Shown here: piece by piece, positions 1 through 64,000 of the stretch
How positions within the stretch are numbered: position 1 is the stretch's first letter
Layout: each line of letters starts with the position of its first letter
Assembly: GCF_000715075.1 (NCBI RefSeq)
Contig: NC_134084.1
Span: forward strand, 102,776,411 to 102,840,410
Length of the DNA stretch: 64,000 bases
Source of the DNA: Nicotiana tabacum
Lineage: Eukaryota; Streptophyta; Magnoliopsida; Solanales; Solanaceae
Direction: 5' to 3'
Translations under genes and position numbers: made by a program
Notes under the pieces: generated by a model
Database searches by the model: none
What the model saw: only the letters and a program-made list of their open reading frames with translations
Told to the model about the DNA's origin: nothing

Positions 1-761
1 CTTAGGAGAAAGATTCATCAGACTAAGATTTTGATCCTAGGAGAAGGTTCATCAGACTAGGTCATTTTTGTTTTTGGTATCTTAGGAGAAAGATTCATCA
101 GACTAAGATTTTGATCCTAGGAGAAGGTTCGTCAGACTAGGTCTCTATCTTAGGAGAAAAATTCATCGGACTAAGATTTTGATCCTAGGAGAAAGATTCA
201 TCAGACTAAGATTTTGATCCTAGGAGAAGGTTCGTCAGACTAGGTCTCTATCTTAGGAGAAAAATTCATCGGACTAAGATTTTGATCCTAGGAGAAGGTT
301 CATCAGACTAGGTCTCTATCTTAGGAGAAAGATTCATCAGACTAAGATTTTGATCCTAGGAGAAGGTTCGTCAGACTAGGTCTCTATATTTTGTTTTTTT
401 TTGGTTATCTTAGGAGAAAGATTCATCAGACTAAGATTTTGATCCTAGGAGAAGGTTCGTCAGACTAGGTCTCTATCTCAGGAGAAAAATTCATCGGACT
501 AAGATTTTGATCCTAGGAGAAGGTTCATCAGACTAGGTCATTTTGTTTTTTTGGTTATCTTAGGAGAAAGATTCATCAGACTAAGATTTTGATCCTAGGA
601 GAAGGTTCGTCAGACTAGGTCTCTATCTTAGGAGAAAAATTCATCGGACTAAGATTTTGATCCTAGGAGAAAGTTCATCAGACTAGGTCTCTATCTTAGG
701 AGAAAAATTCATCGGACTAAGATTTTGATCCTAGGAGAAAGTTCATCAGACTAGGTCATTC
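1..761. repeat. Dimeric tandem array, about 68 bp per dimer
   Basis: Two related half-units alternate. One has ATCTTAG ... CTAAGAT arms around GAGAAAGATTCATCAGA; the other has CCTAG ... CTAGG arms around GAGAAGGTTCATCAGA. T-rich inserts interrupt it near 69, 388, 540 and 760. It extends past the left edge. Confidence 0.9.
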
Positions 762-784
762 TTTTTTTTTTTCTTCAAAAACAA

Positions 785-1470
785 CTTAAGAGGAAATGCA
801 TCTCCTATGGGTAAACCTAACTTTGAGGAAGTGTGTCTCCTGTGGGTACAATAAACTTAGGAAGTGCGTCTCCTATTGGGGATAACTGTTCTTAGGAAGT
901 GCATCTCCTACTGGGTGAAACTAAACTTTAGGAAGTGCGTCTCCTATGGTGAAACTCGCTTAGGAAGTGCGTCTCCTATTGGTGAAACTTGCTTTAGGAC
1001 GTGCGTCTCCTATTGGGTGCAATAAACTTAGGAAGTGTGTCTCCTATTGGTAGAACTGAACTTAGGAAGTGCGTCTCCTATGGGTGAAATGAACTTAGGA
1101 AGTACGTCTCCTATGGTGAAACTCGCTTAGGAAGTGCGTCTCCTATTGGTGAAACTTGCTTTAGGAAGTGCGTCTCCTATGGTGAAACTGAACTTTAGGA
1201 AGTGCGTCTCCTATGGTGAAACTGACTTAGGAAGTGCGTCTCCTATTGGTAAAACTGAAACTTAGGAAGTGCGTCTCCTATGGTGAAACATATAAACTTT
1301 AGGAAGTGCGTCTCCTATGGGTAGAACTGAACTTAGGAAGTGCGTCTCCTATGGTAAAACTGAACTTAGGAGGAAATACATCTCCTATGGGTGAAACTGA
1401 AACAAACCTAGGAGGAAATGCATCTCCTATGGGTAAAACTAAAACTTAGGAGGAAATGCATCTCCTATGG
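785..1470. repeat. Tandem array, about 30-36 bp unit, about 20 copies
   Basis: The monomer is TTAGGAAGTGCGTCTCCTAT followed by a variable GGTGAAACTGAAC linker. TAGGA and TCCTA flank an 8-nt loop. In a longer variant near both ends (TAGGAGGAAATGCATCTCCT) the arms extend to TAGGAG/CTCCTA. Confidence 0.9.
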
Positions 1471-1475
1471 GTAAG

Positions 1476-1716
1476 ACGTGGAATGTATGCCTCTATTATC
1501 TGGGCGGGCTCCCAATTTCAACACTTGAAATAAAAAGACTGAATGTATGCCTCTGTTATCTGGGCGGGCTCCCAATTTCAACACTTAAAATAAAAGACTG
1601 AATGTATGCCTCTATTATCTGGGCGGGCTCCCAATTTCAACACTTAAAAATAAAAAGACTGAATTTATGCCTCTGTTATCTGGGCGGGCTCCCAATTTCA
1701 ACACTTAAAAGTAAAG
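1476..1716. repeat. Tandem repeat, about 60 bp, 4 copies
   Basis: Copies begin with GACTGAATGTATGCCTCT and contain TATCTGGGCGGGCTCCCAAT, where TGGG and CCCA can pair. The last copy runs into the 30-bp array. Confidence 0.9.
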
Positions 1717-1726
1717 ACTGAAACCA

Positions 1727-3717
1727 ACATATCCTATTTGAGGGCGGATGAACCCAACATATCCTATTTGAGGGCGGATGAACCCAACAGATCCTATTTG
1801 AGGGCGGATGAACCCAACAGATCCTATTTGAGGGCGGATTAACCCAACATATCCTATTTGAGGGCGGATTAACCCAACAGATCCTATTTGAGGGCGGATG
1901 AACCCGACAGATCCTATTTGAGGGCGGATGAACCCGACAGATCCTATTTGAGGGCGGATGAACCCGACAGATCCTATTTGAGGGCGGATTAACCCAACAG
2001 ATCCTATTTGAGGGCGGATGAACCCAACAGATCCTATTTGAGGGCGGATGAACCCGACAGATCCTATTTGAGGGCGGATTAACCCGACAGATCCTATTTG
2101 AGGGCGGATGAACCCGACAGATCCTATTTGAGGGCGGATGAACCCAACATATCCTATTTGAGGGCGGATGAACCCAACAGATCCTATTTGAGGGCGGATG
2201 AACCCGACAGATCCTATTTGAGGGCGGATGAACCCAACAGATCCTATTTGAGGGCGGATGAACCCGACAGATCCTATTTGAGGGCGGATTAACCCGACAG
2301 ATCCTATTTGAGGGCGGATGAACCCGACAGATCCTATTTGAGGGCGGATTAACCCGACAGATCCTATTTGAGGGCGGATGAACCCAACAGATCCTATTTG
2401 AGGGCGGATGAACCCCGACAGATCCTATTTGAGGGCGGATGAACCCGACAGATCCTATTTGAGGGCGGATGAACCCGACAGATCCTATTTGAGGGCGGAT
2501 TAACCCAACAGATCCTATTTGAGGGCGGATGAACCCAACAGATCCTATTTGAGGGCGGATTAACCCAACATATCCTATTTGAGGGCGGATTAACCCAACA
2601 GATCCTATTTGAGGGCGGATGAACCCAACATATCCTATTTGAGGGCGGATGAACCCGACATATCCTATTTGAGGGCGGATGAACCCGACATATCCTATTT
2701 GAGGGCGGATGAACCCAACATATCCTATTTGAGGGCGGATGAACCCAACATATCCTATTTGAGGGCGGATGAACCCGACATATCCTATTTGAGGGCGGAT
2801 GAACCCGACATATCCTATTTGAGGGCGGATGAACCCGACATATCCTATTTGAGGGCGGATGAACCCAACATATCCTATTTGAGGGCGGATGAACCCAACA
2901 TATCCTATTTGAGGGCGGATGAACCCAAACATATCCTATTTGAGGGCGGATGAACCCGACAGATCCTATTTGAGGGCGGATTAACCCGACATATCCTATT
3001 TGAGGGCGGATGAACCCGACATATCCTATTTGAGGGCGGATGAACCCAACATATCCTATTTGAGGGCGGATGAACCCAACAGATCCTATTTGAGGGCGGA
3101 TGAACCCAACATATCCTATTTGAGGGCGGATTAACCCGACATATCCTATTTGATGGCGGATGAACCCAACAGATCCTATTTGAGGGCGGATGAACCCAAC
3201 ATATCCTATTTGAGGGCGGATTAACCCAACATATCCTATTTGAGGGTGGATGAACCCAACAGATCCTATTTGAGGGCGGATGAACCCGACAGATCCTATT
3301 TGAGGGCGGATTAACCCGACATATCCTATTTGAGGGCGGATGAACCCGACATATCCTGTTTGAGGGCGGATGAACCCGACATATCCTATTTGAGGGCGGA
3401 TGAACCCAACATATCCTATTTGAGGGCGGATGAACCCAACAGATCCTATTTGAGGGCGGATGAACCCAACATATCCTATTTGAGGGCGGATGAACCCGAC
3501 ATATCCTATTTGAGGGCGGATGAACCCAACAGATCCTATTTGAGGGCGGATGAACCCAACATATCCTATTTGAGGGCGGATTAACCCAACATATCCTATT
3601 TGAGGGCGGATGAACCCAACAGATCCTATTTGAGGGCGGATTAACCCAACAGATCCTATTTGAGGGCGGATTAACCCAACAGATCCTATTTGAGGGCGGA
3701 TTAACCCAACAGATCCT
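1727..3717. repeat. 30-bp tandem array, about 66 copies
   Basis: The unit is AACCCAACAGATCCTATTTG plus AGGGCGGATG (plus strand). Copies differ mainly at three positions: AACCCAAC or AACCCGAC, CAGATCC or CATATCC, and GGATGAA or GGATTAA. CAG dominates to about 2600 and CAT from about 2610 to 3600, so variants are spread in blocks. Single-base insertions occur near 2415 and 2926. Because 30 is divisible by three, long frames stay open on both strands (for example 1676-2932 minus); these are not genes. Confidence 0.97.
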
Positions 3718-5208
3718 TAAGACTTGAAATGTCTTACCTCGAATACTTGCTGGGGATTGGGATGAATTTTCCCCTTTTTTTTCATTATTATCTTTTTTAT
3801 TCTTCTTCTTTTTTTTTTATTATTCTCTTTTTTTCTTTTTTGTTTTTGCATAGCTTCTTCCTTCGAAGACTACCTCCCTTGATTTACTTACCTGTTGGGG
3901 GTAAAATGTTATCAGCTGAGGGTACCTGACTTCCAGAAAATTTTCTAAATGAAAGGAAAATTTTCTGCCCCAGTTTGATAATATCCCTTGTGGCATGCGT
4001 TTCTGCATCAATGCCATTTCCTTTACCTGTTTCAAATCAAACAAAATTTGTTAGTTTAAAACATGGTGGTTGGCTGTGATACTCCTACTGGGATGACTTT
4101 CCCTTTCTCCTTCCTTTCTCTGTGCTCCACAACTTGTTGGGGATGATATTGTGTGCTGGGGATAATCCCTTCCTGCTGGGGATATCCCTCTTCTTTTGTG
4201 GCATAGCTCGGAAACTGGTATTTTCCCGACCTTTTAGTCTAGTATGGATTTCGCCCAATCATGCTCACTGCTCTCCTTGCTCTGTTCATGGGCCTTGGCC
4301 TTTGAGGTTTATAACCTTGGTTTTGGCAAGGATATCTCTCTTGACGCTCGTCAATCCTTCTGTCAATTCCCTTTGCTGGGGATATCTTTTTGACACTGGC
4401 CTCGCGCTTGTTCCTTGCTGACTATACCATTTGGATATACTAGTCAGATCTCATCTTGGAAAGATGATGGAATATTTTGAAGTCATTTCATACTTGTTCT
4501 GAAAAACCGGACAGACTCTATTGGGGAAATTTTTTATGAAAGGAGAAAGATAACAGAAACAAAATAAAAGACAAAGGAAACGATGACTCTTTTACAAAAG
4601 AAACCATAAATAAAACCCTATCAAATGCAGATACTGACTCTAATGGCCATGACATGCATATGGGGCCTATCCTCTGCCGTCAATCATCTTTTAAGATATT
4701 CCATTGGTGATTCCCCCTCTGATTCTCAATCTTATTCGACTTGTAGTGCCCGAAGGGTTTTCACTATCAAGTCTCTCTCATTTTGGTTTTCTCTCAGCTT
4801 TCATCGCCTTATGGTGCCTGTGAAGGTTTTCACCGATAAGACTCTCTCATTTGTATCACTTTCCAGCTGGGGATTTGGAGTGTCGCCGGTATGACTCTTT
4901 CTGCTGGAGATTAGAGTCCTTTCTGCTGTGGAACAGAATGTTATGTTCGCCGGTAAGACTCTTCATTTGTCTGACTTGGCATCTTTTGAAGACTGGTCAG
5001 AAGGTCTTTCTTTGGACCGTAATGTGGGTTTTGGATAAGGCTAGAAAGAAAGGGTATAAAAGGCTCAAAAATGCATTAATTTTGGGTTATTAGTTACAAC
5101 CTTCGGAATTAGATTTATTCACAATAAACGCAACATTTGCCCCAGTTTCTTGCTTGGGGATATTTTAATTGATTTTTTCATTTTTCAAAACTATGACCGA
5201 GCCGTGAA
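3718..5208 (-). other. 3'-UTR-like module of the minus-strand Ogre
   Basis: On the minus strand this holds the AACTGGGGCAAATG tract (about 5150), a GTGAAAACC repeat block (4900-4640) matching 48172-48360 of the plus-strand Ogre, several CTGCTGGGGAT repeats (plus strand, 4105-4390) and AACTGGGGCAGAAAATTTT (about 3970), similar to 49317. No gene is seen. Confidence 0.65.
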
Positions 5209-5251
5209 GCGCCTGCGTATCCTCTTTGAGGAATCAGGTCAAACGTAGTTC
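5209..5251 (-). other. Structured junction motif, copy 6 (minus)
   Basis: Minus strand starts GAACTACG and has the inner hairpin TCCTC-AAA-GAGGA; the outer 3' arm is CGCAG, giving one mismatch. It corresponds to the post-integrase copy at 47893 of the plus-strand Ogre. Confidence 0.7.
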
Positions 5252-6611
5252 CCAATTCTTCTTTTTCATTTGACTTTCCCTTTTTTGCTTTTTGTTATCA
5301 TTTTTCTTTTCTCTTTTTCTTTTCTCATTTTCTTTTGTCGTTTTTTTTTTTCTTTCATTCTTCTTTTCCTATTTTGTTGTTTTCTTTTCTTTCTTTTCTC
5401 TTACCCGCCATGCTTGCGTATTTTATTCGTCGCTACTAACTCCGAACGAGGGGTATGAAAGAAAATAAATAAGGCTCAAAAGGGGTAACGAAGGATAAAG
5501 TGTTTGGGTAGCAGAACAAAATGTCTTCGTCATTCCAGTCTTCAAAACATGCCAAGTGCAAACAACACACTTTAAATTTGTAGTCTCTTCTGATGGTGCT
5601 GGACTTGACATTTATGTTAAACATTTTATTTTTCCTTTGTCATTTCTAAGCACCGTTGGGCGACACTCTCATTATCATGACCGACCCTCATGCCAATTTG
5701 GCGAACCTTGCTTTTAACGGTTTTCTTTGTGCTTAACTTGCCCCAGTTCCACATTACTCGGGCTCTGAATAATCTCAAACCGTCCTTATTTTCTTTAAAT
5801 GGTCGGATCGCCTTTCCAGGGTTTTATGATTAACTTTAAAGACTAGGCCCAAAGTGTGTGCGCATGTCATGTTCCTAGAATCGGCATCGAATGAAATGAT
5901 AAAAGGACTAAACAAAAGACGACTGTAACTAACAAAAGACCGACTTTGTATTAGACTACCGGCGAAATGGTTTGAATAATAAAACAAACAAAACAACCAG
6001 AATAAAATCCTAACACAAACTGGACAAAATTTAAACAAACTGCTATGACAAAAATGGAAAAATAAGAAGGTTTGACACATGACAAAATCCCAATTACAAC
6101 CTTAATAATCCGAACAACAGAAATGACCACAAAATAAGCCACCACAAGCTTCTCTCTTGCTGACCAAGGAACGGAGCGTCCTCCCACTTTATCAAAACTG
6201 GCATCTTAGCCACTGAGCTTTGCATTAGTATTGTGAAGACCATTGCCAGCTTCAATATCAGCAACCTCCGTCAACAAGTTTCCAATAGGATTCAAGTGCT
6301 TCTGTTATTAGGCCTGCTCCCCGCAGATTGTATATCATGAGGTTCAAGCAAAGGATTCTGGGCGTCATTGTCCGGATTACCACAAACCAACCACCTTAAC
6401 TTATTTGCAAAACAAACAGGTTAGAATGGACTCAGTCGGTCCTTATTATTGACGATATCTTTTCTTTTTTTTTTTTCTTTTTTTTCATTCCTTTTTTCAT
6501 TCTTTTTTCTTTTCATTTTTTCATTTTTTCATTTCGTTTTTTTTTTCATTCTTTTTTTTCATTCTTTTTTCTTTTCATTTTTTCATTTTTCATTGTGGTC
6601 GAATCTTATGG
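5252..6611 (-). other. Remnant of the coding interval, no intact ORF
   Basis: This 1.36-kb stretch occupies the place where gag, pro and pol lie in the related element. Its transcript-5' end resembles the sequence just before the gag start there (AAGGTGGTTGGTT). No retroviral motif (protease, YxDD, integrase) is recognisable on the minus strand; small frames at 5775-6187 have no known domain. T-rich runs lie at 5270-5400 and 6459-6600. Confidence 0.55.
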
Positions 6612-6660
6612 AGATTGCCTACGTATCATGACCCCGCATGAATCAGACCTTGCGTAGTTC
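6612..6660 (-). other. Structured junction motif, copy 5 (minus)
   Basis: Minus strand keeps the outer arms CTACG/CGTAG, but the inner hairpin is TCATG-CGGGGT-CATGA, different from the CTCAC/GTGAG copies and still fully paired. By position and sequence it corresponds to the ORF1-gag spacer copy at 40052. Confidence 0.75.
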
Positions 6661-7095
6661 GGACCAATAAAAGATAAACAACACTAAACACACATTTTTT
6701 TTTAAAAATTTAAAACAAACTGGGTTTCAAGGATTTAAAGATTACCCACCAGCTTGAAAATTAAACAACCCGGATGTTCCAATCAAAAGATTGGTAGACT
6801 TAAAACAAAATTCCAGCTCCCTTTCTCTGTTCGAAAAATGCAACCAAATGGTTATTTTTTGCAAATGTGGCCCCTTCCAATTTTCTCATGAATTTTGAGG
6901 TCGGGGAGGATTATTTTGACACTTTGAAACTTGTCAATTCTTTTACGAAAATAACCTTTCGACAACTGAAAGATACTCTAAGGCTATTTCGGCAAGAACG
7001 GTTTAAGACGCGGCCGAAGCTGGCTCGGCTTATTATGACAAAAGACGGTATTCACATGACCGCTGACTCTTTGATTTTTTTTTCTTTTAAAAATT

Positions 7096-7500
7096 ACAAT
7101 AAAAGACTTGGCGTTGTAAACACGGCCCTTCAGCGCCTCGGGGACGAAGATTTATAAGGCTGTGTGGGTCCATATCTCAAAATGACCCAAAGGTGGCTGT
7201 TTATGCCAAGTCAGCCTTCCGGCGTCCCTTTCGGGAACATTCGGCCCTTTTTATGACAAAACAGCATCACCTGACTTATTTATAACTCTTTTTTTATCGT
7301 TTTTCAAATGAGAAAAGTCAATATTGCAAACACGGCCTTTCAACGTCTCGGGGACGAAGATTTTTAGGCTGTGGGGGTCAACTGGACCAAGTCTCAAAAA
7401 TGACCCAAAAGTGGCTGTTTATGCAAAGTCAGCCTTCCGGCGTCCCTTTCGGGAACATTCGGCTATGTCTTGATAAAACAGCGTCACCTGACTTTCTTTA
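7096..7500 (-). repeat. Duplicated leader block, two copies
   Basis: Two copies, at about 7110-7250 and 7325-7465, share CTCGGGGACGAAGATTT, AAATGACCC, GTGGCTGTTTATG and CAGCCTTCCGGCGTCCC. The same block occurs once, diverged, at 37600-37760 just before ORF1 of the plus-strand Ogre element (GGGCGCCGGAAGGCCG), so it marks the end of the leader. Confidence 0.75.
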
Positions 7501-7644
7501 TGACAAAATTAAAATTTGACATATATTTTTTATTTATTTGTTTTTTGGCTATTTTAGCAAAAGGTGGGTTGGACATCACCCGACTTATTTATGACAAGAT
7601 TAAAATTTTTGATTTTTAGCTATTTTAGCAAAAGGTGGGGTTGG

Positions 7645-7702
7645 ACCCGATGAGGGTTGCCTACGTATCTCACATCCGGTGAGAATCAAACCCGCGTAGT
7701 TC
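7645..7702 (-). other. Structured junction motif, copy 4 (minus)
   Basis: Outer arms CTACG/CGTAG and inner arms CTCAC/GTGAG. It is the last unit of the roughly 230-bp repeat in transcript order. Confidence 0.75.
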
Positions 7703-7875
7703 GGGCAAATAAGCTATTTTTGAGAAGACCCTTTTCCATCTCTATTTTTTTTTATTATTATTATTCTTTTTTCACAACAATCACATAGACTATTATTTTT
7801 TCATTCATAACAAACAAACAAATTAACGAAAAACATAAGACATTCCTTCTTTTTTTTTTTAGAAGGTGGGGTTGG

Positions 7876-7933
7876 ACCCGACGAGGGTTGCCTACGTATC
7901 TCACATCCGGTGAGAATCAAACCCGCGTAGTTC
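7876..7933 (-). other. Structured junction motif, copy 3 (minus)
   Basis: Same arms as the neighbouring copies; downstream the plus strand reads CCCGACGAGGG instead of CCCGATGAGGG. It is part of the roughly 230-bp tandem repeat. Confidence 0.75.
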
Positions 7934-8100
7934 GGTCGAATAAACTATTTTTGAGAGGACCCTTTTCCATTTTCTATATTTTTTTTGTTTTTATTATTTT
8001 TCCCACAACAATCAAATAGACTATTATTTTTCATTCATAACAAACAAACAAATTGACGAAAAATATAAAACATTCCTTCTTTTTGAGAAGGTGGGATTGG

Positions 8101-8158
8101 ACCCGATGAGGGTTGCCTACGTATCTCACATCCGGTGAGAATCAAACCCGCGTAGTTC
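8101..8158 (-). other. Structured junction motif, copy 2 (minus)
   Basis: Same as the copy at 8341-8399: outer arms CTACG/CGTAG, inner arms CTCAC/GTGAG with loop CGGAT. It is part of the roughly 230-bp tandem repeat. Confidence 0.75.
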
Positions 8159-8340
8159 GGTTGAATAAACTATTTTTGAGAGGACCCTTTTCCATTTTCT
8201 ATATTTTTTTTCTTTTTATTATTTTTCCCACAACAATCAAATAGACTATTATTTTTCATTCATAACAAACAAACAAATTAACGAAAAACATAAAACATTC
8301 ATTCTTCTTCTTTTTTTTTTTTTTTGAGAAGGTGGGGTTG

Positions 8341-8399
8341 GACCCGATGAGGGTTGCCTACGTATCTCACATCCGGTGAGAATCAAACCCGCGTAGTTC
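8341..8399 (-). other. Structured junction motif, copy 1 (minus)
   Basis: Minus strand reads GAACTACGCGGGTTTGATT, then CTCAC-CGGAT-GTGAG, then ATACGTAGGCA. The outer arms CTACG/CGTAG and the inner arms CTCAC/GTGAG are complementary. Confidence 0.75.
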
Positions 8400-9156
8400 G
8401 GGCAAAAGAACTACTTTAGAAGAAGAAAGGAAGCATTTTTTTTTTGATTGATTTTCTTTTTAAAAGAAACACTTCTAAGATATATTTTTGAATTTCATTT
8501 GCTCTTTTTTTTTATTCTAAAGAAGAAGAAGAAAATATTTTTTGGAGTTTTACCTTTAATAAAAGAAATGCTTCTAAAATGTTTTTTTTTTTAATTTTGA
8601 ATTTTCTTTTCAATTTTGAAAAAAGAATCAAACTATTTTCGGATTTGTTTTTATTTTATTTTTTATATTATATTATTTTTTGAAAACAATTAGAAAGACT
8701 TCCTAAAGAAGTCAATAATGGAGAAAATATTTTTTGGATTATTTTAATTTAAGCATTTTCATAAACAAATAAATAAACATATTTTTTTTAAAAAAAACAA
8801 GACCCTTTTTTTTTACTTTTATTTTTATGGCAAGACAAACTATTTTTTTTTGAAAAACAAAACAAAACAATGATGATTTTTTTTCTACTTTTCCTTTGTT
8901 GTTAATAAAACTAACTAATAAGACACATATTTTCTTATTTTCTCAAAATTCGGCATAGTTTCGACACTACTTGGACATTTGTTTTTTTTTTCTAACAATA
9001 AGTAATCACATTTATACATTGTTATTTTTTCCTCTTTTCCACTATTTCTAACTTGTGGATGATGATGAAACATACAAAATCTTTTTTTTTGAATTTTCAA
9101 CGTTTTTTATATATTTTATTTTTTATATTTATTATATTTTCAAAAATGTGGCATAG

Positions 9157-9362
9157 GGGACATAGCGATTTCCAAGACTTCTTGGATTCCGCAAATGCTC
9201 CTCATGCGCTTTTCCCAACATATGAAGCGTGGGGGACATATGAGAATTCCAAGACTTCTTGGATTCCACAAATGTTCCCCATGTGCTTTCCCAAAAAGCA
9301 AGCGAGGGGGACATAGGGAATTCCAAGGCTTCTTGAATTCCACAATGTTCCCCATGTCCTTA
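9157..9362. repeat. Tandem repeat, about 78 bp, nearly 3 copies
   Basis: Copies begin with GGGGACATA and contain TTCCAAGACTTCTTGGATTC, a perfect hairpin (TCCAAG, loop ACTT, CTTGGA) in the first two copies and a weaker one in the third. The period is a multiple of three, so several frames stay open on both strands without being genes. Confidence 0.85.
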
Positions 9363-10020
9363 ATTAACATAATGGCATGCTTATCAAAAATAGTGCAACT
9401 TTCTTATTTAACGTGATCAGCATGATAAGGAGTGTCATTTGTCCGCAAATATCATTGGTCCGCCAAATGACCCATTCACCCTTGCATAAATACAACATGT
9501 AGCACATAGGATGTCAAAGATGGTCTATTATTTTCAGGTTGCTTGTCCTAGACGGACCCAACCCCTGTGTTGAGTCCCCTAAGTCAAATGCACATGATGC
9601 AAATAAACGTTCCTACTAGGGATCCGGCATGTGGCTTTGTTATACTAAGTTCATAACCTGGGTATTTGTTCTAGACCTGGCTTACCCGAGCGGACAGCTC
9701 GAGCCGAGGGGGGCAGCGTACCGGAAATACAGAAGCTTCACCGGCTTAGCAACTTGTCCGAACCTCGTTCTAAATTGGGATTTGACACTATACAGAAAAG
9801 AAGTCGTACGAAGTACACCCTTCTTCATGATTTAGAAGACTCAGAAAGGATATGGGTTTCAGCACAGTTTATATACAGTTCAAATAATATCAAAGCGGTA
9901 AAAGCAGCATTTAACACATTAGGCTCAAACATGTAAAAATCAGATAATAGATAAAGCCAAATAATAACAATTATTTTAAGCTCGAATTCTTAACCCTGAA
10001 CCAGTGGTTCTGGTCTCTTG

Positions 10021-10038
10021 TACCCAGCAGAGTCGCCA
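10021..10038 (-). other. Primer-binding site (tRNA-Arg type)
   Basis: Minus strand reads TGGCGACTCTGCTGGGTA four nucleotides (GCTC) after the LTR. The site in the plus-strand Ogre element has the same spacing and differs only near its 3' end. The TGGCGACTC start is complementary to a tRNA 3' end GAGTCGCCA, which fits the tRNA-Arg primer reported for Ogre elements. It fixes the element's orientation. Confidence 0.85.
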
Positions 10039-10042
10039 GAGC

Positions 10043-13000
10043 TGTCGCACCTCCTTTTTCCGCACCCGATGGGCGCAGGGGAGTTTTTTCCAATTAAAGG
10101 ACAATCGAAAGGGGATTGGTTTAATTATTTCAGAGTCGCCACTTGGGAGATTTAGGGTGTCCCAAGTCACCAATTTTAATCCCGAATCGAGGAAAATAAT
10201 GACTCTATATTACAGTCTGCGTACCAGAAATCTAGATAAGGAATTCTGTTAACCCGAGAGAAGGTGTTAGGCATTCCCGAGTTCCGTGGTTCTAGCACGG
10301 TCGCTCAACTGTTATATTTGGCTTGATTATCTGATTTTAAATACAATATGAACTTATGTGCAAATTTTATCTTTTAACCGCTTTATTATTATTGTTTTTA
10401 CGAGAATGTGAACGTCGCTTAAAACACGTCTTTGGACTGCGTCACATGAAATGCACCCACAGTCCGGAACGCATTTTATTTGATGTTTTGAGATTTGGAT
10501 TTGGGTCGCATGAAATGCACACCCGAGCTTAAGAAAGTAAATTATTAAACACGCGCCTAGAGAGACTATCGCGTTATTATTTTGGGAAGGCCACGAAATT
10601 CACTAAGCGGCCCTCCTGAATTCTAAGTAATTTAAAACGAGTATTTACTGAGGGCCCCGCAATTTGTATTTTTATTCGGCGAGGCTCATCTCATTCTTAT
10701 TTTTTAAAGGAATTTGCAACGTCATGGAAATGCATCTCGGGCCACGCCACAATCAATGCGCCCGTGACTAGAGACACATTCGACTCCGTTGAGATTTGGA
10801 TTTGGGTCACATAAGTGTGCACCCGAGTTTAGGGAGATAACATTATTAATGGCGCGCCTAAAGCAACTAGCGCATTATTAATTTTGGGGAAGGCCGTAAA
10901 ATTTGTTAAACGGCCCATCCCGGAATCTAAGTATTTAATACATATATTTTGTGAGGGCCCCGCAATTTGTCCCTTTTATTCGGCGAGGCTCGTCTCATTT
11001 TATTCTATATTATTACTATTATATTTTTTATTTTTTAAAAGGATGCCATTTTTATGTCTTTAACAATACTAAAACTTACGGCCTCTTTACAACTAAATTC
11101 CCATGACTTGTTAAAAGTTTAATAAAAGGAGTTTAGTGAATGAGTGTTCCGGTAGTAGTAACAGCATGCACTAATACTATTTTTTCGAATGACCTAACCG
11201 AAGGAAAGGACGAACAGATTAACGTCAAACTTGTGTCATAGAACGACTAGTCCAACTTAATTAAACGACATCAAATAAACAAGAATAACATAACATGAAA
11301 ATGAACCAAAATGCAGACAATGAAACATAGGCAGAAAATTTCCATACCAATTTTTATATTACATCTCAAACATTCAACGTAAGTTTATTTATCTAGCACA
11401 TCGAGGTTTACTAACCTTTGCACCTCGACAAACTCAGAGCGACAAACACGATTCCGACGGAACTTAAGCCGGACCTTTCTGAACGAAGAACAACGACGGA
11501 ACCTCGGACAGCGCCTCGACGTACCGGACCTCGACGAACAAAACAACCTCACCGGACTGAAGCAACGGCTGAGCTACTCAGCAACGCAGCGACGCAGCAA
11601 CAGCTGCTGTATTTTTTCGACGCAGCAACTGTTGCGAGAAGCTGCAACAAAGGGGTCGTTGGAGGTGATGAAAGGAGCAGCTATGGAGGTCTGTTTGGTT
11701 GTTGACGGAGGTGGAGGAGTGACGATGATTATGGGTGGTCGGAGGTTTTTGTGGACTGGTTTTTGTCGACTGCTCCTTTTGACGTGGGGTGGCGTTCGGA
11801 CAGTGGAGGTCGTTGATGGAGCTTGGGAGGAGACGGGGTGGTCGATGATGGTAGTTCCGGCGAGGGGGAAGTGGGGAATGGAGTTTTAGGAGGAGGAGGG
11901 TGATGGTTTGTTGGTGGTCGTCCTCGCTGCGACAGTAGGGGTCGTTGATGATGTTTGGGCGATGGTGGGGCTGCCGGGGTAGGTGGTCGACGCTGGGGGA
12001 AGTCGGGATCGATTCAGTAGGGTTTGCTCCTTTTCTTCAGGAAGAAGACGAGTACAGTACCCTCTTTTCCAATTTTTTTCTATCCTTTTCGTTGGTCCGG
12101 TGCTGGGGGGGGGAAAGTCCAGTACGGTTTTTTGGACTGGTTTTTTTTGAAGAAGACCCAGGAACAGTGGTCCGTTTTTTTTCGTAGGTTTTTCTCACCT
12201 TCTTTTTTAAGAAGAAAGAGGAACAGTAGTATATCTCCTTCTTCTGTTTTTTCCTTTCTTTTTTTTAAAAAAAAAATTTCCCCCAGTCCGTTTTTTTGTT
12301 TTTCAGTCGGTTTTTCTTCTTCTCTTTTTGAGAAGAAGATGTACAGTACTTTTTCTTTAAAAATTCCCCAAAAAAGTCCTCCTGCCCGTTCTTTTCTTTG
12401 TTTAAGATTTCCAAAGTCCCCTCTTTTTTCAAATTCCAAGTCCTTTCGTTGGTCCCCCTTTGAAAATGTCCAAGTCCGTGCATTTGTAGCTTTGGCCAAG
12501 AAAAATGAGCCCCACGTGTGGTGGGGTTCAAGGTTTATGTCCCCCACGCGTGGTGGGGTTTCCCATGTGTCCTGGACACGGTTTATTATGGGTTAGGTCC
12601 GAAATTAGGCCTAAAACCGGGTAGTTTGAACCCGAATATTATTCTTTTGCCCGGCCCCGAGAAATAGGGACACGTTGCTTAACTAGTCCTATGTAAACAA
12701 AATAACTACCAAAAATAAGACTAGTATTTAAACAAAACTATATTGTTATTTTCTTAATATTTTCGAGATTAAAATAGCTACAAAATATTAATAAAACTAT
12801 TTTTTGTAATTTTCGTTTTTTTTTAAATATTAAGATAAAATATGAAGTAATATTTTTTGTATTTTTCAAAGTTAAAATGACTAAAAACTATTTTTTTTAA
12901 TTTTCGTTCTTTAATAAAGACAAAAATATGAAGTAATATTTTTTGTATTTTTCAAAATTATAATGACCGCAAACATTAATAGAACTATATATTTTTTTTG

Positions 13001-13236
13001 TAATTTTCGAATTTATATAAAGTACCAAAATAAAGTACAATTTTTGTATTTTTCAAGTTTATGAGCGATACATAAACTAAAAGTTATATATATATATATT
13101 TATATTTTTTTTGAAATCTTTCTTTTTGCAACGAAATAAAGTAAAATAGTTAAAATAGCTATATTAGTCCTAAGTTAAATATTTAAGCTTAAGAACGTAA
13201 AAATTCCCGGGGAGGGTCAAAAATCACGTGCTTACA
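10043..13236 (-). repeat. 5' LTR of the minus-strand Ogre-like element
   Basis: On the minus strand it starts TGTAAGCACGTG and ends GGAGGTGCGACA, giving the TG...CA ends of an LTR of about 3.2 kb. The 3'-terminal 250 bp share a block with the LTR of the plus-strand Ogre element (here 10240-10300, there 35785-35850, around GACCGTGCTAGAACCAC). The part at 12030-12480 has degenerate repeats in which CTTCTT and AAGAAG arms face each other. Several long open frames here (for example 11418-11705 and 12024-12596 plus) have no recognisable domain and are not called as genes. Confidence 0.85.
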
Positions 13237-14243
13237 GCTACATCCTTAGATAAACCTACAAAGGAAAAATGGAACAGATCATAACCCAGCAGTATAAAAA
13301 AAGACCCAAGTATTACTCACTCAGGAAAGGAATCTCACCATGAGAAAGGGCCTCCCACCGGCCCTTCTAAAGTTTGCGCCATGTGCACTCTGAATATGGA
13401 TTTTGTGAAACAATGCCCTCGACCCACTCCTTGAGTCGAGGGACTGCATTCGGGACCCGAGCAACAGTTGCACCACCACCAAGCACCGATTAGAAAAAAG
13501 GAAAAGAGAATGAAATAAAATTAAAAAAAATGAAGTTTACTTAATTTTTGTGTTCCACTTCTTGGGGAACGATATGTATTCTATTGGGATCAGGTCCGAG
13601 GTCCTCACTCGGACAAAACGTCTTAGCTAGCCCCGATCCTGATCTTCCTCGATGCTTGAGAATGGGGATTTTCTAGCTTAACGCGCAAGCTTGATCAGCC
13701 CCCCCCCCCCCGAAAGAGTCGGGGTCTGTATAGGCGCATAAGATGGTCAACGGTGAACGAGCATCCATCGATCTTGCTCATAAAGAACCAGAGAATGATA
13801 ATGATCCTCGAGAATGAAGGGTGGATGTGACCCAGGCACACCTCGTACCTTTTGCAAAAATCGATGACTGGGTCCAACGGGCCCAACGTAAAGGGATAAG
13901 TGTAAAAACTTAAGTATCCCTCGATGTGGGTGGTTATATCTTCATCAGGCCCGGGAACCACCACGTCCTTGCTAACCCAGTTGCAATCCTTTTTGACCGT
14001 GGGGAGAATATCTTTAGTGATCGAGCAGATGTACCTCGAGACCTTCTCACATCGGCCCGGTACGGCTGAAGGTTTTTCAAACTTAAAATCGGCGGTTACC
14101 GAGCACCCACCAGGGATGAACGTGCACAGAGGAGGTTCTGCCGTTGGTTCCTCAACAGCAGTACGTGGAACGGTCTCCTCGACGGCCGACCGTGATATAG
14201 AAGTAGTTTCTTTTTGGGGAACAGTTTTTGAAGTCTTCGCCAT
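13237..14243 (-). pseudogene. Antisense ORF of Tat-type element (PF04195-like), interrupted
   Basis: Minus-strand exon 1 begins at ATG 14243 (MAKTSKTVPQKE) and encodes a protein closely similar to the plus-strand antisense ORF at 19263. Shared blocks are IPGGCSVTADFKFEKPS, RCEKVSRYICS, THIEGYLSFYTYPFTLGPLD and HIHPSFSRI. Such ORFs lie antisense between INT and the 3' LTR of Tat elements and I believe are catalogued as the putative gypsy-type transposon family PF04195; their role is not established. A C-run at 13698-13710 breaks the frame, a stop follows (about 13670), and exon 2 (13339 to about 13475) has a TAG. Exon 3 starts at 13255 and is cut at 13237 by the Ogre-like LTR. A dead copy. Confidence 0.75.
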
Positions 14244-14630
14244 TTCTTTTAAAAATTGAGGAAAAAATAAGAAGTGGAAGTTAGAGTAGTACGCTTGATG
14301 ATTTGGGGTGAAGATGAGCAAAAATTTTCCCAAAAGATCTCAAGAAATCAGAGTATAAGTGCTAGAAAATAGAGAAATTTCTAAGGAGCACGGGTAGAGA
14401 GTTTGGAAGTAACATTTGAATGAATGAAGAAGGGGGTACTTGTAGTTTTCAAAGGGCGGTTCATATCCAGGAAGTGGTCGACCGACAACTGACGAGCATT
14501 TAATGCCATTAAGACTTGACTTACACGATGTTTCGTTTGTTTTATCATTTCTGTCGCATGATATCGAGGTGAGAATCAGAAGCTCATGCCGTTTCTCGTC
14601 ATCTACTCTCTCAAAAACGAGGGGACTATC

Positions 14631-15272
14631 TATATATGGTAGAAATTGGGCTCATTTGCGACATGATAGATCATGCTCGGAACATGAGGGACTAAAGATT
14701 GACCCCCGATCCTACAGGTCTAGAACCCGAGATCGGAATGTCTGTCCTCGAGAACATTGAGTCCGTGATCTCGGAATCGACCCTGACCCCGAACGAGCTC
14801 GAGGAAACATTGTCAATGTAACCAACAGAAGACCGAAATAGCAGAAGGCCAAAATATTCGTGATCGGTCGGATATTACAACGGGAATCTCGGCACGTATC
14901 AATAAGAAACCGGCAATCGGCAAATCAGAAGATTTTTACCTTTTATAGAATTGTACATAAAGTAAGACTCCCCTACTATATAAAGGGGGTCTAATTATTT
15001 GTAAATCACACATTATAACAATCATTCCAAAGCAATATACTATTTTTCTCTTTAAGCTTTTATTTTAGTTGTATCTTGATATCGATCGAAGTGCATCTAG
15101 TCCAAAGGTGACTAACCTCCCTAGACTGTAATTGTTCAATTCAAGTGATTAGAATTTACTTTATCGTTGATTATTTCAATTGCAGTTTACTTTATCGCTT
15201 TGTGTCAAATTAATCCACGTATTCTTAAAACTACTTATAAATTCAATTGTTATCCGATTTTAAGGATAAACA
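14631..15272 (+). repeat. 3' LTR of the truncated Tat/Retand-like element
   Basis: It begins TATATATGGTAGAAATTGG and ends TTAAGGATAAACA. It matches the reverse complement of the LTRs at 18243-18891 and 28838-29472, notably ATAAATTCAATTGTTATCC near its end, and has a similar length (642 bp). A TATA-like CTATATAAAGGGGG at about 14974-14987 is a plausible promoter. Confidence 0.8.
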
Positions 15273-16640
15273 ATGGAAAAAAAAGTTGCGTAGAAAAAAA
15301 ATGGAATTGGCATTTATATCATAAATTTAGCCGTATCTCGTATATAGTTGTTGGCATACTCAATGTGTATCATGAACTTAACTGTAGAACCGACATGTAA
15401 ATCTATCATTATTGCATGCAGGGGAGGATTTCGGTTATACCAAGGCAGTGTCACCGCTTGCCGTAAAATTTTACAAAATATGCGTAGGTGCAATATGGAA
15501 AAAAATAATTTCACGTATATTTACTTTAAAGTGACACCACATGATGTTAAGTACTTAGTGGCTTGCTGGTCAAGCACTATATTTTTGTTATAAATGTCAA
15601 GGGATCGAACAATAACATGTATATTTTTATGTGTAAGCTTTTAAAATAAGACCTTACTTTTTAATACTCTCAAGAAACCAATTGGTACTAAACATTTTGA
15701 CGCTTCCGGAAATCATATTTAAGCATATAAATGAATTTAGAATATAATTTTGAAAAAACTGTTTGTTATCCTTTGTGACTTGTCATCTCTCTCATCATCT
15801 ATGCCAGCTTCCGTGGGTCATCGACCGTTATAAGTTGTCTTGTTATTTTTTCGTTTATATTTCTCGTTAATTTGTATAAGATATTCGTTATTTTCTTTAT
15901 GAGTTGAATCTTTATAATTTTATGAAATGACTTTTTAATATGATGTCATTTTGGCAATTTGTTCATCTTTTAGGTTTTTAATAGTGACACCGCTTATGAA
16001 AATTAAATTCTTCATACGCTATTGATCGTATGTATAACACCATATATATCACGAACTTAATTGTATAATTGATTCGGGTATCTCCATGTATATGGAACAC
16101 TTAACTGTACAATGTATATTACTGTCAAGTCAATTTGTGAGAGAAAAAAGAATTTCACATAACTAATATCATTTATACGAGACACACAATAAAACTTCTC
16201 TGTACAGAAAAGTTGGAGGCTCATATAATTTGAGGATAGGTCTCAACAGTAGATGGTGAGCTTCAAGATTGACTTGACAGTGACAACTTCATATTCATAC
16301 AATAAAATCAGAAATCAATGTTTGTTGTTGGAAGCACCAATACAAATCTGACTATCACATTACGATAAAATTTAACGTGAGGTCTAAATTTTTAAAAGAA
16401 AATTATAATATATATTTTCATTTGAAATCTAATCTTTTAGTTTTTTAAGATGTAAAGTTGTTAATATTTTTTTATAAACGATTTTCTCTAATAATTCCTT
16501 TTCAATTGAGAACATAGCCAATCTATTTAATTTTTTTTTGAGACATTATTAATTTTAGGTAAGATTTTATCAATTTTTATTTTGATAAAACTTATTTTCT
16601 CTGCGACAACTGTTATATGAATTGTTAAATAAGCTGAAGT

Positions 16641-16745
16641 TTTTTGTCATTAAGCTTTTTCAAAAACTTCAGCAGAAGATGCTGAAGTTATTTAGTTCAT
16701 TTGTAAAAACTTCAGCACTATATAAGCTGAAGTTTTTGAAAAAAC
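16641..16745. repeat. Foldback repeat with AACTTCAGC/GCTGAAGTT arms
   Basis: Two hairpins follow one another: AACTTCAGC-AGAAGAT-GCTGAAGTT and AAAAACTTCAGC-ACTATATAA-GCTGAAGTTTTT, preceded by a further GCTGAAGTTTTTT. It resembles a small MITE or a clustered dispersed repeat. No target duplication is evident. Confidence 0.6.
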
Positions 16746-16985
16746 TTTCTAATATACTAGATAAATAATCATCTTATTCTTTCATAGTGTATTACTACAA
16801 AATAATCAAATTGGCAATAGTATCTAAATCATAAATTTTGAAAACAATAAACGTGAAAAGAACAGAATTATCATGAAAAGAATCACTAAGTGTGATCTTA
16901 AACGTCCCGTACGTAGAAATATTCACCAATTATTGTCTACTAACTTACGTAACATCCCATGAACTGAAGTTTCATAGCAGCACCA

Positions 16986-17085
16986 ACAGCAGCAGCAGCA
17001 GCAGAAGAAGAAGAAGAAGAAGCAGCAGCAGAAGAAGAAGAAGAAGAAGAAGAAGAAGAAGAAGAAGAGGAGAAGGAGCAGGAGA
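16986..17085. repeat. CAG/GAA trinucleotide microsatellite
   Basis: A compound run of CAG then GAA with CAG interruptions. It makes the Ser/Ala- and Arg/Ser-rich open frames on either strand (16892-17113 plus, 16940-17248 minus), which are not genes. Confidence 0.95.
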
Positions 17086-18237
17086 AAGGGGACTGAAATT
17101 GTTTAAAATATAGGTACAAATTAAAAAAAATTAAAAAATAAATATATGTTAAATGAAGGCGACCAAATAAGGCCCGTGTAATTTTTACCATTGGAAAGGA
17201 GTGGAGAGGAAGAAGGATACAGAAGAGAGAGTTGGAGAGGGATAACATTAGTATATCGGTATGATTGGATATTATATCGTGTTTTGTGGAATATGGCTAT
17301 AGAATATTAAATGTTTTGGACTTCTTTTGCCAAATATATTCTAAGGTCGAAATTTTTCCAATAGCAATTATGTGTTGCCATCTGGTATCAATTTCCCTCC
17401 AATAATAAATGTCAAAGTCTGAATCACATTATAATAATTTCGAATTACAGTAATTTGGTCTTTCCTATTTTCCTGCTAACTAGTAGAAAAAGAAAACTAT
17501 GCAATTTGTCGGATTGCTAACATCTGTTATTTTCGTTTTCATAGTATCCTATTTAGTTACATTTTTTTTTTCGTACTCCCCTTAAATTAACAATTAGTAA
17601 TTATTTGACGAAGACCAAAAGTGCTTATTTTTGACAAGCTTAAAGGACCCGTCTATAAAAGTATTTTTAAGCGTTTATTTTAAGTCTACCCTTAAACATA
17701 AGAAACCATTTTTGTCATTTTCTCAACTGATAATCTATGTACCAGAAACGTTATTCTTAATTGAAAAAATAAATCAACTAATTTAATTGAAAAGGCTCGT
17801 TCTAATGATATGCTTAAAAAAAGATTACAATATTGAAATTGAAGAATTGCTATTCTTGCACGCAAAAAAAATTGCTTTTGTGCTTAATTTAATGCTTTTT
17901 CTATAGATTTATTTCTGAACTGTTTAGAGAAGATAGGAAACAGTGGCTTTTTCTAAAACCTAAAGTCTGTTACCTTACGCCACATGTACAGTGAAAAGGC
18001 AAAACGATAATTAACATGTTCAACAAAGCTTAACGCGTATTGACCATTAATTAGTATACCTAATTTGTTGTTGTGGGGCATCCTTACACCATCATTGTGT
18101 TGTTATTAACGAATTAGAGACAATATTATTTAAGTCACATATACACTAACAAATAAAATAGAATACTTACATAATTAAATCACTTATACGATAACTATAG
18201 ATACATTTTTATGATAACATTAATTGGTAATTTAATT

Positions 18238-18242
18238 AAATT
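18238..18242. other. Target site duplication AAATT (left)
   Basis: Five bases immediately before the LTR end at 18243, identical to 29473-29477 beyond the other LTR. Confidence 0.85.
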
Positions 18243-18891
18243 TGTTTACCCTAAAATTGGATAACAATTGAATTTATACGTGATTTTAAGGACACGTGAT
18301 ATAACTTGGTACAAATTAAGGAGAATAAACTAGTATTGATATTAACGATGAAAGAAATAATGCAACCCAAACGAATTCAACAGCCTTAGCCCTCGAGTTC
18401 AGTCACCCTTGAACCAAATATGTTTCAACTTGCTTATGGAGAGAATCACAAGATAATAAAAGCTAGAAAATAACAGTATATTGCTTTTATATTGCATGAA
18501 TATGATGTGTTTATAAATGATCAGATTTGTATAGTAGGGGAGTCCTACTCTAAGTACAATTCAATATAAGATAAGAAATCACATGATTGACTAATTAATC
18601 GGCCTCTTCTTGATACGTGCCGGGATTCGCGCCGTGATCCTCGCCCGATTGCGGATATTTCGTATTTCTGTTATTCGACTCGGTAAGCTTCCCTCGATCT
18701 CTATCTTGTTGGTTTTCGATCTTGGTTGATCTCGATCTTGGTCGATCTTGATCTTAATCGGTCTCAGGGTCACGAGCTCAGCAACCTAACTTTGCACCAT
18801 AGTCTGATAATACGAGGCTGAACCTTGGGTTATCGTGCTCCAGTCTCGATCAGTCATACAAAAAGGGCAAATCCGAATTTGACCGTATATA
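18243..18891 (-). repeat. 3' LTR of the Tat/Retand-like element
   Basis: Read on the minus strand it begins TATATACGGTC, where the 5' LTR has TGTACACGGTC (changes of G to A and C to T type), and ends TTTTAGGGTAAACA at 18243. On the plus strand it lies just upstream of the antisense ORF, so it could act as promoter for that strand. Confidence 0.9.
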
Positions 18892-19262
18892 GATAGTCCC
18901 CTAGTTTCTTGGAGAGAAGATGACGAAAAACGATATGAATTTTTCCAATCCCTCTCGATACGCCACGATGTAAGCGACGAGCCCGATTATGACGTCAGCG
19001 ACAAGTGGGTCTTGATGTGTCCGTCGGTTCGGTTACTGAGGCATTAAATGCATGTTAGTTGCTGGTAGGCCACCAACGGATCTGAACCGCCACCAGCAAG
19101 TTATAAGTACCGCCACCTTCTTCCACTTAAACCTTATGCTCAGAATTTCCCTCATTGTTGCTTCTCTTCAGAAATATTGTTGCTTTGTAACTCTCGCTCC
19201 CAAATTTCTTGAATCTTAAGTAAATCGCGTATCATCCTAATTCACTTCTCTTCTACTTTACA

Positions 19263-21945
19263 ATGGCAAAAACTTCTATAACTGTACCGCAAAAGGATAC
19301 TGTCTCTTCTTCATGGCCCGCCGGCGACGGAGCAACGGTAGAACCTCCCTTTGAGGATTTTGTTCCGGGAGGGTGTCCTACTGTCGCCGATTTTAGGATT
19401 GAAAAAACCTCCTCAGTACCTAGTCGATGTGAACCAGTCTCGAGGTATATATATGCACGATAATCGATAATCTCCTTGACGGAGTTAAAGAGGAGTGCCA
19501 CTGGGTCGATAAACATGTTGTGGTACCTTTACCCGAGGAGTCGATCACTACCCATATGGAGGGTTTCCTAAGTGTTTACACTTACCCTTTCATGTTGGGT
19601 CCCTTAGACCCTATTATCGTCGCCTTCTGCAAGAGGTATGATGTTACCCTCGTTCAGATCCATCCTTCCTTCTCGAGAATAGTGATTCTCCTCCGGTTCT
19701 TCGTGAGAAAAATCGAAAGATGTCCTTTCACCCTCGACCACCTTATGCGCCTTTACAGTCCCCAACTCTATCGAGGACGATTGATTAAGCTTGCTCGTCG
19801 GGCCTTCAAAGCCCCATTCTCGAGCATAAATGAGTCTCGCGACCGAGGTTAGATGGGTTGATTTGTCCGAATAAGGACTTCGGAACTGATCCCTGCTGAA
19901 GACATGCCGTTTCTGGAGAAATGGAACATGAATCATGAGTAGTACTTTGCCTTTCTAATTTTGTTGTTTTACCTCTTATCTTCTTTCCTCATCTGTATTT
20001 TTTGGTGTTGTAGCTGTGACCCAGGCGCCAGAGGTAATCCCTAATCTCAAACAATGGGTCGAGAGTCTAGTATTGCAGAGACCTTACTCTGAACGTGCTT
20101 GGATAGAATTGTCAAAGGGTCGATGGGAGGCCCGCAATCATGGTAAACTTCTTTCTTAGGACGGTTATCATTCGGGCTACTTCTCGAGATTACTAGTCTT
20201 TTTTCCTATGTAGTACCCAGGAAGGATGTGGAAATGAGGCCTCCATCTGAAGTAGAAGTCCTTCCCCAACCACCTGCTCCAAAGCAGGCCAAAGAGAAGA
20301 AGAGAAAAGGGGCTCTGAGTTCCCCGAACTCGGAAAAGAAAAAGCCAAAGAAAAGGCAAGCCAGTGAACACAAAGAGAGCACCATCGCTCTATCCTTGGA
20401 CTCAGTCCGTCAACTAAGGGATGAGACCAAAGAAGAAGAAGAAGAAGGATCCAATCTGATAGCCTGTATGCGTGCTGGTGCTTTGATACAAAAGCCCTCC
20501 GAACCGGGAGAGGTTGACGAGGGAGCTTCGGTCGAGGCTCCCGAGTCAAAAGGAGTTGAGGCCACTCTGTCCCAGACTGAGATGGTCGAGAGAGGGACCG
20601 GGAGCGAGACTTCCCGAGTGGCAGAAGATGTTCTGAGGGATGAGCTCGTGTGATCTATATTTCTGGGTCCCCTCAGATTTGGATGCCATAATTTGTGATG
20701 CCAATATGTTGGAAGGTCGCTCTTGCAAGGGCCCTCGGGAGGTGGTCGTTATTCACAGCTTCTTGGATGGAGTTGAATTCGATGCTTTGGAAGATGTCAC
20801 CGGGCTTGGTGACTTATCGGTGCCAAAGAAAACACTGTCATCAGGCTTTATTGGGTCTGCATTCAGCCTAAAACTGGTGGATCGATTCCCTGCCCCAAGT
20901 ATTAAACCCGACCGTAGGCGAAATATAGTATTTTCTGTACCGGAGGATGCCCGGGTCCTCTCTCCCCAATGGGGATTGCCAGCTATCTTAGATTCTTGGT
21001 GACTGGGGAGGACAAGGCCGTTATGAATGCTGTGGTGGCCACTTGCCTGTTCAATGAAGCCCAACATGCTCTGAATCGGGTAACTTCGATGGTCATTCCA
21101 TTATCTCTTTTTAAACTTGGAGTTATAGGTAATTCTAACATTTTATTCCTTGCTTGTAGGCTTCGTTGTTGCATCACAAGGCCTTCCTTCAAATCCGCAA
21201 GGAGCGCGAGGTCGAGGTTCGAGACCTTACTGAGAAAAATGATAACTACAAGCTTCTCAGTGAGACGCTTCAAGTAGATTTAGTGATGGCTTGGGATGAG
21301 CATGCTGAGATGACCGAACAGGTATTCCGACTGCTTCATGATAGTGAAGAAGAATCAGAGATAATGACTAACAATCTGATTCCGTAGGTCCGATAAAGGC
21401 TCGAACAAATTGGGGATCTTCAGAAGCAAATAGATGCAATACGAGCCAAGGCTGAAGAGTTCAAGAAGAATATGGACATCTTAGCCTTGAAAAAGGAGGC
21501 CGTCCAAGCAGAGTTGGAGTCGGCCTAGTCCCAGCTCCGGGCTACAAGAGAGAAAGCCTCGATACAAGCCAATAAAATAGAGGAGCTTCAGTCCCAATTA
21601 ACAAACTTGGCCAGTGAACTCGAGGCGGCCAAATCTGAGTTAGTCGTGGCCAACACCAAAGCCAATGCTAATGCGACCCAATATAAGGTCGATGTACAAG
21701 CCATCCAGGTGCAGGCCAAAAGCATGGTGGATCATGTGAAGTGGAAAGCTCGAAGGGAAGCCCTCGAGGAATTTCATGCTTAGGGCTTTGATATACAGGT
21801 TGCACTCGAGAACACCAAAGCAGAGGAAGCTCGGCCTCGAAAGCTAGCCTTTCCCGATGAACACTCAGATAGTTTAAGTGAGTCTGAAAGCGGGGAAGAT
21901 CTCGAGGATGGAGATGCCGCCTATGATGAAGTCCAGGCCACTTAG
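19263..21945 (+). pseudogene. Multi-exon antisense ORF of the Tat/Retand-like element (PF04195-like plus coiled coil)
   Basis: Opposite in strand to gag-pol. It starts MAKTSITVPQKD and matches the minus-strand copy at 14243. Reading conserved frames gives four exons: 19263-19938, 20014-20142, 20214-21079 and 21160-21945, with GT...AG introns ending TTGTAG, TATGTAG and CTTGTAG. The N-terminal part is PF04195-like (LSVYTYPFMLGPLDPI, IHPSFSRI). The middle is Lys/Glu-rich (KEKKRKGALSS), then SYLRFLVTGEDKAVMN. The C-terminal 260 codons are heptad-rich coiled coil ending in acidic SDSLSESESGEDLEDGD. Breaks are a frameshift in TATATATAT (about 19450), further frameshifts near 20645-20680 and 20960, and three TAG codons (21385, about 21526, about 21781) where CAG (Gln) is expected. 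A TATA-like TTATAAGTA at about 19092 lies upstream. Function unknown. Confidence 0.75.
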
Positions 21946-23198
21946 GCCTTTATGTTTTTTGTTTTTCTTTTACATCCTTTTGAGGCTATTTCAGTCGTTG
22001 TAGATTTTGTATTAGGCCGATATGGACTTTGTTAAAAACTATTGTATATAAATATATGGCTTTTCTTTCCCTTTCGGCTCTCAAATTTTTTCATTTGCTT
22101 TATTATTTGTATTCACAAAGGTTGGAATGCCTTAGCATCAAACAATAAGGTTGTTTTCGAGGGTTCAAACAAACCTTGCCTTTATTGCCTTTCTGGGTTA
22201 AGGCGTTATCGGGGTTCGATGTTACTAAAGTTTTCTCCCGAAAATTTCTTAAGTTTGAGATTCTATGAAGGGTAGCCTTTAGAACCGGTTGTGAAAGAAT
22301 TTTATTTTTTCTCTTTCGAAGGCTTAGTTTTGTTATGAATTTTGGATATCTCCGAACCGTGTTAAATTGTCCGTAGCTTCGGGCATAGGCCAGTAAGCTT
22401 GCTTTCTCGAGTTATCTAGGCTTGCCTAAGATAACCCCCGAGTGGGTATGGCCGTGGCCTTTAAAATTCGGGGGTTGCCTAAGAGGTCTTATTCCCCCGA
22501 CGCTTAATAGTTCGATCTAATCGAGTTTATTCTTCGGACGACAGTCCCCAAGTGTAGGAGTGATCATTTGAACTCTGGTTATAATCGTCCCTTGAGTTCA
22601 TTTCCATAATAGATCGAAAGTACGGAATTATAAAGTAGAATTTTTTTCTAAGGCATGAGATAATTGCAAGGAAAAATACTTCTCTTTATTCTTGTGAAAA
22701 ATGATTACACATGCGTACATATTTTGTGCTAGGGCTCGAGCAACCTTTGTGGGCACGGTTCATTTGACCGTTTGGTCCTTACAACAAATCTCACCTATTG
22801 AGACCCCGCTATTATGAAGTAATTTCCACGCAAAAAAGTTGACATCCAAGGGAAATGCCTACCAGTAATCGAGGTTAATTGTAGAGGAACCTCGTATACT
22901 GTTAGTGTTGTCTTTGACACCGATTCGTGATCGGCTTTCGACTTTAAGTTAGCACGATTCACTATTTCCTTGTTAAAAACCTTGCCCAAAAACCCAATTG
23001 GGAAACAAATGGTTCAAGGGAAAAGAGTGCAACACATGCTTTCAGACCTAAAGACTTCGTGTCGTTCCTTGTCGATCACCTGCAAGTGTTAGTAAAAACA
23101 GAAAGAATTGAAATGGGGTTGTACCTTAGTAGTAATATCATTTAAGATGAGTTACATTCCAATTGTTTGGTAGTTGTTCTCCATTCACCATTCCGAGC
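21946..23198. other. Non-coding interval between INT and the antisense ORF
   Basis: The non-coding space between the two convergent coding parts of the element. T-rich ends just after the antisense ORF stop (21950-22080) could be its 3' UTR. No gene or known motif is recognised; the frame 22795-22989 (minus) is unsupported. Confidence 0.5.
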
Positions 23199-24170
23199 TT
23201 ATAGAATCCTTTCCCTGTGATCTCGAAAATCTGGTACAACCCTTTTCCAGTTCAGACCCAATTTCCCTTCGTTTGGATTTCGGGTGTTTAATGTGACCTT
23301 CCTTAGCACTAAGTCTCCGACACTAAAATATCGAAGGTTGGCCCTTTGATTGTAATACCTTTCGATACGTTGCTTTTGGGAGGCCAATCGAACAAGGCCA
23401 GGTTCACGTCGTTCATCCAATAGCTCCAGGCTTGTATTCATGGCCTCGTCATTCGATTCCTTCATCGCATATCAAAATCTGATACTCTGATCCCCAACTT
23501 TGATTGGTATTAAAGCTTCAGCACTATAAAACAATGAGAACGGGGTAGCCCCGATACTGGACGTCAAAGTTGTGCGATACGCTTAGAGAACTTGGGGCAA
23601 GATCTCTCTCCATTTTCCCTTGGCATCGGTCAACCTTTTCTTGAGGTTTTGGATTATGGTTTTGTTGGTCGATTCGGCTTGTCCATTGCCATTAAGGTGA
23701 TAAGGTGTTGGTAAGATCCTTTTGATCTTATGGTCTTGGAGAAATTTGGTCACCTTGCTGCCGATAAACTGTTTTCTGTTGTCACATGCAACTTCGGATG
23801 GTATTCTGAATCGATATATGATGTGGTCCCAAATGAAGTCGATGACTTCCTTCTCCCTAATCTTCTAGTTTGCATGTGCTTCAACCCACTTAGAGAATTA
23901 GTCAGTCATAAACAAAACAAATTGAGCCTTACCTGGCACCGATGGAAGAAGGCTGACGATGTCCATCCCCCACTTTATGAACATCCACAGCGATAAAACT
24001 GAATGCAGCAGCTCCCCGGGTTGATGAATCATCAGAGCATGTCTTTGACATTTATCACATTTTTGCACAAATTCCTTTGCATCTTTTTACATATCGACCC
24101 AGTAATATCCGGCTTTGATTACCTTTTTTGAACCAGTGATTCGGCGCCTGAGTGGTTCCTGCATGTGCCT
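23199..24170 (-). pseudogene. Integrase of the Tat/Retand-like element, broken
   Basis: The minus strand shows the zinc-binding Cys pair (KCDKCQRHA, about 24085), then the core Asp in WGMDIV (about 23975), the second Asp in ACDNRKQF (about 23790) and Glu in NGNGQAESTNKTI (about 23690). The C-terminal part (23465-23199) reads ELLDERREPGLVRLASQKQR and YFSVGDLVLRKV. Stops interrupt WVDM-KDAKEF, MTD-FSKWVEA and QVL-AYRTTL. The catalytic triad is kept but the frame is not. Confidence 0.85.
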
Positions 24171-24748
24171 TCATGGAATTCCCTCAAAACGTACTAGGTA
24201 TCTCCCGGTCTCAAGCATATTTCTAGCGGACCGTCAAATATTCTCCTGAGTAAGGTTCCATCTTCGGACAAGCTAAGTTGAGCTGCTTTGTGCGTAGGTA
24301 TCTCCCGATCTCAAGCATATTGTGCGTAGGGCCCTCGATTCTTTTGGATCTGAGGAAAGTTTTACGGTCTTCAAATATTCTATGTATTTATTTCTTCAAT
24401 CCCAAGTCAAGCTTGTGGAGTTTATTTTGGCATGACCTTCTTCTACTACTGACCTCATAAGTTGTATGACCGCCCCCGAGTTGAGCTTGTTGTCTTCGAC
24501 CGACGACCCTAAATTGCGAGGGTATCGGCTTCACTATTTTGATCTCGGGGCACGTGCTGCAAAGTCCATTCTTTGAAGCGATGCAACGTTACCTGTATCT
24601 CGTCCAACTACATTTGCATTCGTTCCTCCCTGACCTCGAATGTTCCGTTTACCACTAGGGGGAGTCACATTTAGTCTCGATCACCTCTGCCCCCAAGCCT
24701 TTGGCTAGTTCGATACTTGCAATCATGGCCTCATACTCAACTTCATTT

Positions 24749-26200
24749 TTAGTCAATTTTACAGTTATAATAGATTGTTGAACTATATTGCCCGTAGGCT
24801 GCTTCAGTACGATGCCAAGTCCAGACCCTTTTACGTTCGAGGCACCATCCGTAAAGAGGGTCCAGATTCCCTAAAATGTTCCCAACTATACCAACAACTC
24901 TCTTTCGACTTCGGGTATTTAGGGTCGGTGTAAAGTCGGCCACGAAGTCTGCCAAAATTTGGGATTTAATGGCGTTCGGGTTTGATATTGGATATCGTAC
25001 CCGCTGATTTCTATGGCCCATTTGGCCAATTGTCCTGAGAGTTCAGGTTTATGCATTATCTTTCATAAAGGGCAGGTTGTCACAACACATATAAGGTGGC
25101 ACTGAAAATATGGTTTCAGTTTTCTAGAGGCACTTAGCAAGGCGAGTGCCAATTTTTCTAGGTGAGGGTATCTAGTTTCGGCCTCACCTAAGGTCCTACT
25201 GACATAATAAATTGGAAATTACGTACCTTGTTCTTCTCGGACCAGGACTCCACTTACCGCTACTTCTGATACTGTTAGATACAAGTATAGTCATTTGCCC
25301 TCCCTCGGCGTATGAAGCAAAGGGGGACTCGATAAGTATCGCTTGAGTTCCTCTAAAGCCCGTTGGCATTCTAGGGTCCATGTGAAGTTATTTTTCTTCT
25401 TCAACAATGAGAAAAATTGATGACTTTTATCGGATGACCTCGAGATGAATCACCCCAGGCTGCAATGTGCCCGGTTAACCTTTGTACAACCTTTACATTA
25501 TCTACTACCGTAATATCCTTGATAGCTTTGATCTTGTCGGGATTGATCTCGATCCCTCTATTGGACACCATGAATCCGAGAAACTTACCGGATCTGACCC
25601 TGAAGGCATATTTTTTCTGGATTCAGCTACATGTTGTATTTCTTCTATATACTGAAGGTTTCCTGCAAATACTTTAAACGGTCCTCTGCTCGCAGGGACT
25701 TAACTAGCATATTGTCAATATAAACTTCCATGATTTTTCCTATTTGTTCTTCGAACATTTGGTTTACTAGTCGTTAATAAGTGGCACCGGCATTTTTAAT
25801 CCGAATGGCATTAAGTTATAGCAGTATGTGCCATATTTAGTGATGAAAGAGGTTTTTTCTTAGTCGGCCGGGTCTATCCGTATCCGGTTGTACCTAGAAT
25901 AGGCATCGAGAAAGCTAAGAGTCTCTTGCCGTGGCGTCGATCATACGATCGATGTTAGGTAAAGGAAAAGAATCTTTGGGGCAAACTTTATTTAAATCTT
26001 TGTAATCTACACACATTCTTAGTTCATTCCCTTTCTTAGGGACTACTACTACGTTTGCTAACCACTTTGGGTATTTGACTTCCCGGATGAACCCTATTTT
26101 AATGAGTTTAGTTACCTCGTCCTTAATAAAGGCATACTTGATCTTAGACTAGGGTCTCCTTTTCTATTTTACCGAGCGTAACTTCGGGTCTAAGTTTAGT
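24749..26200 (-). pseudogene. Reverse transcriptase and RNase H of the Tat/Retand-like element, broken
   Basis: The minus strand encodes the RT blocks MCVDYKDLNKVCPKDSFPLP (about 26020-25960) and QMFEEQIGKIMEVYIDNML (about 25765-25706). The catalytic box is YIDN instead of YIDD, a GAC-to-AAC change that removes one of the metal-binding Asp residues. Several frameshifts and stops lie between. Downstream, a second RNase H-like part ends in ILADFVADFTPTL (about 24970-24930), as in the dual RNase H arrangement of Tat elements. Inactive. Confidence 0.8.
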
Positions 26201-26497
26201 TTGTGAGTAGTGATCTCCGGTGGGATCCTTATCATATCGAGATGGAACCAAGCAAAACAATCTATATTAGCTATAAGAAATTGAATGAGTTTTTCCTGAG
26301 ATCGGGAGTTAAACTCGTGCCCAGGTATACCTTCCGATGGGGCAGATGTTCGATCAGCACGACTTGCTCCAACTCTTCGACCATTGACTTGGTAGCATCG
26401 GAATCATCAGGGGCGATAAAGGATCGAGGAACCCCGAAGTCATCATTTTCGCCAATCCTTTGCTTGTCCGATAGGCCGAAGCTTGCATCGATGATTG

Positions 26498-27210
26498 CTA
26501 TTTGGCTTCATGTTTCGCTTTTGAACCTGAGTCCTTTGTCGATGAAAGTGTTGATATCAGAATTACTTCATCAACTGCAAACATCTCCTTTGCGGCGGGT
26601 TGTTCCCCATAAACCGTCTTTATCCCCTCTAGTATTGGAAATTTTAGTACCTGGTGAAGGGTTGAAGGTACAACCCTCATGTTGTGGATCCATGGTCTCC
26701 CCAGCAGGGCGTTATATCATATATCCCCCTCGATTACATAGAACTTAGTTTCCTGGGTGGTACCAGCAATGTTTACCGACAACATTATTTCCCCCTTTGT
26801 AGTTTTGCAAGCCATGTTGAATCCGTTCAGTATTCGGGCCGCAGGTACAATCTGGTCCTGTAGGCCGAGTTGTTCAACGACCCTCGACCGGGCGAGCTAC
26901 TTGGATTAATTAGCACACGTTTAACTCTAGTTTTATTCATAAGAACAGAAAATTACCAGTGCATCATTATGAGGTTGTATGATTCCTTCAGCGTCCTCGT
27001 CATTGAAAGATACAGTCCCTTATGGTAAGTAATCCCGAGTCCATTTTCTCTTGTGATTGGAACTTTGGTACATTTCATCATCCGACCTTGAGGAATATCG
27101 ACCCCTCCAATGATCATATGGATGACGTTTTGGGGTTCGTCTTGTTCATTTTGTTTATTGTTGAACAATCGGGCTACTTCTTCCCTTAATTGTCGACATT
27201 CCTCCGTCAT
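26498..27210 (-). pseudogene. Gag-protease region of the Tat/Retand-like element, broken
   Basis: The minus strand encodes IHMIIGGVDIPQG (27210-26953), then a protease whose active-site stretch reads VLINPSSS near 26925-26900. Related elements have a D-P-G core, so the catalytic Asp (GAT to AAT) and Gly (GGT to AGT) both look lost by G-to-A changes. Further on, EQLGLQDQIVPAARILNGFN and [21 protein letters not shown] are recognisable, interrupted by TGA within VIEGDI-YNALLG (about 26715). The protease would have matured the Gag-Pol polyprotein. Confidence 0.8.
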
Positions 27211-27459
27211 GTGTTCGTGCGTGCCATGGTATTTGCATATTGGTTGGGATCCCTTTGTGTTGGATCAGTTTTCAAAGGTAGAGGCCACTTGGTTTCTTTA
27301 ATGCGTTCGATAGTTGAAACGATGGTAGCCGCATCAATATTAAAGTTATATTCTGACAATCATGGTGCCTCTTTGGGTCCCATAGATTTATAAACCACTA
27401 TTGCTCATGAGTCCCCGTGAGCTTAAACCTCGATCATTTCTTTCGTTTCATGCAGAGTT

Positions 27460-28724
27460 TTACCTAGACCCGATGTTCCTATGATCTCCATTATACGGTT
27501 GATATTGATCTCTATTCGATCTTGGTTCTCGGTCGATATCCCTCTTGATTTTATCTAAGGGCCTGATAGGATAAACTGACCTAGAAGGATCCCCCAGTTG
27601 ATCATCCTCGACCCTGATCTTCGACTGATACCGATTGTGCACATTGGCCCAAGTGACAGCTCGGTATTCGATCAAATTCTGCTTCAACTGCTGTGAAGCC
27701 ACAAAACTTCGAAGGTTGAGACCTTGAGTGAAAGCTTGAATAGTCCAACCGTCGGCGACCGGTGGCAAGTCCATCCGTTCCATTTGGAATCGAGACACGA
27801 ATTCTCTGAGCATCTCATTCTCCTTCTGCCTTACCTTGAAAAGGTCTGACTTCCTGGTTGCGACCTTAATGGACTCGGCGTGTGCCTTTACGAAAAAATC
27901 TACAAGCATAGCAAACGATTCAATAGAATTAGGCGGTAAATTATGAAACCATATCTTAGCACCTTTTGATAGAGTCTCCCCGAATCTTGCTGGATTCGAT
28001 CTCGTCATCTTCCAAGTCATTTCCTTTGATAGCATACGTGTAGGAGGTGAAGTGTTCGTTTAGATCATCATCCCATTATACTTAGGAATCTCGAGCATAC
28101 GGAACTTCTTGGGGATTGGCTTTGGAGAGCACTCAGGGAAAATATTTTTGTACAAACTTTTTGGAATCTAGTCCTTTCAATATTAGTAGTGCCCCGGGGA
28201 TTTGGTCGACCCTGGAGTTATAGGTTTCCACCTTCTTATCCTTTTCTTCGATATTCTTTTTCCCTGATTCGCTTTGTCAGTTCTTCGAGCATCTTTATGA
28301 TAGCAGGATTGGTCTTCGATTCCTTTTTGTTTGATTTTTTCAAAATCGATTCGACCCTATGTATGATTTCCTAGGATGGCTCAAGTTCGACCCTGCTCGG
28401 TGTGTGGTTCTAATTTTGGAGCTGGGCTATTGCTTCCTGTTGAGCCTGCAATATTTTAAAGATCACCCGCAGGTTGATCCGGCAACCTTCACCGCCACGT
28501 ACGCTCTGAGTAGTTGATCGGGCATCCCCGCGGACGCTGCTTTCGGGATCGACGACCAAATTTTCATTGATGGCTACATGTGAACTGACGTCAATTGGAT
28601 CTACAGCCGGAATTCCATCGAGGCTAGCAGGGGGTACAACATTTCCTCGTGCAATGTTCTCATTTTCGCCGTGGTGGCCGAGATCATTGTCAATGTGTTG
28701 AGGTGTTGACTGAGAGTTTGACAT
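27460..28724 (-). pseudogene. gag of the Tat/Retand-like element, broken
   Basis: The N-terminal part (28724-28410) starts MSNSQSTPQH and ends with the helical ILQAQQEAIAQLQN. The capsid part (28035-27460) has AKIWFHNLPPNSIESFAMLV, FVSRFQMERMDLPPV and WTIQAFTQGLNLRSF, typical of the retrotransposon gag domain of plant Ty3-gypsy elements. The two pieces are separated by about 375 bp with frameshifts and stops. A CCHC zinc knuckle is not seen in this stretch. In an active element the product would form the virus-like particle; here it cannot be made in full. Confidence 0.85.
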
Positions 28725-28816
28725 TTTTTAATGTTGTAATCAAAGATAATTCAAAGAATAAGTGTAAAATAGTGTGTGTTATGAAAGTTTGTACTAGGTA
28801 ACCATGATTATCCTTA

Positions 28817-28834
28817 GCCCCACGGTGGGCGCCA
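28817..28834 (-). other. Primer-binding site of the Tat/Retand-like element
   Basis: Minus strand reads TGGCGCCCACCGTGGGGC, three nucleotides after the 5' LTR. The TGG start fits a tRNA 3' CCA end. The tRNA species is not assigned. The site fixes the orientation as minus. Confidence 0.8.
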
Positions 28835-28837
28835 AAC

Positions 28838-29472
28838 TGTTTACCCTAGAATGGATAACAATTGAATTTATATGCGGTTTTAAGGACACGTGATATAACT
28901 TGGTACAAGTTAAGGAGAATAAACTAGTATTGATATTAACGATGAAAGAAATAATGCAAACCAAACGAATTAAATAGTCTTGGCCTTGAGTTCAGTTACC
29001 CTTGAACCAAATATGTTTCAACTTGCTTATGGAGAGAATCACAAGATAATGAAAGCTAGAAAATAACAGTATATTGCTTTATATTGCGTGAATATGATGT
29101 GTTTACAAATGATCGGACTCCCCTTTATATATTAAGAGAGTCCTACTCTAAGTAAAATTCTATATGAGGTAAGAAATCCCATGATTGGCTAATTAATCGG
29201 CCTCTTCTTGATACGTGTCGGGATTCGCGTCGTGATCCTCGCCTGATTATGGATATTTTATCTTTCCGTTATTCGACTCGGTAAGCTTCCCTTGATCTCT
29301 ATCTTGTTCGGTTTCGATCTTGGTTGATCTCGATCTTAATCGGTCTCAGGGCCACGAGCTCGGCAACCTAACTTTGCATCATAGTCCGATAATACGAGGC
29401 CGAACCTTGGCTTATCGCGCTCCAATCTCGATCACTCATACAGAAAGGGCAAACCAAATTTGACCGTGTACA
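28838..29472 (-). repeat. 5' LTR of the Tat/Retand-like element
   Basis: Minus strand starts TGTACACGGTCAAATTTGG and ends CTAGGGTAAACA (TG...CA). It matches the LTR at 18243-18891 over its whole length with scattered substitutions. A TATA-like AATATATAAAGGGGAG lies on the minus strand around 29120-29135, where the related LTR at 14631-15272 also has one. Confidence 0.9.
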
Positions 29473-29477
29473 AAATT
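29473..29477. other. Target site duplication AAATT (right)
   Basis: Five bases immediately after the LTR end at 29472, identical to 18238-18242. They show that the two LTRs belong to one insertion. Confidence 0.85.
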
Positions 29478-29694
29478 AGTAAATAATACTCCCAGATTAT
29501 ACAAATCACATATTAAATAACCTTAATACCAAAACTTTCTAACGTTATCACCGTATATAATACAAATTCTATTAGAAATAGTCTTATCTACAAGTCCTCT
29601 TTATGAGTTTATGGTATTGCATGCTTTAGTGAATAATGGCCTTACAAATCGTTTTCCTTTTCTCTTCACGAGATTTCATTTTAGAAGAAATTAC

Positions 29695-30855
29695 ACTCTA
29701 TGTCACTTGGCCCACTATCCTAACAAAATACCGCCCATATTTTTCCTTCTTACCCGGTATAGCCCAGTTCTATATTGTTAAAAAAAAATTCACTAATTAG
29801 CCATCGCCGCCCCCACTCTTTTTCTTTATGCAGAGAAAATTTTTCGATTCCCAAATTCTCTTTCAGACTTTCTCCCCATCCCACTTTCTCTTTCATTTTC
29901 AATCTCTTGCTCTTTCATTTTCAATCTCTTGCTCCCCACCCCACTGTCTTTGTCGTCGACTAAATTTTCTGGGTGCAAAGGAAAGAGATTGAGCTGTTGA
30001 GAATTCTGATGATCATGAGTGCTAGCGATGGACGTTACCGGTATATGATCTGACGGTTGAGATTTTTTAGGAGAAAACTTGGGTTTTCTCCGCTTGCTTT
30101 TGGTTTTGGATTTACGATTTTTCTTGCCCATGGACATACTCAGATCTCTTCACTTGTTCTTCTTGGTTTTTACACAGCGGCTCAATAGAATAAGTTCTTG
30201 TTCTTCTAAGTTATGAAATCTCCTTTTTTTTTTTTTTGGTAATTTTGCTTGTTCTTCTCCTTCTTCTTCTTCTTCTCACTTTAAATAACTTTTGAAGGGA
30301 GGAAGAATGATGTATATGTTGTATATACATATATATACGTTGTATAATCATGTATATTTGTGGGTATTCTCATAGTTATACAGAATTATACATGATTATA
30401 CACAAGTATACAAGATTATACATAATTATAACCATGTATATTTGTGTGTATAACAATGTATATAAGGTGTTTAATAATGTAAATTTTTATTTTTTCCAGT
30501 GAAATAAGAATTTCCCTTACAAAACTTTAAATTTTGCAAAAAAATATAAAAATAAAATTATAGACTCTAAGAATGAATATATTTTTATTTTTTACTTTAA
30601 CTTCCTGATATTGTGAAGTTTAGGAAGTACTATACAGAGGGAAGTAAAAAATAAATAAGAATGAAAATGGAAAAAGGGTAAAGATAAAAATAAAAGAAAA
30701 AAGTGAAATTTGATTTAGGCGTTTTGGGTGTAGTTGATGAAGTTGTGGGTTAGGCGGCTGAAAATTATTTGTGGGCTACCGATGAAAACTGTATTTGTGG
30801 GTTAGGCAGCTGAAAGGTGCTTTCCCCAAGTGTACTTATGTGAAATTATCCCTTC
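29695..30855. repeat. Candidate non-autonomous transposon with TATACA-rich core
   Basis: The core (30310-30470) is full of ATTATACA and TGTATA words, as in the element at 56975-58656. The flanks are gene-like (CCCATCCCACTTTCTC; GTGGGTTAGGCAGCTGAAAG, the latter nearly duplicated at 30745 and 30797). The outer ends are only weakly inverted (CACTTGGCCCA versus the complement of CCCCAAGTG). Boundaries are uncertain. Confidence 0.3.
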
Positions 30856-31309
30856 ATTTTATTATTCTAAATTTCTAACGCCTAGTAATTCCAAGAGCAC
30901 CCCCAAAAATATAAAATCTAAGATCACTATAGACTTGTAGACTAAGATCATTTTATTGTTGAAAGTTGAAAGCACAAGACAGACCTTTCAGCATCATCGA
31001 CGATCTAAATTAAATAGAAAGAAAGAGGGAAGCATAACAATTCTAAATTCACATATATATCTTCTTAATTAAGCTCATTAAAATACATGAATCTGTACAA
31101 ATCACTCAAAATTCTCACTATATTCTCATACACTCAAGAGGAAGGATTTAACATGACTTCATCTTGCTCAATATAATGCGATATTTCAAGCAAACACAAA
31201 TTCTTTTTTCTTGCATCTAGTACTACTATTTTATGTCAATAGGGGTACCCTATCGTTTCAAAAAGAGAAGGGATCCCTATAGACTAACATATTACAGTAT
31301 CATATTTTC

Positions 31310-31312
<3 letters not shown>

Positions 31313-31351
<39 letters not shown>
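31313..31351. repeat. (TA)n microsatellite
   Basis: An uninterrupted AT dinucleotide run of about 39 bp, roughly 50 bp beyond the remorin stop codon. Confidence 0.95.
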
Positions 31352-31355
<4 letters not shown>

Positions 31356-31398
31356 TACAAACTGTTTTTCTAATACTAACAAAAATTAATTCCATGAA

Positions 31399-33321
31399 TT
31401 AAAAGAAAGAACGCTTAGCGGGAGCTCTGCCAATAGCTCTCATCAAGTTGCAAATTTCAAGAACTTTAGCAACTTTTGTTCCTCTCTTTGCTTCAGCAGA
31501 TGCCCTTCTTTCTTCTGCCTTTCTTCGTGCTTTTGCTATATCATTCTGCATCTTCTCAAGGGCTTTTGCTCTCTTCTCCTCCAGCTTCCTCTGAAAGACA
31601 AATATTTAAAAACAAAATTAAAAAAAGAAAAGAAAAGAAAGAAACTAGTGAACATTCTGGATCCACACTCCCATATTCTGTTACCCATGTATTTCAATTG
31701 AAGAAATGTTCAATTATTCTGTCACTATTTCCTAACTATTTTAACTTTCATGCACGGACTTGAAACTAGCTATAATAAGTGAAATTGGTAACTTGAAAAA
31801 TCAAGTAGAAAACCTAATGACATGTTGACAATAATAGTATAATATTCTTTTTGATTGTTGGTATAGGTTATATCCTTTTCAAATTGGAGAACGAGATCAT
31901 ATCTTTGTTGCATAATAACTAGGTATAACTGAAAATTCGTTCATTAGTCATGTGACAGTTGCAGTAGAGGTACAAGATAAGGGTGCAACGACACAGATAG
32001 ATAACATTTAAAAGATAATTAAGGTTTACAAATCACAGATATTATTCATAAAATAGCTAAACTAAACTAGAATTACAAAGCGTTGGACTCCTAATATATT
32101 ACTAAATTTTAGAATTCCCATTGTAGGAGGGCAGAGCAAATAGGCAGTTAGACTATTATTGGACTCATTTAGTATCCAAATTCCAAGCATATTCTCCCTA
32201 TCATTACAACCTCCAATTAATTAGTGGTGTATAAAACTAGACCAATCATGCGCACAATCAATATATCGTAGGAAAAAAAATATGAATAAGTGCTCCAAAT
32301 TTTTACCAATCATGCAAACAACTTCAAATTAAGCTGATTAGAATGAACAACTTAATACTATTTGAGAACAATTTTTCTTTCAAACTATTGTTAAAATCAA
32401 ATCTCGACTAATTAACGACTTTACAACAACATATAAACTTATAATCAATTTAAAAATAGAGTAAAAATAACTCTTAATCCATAATAAACAAGGTGAAAAT
32501 TTGAGTTATTGAAGAAAGGATAATTAAAGATAACCAGGAAAAAATTTGGAAAACACAATGTAAAAAGATTGGGAAGAACAAATAAAGGAAAAAGTAAAAC
32601 ATGGAAAATATCTCATAATTAAATACAAATGGATGTAACGTACCTCAACTTTCTTCATCCAAGAAGTAGCTTTTTGGACCTCCTCACTTTCCCAGCCAAT
32701 AATAACAGCATCTTCACGCTTAAACCTGTTATTAATCTTTGAAATTTTAGCATTTTGCCATGCACTAATCTTTGATTCAACCTCTTCTTTTTTCACCCTT
32801 TGAACAGTAATTTCTCCATGGCTAATTCCACTCATAGAATTAATCCCAGTGACCACATGATCTCTAGAAGAAGGATTATTATTAATAGTGTTGTCCAAAC
32901 TCAAGGGGTTACTATAATTATCTGGAACAATAGCTAAAGGATTTGTTTCCTCAATTGTTTCATAATCATCTTCACCAATTCTTCCCAAAATATTGCTGTT
33001 GTTAATATTGTTGTTGTTGTTGGTGTCGTTTTCGCTACCGTGGTTGTTGCTTATTGAAGATCCAGCAAGAACTAAAGCATTGAATTCTCTACTCATGGTT
33101 GAGAAATTCTCACTTGATGCTACTTCTGTACTGGCTATGGATAAATTTGTGGATGATCTATGGCTATTAGTTTCCCAAGTTTCTCTTCGACGGCCACGAT
33201 TTGTTGATGGAGGCCTTGATGGGGTTAGAGCATGGATGTCTCTGATTTGTTCTTCTTCTTGATCATGATTATGTTCTTGAACAAGATTTTCTCTGCTACT
33301 AGGTATTTGATGATTCAACAT
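31399..33321 (-). CDS. REM4: Remorin family protein (probably group 4), two exons
   Basis: Exon 1 (33321-32644) and exon 2 (31590-31399) join in phase 0 after KKVE; the intron starts GTACGT and ends TTTCAG, giving 289 residues. The C-terminal remorin domain spans about residues 170-289: ESKISAWQNAKISKINNRFK, then the heptad-rich KLEEKRAKALEKMQNDIAKA and EICNLMRAIGRAPAKRS. The N-terminal half is disordered, with Asn runs (TNNNNNINNSN) and the conserved IHALTPSRPPS and TMSREFNALVLAGSS, features I associate with group 4 remorins. Remorins are plant proteins that coat the inner face of plasma-membrane nanodomains through the C-terminal coiled coil and affect signalling, virus movement and symbiosis. 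The start is the only ATG before the conserved N-terminus. The frame is intact. An Ogre-like element begins 519 bp upstream. Confidence 0.93.
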
Positions 33322-33840
33322 ATCAAGATTTTTTCAACTTTTGGGGTTTTTGGTTTTTAGTGTGTATTTGGGTTGAGTACTAGTAGCGGGAGGAGAAGGA
33401 GGTGGTGAGGTTAAGTACAAAATAATATAGGGGAAAAAGGAAAAGAATTAATAAGATAATCTTGATTTTGTGATATGATCAAACGAGTGGAATAAGATAA
33501 ATAAATATCTAAGGATGGTCCAGTCGTACGAGCCACACATGCACGTAGGAGTAGTAATTCCACCAAGGAAGGAATGAGGAGAGTGCAAGAAATTAGTGTA
33601 CTACTTTGCATTGAGGATTTAATAGTCATGTTTGGCCAGTGTTTCCTTGATTTCAAATGCAGTACGCTCGAAACAACGCTTTTAATAAAAATGGTAGTAC
33701 ATAACAAATGTGATAGTAAGCCAATTTTAATGAGTTTTGTACTTAGAGTTCGTGGTCTAATGAATTGGCCGAATAGAAATCAATTTGGCTTGAGACATGA
33801 TACAAAACAATAGCAAATAAAGAAACGGGCAAAGGCTTGT
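33322..33840 (-). promoter_or_regulatory. Short remaining upstream region of the remorin gene
   Basis: The 519 bp between the remorin start codon and the Ogre LTR must contain the 5' UTR and proximal promoter if the gene is transcribed. A clear TATA box is not evident. The small plus frame 33574-33813 is unsupported. Confidence 0.45.
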
Positions 33841-36058
33841 TGTGAGCACCTAATTTTTGACAATATTTAATTTTTTTGTCACTTCTTCTATGTAAATATT
33901 TTAGGGGGTTTTAACATACAAATTTTTAGCTTTGTTATACTTTTTATTATAGGTTAAAAATACAAAATTTTAGAAGGTGAATTATTACTATTAATATTAT
34001 TTTATTTTTATTCTTATTTTTAAATAATAATAAAAAATCCGAAAAATATTAATTTTTTTTTTAAAATTTTCGGGAGATATTTAAAAAATAAGAAAAAGGG
34101 AAGTATGGAATTAAAAAAAAAAGTAAAAGTAGGTGGAATTCTCTTTTAAAAAGTAAAAGAAAGTGAAAAATTAAAAAAATAAAAGTAAAGTTTTGTGGAA
34201 ATTTTTAAAAATAAAAAGTAAAAGAAAGTTGGAATTAAAAAATAATATAAAGGTAGCTGAAAATTTAAAAAAAATTAAATTAAAATAAAGTAGAATTTTT
34301 TAAAGAAAAGTAAAAAAAAAAGTGGATTGTTTTTTTAAGAAAAGTAAAATAAGTGGAATTCTCTTTTAAAAAAGTAAAAAAAAGTGGGATTTTAAATAAG
34401 ATAAAAGTAAAGTTGGAATTTAAAAAATAAAAGTAAAGAAATGTGGTAATTCTTTTTGTAAAAAAAGAAAAGCAAAATGTAAGTGGGATTTCTTTTAAAT
34501 AAAAAAATTTAAAAAAAATATGAAATTTTTTGAAAATTCTCCTATAAATAGAAGAGAAATATTTGAAGAAAAGAAGAGAAGAGAAGAGGGAAGAATATTG
34601 AGAGAAAACAAATTTTCCTCTTCTATGCTAAAGAGAATTTTTACTAGTTTTATTCTTTCTACCTATTTCTTTCAACAACAAAAAAAAACATATAGCCATT
34701 CATTACCTTGTTTAAAAAAAATACCTCAAAAACAGGAGCTAAATCACACCAAAAATCAAATCCAAAAGCTTCAAACTCAATTTAAAAGATAGCCCAAAAT
34801 ACTAGCCCGAAGAGGTCGAAGTCGAGTTCGGTTCGAAAGGTTTCCGCTCGTTGCCTCTGATTGTGGTTCATTTGCACATTAAATTTGATGGTTGTTTGCT
34901 CCATATGTATTGAATAAGATCTTCATCTATAAAAGGTTCATTCTTTTCTTAACCAATGTTTCCATTATTTTTCTTTCACCGTATTTTCTTTTGATTTGTA
35001 TATTATATTTTGGTTATCTACCAACTTGAAAGATATGAACAAAAAAAATGAAGGAAGAGCATCAAGAAATAGAATTCGTGAAAGACAGAATGAGTTTCTT
35101 CAATGAGATTGTAGTTCATAGGGAAAGATAGGAAAATGTATTCAAAATGGAGAGAGAATGATGTAATAGCTTGGATCCAAATTAAAGGATGTTAAGTCAA
35201 TAGCAAATTTGATACCGACATGGGTGATTAGGTCCATAATAACTCAAATCATATATTTCTTCAATAATAATTCTATATTCATAAATCATGACCTTGCAAT
35301 AATCTCAAAGTAGTTTTAGGAAGAAACATAATCATGAATATTTGTAGTTTGCTTTAAATTGAATACAATCCTTTTAGAATAATCGAGGCGTGCCATGCCA
35401 AATAAAATCTCAAAACTCATGGCCCTCATTTAATTAATTTTAATCCTTAGAAATCGAGGCGTGTCATTTAGTTGAATTTTCCATGGCCCTCGCAAACTTG
35501 AAAGTGCGTAGTTGCTTTAGGCGCACTATTTTTTTTTAAAAAAAATAATTTCCTAAACTCGGGTGTGCATTTTATGTGACCCAAATCCAAATCTCAACAA
35601 CGTTAGATAAAATGTGTCGTGGACCGCGGGTGTATTTCATGTGACGTGGTTCAATACGTGTTTTATATGACGTTGAATTTTTCCAAAAAAAAATAATAAT
35701 TAAAAGCGGCTAATAAGTTAAAAATATACCATAGGTTGAAACATGTTTTAAATATCAGATAATAGGCCAATTGTAATAGTTTAAGCGACCGTGCTAGAAC
35801 CACGGAATCCGGGAATGCCTAACACCTTCTCCCGGGTTAGCAGAATTCCCTACTCAGAATTTCTGATTCGCAGACTTCAAAAGGAAAGTCGAAATTTCCT
35901 CGATTTGTGATTTAAAATAAATCGGTGACTTGGGACACCAAATAAACTATCCCAAGTGGTGACTCTGAATTGAATAATTAATCCCATTTCGAATAATGTC
36001 ATTTAAATTGGAAAAACTCCCTTATATACCTTCGGGTGTGTAAAAAGGAGGTGTGACA
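33841..36058 (+). repeat. 5' LTR of the plus-strand Ogre-like element
   Basis: Starts TGTGAGCACCTAATTTTTG and ends AAGGAGGTGTGACA (2218 bp). The first 700 bp are A-rich with repeated AAAAGTAAAAGAAAGT words. By eye it differs from the 3' LTR by scattered substitutions and A/T-run length changes only. Confidence 0.95.
34543..34550 (+). promoter_or_regulatory. TATA box of the 5' LTR
   Basis: TATAAATA in CTCCTATAAATAGAAGAG, the only strong TATA element in the LTR, kept in the 3' LTR at 50706-50713. Transcription would then start at about 34575-34585, leaving a U3 of about 0.7 kb. Confidence 0.65.
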
Positions 36059-36062
36059 GCTC

Positions 36063-36080
36063 TGGCGACTCTGCTGGGGA
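36063..36080 (+). other. Primer-binding site (tRNA-Arg type)
   Basis: TGGCGACTCTGCTGGGGA, four nucleotides (GCTC) after the LTR. Complementary to a tRNA ending in CAGAGTCGCCA, in keeping with the tRNA-Arg primer known for Ogre. Confidence 0.85.
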
Positions 36081-36815
36081 CTCAAACCCAGAACTTCGGT
36101 TCAGGGTTCAAGAATTCGAGCTTAGAATAACTGTTATAGTTGGCTTGTTTTATCTGATTTTTACATGTTGAGCCTAATGTGCTAAATGTCGCTTTTACCG
36201 CTTTGATATTGTTTGGACTATATATAAATTGCTACGAAACCCTCCTCTCTCTGAGTCTTCTAAATCATCTGGGAAGTGTGCACTTCGTGTGACTTCTTTT
36301 CTGTTAGAGTCTTATCCCAATTTTAGAACGAGGTTCGGACAAGTTGCAAAGCCGGTGAAGCTTCTGTATTCCCGGTACGCTGCCCCCCCTCGGCTCGAGC
36401 TGTCCGCTCGGGTAAGCCATGTCTAGAACAATAAACCCAGGTTTTGAACCTAGAATAACAAGCATCATGTCGGATCCCTAGTAGGAACGTTTGTTTGCAT
36501 CATGTGCATTTGACCTTGGAGACTCAACACAGGGGTTGGGTCTATCTAGGACAGGTGTACCCAAATGAAAAAGACCATCCTGATGCATCTTACGTGCTAC
36601 TTGTGCATCTGTTTGTTTCGGCTTGCATGTTGACCGGCTTCTAGAACAGAGGAAGAAAATCAAAAAAAAATCAAAAAATCAAAAAAAAAAAAATAATATA
36701 GGAGTGAGAGGTAGGTATTTAGAAAATTCTGAAACTCTATCGAAATTCTGGAAAAAAAAAACGTCGTCTCCAAATGAGCCAAAGTTTTCAACTGCCATGT
36801 TCTGTCAAAACTGGC

Positions 36816-36880
36816 GAACTACGCGGGTCTGATTCTCACCGGATGTGAGTTACGTAGGCAAACCTCATCGGTTCCGGCCC
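36816..36880 (+). other. Structured junction motif, leader copy 1
   Basis: GAACTACGCGGGTCTGATT, then CTCAC-CGGAT-GTGAG, then TTACGTAGGCA. Outer arms CTACG/CGTAG and inner arms CTCAC/GTGAG. The tail CCTCATCGG is shared with several other copies. Confidence 0.75.
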
Positions 36881-37461
36881 ATAATTTTCAAAAAAAAAAA
36901 AAATCCAAAAATATTTTTCTTTACTTCCTCTCTAGAAAAGTCTTTTTTTGAAACCCCAATTTTCAAAAAATCCAAAAAAAATATTTTCCATTACTTACTT
37001 CTTTAGAAATTAATTGTTTTTTTAAAAAAAATATATATAAAAAAATATTTCTTTTACTGCTTCTTTAGACCGTAATTGTTTTTAAAATATATATATATAC
37101 AAAAATATTTTCTTTTAATTTCTTCCAAAATCCAAAAATATTTTCATTCTTCTTTCAAAATTGAAAAGAAAAATCAAAATTCAAAAATATTTCATTTTTT
37201 TAGAAGCATTTCTTTCATAAATTCAAAATAAAATTTCAAAAATATTTTTCTTTCTTCTTTAGAAGTTTTTTTTTCTATCGAAATTCCAAAAAAAAAACAG
37301 TAAAAGTCTAAATTAAAAAAAATCTTTCTTCTTTCGAAATTCCCCAAAAAAAAAATTGAAATCAAAAATATTTTCTTTCTTCTTTATAAGTCTTTCTTGC
37401 GGAAATTAAAATATTCCAAAAAAAAAAAAGTTAGTTTATTTACTTTATTTTTTGTCTTCCC

Positions 37462-37523
37462 GAACTACGCTAGTTTAATTCTCACCGGATGTGGGATACG
37501 TAGCAACCCTCATCGGGTCCAAC
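37462..37523 (+). other. Structured junction motif, leader copy 2
   Basis: The outer arms CTACG/CGTAG are kept. The inner arms are CTCAC/GTGGG, so one pair becomes a T-G wobble. Same tail (CCCTCATCGGGTCC) as the minus-strand leader copies. Confidence 0.75.
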
Positions 37524-37844
37524 TTCATTTTTTTAAAAATAGCCCAAAAAGAACAAAAAAAATTGTTTTAATTGTAAATAAGAAGGTGATGTCATTCTTG
37601 TCTAAAATAGTTGAATGTCCCCAAAAGGGCGCCGGAAGGCCGTTTTTGCAAGAACAACCACCTTTAGTAGTTTTTTTAAGGTTTTGGCAGTTTAGCAAAC
37701 ACAACCTTAAAATCTTCTTCCCCGAAGTGCTGAAAGGCCGTATTTGCAAAGCCGGATTTTTTATGAAAATTTAAAAAAAAAATAGTGATAACCTTTTCTT
37801 GAGTCATAACCTTTTAAATTAAATCACCCTAATAAATGTGCAGG

Positions 37845-39796
37845 ATGATCACAGATGAAAACGAACCCTTCGCAGCTCTTGAATAGATCCCCTTACAGCT
37901 CCACATGTGGTGGAATGACCTAGGAAAAGGTAGCCGAGGAACTGTGATAAAAGTTTTGGGTGGTCTTGTCGGACTTTTTAACATCAAGCCAAGATTGGAC
38001 GTGATTGAAGCCTTGATACCTTTTTGGGATCCGACTCGCAATGTGTTTCGCTTTTCTGATTTTGAGCTCACACCCATGCTAGAGGAAATTGCAGGTTACG
38101 CCGGCCTAAGCGGAAACCTTAGAAGTCAGTACCCGGTGTCACCAAGACCAGTATCTCCTCACAAGTTTCTGGATATGTTGAGTATTAGCCGGGATATTCA
38201 GGATGGGAATTTATCTGGAGGGTTTTGCACTTTCCAGTTCCTGTACCAACGCTATGGCAATCCCCAAGGTTTCGAAGCACCGAATACTGGTCTGACCCAT
38301 GCTGGAAATAAAGATAAATGGGAGGCAAGGCGGGGTTTGGTTTTTATAATGTCCGCGAAAAGACGGCAACATAGAATTGGGCCTCGTGGAAATGGTTGAT
38401 GTCGCAATCAAGAAAGCTAATGGCACATTAGTTCCCCTGATCTTATCTGAGATTTACCGAGCTTTGACCATCTGTCGAGAAGGGGGAAATTCTTCCAAGG
38501 CTGCAACTTACTACTACAATTGTGGATACTGGAACATCTCTGCCACCGTGTCGGATATATGAACTACGGCATGACCGGTTTGGATTGCATCAAAGAATTT
38601 GAAAGCCGAGTGGCGGGGGTTGAATTTCCAGAGGGTACCGAAGCTTGGTTTGCCCACTTGAGTTCTTTAACTTTGGATAAAATTGAGTGGACGTTCGGAT
38701 GGCTCCCTGCCACCGAAGTCATATACATGTCAGCTAAAGTGTGCTACTTTCTCCTAATGGTCATCCGGAGCATCCAGCCATATACTCCTCACAGGGTTTT
38801 GCGCCAACTAGGAAGATTTCAAACCGTCCCCATGACGAAGATTTGAGTGTACATGTCGTCGAATTGGGCCCAAAGGCTGTATTTCCAGAAGGAAGAGTTC
38901 GCCAAGTTTGGAATGAGTGCAGATTTCTCGAACCCAAGACTATGGTGCGGGATCTAGCTAGAGGTGAGGTGGACCCCAATTATATGGTTTGGTTTGGCAA
39001 AAGATTTCAAATTCCTCGAGAGCCCGAGAGACCTGCTAAGAGACCTCATGTCCAACAATTCACTAACGACTCGCAGGAGCAGTGGGGCTGGTTGGCAAAA
39101 GAAGAAAGCTATAGGGCTAAGATAAGTAAATTAGAGGGACAAATCAGGGACCTTAAATTTGGCCATAGTATCCAAGCTGCCGCAGATGAAGGGGAAAAGA
39201 AAAAGCTAACTCAGGAAAACGAAGCTCTCAAAGCTCAAATCCATAAAATGAGAATAGCTGCTAGAAACCCGGAAAGAAGCCGGGCAGATGAAAGGCTTAT
39301 AAGCGGTCTGAGAAAAAAAGTACTTGAGTGTCAAGATGACCTAGAAAAATCTGAGGCTAGTCTAGCAAAAGTCCGAGCACAATTGGCAGAGAATGCAGAA
39401 GGGCGGGCAGAGTTTGTGCGACAAATGAAAAGAAAATATGAGGGGACAATCGCCAATTTAAAGAGAAAGCTAATCACCCTTGAAAATGAGGCGGACAAAC
39501 AGGCCAGGAATTTTAAAGCCGATAGGGAACATTGTTATGCTTTGATGGCCCAAATGGACGAAGATATGCAACAATTGCGGAATCAAAATCATCATGACAC
39601 TCAAGTGTTGGAAGCCCGGAATCAGCAAATCGGGCGTTTACTTCAGGAAAAGGGTATTGTCCGAGAGAGGGTTAGAGCCATTGCCGACTACATCGTCATG
39701 AAATGCCACGCATGTGAGGATATGACTCAGACCACTTTCTTCGCTGCTGTAATGACATTTGTCCGCCAGATAATAAGTGATTTGGAGCGGCTTTAA
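37845..39796 (+). pseudogene. Ogre ORF1 (plant mobile domain-like plus coiled coil), broken
   Basis: The likely start is ATG 37845 (MITDENEPFAALE), followed by an in-frame TAG at 37884. The N-terminal part (to about 38400) has GLVGLFNIKPRLDVIEALIP, FWDPTRNVFRFSDFELTPML and EEIAGYAGL. This is the extra ORF known upstream of gag in Ogre; I recall it being linked to the plant mobile domain or DUF7745 families. The middle continues in other frames through 38377-38846 (LILSEIYRALTICREGG; EWTFGWLPATEVIYMS). The C-terminal 300 residues (38850-39796) are highly charged coiled coil (QENEALKAQIHKMRIAAR) and end CEDMTQTTFFAAVMTFVRQI. At least three frameshifts (near 38370, 38495 and 38740-38850). Role unknown. 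Confidence 0.75.
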
Positions 39797-40510
39797 GGGG
39801 ATCTCGCACGTAGGCCCGTGAGACCGAATTATGTTCCACCGGCCCCAGGAGTCGAAACATTGATGTATTCATGATTTTTCACTTATTGAGTTTGTATTTT
39901 GGAAATTATTTTTTAGTCTGTTGGTAGTTTTAAAATTCCAAGAAAATGAGTTGTTTGAAGTCTTTTGTAATAGAAAGTTTAGGAGTTTTATTAATGAAAA
40001 TTTGAAAATTCCCAAAAAATTGTTTCTTTATTTTTCGCACTTATTTTTCTTGAACTACGTAATGATCTGATTCACGCGACGTCGTGATACGTAGGCAATC
40101 CTCATCGGATCCGGTCACGATTTTTGTAAATAACTCAAATAAGAGAGGGATGTGAAAAACAGAGCCAAAGAAAAACCAAAAGAAAAACGAAAAAAAGGGC
40201 AAGGAAAGAGAGGAAAGAAAAGAGTGGAAAATGGGAATAAGAGGAGAAGTACAAAAGCCAAAAGTGGAAAGAAAAACAAAATTGGGAAAATAAGCAGAGC
40301 CGGGATGAAACATGCAGCCGTTGCGAAACATGTAGAAACACATTTAATTGTATAGGTGCATCACCCCCAACGTGCGATTTTCTATGTGTTAATTGCTTCA
40401 AACTAACTGGTTTGTTGTCTACTATTGTAAAGGTTCTATAGTAAGGTGGTTGGTTTTGTGGTAGTCTGGCTTCACATTCATACTTCACAAGGTCAAAAGG
40501 AAGCGTTGAA
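39797..40510 (+). other. Spacer between ORF1 and gag
   Basis: Non-coding, about 0.7 kb. It carries one structured motif copy (40052-40117) and then an A/G-rich stretch (40140-40300). Open frames on the minus strand here (40041-40731) are complements of this biased sequence and of gag. Confidence 0.7.
40052..40117 (+). other. Structured junction motif between ORF1 and gag
   Basis: Outer arms CTACG/CGTAG. The inner hairpin is TCACG-CGACGT-CGTGA, different in sequence from the leader copies yet fully paired. Confidence 0.75.
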
Positions 40511-42895
40511 ATGTCTTCGGAAATTCCTCTGCCAACAGTTCCTATTCCAGAGGATAGTCCGATCTCGGCCATCCCAACTTCTGAGTCAGCAACGGCTGAG
40601 GAAAATAGAATTCTGCGTCTCCGCATGATGGAAATGTGGGACGCCTGGGCCAATGGAAAAGAACCGCCAAGTGAGATCCCTGGATTCCCTGAGCTTTTTC
40701 CCAGGGCAAGTAGGACCTCCAACATCCCCATAAGTTATCCAAATACCCCACTGGGATATCCTACCATTTCAGCCCACTTTGTTGGAACACCTTCTGAGTC
40801 TCGCCCCCAGGTGTTAGCTTCAAGTGCGGCTTCAAATATATTCACCGCGCCACCTTGTTCAGCTACGACACAACCTGCTTTACCCAGGCCTAACTTTGAT
40901 TCATCTTCCTTCACATTTCAAGCACCATCTTTCCCAGTGGAACCTCCTCAGTTTCCTACTTATACTTACCCTCAACCACCCCAATTTGAGTTCACTGCGG
41001 GGCAAGAAAAGACCACCAAAACTCCTGAGCAAGAAGAGATTGTGAGGAAGATGAGGAGTATGGAACAGAGTCTCAAAAGCATAAAAGGCTTGAGTGGACA
41101 GAAAAGTGTATCCTATGCCGACTTATGCATGTTCCCTCATGTGCACCTACCATTGGGATTCAAAACCCCAAAATTTGAGAAGTACGATGGGCATGGTGAT
41201 CCTACTGCTCATCTCAAGAGATATTGCAATCAGCTGCGAGGAGCCGGTGGAAAGGAAGAACTACTCATGGCCTATTTCGGAGAAAGTCTGGTTGGCATCG
41301 CATCTGAGTGGTACATGGACCAGGATATATCCCGCTGGTACATCTGGGATGATCTTGCTAGAGATTTCGTCAGGCAGTTCCAGTACAACATTGATATTGC
41401 TCCAGATAGGAACTCATTGACAAACTTGAAAAAGAAATCCTCAGAAAGCTTCCGAGAGTATGCAGTTAAATGGCGTGAGTAAGCATCCAGGGTAAAGCCT
41501 CCGATGGATGAGGTTGAAATGGTCACAGTTTTCCTTCAAGCTCAGGAAGCTGACTACTTCCAAAATATGATGTCCGCAATGGGTAAACCGTTCGCTGAAG
41601 CTATCAAGATTGGCGAAATGGTTGAAAATGGGCTGAAAACGGGTCGAATTCTAAGCCAATCCGCTATCAGATCTACCTCCCAAGCCATTCAGGGTGGGTC
41701 TGGAGGAATAGCAAAGGGAAAGAAAAAGGAAGAAACATCCATAGAAGTGTCGGGTGCAAGGAGAAATTGTACTCCCATATCCCTTTTCTCAGAAAGGACC
41801 CCGCAGCACTATTACCCTCACCAAGACTTGGCCTATACTCCTCAGCCATACTCAGTCATGAATGCTCAGCCTTATGTCCGGACACAACAACAAGCCAACA
41901 GAAATCAAGCTCCATTTCCTAGAAACCAACCTCCTTACCAAACCCACTACAACCCCCGCCCTCCACAAAATAATTTACACCCTAATGAACCGCCCAAGAG
42001 GCTAAATTTCACACCAATTGGCGAAACCTACTCCATCCTGTTACCAAAGCTTGTTCAAATGGGTCTGCTACAGCCTGTTCCTCAAACCAGGCAAAACCCA
42101 GCATCACCCGCTTACAGAGCCGATACCCGATGCGCCTATCACTCAGGGGAAGAAGGGCATGACACAGATGATTGCTGGACTCTGAAGAGAGCCGTGGAGA
42201 ACTTGACAGAACAAAGGAAGATAGTGCTGAGGGATGAAGATGTTCCCAATGTGATCAACAACCCACTGCCAGCCCACAACAACGGGCCGGTAATTGGAAT
42301 GATTTGTGAGGATAAGGAATTTGACCCAGCATTGAAGGCCATCATTTCCATTGCTGACGAAGAAAAGAAACCAAAAGCTGCCCCGAAGCAAGATAAAGGG
42401 GAGAAAAAGAAAGAAACCACCCCTCCAAAGTCAGAGAAGAAAATTGAAGTTGAGACCGGGGCAACGCCTCCCAAAGATGTTGTTCTCTACGTCCCTCAAG
42501 GCCGTAAAGAAAAGCAGATGACATTGAGTCCTCCCAGGAGATTCGAGCTGAACAAAACAACCCAGATATATGTGCCCAAGAGGGCTTATGTGATGCGGGG
42601 GCCAATTAAGCCATCGAGGCTGAATGAGCCCGTGGTTATTGGACGCGCGCCATAGAAGCCCATGAAAGATCCTACTGTTGTGCCCTGGAACTACAACAAA
42701 ACGGTGGTGACCTATAAGGGCAAAGAAATCCCAGGAGAAGTTCAAGAAAATAACCCTTTTGAAAAGTATTCCAATTTGGAAGAGGTGAACAACGCTAATA
42801 GAAAGCGCTTCCCACTTAAGAAGCCCGTGAGTGCCGAAGAAGCGGAGGCTTTCTTTCAAAACATGAAAATGGCAGATTATGAGGTGATTGACTAG
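40511..42895 (+). pseudogene. gag of the plus-strand Ogre-like element, with stops
   Basis: Starts MSSEIPLPTVPIPEDS, with a Pro-rich N-terminal region. The capsid core reads FEKYDGHGDPTAHLKRYCNQ, ESLVGIASEWYMDQD, FVRQFQYNIDIAPDR and ESFREYAVKW. A zinc-knuckle-like element is CAYHSGEEGHDTDDC (about 42131-42175), a C-x2-H-x5-H-x4-C pattern instead of standard CCHC. In-frame stops are TAA at 41480 (WRE-ASRVKPP), TAG at about 42653 (RAP-KPMKD) and TAG at about 42893 (VID-LRKFPEQ). Two of these are easily explained as C-to-T changes of Gln codons. The frame is otherwise continuous, so decay is by point mutation. Confidence 0.88.
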
Positions 42896-44068
42896 CTTCG
42901 AAAATTTCCCGAACAAGTCTCCTTGTTGGCTTTGTTGATGAACTCCGCCGAACATCAGAAGGTATTGATCAAGAGCCTTAACGAAGCATATGTGCCTGTT
43001 GACACTTCTGTAGAGCAGTTGGAGAGAATGGTAGAAAGATTTTTCGCAATCAACCAGATCACTTTTAGCAAAAATGATTTGCCCTCAGAAGGGGCCGCAC
43101 ATAACAAAGCCCTGCACCTAACAGTCAAATGCAAAGGGCACTACGTGAAAAGGGTTATGTTGGACGGAGGCTCTAGAGTAGACATTTGCCCACTTTCAAC
43201 TCTACAGCGCATGGAAATCGGGATCGAAATAATCCGACCCAACAATGTCTGCGTACGTGCCTTCGATGGCATCAAAAGGGACACAATTGGATAGATCATT
43301 CTAATTCTGATCATCGGCCCAGTAGACTTTGAAGTAACCTTCCAGGTTCTAGACATGGACACATCCTACAACTTTCTTTTGGGGAGGCCATGGATTCATG
43401 CAGCGGGGGTTGTACCCTCTACTCTTCATCAGATGGTGAAGTTCGAGCATGAGGATCAAGAGATCGTGGTCCACGGAGAAGATGAGCAATCAATTTATCG
43501 GGACCCATTAGTCCCATGTCTTGAAGCAAGAGAGGGGAGTGAGCACATAGTTTATCAGGCTTTTGAAATTGTGGTTGCAGACCAGTACAAAGAAGGAAAC
43601 CCTTGCCCCCAACCCTTCCTTTCTAATGCATCAATCATGGTGTCCAAAGAAATGATCTGACATGGCTTCAAACTGGGGAAGGGACTTGGGAAATCATTGC
43701 AAGGGATAGTTGAACTTATCACCCTGCCCACCAGTGAAAAGTTCTTCGGGGTAGGCTTCCGACCCACTCCAGCTGATATAAGATGGGCAGATGATAGAAA
43801 GAATGATGGTTGGGTCTTGCCTCAGCCGGTTCCGCATCTGTACAGAACATTTGTCAAGCCAAAATACCAGAAGAAAGAAGAAGATGAGGCCTTTACTGCC
43901 GAAGAGATTGAAGAGATCTGTGGGGCAATGAGGAAGATACTATATGAAACCCACATGGTCCAGCCAGGGGAGGGCTCAAGCACCGCTGAGGTGCTGTATA
44001 TGGGACCCAATGCCAAGCTGCAGAATTGGAAGGCTACGCCATTCCCAATCAAGCGGGAGTCCCGGTAG
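42896..44068 (+). pseudogene. Protease region of the plus-strand Ogre-like element, with stops
   Basis: The aspartic protease core is RVMLDGGSRVDICPLSTLQ (about 43153-43209), with D-G-G in place of D-S/T-G. Downstream are [20 protein letters not shown] (flap and second conserved block) and a Gly-rich GKGLGKSLQGI after the stop at 43660, resembling a G-patch. Stops are TAG at about 43292 (DTIG-IILILII) and TGA at about 43658 (KEMI-HGFKLG, a CGA to TGA change). The ORF ends PFPIKRESR at 44068, shortly before the putative intron. Confidence 0.82.
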
Positions 44069-44260
44069 ACCTGTCCTGACACTTTTTCTGCATCGCGAGT
44101 TATGTCAGAGTGTAACTCGGATGTTTTTCTTTAGTTTCTTGTCTTTTAATTTCCAATGTAAACCCTGTTATCTTCAAATTCAAAGAAATGAAATCATATT
44201 TCATCGTCCATCCTTCTTTATTCTTTCTGATTTTGTTATTTTTTCTCTTTTTTCTTTCAG
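44066..44260 (+). other. Putative intron between pro and RT
   Basis: The sequence after gag-pro has no coding character and ends in a pyrimidine tract TTTTCTCTTTTTTCTTTCAG at 44241-44260, a strong 3' splice site. The donor is uncertain; GTAGAC at 44065-44070 is one candidate. Ogre elements are known for an intron here whose splicing fuses gag-pro to pol. Confidence 0.55.
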
Positions 44261-44305
44261 CTCTAATAATGTGGCTTAAAATAACATGACAAGCTTGCGG
44301 ACTTC

Positions 44306-46390
44306 ATGCCAGATCCAAACACGTTGTCTAACTGCGAAATAATGAACCAAAAACCGGAATATGATGAAGAAGAGGCTTTTAAGGAAATAAATCGAGAATT
44401 GGAACAATTTGAGAATAAACCTAAGCCAAACTTAAATGAAACCGAGCCGGTTATTTGGGTAGCTCTGAAAAAGTCAAAGAAACCAAGATAAGCATTCATA
44501 CAGATGAAAGAACCAGGGACGCATTGATCCAACTTTTGTTTGAATTCAAAGATGTGTTTGCTTAGTCATACGATGACATGCCAGGATTAAGTGTCGATTT
44601 AGTGGTCCATAAGTTGCCAACCTACCCTGATTATTCCCCTATCCAGCAAAAACAGAGGAAGTTCAAAATTGATATCAGTGACAAGATTAAAGAAGAGGTC
44701 ACAAAATAGTTAAAGGCGGGAGTGATCCGAGTGGTCCGATACACCACATGGCTGGCTAATATAGTTCATGTGCCAAAGAAAGATGGGAAAATCCGGGTGT
44801 GCGTTGACTACCGAGATCTGAACAAAGCAAGCCCCAAGGACAATTTACCTTTGCCAAACATCCACATCCTTGTTGATAACTGCGCCAAACATGAAATACA
44901 GTCTTTTGTGGATTGCAGGATACCACCAGGTGTTGATGGATGAAGAAGATGTAGAAAAGACGGCTTTTACCACACCTTGGGGCACTTACTGTTATAGAGT
45001 CATGCCATTTGGTCTGAAAAATGTTGGGACAACCTATATGAGGGCCATGACTGCCATTTTTCATGATATGATGCACCAAGAGATAGAGGTGTATGTGGAC
45101 GATGTAATCATCAAATCCAAAACCCAGGACGACCACGTTCGGGACATGAGAAAATTCTTTGAGCGGCTGCGCAAATATGATTTGAAGCTGAACCCAGCCA
45201 AATGTGCATTTGGGGTACCATCCGGCAAACTCTTGGGATTCATAGTCAGTCGGAGGGGCATCGAGTTAGATCCAACAAAGATAAAGTCTATTCGGGATTT
45301 GCCTCCTCCAAGAACCAAGAAAGATGTTATGAGTTTGTTGGGAAGATTGAATTACATCAGTCGTTTCATTGCTCAATTAACCTCCACGTGTGAACCCATA
45401 TTTAAGTTGTTAAAGAAAGATGCGGCAATCAAATGGACAGTTGAATGTCAAGAAGCTTTTGATAAAATCAAGGAATATCTGTCAAATCCGCCAGTCTTGG
45501 TCCCACCTGAGCCAGGGAGGCCTCTGTTCTTGTACCTGACCGTCTTGGAAAATTCTTTTGGCTGTGTCCTCGGGCAACATGATGTGACCGTAAAGAAGGA
45601 GCAGGTCATTTACTATCTGAGCAAGAAGTTTACTAGTTATGAAGCCAAGTACACTTTATTGGAAAGAACTTGTTGTGCTTTGACATGGGTCGCTCAGAAG
45701 CTGAGGAATTATTTGCAAGCTTACACTACCTACCTCATAACCAGGTTGGATCCTTTAAAGTACATATTTCAGAAACCAATGCCCACTGGGAGATTAGCAA
45801 AGTGGCAGATCTTGCTCACGGAGTTTGACATAGTCTGTGTCACTCGCACGGCAATGAAAGCCCAGGCATTAGCGGATCATTTGGCTGAGAACCCGATTGA
45901 TGATGAGTATCAACCTTTGAGAAATTACTTCCCAGATAAAGAAGTAAATTCAGTTGAGGCAATATCTGAAGACACTCATGCTTGGAAAATGTTCTTTGAT
46001 GGGGCGGTAAACGCAAAAGGTGTTGGAATTGGGGCAATTTTGATCTCACCCACTGGTCAGCACTATCCAGCCATATCTCGGTTTCGGTTCTTCTGTACAA
46101 ACAACACCGCCGAGTATGAAGCTTGAATTATGGGTATAAACATGGCAATCGACCAAAATGTCGAAGAGTTGTTGATCATGGGAGACTCAGATCTGATTAT
46201 CCGGCAAGCCCAAGGAGAATGGGAAACCCGAGATGTTAAGCTTATCCCTTACAAGAAGCATGTGGAAGACCTCAGCAAGCGATTCAAGTCAATAGAGTTC
46301 AGGTACATTCCTTGTTGTCACAACGAATTAGCCGACGCACTTGCTACTTTGGCCTCAATGCTGCCGTATCCAGGCAATGCTCACATAGAT
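44306..46390 (+). pseudogene. Reverse transcriptase and dual RNase H of the plus-strand Ogre-like element
   Basis: RT blocks: VHVPKKDGKIRVCVDYRDLN (about 44770), TTPWGTYCYRVMPFGLKN (about 44970) and the catalytic EVYVDDVIIKS (about 45088-45120). The connection or first RNase H-like part has PLFLYLTVLENSFGCVLGQH and YYLSKKFTSYEAKYTLLERT. The second, archaeal-type RNase H known from Tat elements reads MFFDGAVNAKGVGIGAILIS, TAEYEA, IMGDSDLI and HNELADALATLA, with Asp, Glu and Asp visible. Damage: a frameshift near 44455, TAG near 44565 (FKDVFA-SYDDM, expected Trp), TAG at 44707 (EEVTK-LKAG, expected Gln), a frameshift near 44915, and TGA at 46124 (TAEYEA-IMGI, expected Cys). Confidence 0.9.
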
Positions 46391-47710
46391 CCCTTGGAAA
46401 TTCAAATCCGGGAAAGGAATGGTTATTGTAATACAATTGAAGCAGCACCAAATACCCAACCATGGTACCATGACATCAAAAAGTTTCTGAAAACTCAAGA
46501 ATACCCCGAGCAAGCCAGTGGAGACCAAAAGAGAACCATTAGATGGCACGCGAGTGGTTTCTTTTTGAGTGGGGATGTCTTGTACAAGAGAACTCCGGAC
46601 CTCAATTTGTTAAGATGTGTTGACGTAGAAGAGGCTGGAAGAATCATGCATGAGGTACACGCGAGAGTATGCGGGCCCCACATGAATGGGTATGTTTTAG
46701 CAAAGAAAATCCTTCGAGCGGGTTATTACTGGATGACCATGGAAAAGGACTGTTTTAGTTTTGTTCGGAAGTGTCCACCGTGTCAGGTGCACGGTGATTT
46801 GATTCATGCACCTCCCACCGAACTGCATCCCATGTCTGCACCTTAGCCATTTGTTGCCTGGGGCATGGACGTCATTGGGCCAATCACGCCAAAAGCCTCA
46901 AATGGACACAGATTCATACTAGTTGCCATTGACTACTTTACAAAATGGGTTGAAGCAATCACTCTCAAGTCTGTCACCAAGAAAGTTGTGGTAGATTTCG
47001 TGCACTACAATCTTATCTGCCGTTTTGGCATTCCTGCAACTATTATCACGGACAATGCTGCAAACTTGAATAGTCATTTGATGGGGGAGATATGTGAGCA
47101 ATTCAAGATAATGCACCGAAACTCTACTCCTTATCGGCCTAAAGGCAATGGTGTCGTTGAAGCAGCAAACAAAAACATCAAAAAGATTTTGAGAAAGATG
47201 ATCCAAAGTTCCAGGCAGTGGCATGAAAAGTTGTCGTTTGCATTGTTGGGATATCGCACTACTGTGCGCACATTAATTGGAGCCACCCCGTATCTTTTGG
47301 TTTATGGCACAGAAGCCGTAATACCCGCCGAGGTTGAAATCCCCTCTCTCCGAATCATTGTTGAAGCCGAAATTGAAGACAGTGAGTGGGTTAAAACCCA
47401 TCTGGAACAATTAACCTTGATCGATGAAAAACGAATGGCTGCTGTTTGCCACGGGCAGTTGTACCAACAAAGAATGGCTCGTGCCTATAACAAGAAAGTG
47501 CAGCCTAGAAGTTTTGAAGTGGGGCAACTCGTTTTAAGGCGTATTCTTCCCCATCACTAGGAAGCAAAAGGAAAATTCGCTCCTAATTGGAAGGGCCCAT
47601 ACGTCATCAGAAAGATATTGTCGAGATGAGCATTGTATCTGGGCGATATCGAAGGAAATGATCCTGAAGCAGCTATAAATGCGGATGCAGTCAAAAGGTA
47701 CTATGTTTAG
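46391..47710 (+). pseudogene. Integrase of the plus-strand Ogre-like element, with stops
   Basis: The HHCC zinc-binding part is visible as MHEVHARVCGPHMNGYVLA followed by VRKCPPCQVHGD. Core residues: Asp in FVAWGMDVIGP (about 46868), Asp in TIITDNAANLNSH (about 47050) and Glu in GNGVVEAANKNIKK (about 47160). The C-terminal part includes LPWKG-type FAPNWKGPYVIRKIL and YLGDIEGNDPEAAINADAVK before the final TAG at 47708. Internal stops are TAG at 46844 (MSAP-PFVAWG, expected Trp), TAG at 47558 (LPHH-EAKGK, expected Gln) and TGA at 47627 (ILSR-ALYLG, expected Gly). All lie in one frame from 44870 onward, so decay is by substitutions. Confidence 0.9.
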
Positions 47711-47892
47711 TCTTTCTATAATAACAACATTGTCTGATTGGGAGGATGAAGGCTTTTATTCTCGCTACCCAAACACTATCTACCCTTTGCAAACCCATTT
47801 GTGCCGGTTACTCTTCTTTGATTGCCCTCTTTGGAACTTGAAAGTGTTATTGAAAAAAAAATAAATGAAAAAAAAGAAGAAGATGTTTTCCT

Positions 47893-47930
47893 GAACTACA
47901 TTCGACTTGATTCCGAAAGGATACGTAGGC
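47893..47930 (+). other. Structured junction motif after integrase
   Basis: GAACTACATTCGACTTGATT, inner hairpin TCC-GAAA-GGA with a GNRA-type loop, then TACGTAGGC. The outer arms pair as CTAC/GTAG. Confidence 0.7.
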
Positions 47931-48171
47931 AGCGTCTCTATGGGGTTCTGTCACACCAAAATAAAAATCCAAATTCCCTCAAAAGTAAAACTGGGGCAGA
48001 TGTTGTAATGGTCCTGCGATAATCCCGCTTGAATGGTTCCAAAGTTGTAATTCGATCCAAATCATTTTACCCAAATCCTTTCAAGTCCTTCCGATCAATC
48101 AGTGAGAATGTTCAAGGATCAGAGAATACAGCTACTTGGATCTGATGCAATAAAAATGAGAGAAATAAAAT

Positions 48172-48360
48172 GAGAGAGTCTTATTGGTGAAAACCCACAC
48201 GGGCACCATAAGGCGACGGTGAGCAGAAAAATTGAAAATGAGATAGCCTCGTTAGTGAAAACTCGTAAAGAGTACTATCAGGCAACGGTGAGAAGAGAAA
48301 TGAGAGAGGTTGATTGGCGAAAACCCGCAAAGGGTGCTGTCGATCGAAAAGAAGACACCT
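48172..48360 (+). repeat. Tandem repeat, about 65 bp, 3 diverged copies
   Basis: Copies start near 48172, 48237 and 48302 (GAGAGAGTCTTATTGGTG; GAGATAGCCTCGTTAGTG; GAGAGAGGTTGATTGGCG). The arms TGGTG/CACCA in copy 1 are matched by TAGTG/TACTA in copy 2. The homologous block in the other Ogre (4900-4640 minus) has GGTG/CACC and TAGTG/CACTA. Confidence 0.75.
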
Positions 48361-48539
48361 CCCACCACTGAAAGAGTCCTGGCCAGGTTTCTCGATTTGG
48401 AGATGTGGTTCACAATGAGTTGGATAGTTGTGCATATCGGGTATCCAGTCCAAGAAGCATGTCATATCTATTGAAGTCTGCATGCACCCTAGATAAGTCT
48501 TTCTTTCCCCCAAAAGGGATGCACCCTAGATAAGGCCTT

Positions 48540-49230
48540 CGTTCCCTAGTCGCATTTTGCCAACATTAGGGCTCCAATCCCTAAGTTGAGATTTTTTAGA
48601 CATAGGGCCTCCATCCCCTAGTCGCCTTTTGCCAACGTTAGGGCTCCAATCCCTAAGTTGAGATTTTAGACATAGGGCCTCCATTCCCTAGTCGTCTTTA
48701 TTGCCAACATTAGGGCTCCAATCCCTGAGTTGAGATTTTTAGACATAGGGCCTCCATTCCCTAGTCGTCTTTTACCAACATTAGGGCTCCAATCCCTGAG
48801 TTGAGATTTTTAGACATAGGGCCTCCATTCCATAGTCGCATTTTTTGCCAACATTAGTCGCCTTTTTGCCGATATTAGGGCTCCAATCCCTAAGTTGAGA
48901 TTTTTAGACATAGGGCCTCCATTCCCTAGTCGCCTTTTGTCAACATTAGGGCTCCAATCCCTGAGTTGAGATTTTTAGACATAGGGCCTCCATTCCCTAG
49001 TCGCCTTTTGCCAACTTTAGGGCTCCAATCCCTAGTTGAGATTTTAGACATAGGGCCTCCATTCCCTAGTCGCCTTTCTTTTCCAACATTAGGGCTCCAA
49101 TCCCTGAGTTGAGATTTTTAGACATAGGGCCTCCATTTCCTAGTCGCTTTTTTGCCAACATAGGGTATCCACTCCCTAGTCGAGGTTATTTTAGATATAG
49201 GGATCCATTCCCTAATCTCTTCCTCCTAAA
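48540..49230 (+). repeat. Tandem array, about 70 bp unit, about 9 copies
   Basis: Each unit has two small hairpins: TTAGGG-CTCCAAT-CCCTAA (or CCCTGA) and TAGGG-CCTCCATT-CCCTA, separated by GTTGAGATTTTTAGACA and GTCGCCTTTTGCCAACA. Copies vary in length; some lack one half (near 48835-48870 and 49160). Confidence 0.9.
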
Positions 49231-49789
49231 GACACGCAATCCTTATTTTACCGCTTTCAAAACAAAAAAAAAGTTTAGATTTTAGTTACAAATAACTTAC
49301 GAAATTTTCCTAGTGAAAACTGGGGCAGAAAAATTTCATTCGTTTGTTTGTTTTGGTGTCTGAGCAGGTTTGGCCTCGAGGCACAAGGTCTGAGACAACC
49401 AAAAGAATGAGTCTCAATCCAAAATAAAGAAAAGAAGAAAAGAAGCAAAAAGAAATGAACTCAAAGTGTTGATGTAGAGAAAGATGTGGACTGTTCAAGA
49501 TATGATTGAAGTCACAAGCTTCGCATGTCCCGCCTTGATCCGAAAAGCTGAAGAAGAATGAACCAGCAGTTGCAGCTAACGAGCATCAAGATTCAGATCA
49601 GAGTCTGCAGGAAGAACCAGTCAAGATCAAGGACAAGTTTCACAAGACTCATAGATAGGAATCTTGTAACTCATAGCTGATAGGCTTGTTTAGTTTCTCT
49701 TTGATTTTTGATATAATAATAGGATCACGGACCAGGGCCTCGACGGAACCTCACTCGACTCCTCAACTCATCATTCCATCATTTTTCTT

Positions 49790-49836
49790 GAACTACACGC
49801 GACCTGATTCCCTTATAACCCGGGATATGTAGGCTG
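49790..49836 (+). other. Structured junction motif before the PPT
   Basis: The outer arms are CTACA/TGTAG, a paired change relative to CTACG/CGTAG elsewhere. The inner arms are TCCC/GGGA. It lies about 135 bp before the polypurine tract. Confidence 0.75.
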
Positions 49837-49971
49837 TCCAAAACCAAGACTCGGTTGCACCCTTTCTCTTTTCTCTTATCCTTATTTCTTCTCTTTTGAA
49901 TAAAGATATGTTCAAAAATTAGTCACATGGCTCACCTTATCTTTGCTTGAAAACTCTTCATGTTTCCAAGC

Positions 49972-49980
49972 AAAGAGGGG
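49972..49980 (+). other. Polypurine tract
   Basis: AAAGAGGGG four nucleotides before the 3' LTR start at 49985, the expected plus-strand priming site. Confidence 0.75.
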
Positions 49981-49984
49981 CAGC

Positions 49985-52214
49985 TGTGAGCACCTAATTT
50001 TTGACAATATTTAATTTTTTTTTGTCACTTCTTCTATGTAAATATTTTAGGGGGTTTTAACATACAAATTTTTAGCTTTGTTATACTTTTTATTATAGGT
50101 TAAAAATACAAAATTTTAGAAGGTGAATTATTACTATTAATATTATTTTATTTTTATTCTTATTTTTAAATAATAATAAAAAATCTAAAAAATATTAATT
50201 TTTTTTTTAAAATTTCGGGAGAGATTTAAAAAAATAAGAAAAAGGGAAGTATGGAATTAAAAAAAAAGAAGTAAAAGTAGGTGGAATTCTCTTTTAAAAA
50301 AGTAAAAGAAAGTGAAAAATTAAAAAAATAAAAGTAAAGCTTTGTGGAAATTTTTAAAAATAAAAAGTAAAAGAAAGTTGGAATTAAAAAATAATATAAA
50401 GGTAGCTGAAAATTTAAAAATATTTAAATTAAAATAAAGTAGAATTTTTTAAAGAAAAGTAAAAGAAAGTGGATTGTTTTTTTAAGAAAAGTAAAATAAG
50501 TAGAATTCTCTTTTAAAAAAGTAAAAAAAAAGTGGGATTTTAAATAAGATAAAAGTAATTAAAGTTGGAATTTAAAAAATAAAAGTAAAGAAAGGTGGTA
50601 ATTCTTTTTATAAAAAAAGAAAAGCAAAATGTAAGTGGGATTTCTTTTAAATAAAAAAATTAAAAAATTGAAAAAAAAAAATCTGATTTTTTTTAAAAAT
50701 TCTCCTATAAATAGAAGAGAAATATTTGAAGAAAAGAAGAGAAGAGAAGAGGGAAGAATATTGAGAGAAAATAAATTTTCTTCTTCTATGCTAAAGAGAA
50801 TTTCTACTAGTTTTATTCTTTCTACTTATTTCTTTCAACAAAAAAAAAACATATAGTCATTCATTACCTTGTTTAAAAAAAATACCTCAAAAACAGGAGC
50901 TAAATCACACCAAAAATCAAATCCAAAAGCTTCAAACTCAATTTAAAAGATAGCCCAAAATACTAGCCCGAAGAGGTCGAAGTCGAGTTCGGTTCGAAAG
51001 GTTTCCGCTCGTTGTCTCTGATTGTGGTTCATTTGCACATTAAATTTGATGGTTGTTTGCTCCATATGTATTGAATAAGATCTTCATCTATAAAAGGTTC
51101 ATTCTTTTCTTAACCAATGTTTCCATTATTTTTCTTTCACCGTATTTCCTTTTGATTTGTATATTATATTTTGGTTATCTACCAACTTGAAAGATATGAA
51201 CAAAAAAAATTAAGGAAGAGCATCAAAAAATAGAATTCGTGAAAGCCAGAATGAGTTTCTTCAATGAGATTGTAGTTCATAGGGAAAGATAGGAAAATGT
51301 ATTCAAAATGGAGAGAGAACGATGTAATAGCTTGGATCCAAATTAAAGGATGTTAAGTCAATAGCAAATTTGATACCGACATGGGTGATTAGGTCCATAA
51401 TAACTCAAATCATATATTTCTTCAATAATAATTCTATATTCATAAATCATGACCTTGCAATAATCTCAAAGTAGTTTTAGGAAGAAACATAATCATGAAT
51501 ATTTGTAGTTTGTTTTAAATTGAATACAATCCTTTTAGAATAATCGAGGCGCTTCATGCCAAATAAAATCTCAAAACTCATGACCCTCATTTAATTAATT
51601 TTAATCCTTAGAAATCGAGGCGTGCCATTTAGTTGAATTTTCCATGGCCCTCGCAAACTTGAAAGTGCGTAGTTGCTTTCTATATTTTTTTAAAAAAAAA
51701 TTAATTTCCTAAACTCGGGTGTGCATTTTATGTGACCCAAATCCAAATCTCAACAACGTTAGATAAAATGTGTCGTGGACCGCGGGTGCATTTCATGTGA
51801 CGTGGTTCAATACGTGTTTTATATGACGTTGAATTTTTCCAAAAAAAAAATTAATTAAAAGCGGCTAATAAGTTAAAAAATATACCATAGGTTGAAACAT
51901 GTTTTAAAAATCAGATAATAGGCCAATTGTAATAGTTTAAGCGACCGTGCTAGAACCACCGAATCCGGGAATGTCTAACACCTTCTCCCGGGTTAACAGA
52001 ATTCCCTACTCAGAATTTCTGGTTCGCAGACTTCAAAAGGAATGTCGAAATTTCCTCGATTTGGGATTTAAAATAAATCGGTGACTTGGGACACCAAATA
52101 AACTATCCCAAGTGACGACTCTGAATTGAATAATTAATCCCATTTCGAATAATGTCACTTAAATTGGAAAAACTCTCTTATATACCTTCGGATGTGTAAA
52201 AAGGAGGTGTGACA
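49985..52214 (+). repeat. 3' LTR of the plus-strand Ogre-like element
   Basis: Starts TGTGAGCACCTAATTTTTG and ends AAGGAGGTGTGACA (2230 bp), collinear with 33841-36058. Confidence 0.95.
50706..50713 (+). promoter_or_regulatory. TATA box of the 3' LTR
   Basis: TATAAATA in the same context as 34543-34550 of the 5' LTR. It could drive read-through into the flanking DNA beyond 52214. Confidence 0.6.
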
Positions 52215-54339
52215 CTCTTAATGGTATGAGACCTTTTGGAGAAAATTGTGCGGGCTGACACAACACAAATAATATCACACTATATATATTCAAGAATTTA
52301 GCTAATTATGACCTTGAAAATAGATTATCTTGATTTTTTGACCTCCGCTTAACTCATGGGCAAACCTTTAAGGTTAAAGGTCAAAAGTGTTGTCCACGAG
52401 GGCAAGCGAGGGGCAACCGTTATTAAACTTGAAGTTCTGTCTATTGGGCAAGCAGGGTCAAAATACCAATAGTGGCAGTGTCTTGTTTCTGTCATTCATC
52501 CAAAAATATTTTTGGGTTGATTTAGCTTAATGAAATATTTTCTTGTAATAAATAAAATGATAAATAATGACATCACAGAGTTTACTAAGCACTCGTTAGC
52601 TATATTGAATATTTAGAATTGAAAAGCTATTTTTGTTTTAGAAAAATGGATAGGCTAGTTTGATTCCAAGCCAACTCTAAGGCTAGGCCAGTGCGACGGT
52701 TATTTTAGTACCCAAAATTTGAAAACCCGAATTTACTTTAAACTCTTATTATTATTATTAGTTTCTCTTTACATGTTGCACATATACGCTGAATCATATA
52801 GTATATAATTAGTGTAAATATAGATGTATTTGTTAAAAAAAAAATTTGCAATAAAACTTAATTGTTGACATAAAGTTATTTATACCAGTAAGTTCATAAA
52901 TTATGATAATTTTTTCACTCATTAATTAGTATATTTGTTTCACTTTTCAATTTTAATTTATCCTTTTTATATTAGAATTAATATATATCGACAACATAAT
53001 GAATTTCTTTTACAATCTTCTCTAAAACTGTGTGAACACAAAAGCATTCATATACCTGTTTTATTTTAGTATAATTTAACATATATATTATGATATTTAC
53101 AATTTATTTAAGATACTCACCAATAAATGCTACTATATTAATGAGTGAACTACAAACTATCGTTTAAATTGATCAAAAGGAGTAAATATTTTTGGCACCA
53201 CAAACACTCAAAACTTAAGCTACTACGTTATGTCTGTTTATTTCTTTTTTTGTTTAATTGTGATGATAGCCAAATCGAAATTTTCACTTTGAGTTTCGGA
53301 CCTCAACATCCAATAATCCACCAGTTTATTCTTTGTGTTCTTCTTCCTATTCTTTTTTATTTTTAAATTCACTATTTTTTTGTCTTAAAGGATTAATTTG
53401 TTGTTTAGAAGACAATTTTTGTTGTTAGGGTAAATTTTTTATAAAATAAATTTAAGGACCTCTCAATATGATTTCGTCTTAGGCCACAAGATCCGTTGAG
53501 CCGCCCCTACTAATTACATAATTCAAAAAAGGTTAACGAAAGACCAGGGTACAACGAGGCATTCATCTCATGTAATTATCAAGATCCATATATATGGAAG
53601 TGTGATCTTTAGAGCACTTTTTTAAAAATATGTTCATTGTATTATATTCGTGCTCATTCTCCCAATAATAACTACTGCATACAATAACTTTAATATTCAT
53701 GTACATTTTCTCTAGTAATTAAAGGTTTTCATCTTTTGATTGAATTACAATTCTCTATTCAGATTGTTTACATATTAGGGGGTTACTACGAATTAGACAT
53801 ATAAATGTACAAGAATTTTTACAGCATTGCAGGAGGTGTGATTGACATGTTGAATTCCAGTCTAAAAACCGTAAAAAAAAAAATATATGATTTTGCGTTT
53901 TTATAGAAGTGAAAAACTTTTCAAAAGCTTTCAATTTAACAAAAAAAAAAAAAAAAAAGACCGAAAGAAGGATTTCAGAAAACTTTTTAATTGTAAAAAT
54001 CACTTTCTGCTTTTGTCTCAAAGTAGTGTCGGCCAGAAATATTTTGCCTGGAGGAGCCCACAAATAGCATAGTAGGTAATGGTGGACCACCATACACAAT
54101 GTACACACGCGTCGTACCTTATCAGTCAAAACCAAAAAACAAAGGAAAGACGTGGAAACTTTCCATTGGTTATTAAGCTTTTGTCTTCCGTCAATTTATC
54201 GATGCGAGACCTTGTAGTCGTCAGAGTAATGACACGTGTAAGACTAATCACGAATACAATATTAAAGGCTTTCAAGATGCCCACGTCACACGTAATAATC
54301 AACATTATCAATCCCTAAAGTTTAGTTTACACCACCAAA

Positions 54340-54600
54340 AGGGTCGTTTGATTTGATTATGTTTGAATTAGTTATATTAGGATTCGTTATGTTAAAATAG
54401 TTATCCTAATATTATTTTTTAGTAATTGTTTGATGCTCCTATATTGTATTAATTTTGAAATTATTAATTTTATTGTTTTATCGTAGGTTAATTTATTTTG
54501 GAATTACTATTCCATCGTACTAAAAGTTATTCGTGCACTATTTTTAATCTTGAAATAATTTATTTCAGGATTAGTAACCAAACAAGAAATAACGTGGTAC
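54340..54600. repeat. Candidate MITE (GGGTCGTTTG end)
   Basis: GGGTCGTTTGATTTGATTATG on the left and, on the right, GGATTAGTAACCAAACAAG, whose complement CTTGTTTGGTT resembles the left end. The interior alternates ATAGTTATCCTAATATTA and similar words. Boundaries and target duplication are not resolved. Confidence 0.3.
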
Positions 54601-55382
54601 TAAATTTGTATTCAAAAATTATTTTGCTTATTTATCATACTAATATACGACTCATGAAAAGTTGGGCAAGTGATAAATATTCCTTTATCCTTAGAAATAA
54701 AGCGAGACTTTCCTATGCAAATTTAAATTAATTGAATCATCTCATAGGGAGTACAAGTTACCGAGTGAGACAAAAAAAAAAAAAAGAAGCTTACTTTAAC
54801 TTTGTTATTTGAGCTTTCCTATTTTCTAATCAAATATAGTGAGTGGGTGAAAGAGGGTGGAATATGACATGCGTCCATTAAATTTGTTTGTTGTAACAAA
54901 GTTAGATACAAGTGTTTACCATGACACTGGAACATATTAGGTGAAAAGGATGTTATGAATATTTTTTGTACTTTTTGTTGTTTATTTTATGATAGTTGGT
55001 GATCTCCACTGGTGACTAAGGTTTTATGAAAGTCACATTTGAAGTTGATATTTTGTCTGTCTCCGTTAAATAATACTACGTAATATTACAATTTTGATAT
55101 AATGGAGTCAAGTCGTTATAGTCGAGAGACGATACAGTGGTGTCACTAGTTTTTTTTTTTGGTTGCAAAATAGTACTTCTCTTCTAATTTCAATTTATAT
55201 GTCTTACTTTTTTTTTTATTAAAAAAATATTACCTTTTTATATTTAGTAAATTTTTAGTTCCAACATTCATGTTTTACTTTAATGACACTCCCTCTAGAA
55301 AATAACAATACATGTCTAAGACCATAAAATTTAAAGTTACTTTTGGTATGTAATATACACATTTAATTTAGTATCACAAGAC

Positions 55383-55850
55383 TAATTCTTTTTATATTCT
55401 TAAATTGCATGTTTAGTTAAATTAAGACACATAATGTTAGCATCATGTTTTTTTTGCCTTAATTTTGTGGTCCAAAATAAGTGATTTTTCCAGATTTCAA
55501 GAATGAATTAATTATTTGTTTCCTATATTGTCTTTGGAGTAAATAGTGTTGGAGTATGGGTTGGAGTATGCAATTCTTTTTATATTCTTAAATTGCATGT
55601 TTAGAATGTCATCATAGAGGATATTAACGTGTAAATAAACTTAAAAGGTTAAAGAACTTCCGAGTGATATAATTTTACTTGATTATTAATATGATGAGAA
55701 AAAAGATTCATAAAAAATGTTAGCATCATGTTTTTTTGCCTTAATTTTGTGGTCCAAAATAAGTAATTTTTCCAGATTTCAAGAATGAATTAATTATTTG
55801 TTTCCTATATTGTCTTTGGAGTAAATAGTGTTGGAGTATGGGTTAGAAGT
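55383..55850. repeat. Local duplication in AT-rich DNA
   Basis: A 130-bp segment starting TTAGCATCATG with TTTGCCTTAATTTTGTGGTC and ending TTGGAGTATGGGTTGGA (55437-55566) recurs at 55719-55849 with few changes. The preceding TTCTTTTTATATTCTTAAAT is also repeated (55386 and 55575). The second copy carries about 95 bp of extra sequence between the two parts. Confidence 0.85.
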
Positions 55851-55982
55851 GTTTACGTGAAAAGATAGTAAAGGTTAATACGGTCAATTTCCTTGCTAAT
55901 TAATGTTAAAAGGTGAATCTCTTAATCGGTATGAAAACAGTTAAAAAATCAATTATTTTGAACCGGAGGGAGTGTTTATGTG

Positions 55983-56170
55983 GGAAAATTTTATTTTGTG
56001 TCTCATACAACTGACACTAGTTGTATGAGGTAACTTTTTTGTCTCACAGTTTTGTGGACCCAGATTTCTGTGGACCCAGAAGTGTAAGATTGGGGTCCAC
56101 AAATTTGTGAGACAAAAAAGAGTCTCATACAACTAGTGTAAGTTTTATGAGACACAAAATAAAACTTTTC
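55983..56170. repeat. Foldback MITE, about 188 bp
   Basis: The ends are near-perfect inverted repeats: GGAAAATTTTATTTTGTGTC and, at the right, GACACAAAATAAAACTTTTCC read as complement, differing by one base. Further in, ACTAGTTGTATGAG / CTCATACAACTAGT and TTTTTTGTCTCAC / GTGAGACAAAAAA are also complementary, so the whole unit can fold on itself. Confidence 0.8.
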
Positions 56171-56362
56171 CTATTTCATGTATAGTACATTTAAATTTCG
56201 AAACAGGTACATTGACTTTTTCAACATTTGTCATCATGTAGGCTATTACTAATTTGACCGGTATATTGTTTACTTCGTTGAAAAGTGGAGTGTGTGCTCA
56301 CAAACTAAAAATAATGATAATTGTATAAAGTTGCTACTAAGATGAGAAGGAAAAGATATATT

Positions 56363-59011
56363 TAGGGGTGTACATAGGTTGCGTTGGTTCGAATTTTATA
56401 ATTATCAAACTAAATCAATTGGGTTATTAAATTTAAAGACCAAACTAAATAAATAAAATTCGGGTCTTTTAATATCGATTTTCTCGGGTTTTCGGGTTAT
56501 TCGGATATTTTTAGATTTTTCCCGATAAAATCTTCATAGCACAAAACATATAAATTGTGCTCAAAATATTTCTTTAATCCTAGTAAGATACAACTATATA
56601 AGGTATTTTTCAAGAAAATAATAAAAAATATAAGATGTGTCATCGCATTATCCTAAAATATTCAACAATAAGGACAATAAAATTATGTAATATAAATATT
56701 GCTAATTAAAAAGGCATAATAAAAATAAGAATAATCTAAAAGTACTAAGTCAAGCTAAAATAAGTAGACTAATAAGGGAGTATTAATTACATAACTAAAC
56801 GCTAAAGAAAAAATAAAAATAGATTATGCATTTTTATCTAAATTATTGCAAAACAAAAAATATATATTCAATACATTGACGTTCGTAGTATTGAATGTCT
56901 TTTGTTAGTATTAGTATTGATTTGATTTTGGTTTGAGATTTTGTTAGCATTATTTAAGTTACTAATATTATATAGGGATTTTTTCATACCTATGCATTAT
57001 TTGAAACTTTATTACCCTTAATGTTTATGTTTAGGTAATTACCTAGTATAAACAAGTTTTGTTTACCAAATATATACAATCCACCTTAAAAGGCTCTCAA
57101 TTCATTATTTGTGGCTTCAATCAAGGGATTTAGTTACACCATTTCCTTCTTTCTCTCCTCTCTCCCTTCCTCTCTCCCCTCCTCTCCACATTGCCCCGTG
57201 AGGCTGTTTGCACAGAGAACCTCACTCCATGGCTAAAGTTGCTTCCTTGCTGAGATAAAGCTGGACTTTCTGCATTGATGGACAGACCTTGTTGGAAAAT
57301 TTGCATAGTTTGACCAGATTCTGTTTAATGTTGAAGGTCAAAGGGACAAAGAAAAAAAAAATTACAGCAAGCTATTTTTAAATTCCCATCTGTAGCATCT
57401 CAATACTGTGACTTGGAATAAGGCAATTCATAATTGTTTGAGCTTGAATTAGGTTCTACTGGAGCGCACAGCTAAGCTGTATAGTTGTATCTATTGTTTC
57501 ACTTATTATAATTTGTAAAAAGACAGTAATCAAATTCTCTATATGAACCGAAAAAGAAAAAAATTGGATGAAATTAAAAAAAAAATTACTTAATGTTATG
57601 ACTACAAGATCCTAGTAATAACATGTACTACTTTATTTATATTATTTCTTTTTTCGTGAAGAGCTGAGAAAAGTTCTACTTAGATAATGCGGCAGCGAAA
57701 CTTATCTACAACTTTCATATATTATTTATATCAAGTTATATACAACTACAATATCATACCACTTAAAAAATAATTTTCATACAAATTTTATACAATATGT
57801 CTTTTATACATTTTGTATCCGATTTATATATATAGTAAAAACAAATTTCATACAACTAATTATATATTATACAACTTATCTACAACTTATCCACAACTTT
57901 CACACATTATTTCTACCCAGTTATATACAACTACAATATGATACAACTTAAATATAATTTTTATACAATGTTGTTCAACTTTCATATAATAGTTAAATAA
58001 AAAAATATATATAAACAACAGAATATAATATTTTTACAATTTTACTATAATTTCGTGAATATAATGTATATCATGTCTTCTTCTTCGAATTTCAATCTGA
58101 AATTCAGCCAAAACCACCTCTAATCTTCACCAAAACCCCTCAAAATTGAGATATAAACTCCAAACCATATTCCCAATTGTTTGCAATAATAACACCCAAT
58201 CCAAACAAATAATGGTTTTTGAAAATCCAAATTCGAATCCAAAGCTTTAAAGCTTTTTAATGGCTGTCAATGATGGAATTGCTGCTCTCTTTTCCTTTGC
58301 TTTACATTACTGAACTTAGGGATTGAGAGATAGAGAGAATTCCCAATTCTTTGCAACAACACCCAATTCAAACAAATAATATTTTTTGAAAACCCAAATT
58401 CGAATTCAAAGCTTTTTAATGGTTGTTAATGATGGAATCGTGGGTGAGTGCAAGATACGTGGGGGAGAGGGGTAGTATGTGGAGAGAGAAACGTGGGGGA
58501 GTGGAAGATACGTTAAATTTTAGGACACTAATTATTATCATTAATTTCCTTAAAATGTACATAAATGGTAATTGGGTATATAAAATGTAATTATAGTAAA
58601 ACTTGAGTAGGAAGGGTAATATAGTTTCATATAGTGTATAGGAATGTAAAAATTTCAATCATATAATGGCTATAAAACTTATTAAAAGTTTGGAACATGC
58701 AAACGTTGTAAGTCCAACCTTGAAATAATACCTTAAAAGATAAAATTATGAAAATGTTTAAGAAATATTTATAAATTACATCACAATAAGTATATTTGTA
58801 TATTAAATATATCTAAAATTTCTATATATGTAATGTCGAGTTGGTTTGGTTTCGGTTTGACTTTCTTTAGTTAAACCAAATCAAACTAATTATGGTCGGG
58901 TTTTTTTTCCAACACCAAACCAAATCAAACAAAACCATAGTCAAATTTTTTTTCTCGATTTGATTCAAATTATCGAGTTGGTGCAATTTGTCGGTTTTCT
59001 TTGTACCCCTA
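56363..59011. mobile_element. hAT-like non-autonomous element with a nested insertion
   Basis: The left end TAGGGGTGTACA and right end TGTACCCCTA are inverted repeats and fit the YARNG start of hAT ends. The flanking 8 bp are GATATATT (56355-56362) and GATACATT (59012-59019), seven of eight identical, as expected for a hAT target duplication. The subterminal parts are rich in CGGGT/CGGTTT words (56460-56525, 58835-58995). No transposase is seen. It contains the element at 56975-58656; without that it would be about 970 bp. Confidence 0.65.
56975..58656. mobile_element. Nested TIR element, about 1.7 kb, possible Mutator type
   Basis: The left 50 bp (GGGATTTTTTCATACCTATG, then CATTATTTGAAACTTTATTA) and the complement of the right 50 bp (GAAATTTTTACATTCCTATA, then CACTATATGAAACTATATTA) match at most positions, a long TIR ending at TTACCCTT. 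Flanks TATTATATA and AATCATATA agree at 7 of 9 positions, weak support for a 9-bp duplication. The interior has C/T-rich gene-like DNA (57130-57330), ATACAACT-rich words (57700-57960) and a duplicated AATTCGAA-TCCAAAGCTTT segment (58230 and 58390). It may carry captured host sequence; no ORF is intact. Confidence 0.5.
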
Positions 59012-59288
59012 GATACATTGTTCACCTGTGGGTGTCAATTTTGACTCGTTAAACGTGCAATACGTCCAAAAATTTCCAAACGTAGATGATAAGGAAAAGA
59101 TACATACTATGAGTGTCAATTTCGATTCATTAAATGTGTGAGTAATGTGTTCATTTAAGGGTTGTAACTAAACCATAAGTTGTCAAATGTTGGATCAATT
59201 CGAGGGCGAAGTGCAACAATAACTACTTTTAATTTCGTTATTTAAAATATATTTAAAGATTAGTCAATTTATCTAATTTCATGACTAA

Positions 59289-61311
59289 GAGGGTGTTTGG
59301 AGTGTTTGAAAAAAAAAAGTTGCTTAAAAAAAATTAAAAAATGCTTTAAAAAGCCAAAAACAACAAGTTGACTAACCCCAACTTCTCCAATTTTGGCTTA
59401 AAATACTTTTTAGTATGACCAATAAAATTGCTTTCATGTACTAAAATTACCCTCAGTCGAAGAAACCCTAAAACATCGTACTTCTCCTATTTCCTTCACT
59501 CCCGAAGACAGCCCCTCCTCTTCTTTCCTCTTCCTTTCTGCTTCATCTTCATTTTTCTGCACTTTTCCTCAAGCATTTCAGTGAAAATCAATCCTCGTTG
59601 TAAGTTCTTCTCAATCCTTATTATAATCGTGATAATTTATTGACATTACGACGTCATTCTTGTCTTGTAACATAGTTGTTTCTGACTTTGGTTTGTTTCT
59701 TGTGTCTTCTTTCAATTTCCTTTCTATTTTACTATTGAATTATTCCTTCAAGTCTTCATTTCTAAGCCTTGTGTTTAGTGATTTTAGTTATAGTGATAAT
59801 AGTACCCTCATTTCTTGGCCATTATTTTCTTCTAGATTGTGAAATATGGAAATCTTAATGTTGAAGAATCAGGAATTACAAGGAATTTTTTGAATTAAAT
59901 GGTTCTCAAGTTGATGGAACCATGTTTCCACTTAAATCAGTCTAAGAGCTACTAAAATGAAATTTATCCTAAAAATTGCCCTAATGAGAAAATTAGTAGT
60001 ATTAGAATGAAATGCACTTTAAATAGAGCCTACGATATATTGGATATTTCATTAGTCACTCCAACTAATGAGGAAGTTTCTTCTACTTTAATTAGATATT
60101 TATTTTTCCTTTCTTCAGATTATTTACATTCAATCATGGCGGAAAGTAATGCTAAGTGGGACAATGAGGTTCCTATTACATTTATTGAGTTGTGTGAGCA
60201 ATAGATTAGAAAGGAAAATAGACCAAACACTTACTTATCTAAAGATGGGTGGAAAAATATAATTGATGAGTTCGAAAAGAAGACGGGAGTGTATAATAAA
60301 AAAACAATTCAAAAACCATTGGGATTACATGAAATCCGAATGGACACTTTTAAGCAGTTGATGAGAGGAGAGACAGGTTTAGGATGGGATGCCACAAAAA
60401 TACAATTATAGCCGATGATGATTAGTGGGAGCGAAAAATTAAGGTACATCTCTCATATTGCTATATGTGTCGTTCTTTTTTTTCATCGCTAAATTTCTTT
60501 TTTAGCTTATAGTGGTTTTGAATTTATTTACAGGAGAATGCTCGATATAAAAAATTTAGGAACAAAGATCTTTCACTCATGTGGTTTCGCTACGACACAC
60601 TGTTTGCTGATGTTGTTGCCATAAGAGAAAGAGCACGTGCAACAAATCAAGAACAATTGTCCGGCATTGGACTAAATCTAAATGATATTGATGGTTGTGA
60701 CAAAGAATATGATGAAATGAGCGATGTAAGTGATGATCTACAGAATATAAATTCTGTTACGTTTCGAGAGCCATCACTAAAAAGACAAAAATCAACTAAT
60801 GGTGTTAGCACTAGCAGTCAAGTAAGAAAGAGTAAGAAAAAAGCAGCTGCAACATTAATAAAAGAGGATATACAATCTTTCATAGAGTTAATGTCTAGCA
60901 AAATCACTGCTACACTCCTGCAGTTGATGAGGCATCCATCGAGAAGTGTATTGACACGTTGGAACAAATTCCTAATATTCTAGCAGAGAGTGGAATTTAT
61001 AGTTTCACTATGAATATATTCCGCAAGAAAAATTATCTAAAGTAATCAATTAAATTAAAATATAAATTATTTTTTATATGCATTAGTTCAGAATTAAATA
61101 TATTATAGTAATCTCCTTTATAATATTAACAACTTTAAGGATATTTTTGTCTTTTTAACAGAAAAAGGTGCTTACCAGTACTTGTTTACCAAACACTTCA
61201 ACAACTTTTTTTAAGCTTCAACACTTTTATCCAAATAGGTAACTGCTTATTTATAAAACAAGCTCCAACACTTAAAACCCACTTTTTTTAGGCCAATCCA
61301 AACGGGGGCTC
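59289..61311 (+). mobile_element. PIF/Harbinger-type non-autonomous element
   Basis: The ends GAGGGTGTTTGGAGTG (left) and the complement of the right end, GAGCCCCCGTTTGGATTGG, are similar inverted repeats. Both are flanked by TAA (59286-59288 and 61312-61314), the 3-bp TWA target duplication of PIF/Harbinger. Inside is a decayed Myb/SANT-like gene; the DDE transposase is missing. The subterminal DNA has AAAAAGCC and AACTTGTTG words repeated near both ends. Confidence 0.7.
60137..61043 (+). pseudogene. Myb/SANT-like (Harbinger ORF1 type) protein, broken
   Basis: The start MAESNAKWDNEVP at 60137 opens a Myb/SANT-like domain: FIELCEQ, TAG, then NRPNTYLSKDGWKNIIDEFE, KKTG and MRGETGLGWDATK. An extra A in an A-run near 60300 and a compensating shift near 60347 disturb the NHWDYMKSEWTL block. 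An intron (about 60444-60534; donor GTACAT, acceptor TTACAG) precedes exon 2: YKKFRNKDLSLMWFRYD, LFADVVAIRERARATNQEQL, then a Ser/Lys-rich linker. The C-terminal EKCIDTLEQIPNIL block lies in another frame after about 60915 and ends at TAA 61043. Such Myb-like proteins bind element ends with a Harbinger transposase or persist as host genes. This copy is not functional as read. Confidence 0.75.
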
Positions 61312-61317
61312 TAAGTA

Positions 61318-61510
61318 TCCTGAATTCACTTAGTGTCCTGAATTTTTGAGCTGCTAATTTGAAATGTCCTGAATTTCTGAACTACTAGTTTAAAGTTCAG
61401 GACATAAGATTCGAACTTCTGGATACAATTTTCGAACTCTAGGGCACGATGTCCTGAAATTTGAATTTTGAGGTTTAAACTCTAGGACATCGTGGCCTGA
61501 AATTTAAGCG
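61318..61510. repeat. Dispersed inverted words (GTCCTGAA / TTCAGGAC)
   Basis: GTCCTGAATTT occurs at about 61332 and 61367, GTTCAGGACAT at about 61396, and GATGTCCTGAAATTTGAATT at about 61448, with CTAGGACATCGTGGCCTGAA at about 61482. Direct and inverted copies can pair. It resembles the AACTTCAGC foldback at 16641-16745 in style and is probably a small dispersed repeat. Confidence 0.45.
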
Positions 61511-62219
61511 AAATTGGCTAATTTTTAAATACATTGTAAACTGTGATTATATTTTAGCAACATGCTTAAAAATAGCTACTTGGTGTCATTTCCATTCAAT
61601 TTGAGTAACTTAACTAGCCCAAATCAATACATAAAGCAGTTCTATGTGAAAAAAGAGAAGAAACAAACAACAGATTTTAAATGAAGGATGCAATTTACTT
61701 TAATGGAGATAGAAGTACGGTAAAAATTAACCTACACCTCATATTTACGTCATACCAATGAATACACGATATGTGTCCTTTATGCACACATTTATAATTT
61801 AACCATGCTTAAGCTATATGCATTCTCATGGTTAAGCAAAGCATTCTCACTTTTATTATTAACTGCAAAGATTAAATTGCTTGATTTGATGTAAATATCG
61901 GATAGTAAAGATACAGTAATATATTGCTTTAGATCAGGTAAATTTATTGCTTATTAAGTTCTTTCCTAAGGAGTTGGATCAAGAATGAACTTGTATCAGT
62001 ATCTGATCATCTGAATTTCAATCAGAGAGTGAGGTCTTTCAAAGGATGTGTGATACTTAAGACAATTTAAGAGCATCATACCTTTTGAACTTTGAAATTT
62101 CACTCGCTTATTTCAACTGCAGGGAAAGTGGTGAGCCTTTTTAAAGATTGAGCTTACCACCATTTTAAAGAGAGCAAATAATTCCTTGGTTGTATGAAAT
62201 TGCAACAAACATTTTTTTT
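61511..62219. other. Intergenic DNA
   Basis: AT-rich, no gene, RNA or repeat recognised between the PIF-side repeats and the GH36 relic. Confidence 0.5.
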
Positions 62220-62568
62220 TTGGTTGCTCCAATTGGTTTAATAGAAATGTTCAACAGTGGTGGTGCAGTTGATAAATGAAGTCCATCAGAACCAGAAGAC
62301 GTTGATAGTGATGTACCTCAGAAGTGGCCACTTCTCTAAGCGAAAATCCGTCTTCAGCTGGCCTTCAGCTGCAACAATCTCACTTAATGTCAGGGGATGT
62401 GGTCATTTTGGTGTTTACTCTTTCCAGCGCCCACTGAAATGCTTAGTTGATGATGCAGACATTGACTTTAACTTTAACAACAGCAATGAACCTGGATTGC
62501 TCACTATGATTATATCAGTCCCAAAAGAGGAGATATGCAGATGGCATGTCAAATCCAAGTCTAAGTGA
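62220..62568 (+). pseudogene. C-terminal relic of a galactinol-sucrose galactosyltransferase-like (GH36) gene
   Basis: In one frame near 62225 the sequence reads APIGLIEMFNSGGAVDK then TGA. In another (62257-62568) it gives ISLNVRGCGHFGVYSFQRPL, KCLVDDADIDFNF, GLLTMIISVPKEEICRWHV and a natural TGA. Both blocks are the C-terminal end of raffinose synthase or seed-imbibition-type GH36 proteins, enzymes that move galactosyl groups from galactinol to sucrose or act on raffinose sugars. Only about 110 residues remain, out of about 750 in the family; the catalytic domain is missing and a frameshift lies near 62275-62330. No upstream exon was found back to the PIF element. It could be a last exon only if the rest had moved away. 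Confidence 0.75.
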
Positions 62569-62965
62569 TGGTGTCTTGGTCAGAGAACAATTGTATAGGA
62601 ATATATAGGAACACTTCATGCATATATGATCTAAATTGATGAAAGCATTGTATTGGGTTAAAAATGAGACAAGGATTAGTGTGAGTCTTTTCACGGGAGA
62701 ATAATGATAATGGGAAAATCATGAGGCTGAAAATCTCCTCTGTAACTAAGCTCTCCGGATTAAAGAATTTAATATCGCTCCCACATTTTGCCCTCTTCCA
62801 TCTAGCTTTTATCTATCCAGTTCCAATGTAATGAATTTAGCCCTGATTAGGTCATTCAAGCTTCTTCTGGCTTTACTCTCTCATCACAAACTCTCAGACC
62901 CCCTCCCATCTCCAAAACCTAAAGGAAAAAAAAGGAGCTGAAATATATTGCCAATAGAAGAATAT
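62569..62965. other. Intergenic DNA between convergent relic and PPR gene
   Basis: No gene recognised. It presumably includes the 3' UTR of the PPR gene at its right end (up to 62965). Confidence 0.5.
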
Positions 62966-63793
62966 TTACCAAAAATCTCTGCAAGAACATACTCCATTGA
63001 CAAACCTGTGGAACCTAACTCTGTCCCTAACAATGATCTCTCTGTTGTATAATCTACTAATTATCTTTGTCACTTCATGACAATCCCTACATACCCTTAG
63101 ATTCTTCACTATTCTAATCACTGTTGGTGCTTTTGTCTTCAAAAGGCCAAAAGCAATAGCCAATCTTTCACTGTGCTCACACAGAGCAATTTCCTTCTCT
63201 TCATCACTCACATTGTGCAGTATAGTAGCAATCCAAGGTTCATGACCTGCAAAATATACCCTTTGAGATATATCGCTTAGGACTTCTTTGATCTCCTCAG
63301 CTTCAGGGTGCGACCAATCACCCATTATGAACTCATGCACAAGACCGTCAACTTCAATGGAACTGCATCCTGGCATTGCCTTAATCCCTTTGTCTTTCAT
63401 CTGTTTCCTCACGTGGCGCATTTTTTCCCAGTCTGATACCGATGCATACAAACTAGACAGTAGGATATAGTTCTCTGCATTCCATGGCTCTAATTCAATG
63501 AGATGCTGGCCAAGAATTTCACCTTTGTCCAAGATCTTGTTCTTTTTGCACCCAACAAGTAATGTGCGCAATATTGCTGGACACGGGGCGAGTGGCATGG
63601 CTTCAACAAATGAATAAGCTTCATCAATTAAGTTTGAACGGCTCAACAGATCTACCATGCAGCCATAATGCTCTAAAGATGGCTCAATACCAGACTCAAT
63701 CATGCTTGCCCAATACCTTTTCCCTTCAAAAACTAGTCCGCTATGAGCACATGCCATAAGAACTCCAACTAGCGTCACATGGTTAGGTTCCAC
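62966..63793 (-). CDS. PPR protein, PLS-DYW class (organellar RNA editing factor), 3' exon
   Basis: The last exon starts after the 3' splice site TTTTTACTCAG at 63804-63794 with codon GTG (VEPNHVTLVGVLMACAHSGL), so earlier exons lie beyond the right edge. It holds the final PPR repeats (GYGCM-type HYGCMVDLLSRSNLIDEAYS), the E and E+ motifs (CKKNKILDKGEILGQHLIEL; PGCSSIEVDGLVHEF) and a DYW deaminase domain. The deaminase zinc residues are visible as HSERLAIAFGLL (HxE) and CRDCHEV (CxxCH). The C-terminus is CSCRDFW instead of the usual DYW. Proteins of this class enter chloroplasts or mitochondria and convert specific C to U in transcripts. The frame is intact with stop at 62966. The target cannot be predicted from this part. 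Confidence 0.92.
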   Translation of the reverse strand: MEPNHVTLVGVLMACAHSGLVFEGKRYWASMIESGIEPSLEHYGCMVDLLSRSNLIDEAYSFVEAMPLAPCPAILRTLLVGCKKNKILDKGEILGQHLIELEPWNAENYILLSSLYASVSDWEKMRHVRKQMKDKGIKAMPGCSSIEVDGLVHEFIMGDWSHPEAEEIKEVLSDISQRVYFAGHEPWIATILHNVSDEEKEIALCEHSERLAIAFGLLKTKAPTVIRIVKNLRVCRDCHEVTKIISRLYNREIIVRDRVRFHRFVNGVCSCRDFW

Positions 63794-64000
63794 CTGAGTA
63801 AAAATTCAAAAGTAGGTTATAAGTTAGCTGCTAACAGTCTATTCATCAAAGTTTAACATTCAATGATAGATTATAGAAAAAACAGCACAACTCAATCCAT
63901 CTAACTTTTATGCAAAGATTCAACGCCGAGCCTAATAAGTACAAATTCGTGCACTCCTTTAATGTTTTATGTGAATCAAGATGACATTTTATATATGATT
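63794..64000 (-). other. Intron (part) of the PPR-DYW gene
   Basis: AT-rich sequence preceding the acceptor TTTTTACTCAG on the minus strand. No PPR coding sequence is seen up to the window edge, so the intron exceeds 200 bp. Confidence 0.65.

What the first reader, a model, noticed from the sequence alone, without database searches (positions are those of the whole stretch)
36816..49836. A recurring structured motif marks the junctions between coding modules of the Ogre-like element
Seen directly: a motif beginning GAACTACG/A and ending near ACGTAGGC occurs five times on the plus strand (36816, 37462, 40052, 47893, 49790). Positions are two in the leader, one between ORF1 and gag, one after integrase, one just before the PPT. 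The arms CTACG/CGTAG can pair around an inner hairpin. The inner arms differ (CTCAC/GTGAG, TCACG/CGTGA, TCC/GGA, TCCC/GGGA), and the outer arms change together (CTACG/CGTAG to CTACA/TGTAG). Paired change points to selection for structure. Inference: a modular RNA element for processing, translation re-initiation, packaging, or protection of the genomic RNA. I know of no described function.
Basis: partly seen in the sequence, partly recalled or inferred. Interest (0 to 1): 0.9.

Follow-up and report, generated by a model that had tools for sequence, protein, structure and literature searches.

The report
Pseudoknotted RNA motif in plant Ogre retrotransposons
Giant plant retrotransposons carry, in the gaps between their genes, many copies of a small RNA that folds into a knot; changes in its sequence are matched so that the knot survives, which suggests it does a job, although which job is still unknown.

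Summary
The motif is real and larger than reported. All five sites exist. Six more lie on the minus strand in a second, coding-depleted Ogre-like element. The own genome (4.0 Gb) holds 53,472 exact matches to the core pattern, against 0 for the pattern read backwards. It is not a simple hairpin. The order is P1a-P2a-UGAUU-P3-AUA-P1b-GGC-P4-YC-P2b, so P2 crosses P1: a nested double pseudoknot of about 57-81 nt. P2 pairs were not in the model that aligned the copies, yet 91.1% of P2 cells pair and each of its four pairs shows a compensatory change. In a tree-based null test the five strongest of 2,080 column pairs are all pairs of this fold. G·U exceeds A·C in P2-P4 (55 v 20), pointing to the sense RNA. 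Helix order matches HDV-like ribozymes, but sequence constraints differ and Rfam gives no match. One distant copy lies 52 nt after the stop of a hAT transposase, in a contig mixing plant and bacterial DNA; 30 hAT loci of the own genome lack it. I favour a cis-acting transcript-protection or export module (about 0.4) over Gag packaging (0.3), ribozyme (0.12) or translation (0.08). No function was tested.

The parts
33841..36058 (+). 5' LTR of the Ogre-like element E1 (96.2% identical to the 3' LTR); primer-binding region follows
36816..36880 (+). motif copy, leader class (P2 GGGTC/GGCCC)
37462..37525 (+). motif copy, leader class, partly decayed (P2 AGTT/AACT; one G of GGC lost)
37887..39796 (+). 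ORF1 region upstream of gag, in two frames: 37887-38399 (DUF7745) and 38738-39796 (no Pfam hit)
40052..40117 (+). motif copy, ORF1-gag junction class, 255 nt after the ORF1 stop (P2 TGATC/GGTCA)
40445..42655 (+). gag region in two frames (PF03732 in the first)
44822..47560 (+). RT-RNaseH, second RNaseH (aRH), integrase; aRH between RNaseH and integrase is the Ogre/Retand order
47893..47953 (+). motif copy, post-integrase class; P2 decayed (3 of 5 pairs)
48530..49283 (+). 3' UTR minisatellite array (period about 71)
49790..49857 (+). motif copy just before PPT and 3' LTR (P2 GCGACC/GGTTGC)
49985..52214 (+). 3' LTR of E1
8335..8399 (-). motif copy, leader class, element E2
8094..8158 (-). motif copy, leader class, element E2
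7869..7933 (-). motif copy, leader class, element E2
7638..7702 (-). motif copy, leader class, element E2
6596..6660 (-). motif copy, junction class, element E2 (no ORF1/gag found beside it)
5194..5251 (-). motif copy, post-integrase class, element E2 (no integrase found; P2 TGACC/GGTCA)

Best explanation
The motif is a compact pseudoknotted RNA domain of about 57-81 nt, read on the sense strand of the transcript. Helices P1 and P2 cross; P3 sits inside P1 and P4 inside P2. Nearly fixed unpaired letters (GAA before P1, UGAUU between P2 and P3, AUA between P3 and P1, GGC after P1, C before P2b) form a core. Supported by sequence evidence: the fold, the sense strand, the modular multi-copy placement in untranslated regions, and its presence in a coding-depleted relative. 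Inferred: the core is a binding site for a protein, host or element-encoded. I think its most likely role is cis-acting and post-transcriptional. It would protect or export the very long, incompletely spliced element RNA, and several copies in leader, junction and 3' UTR would add up or serve different transcript forms. I put the fold at about 0.9 and this particular role at about 0.4.
For: Fold: P2 cognate-swap test, 56 pairs against a mean of 41.4, 0 of 20,000 swaps. A10, 85 distinct rows: 92.6% of cells paired against 79.6% in shuffles (0/500), covariation score 0.435 against 0.208 (0/500), slid structures at most 40.6% paired. The five best of 2,080 column pairs are all structure pairs, two-set E about 1e-4 to 8e-3. 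Sense strand: G·U 55 against A·C 20 in P2-P4. The 15 distinct copies that do not match my search pattern keep P1 paired in 70 of 75 cells; over all 85 rows P1 shows C-G to U-A in 3 rows and G-C to A-U in 2. Role: in the loci where an element frame was recognised beside the motif it lies on the motif's strand (both strands searched for seven loci). In four loci whose polyprotein frame is open to its end the post-integrase copy lies 171-277 nt behind the stop; in six loci the junction copy lies 158-255 nt behind an ORF1 stop. E2 keeps six copies without detectable ORF1, gag or pol, which suggests action in cis. A hAT copy 52 nt behind the transposase stop, if it stands, excludes packaging or reverse transcription as the general role. 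Ogre RNA is spliced only in a subset of transcripts in pea and Medicago (PMC6317226, passage), so export or stability of the unspliced form is a real need.
Against: The hAT case is one copy, in a MAG contig that also holds bacterial ssb and ribosomal genes. The 30 hAT loci cut from the own genome (of 89 scored, 8,788 candidates) lack the motif. The nested part is not the minimum-energy fold: mean MFE is -14.3 kcal/mol over 67 rows, while the 25 rows printed for the design run from -8.6 to +1.4, apart from one that could not be scored. So the fold needs the pseudoknot, Mg2+ or a protein. Taken one copy at a time, the P2 partner is mostly not significant (1 of 12 p-values below 0.05). Nearly all copies come from one genome and one lineage, so independent changes are few: all-pairs E values are 0.017-0.97 for the top five and 0.05-6.2 in an earlier run; in A7 two of five measures do not beat the shuffles clearly (31/500 and 88/500). 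P1 shows 8 A·C and no G·U cells. Seven genome-wide copies with purines at the end of P2a are not compensated. There are no RNA data of any kind.
Confidence: 0.45

Rival explanations
1. Packaging or dimerisation signal: the element's Gag binds the pseudoknots, several copies along a long genomic RNA raise avidity, and non-autonomous relatives keep them to be packaged in trans.
For: Several leader copies in E1 and E2; retained in coding-depleted E2 and in loci with a shortened gag-like frame (L035, L036, L046 match E1 gag by tblastn; the L035 frame has no Pfam hit); five copies in a row in the L109 and L113 families.
Against: A DNA transposon has no packaging step, yet a hAT copy exists (one case). 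Copies also sit after integrase and before the PPT, far from the usual leader position.
Confidence: 0.3
2. Self-cleaving ribozyme with HDV-like helix order: it would cut the polycistronic transcript at the junctions.
For: Helix order P1a-P2a-P3-P1b-P4-P2b is that of the nested double pseudoknot; conservation begins sharply at G1; a near-invariant C lies in J4/2 (70 of 73); junction positions fit processing.
Against: First J4/2 position is U in 41 of 73 and C in 31, whereas the HDV-like catalytic C is the first position (PMC10879173, passages). Conserved J2/3 and J3/1 loops are foreign to that class (recalled). No Rfam match. Five or more cuts would destroy the genomic RNA.
Confidence: 0.12
3. 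Translation element: internal entry or re-initiation at the next frame.
For: In seven junction-class loci an ATG frame of 83 codons or more begins 291-459 nt behind the motif start.
Against: The post-integrase, pre-PPT and hAT copies stand behind the last known frame of their element.
Confidence: 0.08
4. No function: a repeat that seeds minisatellites, with structure by descent only.
For: Copies occur in tandem arrays (for 7632-8401; for L109/L113); 3' UTR arrays of other sequences are known in Ogre relatives (PMC3305785, abstract and results section).
Against: Compensatory changes and the tree-based null; unpaired core letters stay fixed while stems vary.
Confidence: 0.04

Closest known systems
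HDV-like (delta) self-cleaving ribozymes, used by several retrotransposons
   Same: Nested double pseudoknot with the same helix order; a C in J4/2
   Different: Here many sequence-constrained unpaired letters, 5-nt J2/3 and 3-nt J3/1; the C is the last, not the first, J4/2 position; P3 length is free with very short loops; many copies per element; no Rfam match
ENE triple-helix elements of plant transposons (e.g. Evade; PMC12501189, passages read; Tycowski et al. 2016 not held, known through it and by recall)
   Same: Structured RNA in untranslated regions of plant transposons; in Evade it stabilises the RNA
   Different: No U-rich internal loop to grip a poly(A) tail; pseudoknot instead; also present in the leader
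Retroviral constitutive transport / RNA stability elements (recalled)
   Same: Cis-acting, sense-strand, conserved internal loops, serve unspliced RNA
   Different: No sequence or fold relation shown; several copies per element here
Retrozymes with hammerhead ribozymes in plants (PMC4918200, search listing with start of abstract only)
   Same: Structured RNA motif in plant retrotransposons
   Different: Hammerhead has a three-way junction (recalled); here a pseudoknot, and no Rfam match of any family in the window
Ogre 3' UTR minisatellites (Gmr9/GmOgre, PMC3305785)
   Same: Repeats between integrase and 3' LTR of the same lineage
   Different: Those are tandem satellites, with no RNA structure described in the parts I read; the motif is separate from the E1 array at 48530-49283

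Membership tests
HDV-like ribozyme | Nested double pseudoknot, helix order P1a-P2a-P3-P1b-P4-P2b | tested here: met
HDV-like ribozyme | Catalytic C at the first position of J4/2 | tested here: not met
   col 79: U 41, C 31 of 73; the conserved C is col 80, 70 of 73; definition from PMC10879173
HDV-like ribozyme | Match to an Rfam family | tested here: not met
   0 at gathering score in the window; only 2 unrelated sub-threshold hits in 36700-37600
HDV-like ribozyme | P1.1 pairs between L3 and the letters after P1b (definition recalled) | tested here: not met
   by eye: L3 is as short as GAAA or AAA (47893, 5251) and not conserved
HDV-like ribozyme | Self-cleavage 5' of P1 | not testable with these tools
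   needs in vitro transcription
ENE triple-helix element | U-rich internal loop flanked by G-C pairs | tested here: not met
   internal loop is UGAUU / AUA; definition from PMC12501189
Ogre (Tat) LTR retrotransposon (element E1) | aRH domain between RNaseH and integrase | tested here: met
   definition PMC6317226
Ogre (Tat) LTR retrotransposon (element E1) | Extra ORF upstream of gag | tested here: met
   DUF7745 in 37887-38396 and a further frame 38738-39796 without Pfam hit; plant mobile domain itself not found
Ogre (Tat) LTR retrotransposon (element E1) | Intron between gag-pro and RT | not tested
   no transcript data
Gag packaging signal | Specific Gag binding and packaging | not testable with these tools
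   needs experiment

The most novel reading that the evidence does not exclude
A new class of functional RNA, a double pseudoknot with its own conserved core. It would be used by unrelated plant transposons (Ogre LTR retrotransposons and a Sapindaceae-type hAT DNA transposon) through a common host factor, possibly with catalytic activity, and be present in tens of thousands of copies in a single genome.
Probability: 0.25. Interest if true: 0.93.

Novelty: new variant of a known kind. Interest (0 to 1): 0.78.

Why it matters
Ogre elements fill large parts of many plant genomes, yet their cis-acting RNA signals are little known (both recalled). A motif with 53,472 exact core matches in one genome and a compensatory fold offers a ready handle on export, stability or packaging of their RNA, and a natural mutational scan of a pseudoknot. 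If the hAT case holds in clean assemblies, unrelated transposons share one RNA device, which would point to a host factor.

Tried and rejected
P4 and the crossing P2 were found by reading the letters behind the 'end'.

Search for the motif in viral contigs: two patterns gave 22 and 3 loci; I read the matched stretches and their near flanks and took them all for chance matches. Protein scans with integrase, RT and the hAT transposase gave no relatives. A blastn search of phage records gave none.

Prokaryote genomes: one match. It looked bacterial but the neighbouring frame is a plant hAT transposase. Its best relative is unnamed (96% identical); the nearest named ones are from Dipteronia (77% over 80% of the query), Acer (73-80% over 31-55%) and Xanthoceras (best 120 of 258 listed).

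General hAT link: rejected for the own genome so far. Only the 30 loci cut out of 89 scored matches were examined, all 30-33% identical to the query.

Ordinary thermodynamic folding: the MFE does not give the fold.

Register error: and in the P2 line I set P2 one column off (57.0% and 33 of 59 cells). One search has the right columns (91.1%). The P2 line for the 15 non-pattern copies alone was not redone.

Scripts that failed: missing file; redone; stopped after 21 of 59 rows; one search printed the upstream frames from there on, so downstream frames were seen for the first rows only.

Rows dropped: seven rows fetched for purines in P2a and one truncated row were left out and identical rows merged (77 left); one search left out the truncated row (67 left). 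L027 is counted as largely unpaired in P2 and P4 because the model misplaces its long P4.

Literature: ten searches showed no description of this motif among the titles listed. The lists were capped (for example 20 of 32 papers, 12 of 747), and letter searches cannot see sequences kept in figures or databases.
Full report
WHAT IS THERE. The window lies in a 4.0-Gb genome (G000); its elements are of plant type. E1 (33841-52214, +) is an LTR retrotransposon with 96.2% identical LTRs. It has an upstream ORF with DUF7745, gag, RT-RNaseH, a second RNaseH and integrase, in that order; the second RNaseH before integrase is the Ogre/Retand order (PMC6317226, passages). Six further copies lie on the minus strand (8399, 8158, 7933, 7702, 6660, 5251). 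They belong to E2, an Ogre-like element that matches E1 in leader, ORF1-gag junction and post-integrase stretches, but in which tblastn finds no ORF1, gag or pol better than E 0.5; its 3' LTR lies outside the window. Loci with similar copies keep a gag-like zinc-knuckle frame (L035; no Pfam hit), so E2 appears to belong to a coding-depleted type. Another Ty3/gypsy element of the window (RT and integrase at 23.3-26.0 kb, minus) carries no copy.

HOW COMMON. The exact core pattern GAACTACN{5,17}TGATTCN{3,33}TACGTAGGC has 27,120 + 26,352 = 53,472 matches in the own genome, and 0 for the reversed pattern. The motif is not a recent local copy.

ANATOMY. From 5' to 3': G1 A2 A3; P1a CUACG; 1-4 nt; P2a (5 nt directly before UGAUU); UGAUU; P3 hairpin opening with a C-G pair; AUA; P1b CGUAG; GGC; P4 hairpin; YC; P2b. 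P2 spans P1b, so the two helices cross. P2 differs widely between copies yet pairs: GGGTC/GGCCC (36816), AGTT/AACT (37462), TGATC/GGTCA (40052), GCGACC/GGTTGC (49790), GGGTT/AACCC (E2 leader), GGTC/GACC (6660), TGACC/GGTCA (5251), GGCCTT/AAGGCC (L023/L027). The 47893 copy keeps only 3 of 5 pairs; its genome relatives L043 and L051 have GACT/AGTC.

TESTS OF THE FOLD. (a) Swap test: own P2b pairs better than any reshuffling tried, 56 against a mean of 41.4 for 12 copies and 41 against 29.3 for 9 distinct ones, 0 of 20,000 each. P2b places were chosen by me as the five letters behind the conserved C, which MAFFT aligned in one block for 11 of 12 copies without structure. A single-copy search for a P2 partner is mostly not significant: 1 of 12 p-values is below 0.05. 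The signal is in the comparison, not in single copies. (b) A covariance model R1 with P1, P3 and P4 only aligned 81 copies (A7) and then 98 copies (A10). A7, 68 distinct rows: 94.4% of cells paired against 81.7% shuffled and covariation score 0.436 against 0.207 (0/500 each), P2 97.7%; the number of pairs with a double change (31/500) and of pair types (88/500) do not stand out clearly. A10, 85 distinct rows, including seven rows fetched for atypical P2a: 92.6% against 79.6%, P2 91.1% with compensatory change in all four pairs, P3 95.2%, P4 85.7%, P1 97.2%; slid structures reach at most 40.6%. (c) My own version of a tree-based covariation null (FastTree, Fitch, substitutions re-dealt; 60 null alignments; not R-scape itself): the top five of 2,080 column pairs are P2 14-85, P4 67-79, P3 25-52, P3 24-53 and P2 16-83. 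All-pairs E is 0.017, 0.067, 0.17, 0.27 and 0.97; counted only over the 17 structure pairs, 1e-4 to 8e-3. With changes allowed only in variable columns the all-pairs E values are 0, 0, 0.05, 0.1 and 0.22. An earlier run on 67 rows of A7 also had five structure pairs on top, at all-pairs E 0.05, 0.07, 0.18, 1.9 and 6.2. The structure had been proposed from 12 of these rows, so the two-set figures are somewhat flattering. P1 is nearly invariant and was part of the search pattern, so it carries little information in these tests. In the 15 distinct copies that do not match the pattern it pairs in 70 of 75 cells, and over all 85 rows it shows C-G to U-A three times and G-C to A-U twice. (d) G·U pairs outnumber A·C 55 to 20 in P2-P4 (P2 17 to 4, P3 7 to 6, P4 31 to 10; P1 0 to 8), which points to the sense RNA strand for P2 and P4 and is neutral for P3.

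CONSERVED CORE. Letters of GAACUAC, UGAUUC and UACGUAGGC are high by construction in pattern-fetched copies. In the 15 copies outside the pattern they remain largely fixed: A2, A3, U5, A6, the U and final A of the AUA loop, and the A and G that end P1b are in 15 of 15. E1 and E2 are 75-91% identical in the motif against 34-71% in flanks, where random stretches give a median of 54%, a 95th percentile of 62% and a maximum of 66%, so some flanks also keep traces of kinship; motif GC is 0.48-0.57 against 0.18-0.39 in flanks.

P2a IN THE WHOLE GENOME. Only 7 matches have two purines at the end of P2a and 9 have four pyrimidines, against 53,472 (slightly different gap limits). The seven are not compensated in P2b and look like decay; for the nine I have no letters behind the match. 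So within this genome P2 varies by transitions around G-R-Y-Y, while L027 keeps pairing with a quite different word.

PLACEMENT. In four loci whose polyprotein frame is open to its end (L033, L038, L045, L051) the post-integrase copy lies 171-277 nt behind the stop; in six loci (window, L032, L039, L044, L052, L055) the junction copy lies 158-255 nt behind an ORF1 stop. In seven junction-class loci an ATG frame of 83 codons or more begins 291-459 nt behind the motif start (first rows only). Two more divergent families carry five copies in a row behind integrase, 71-121 nt apart, L109 with a sixth further on. Where an element frame was recognised it lies on the motif's strand; both strands were searched for seven loci, in the others only the motif's strand was translated.

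A COPY OUTSIDE RETROTRANSPOSONS. The only match in 257 Gb of prokaryote assemblies is in a roe-deer-gut MAG contig. It lies 52 nt behind the stop of a hAT transposase frame (PF05699, PF14372); the nearest named relatives are Dipteronia, Acer and Xanthoceras proteins. The contig runs on into bacterial ssb and ribosomal genes, so it probably mixes plant food DNA with a bacterium. By my own estimate (no call) about 3 chance matches to that pattern were expected, so the pattern alone proves nothing; the extra five-pair P3, the six-pair P2 and the R1 score (E 2.3e-6) make it a true relative in my judgement. The 30 hAT loci of the own genome that were cut out lack the motif. The hAT link therefore rests on one copy.

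MECHANISM. Supported: an RNA-level, cis-acting, modular pseudoknot. Inferred: protein binding by the core. Retention in a coding-depleted element fits packaging as well as export or stability. The hAT copy, if it stands, removes packaging and reverse transcription as the general role, and positions without a following frame speak against translation. I therefore put a post-transcriptional protection or export role first (about 0.4), Gag packaging second (0.3), a ribozyme third (0.12) and translation fourth (0.08).

RELATION TO KNOWN RNAS. The helix order is that of HDV-like ribozymes, but the catalytic C position, P1.1 and Rfam tests fail, so I do not file it there; that it could cleave is not excluded. 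ENE elements do a comparable job in plant transposons (PMC12501189, passages) but need a U-rich internal loop that is absent here. No paper in ten searches described the motif in the titles listed, and the lists were capped; that is weak evidence of novelty.

Noticed in passing
L109:1211-1650 and L113:1121-1559: Divergent Ogre-type families carry five motif copies in a row behind integrase, 71-121 nt apart and strongly diverged from each other.
   Followed up: partly
window 1719-3717 (also 79-1722): Long minisatellite arrays (30-bp unit, 66.6 copies, plus 34-, 68- and 120-bp arrays) in the 3' part of the coding-depleted element E2.
   Followed up: no
L027 / JAFUBK010000065.1: A GTDB-listed Bacilli MAG contig contains a plant hAT transposase next to bacterial ssb and ribosomal genes: probably a mixed contig from a roe deer gut sample.
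   Followed up: partly
G000, whole genome: P2a is almost always G-R-Y-Y: 7 matches with RR and 9 with YYYY against 53,472 core matches, so P2 drifts by transitions only.
   Followed up: partly
window 23295-28056 (-): A further Ty3/gypsy element with gag, RT and integrase relatives that has no motif copy, a natural negative control.
   Followed up: no
window 36756-36940, 37402-37585 and 8275-8459: Leader copies of E1 and E2 sit in very A/T-rich, short-period sequence (flank GC 0.18-0.30), so the motif stands out as a G+C island.
   Followed up: no
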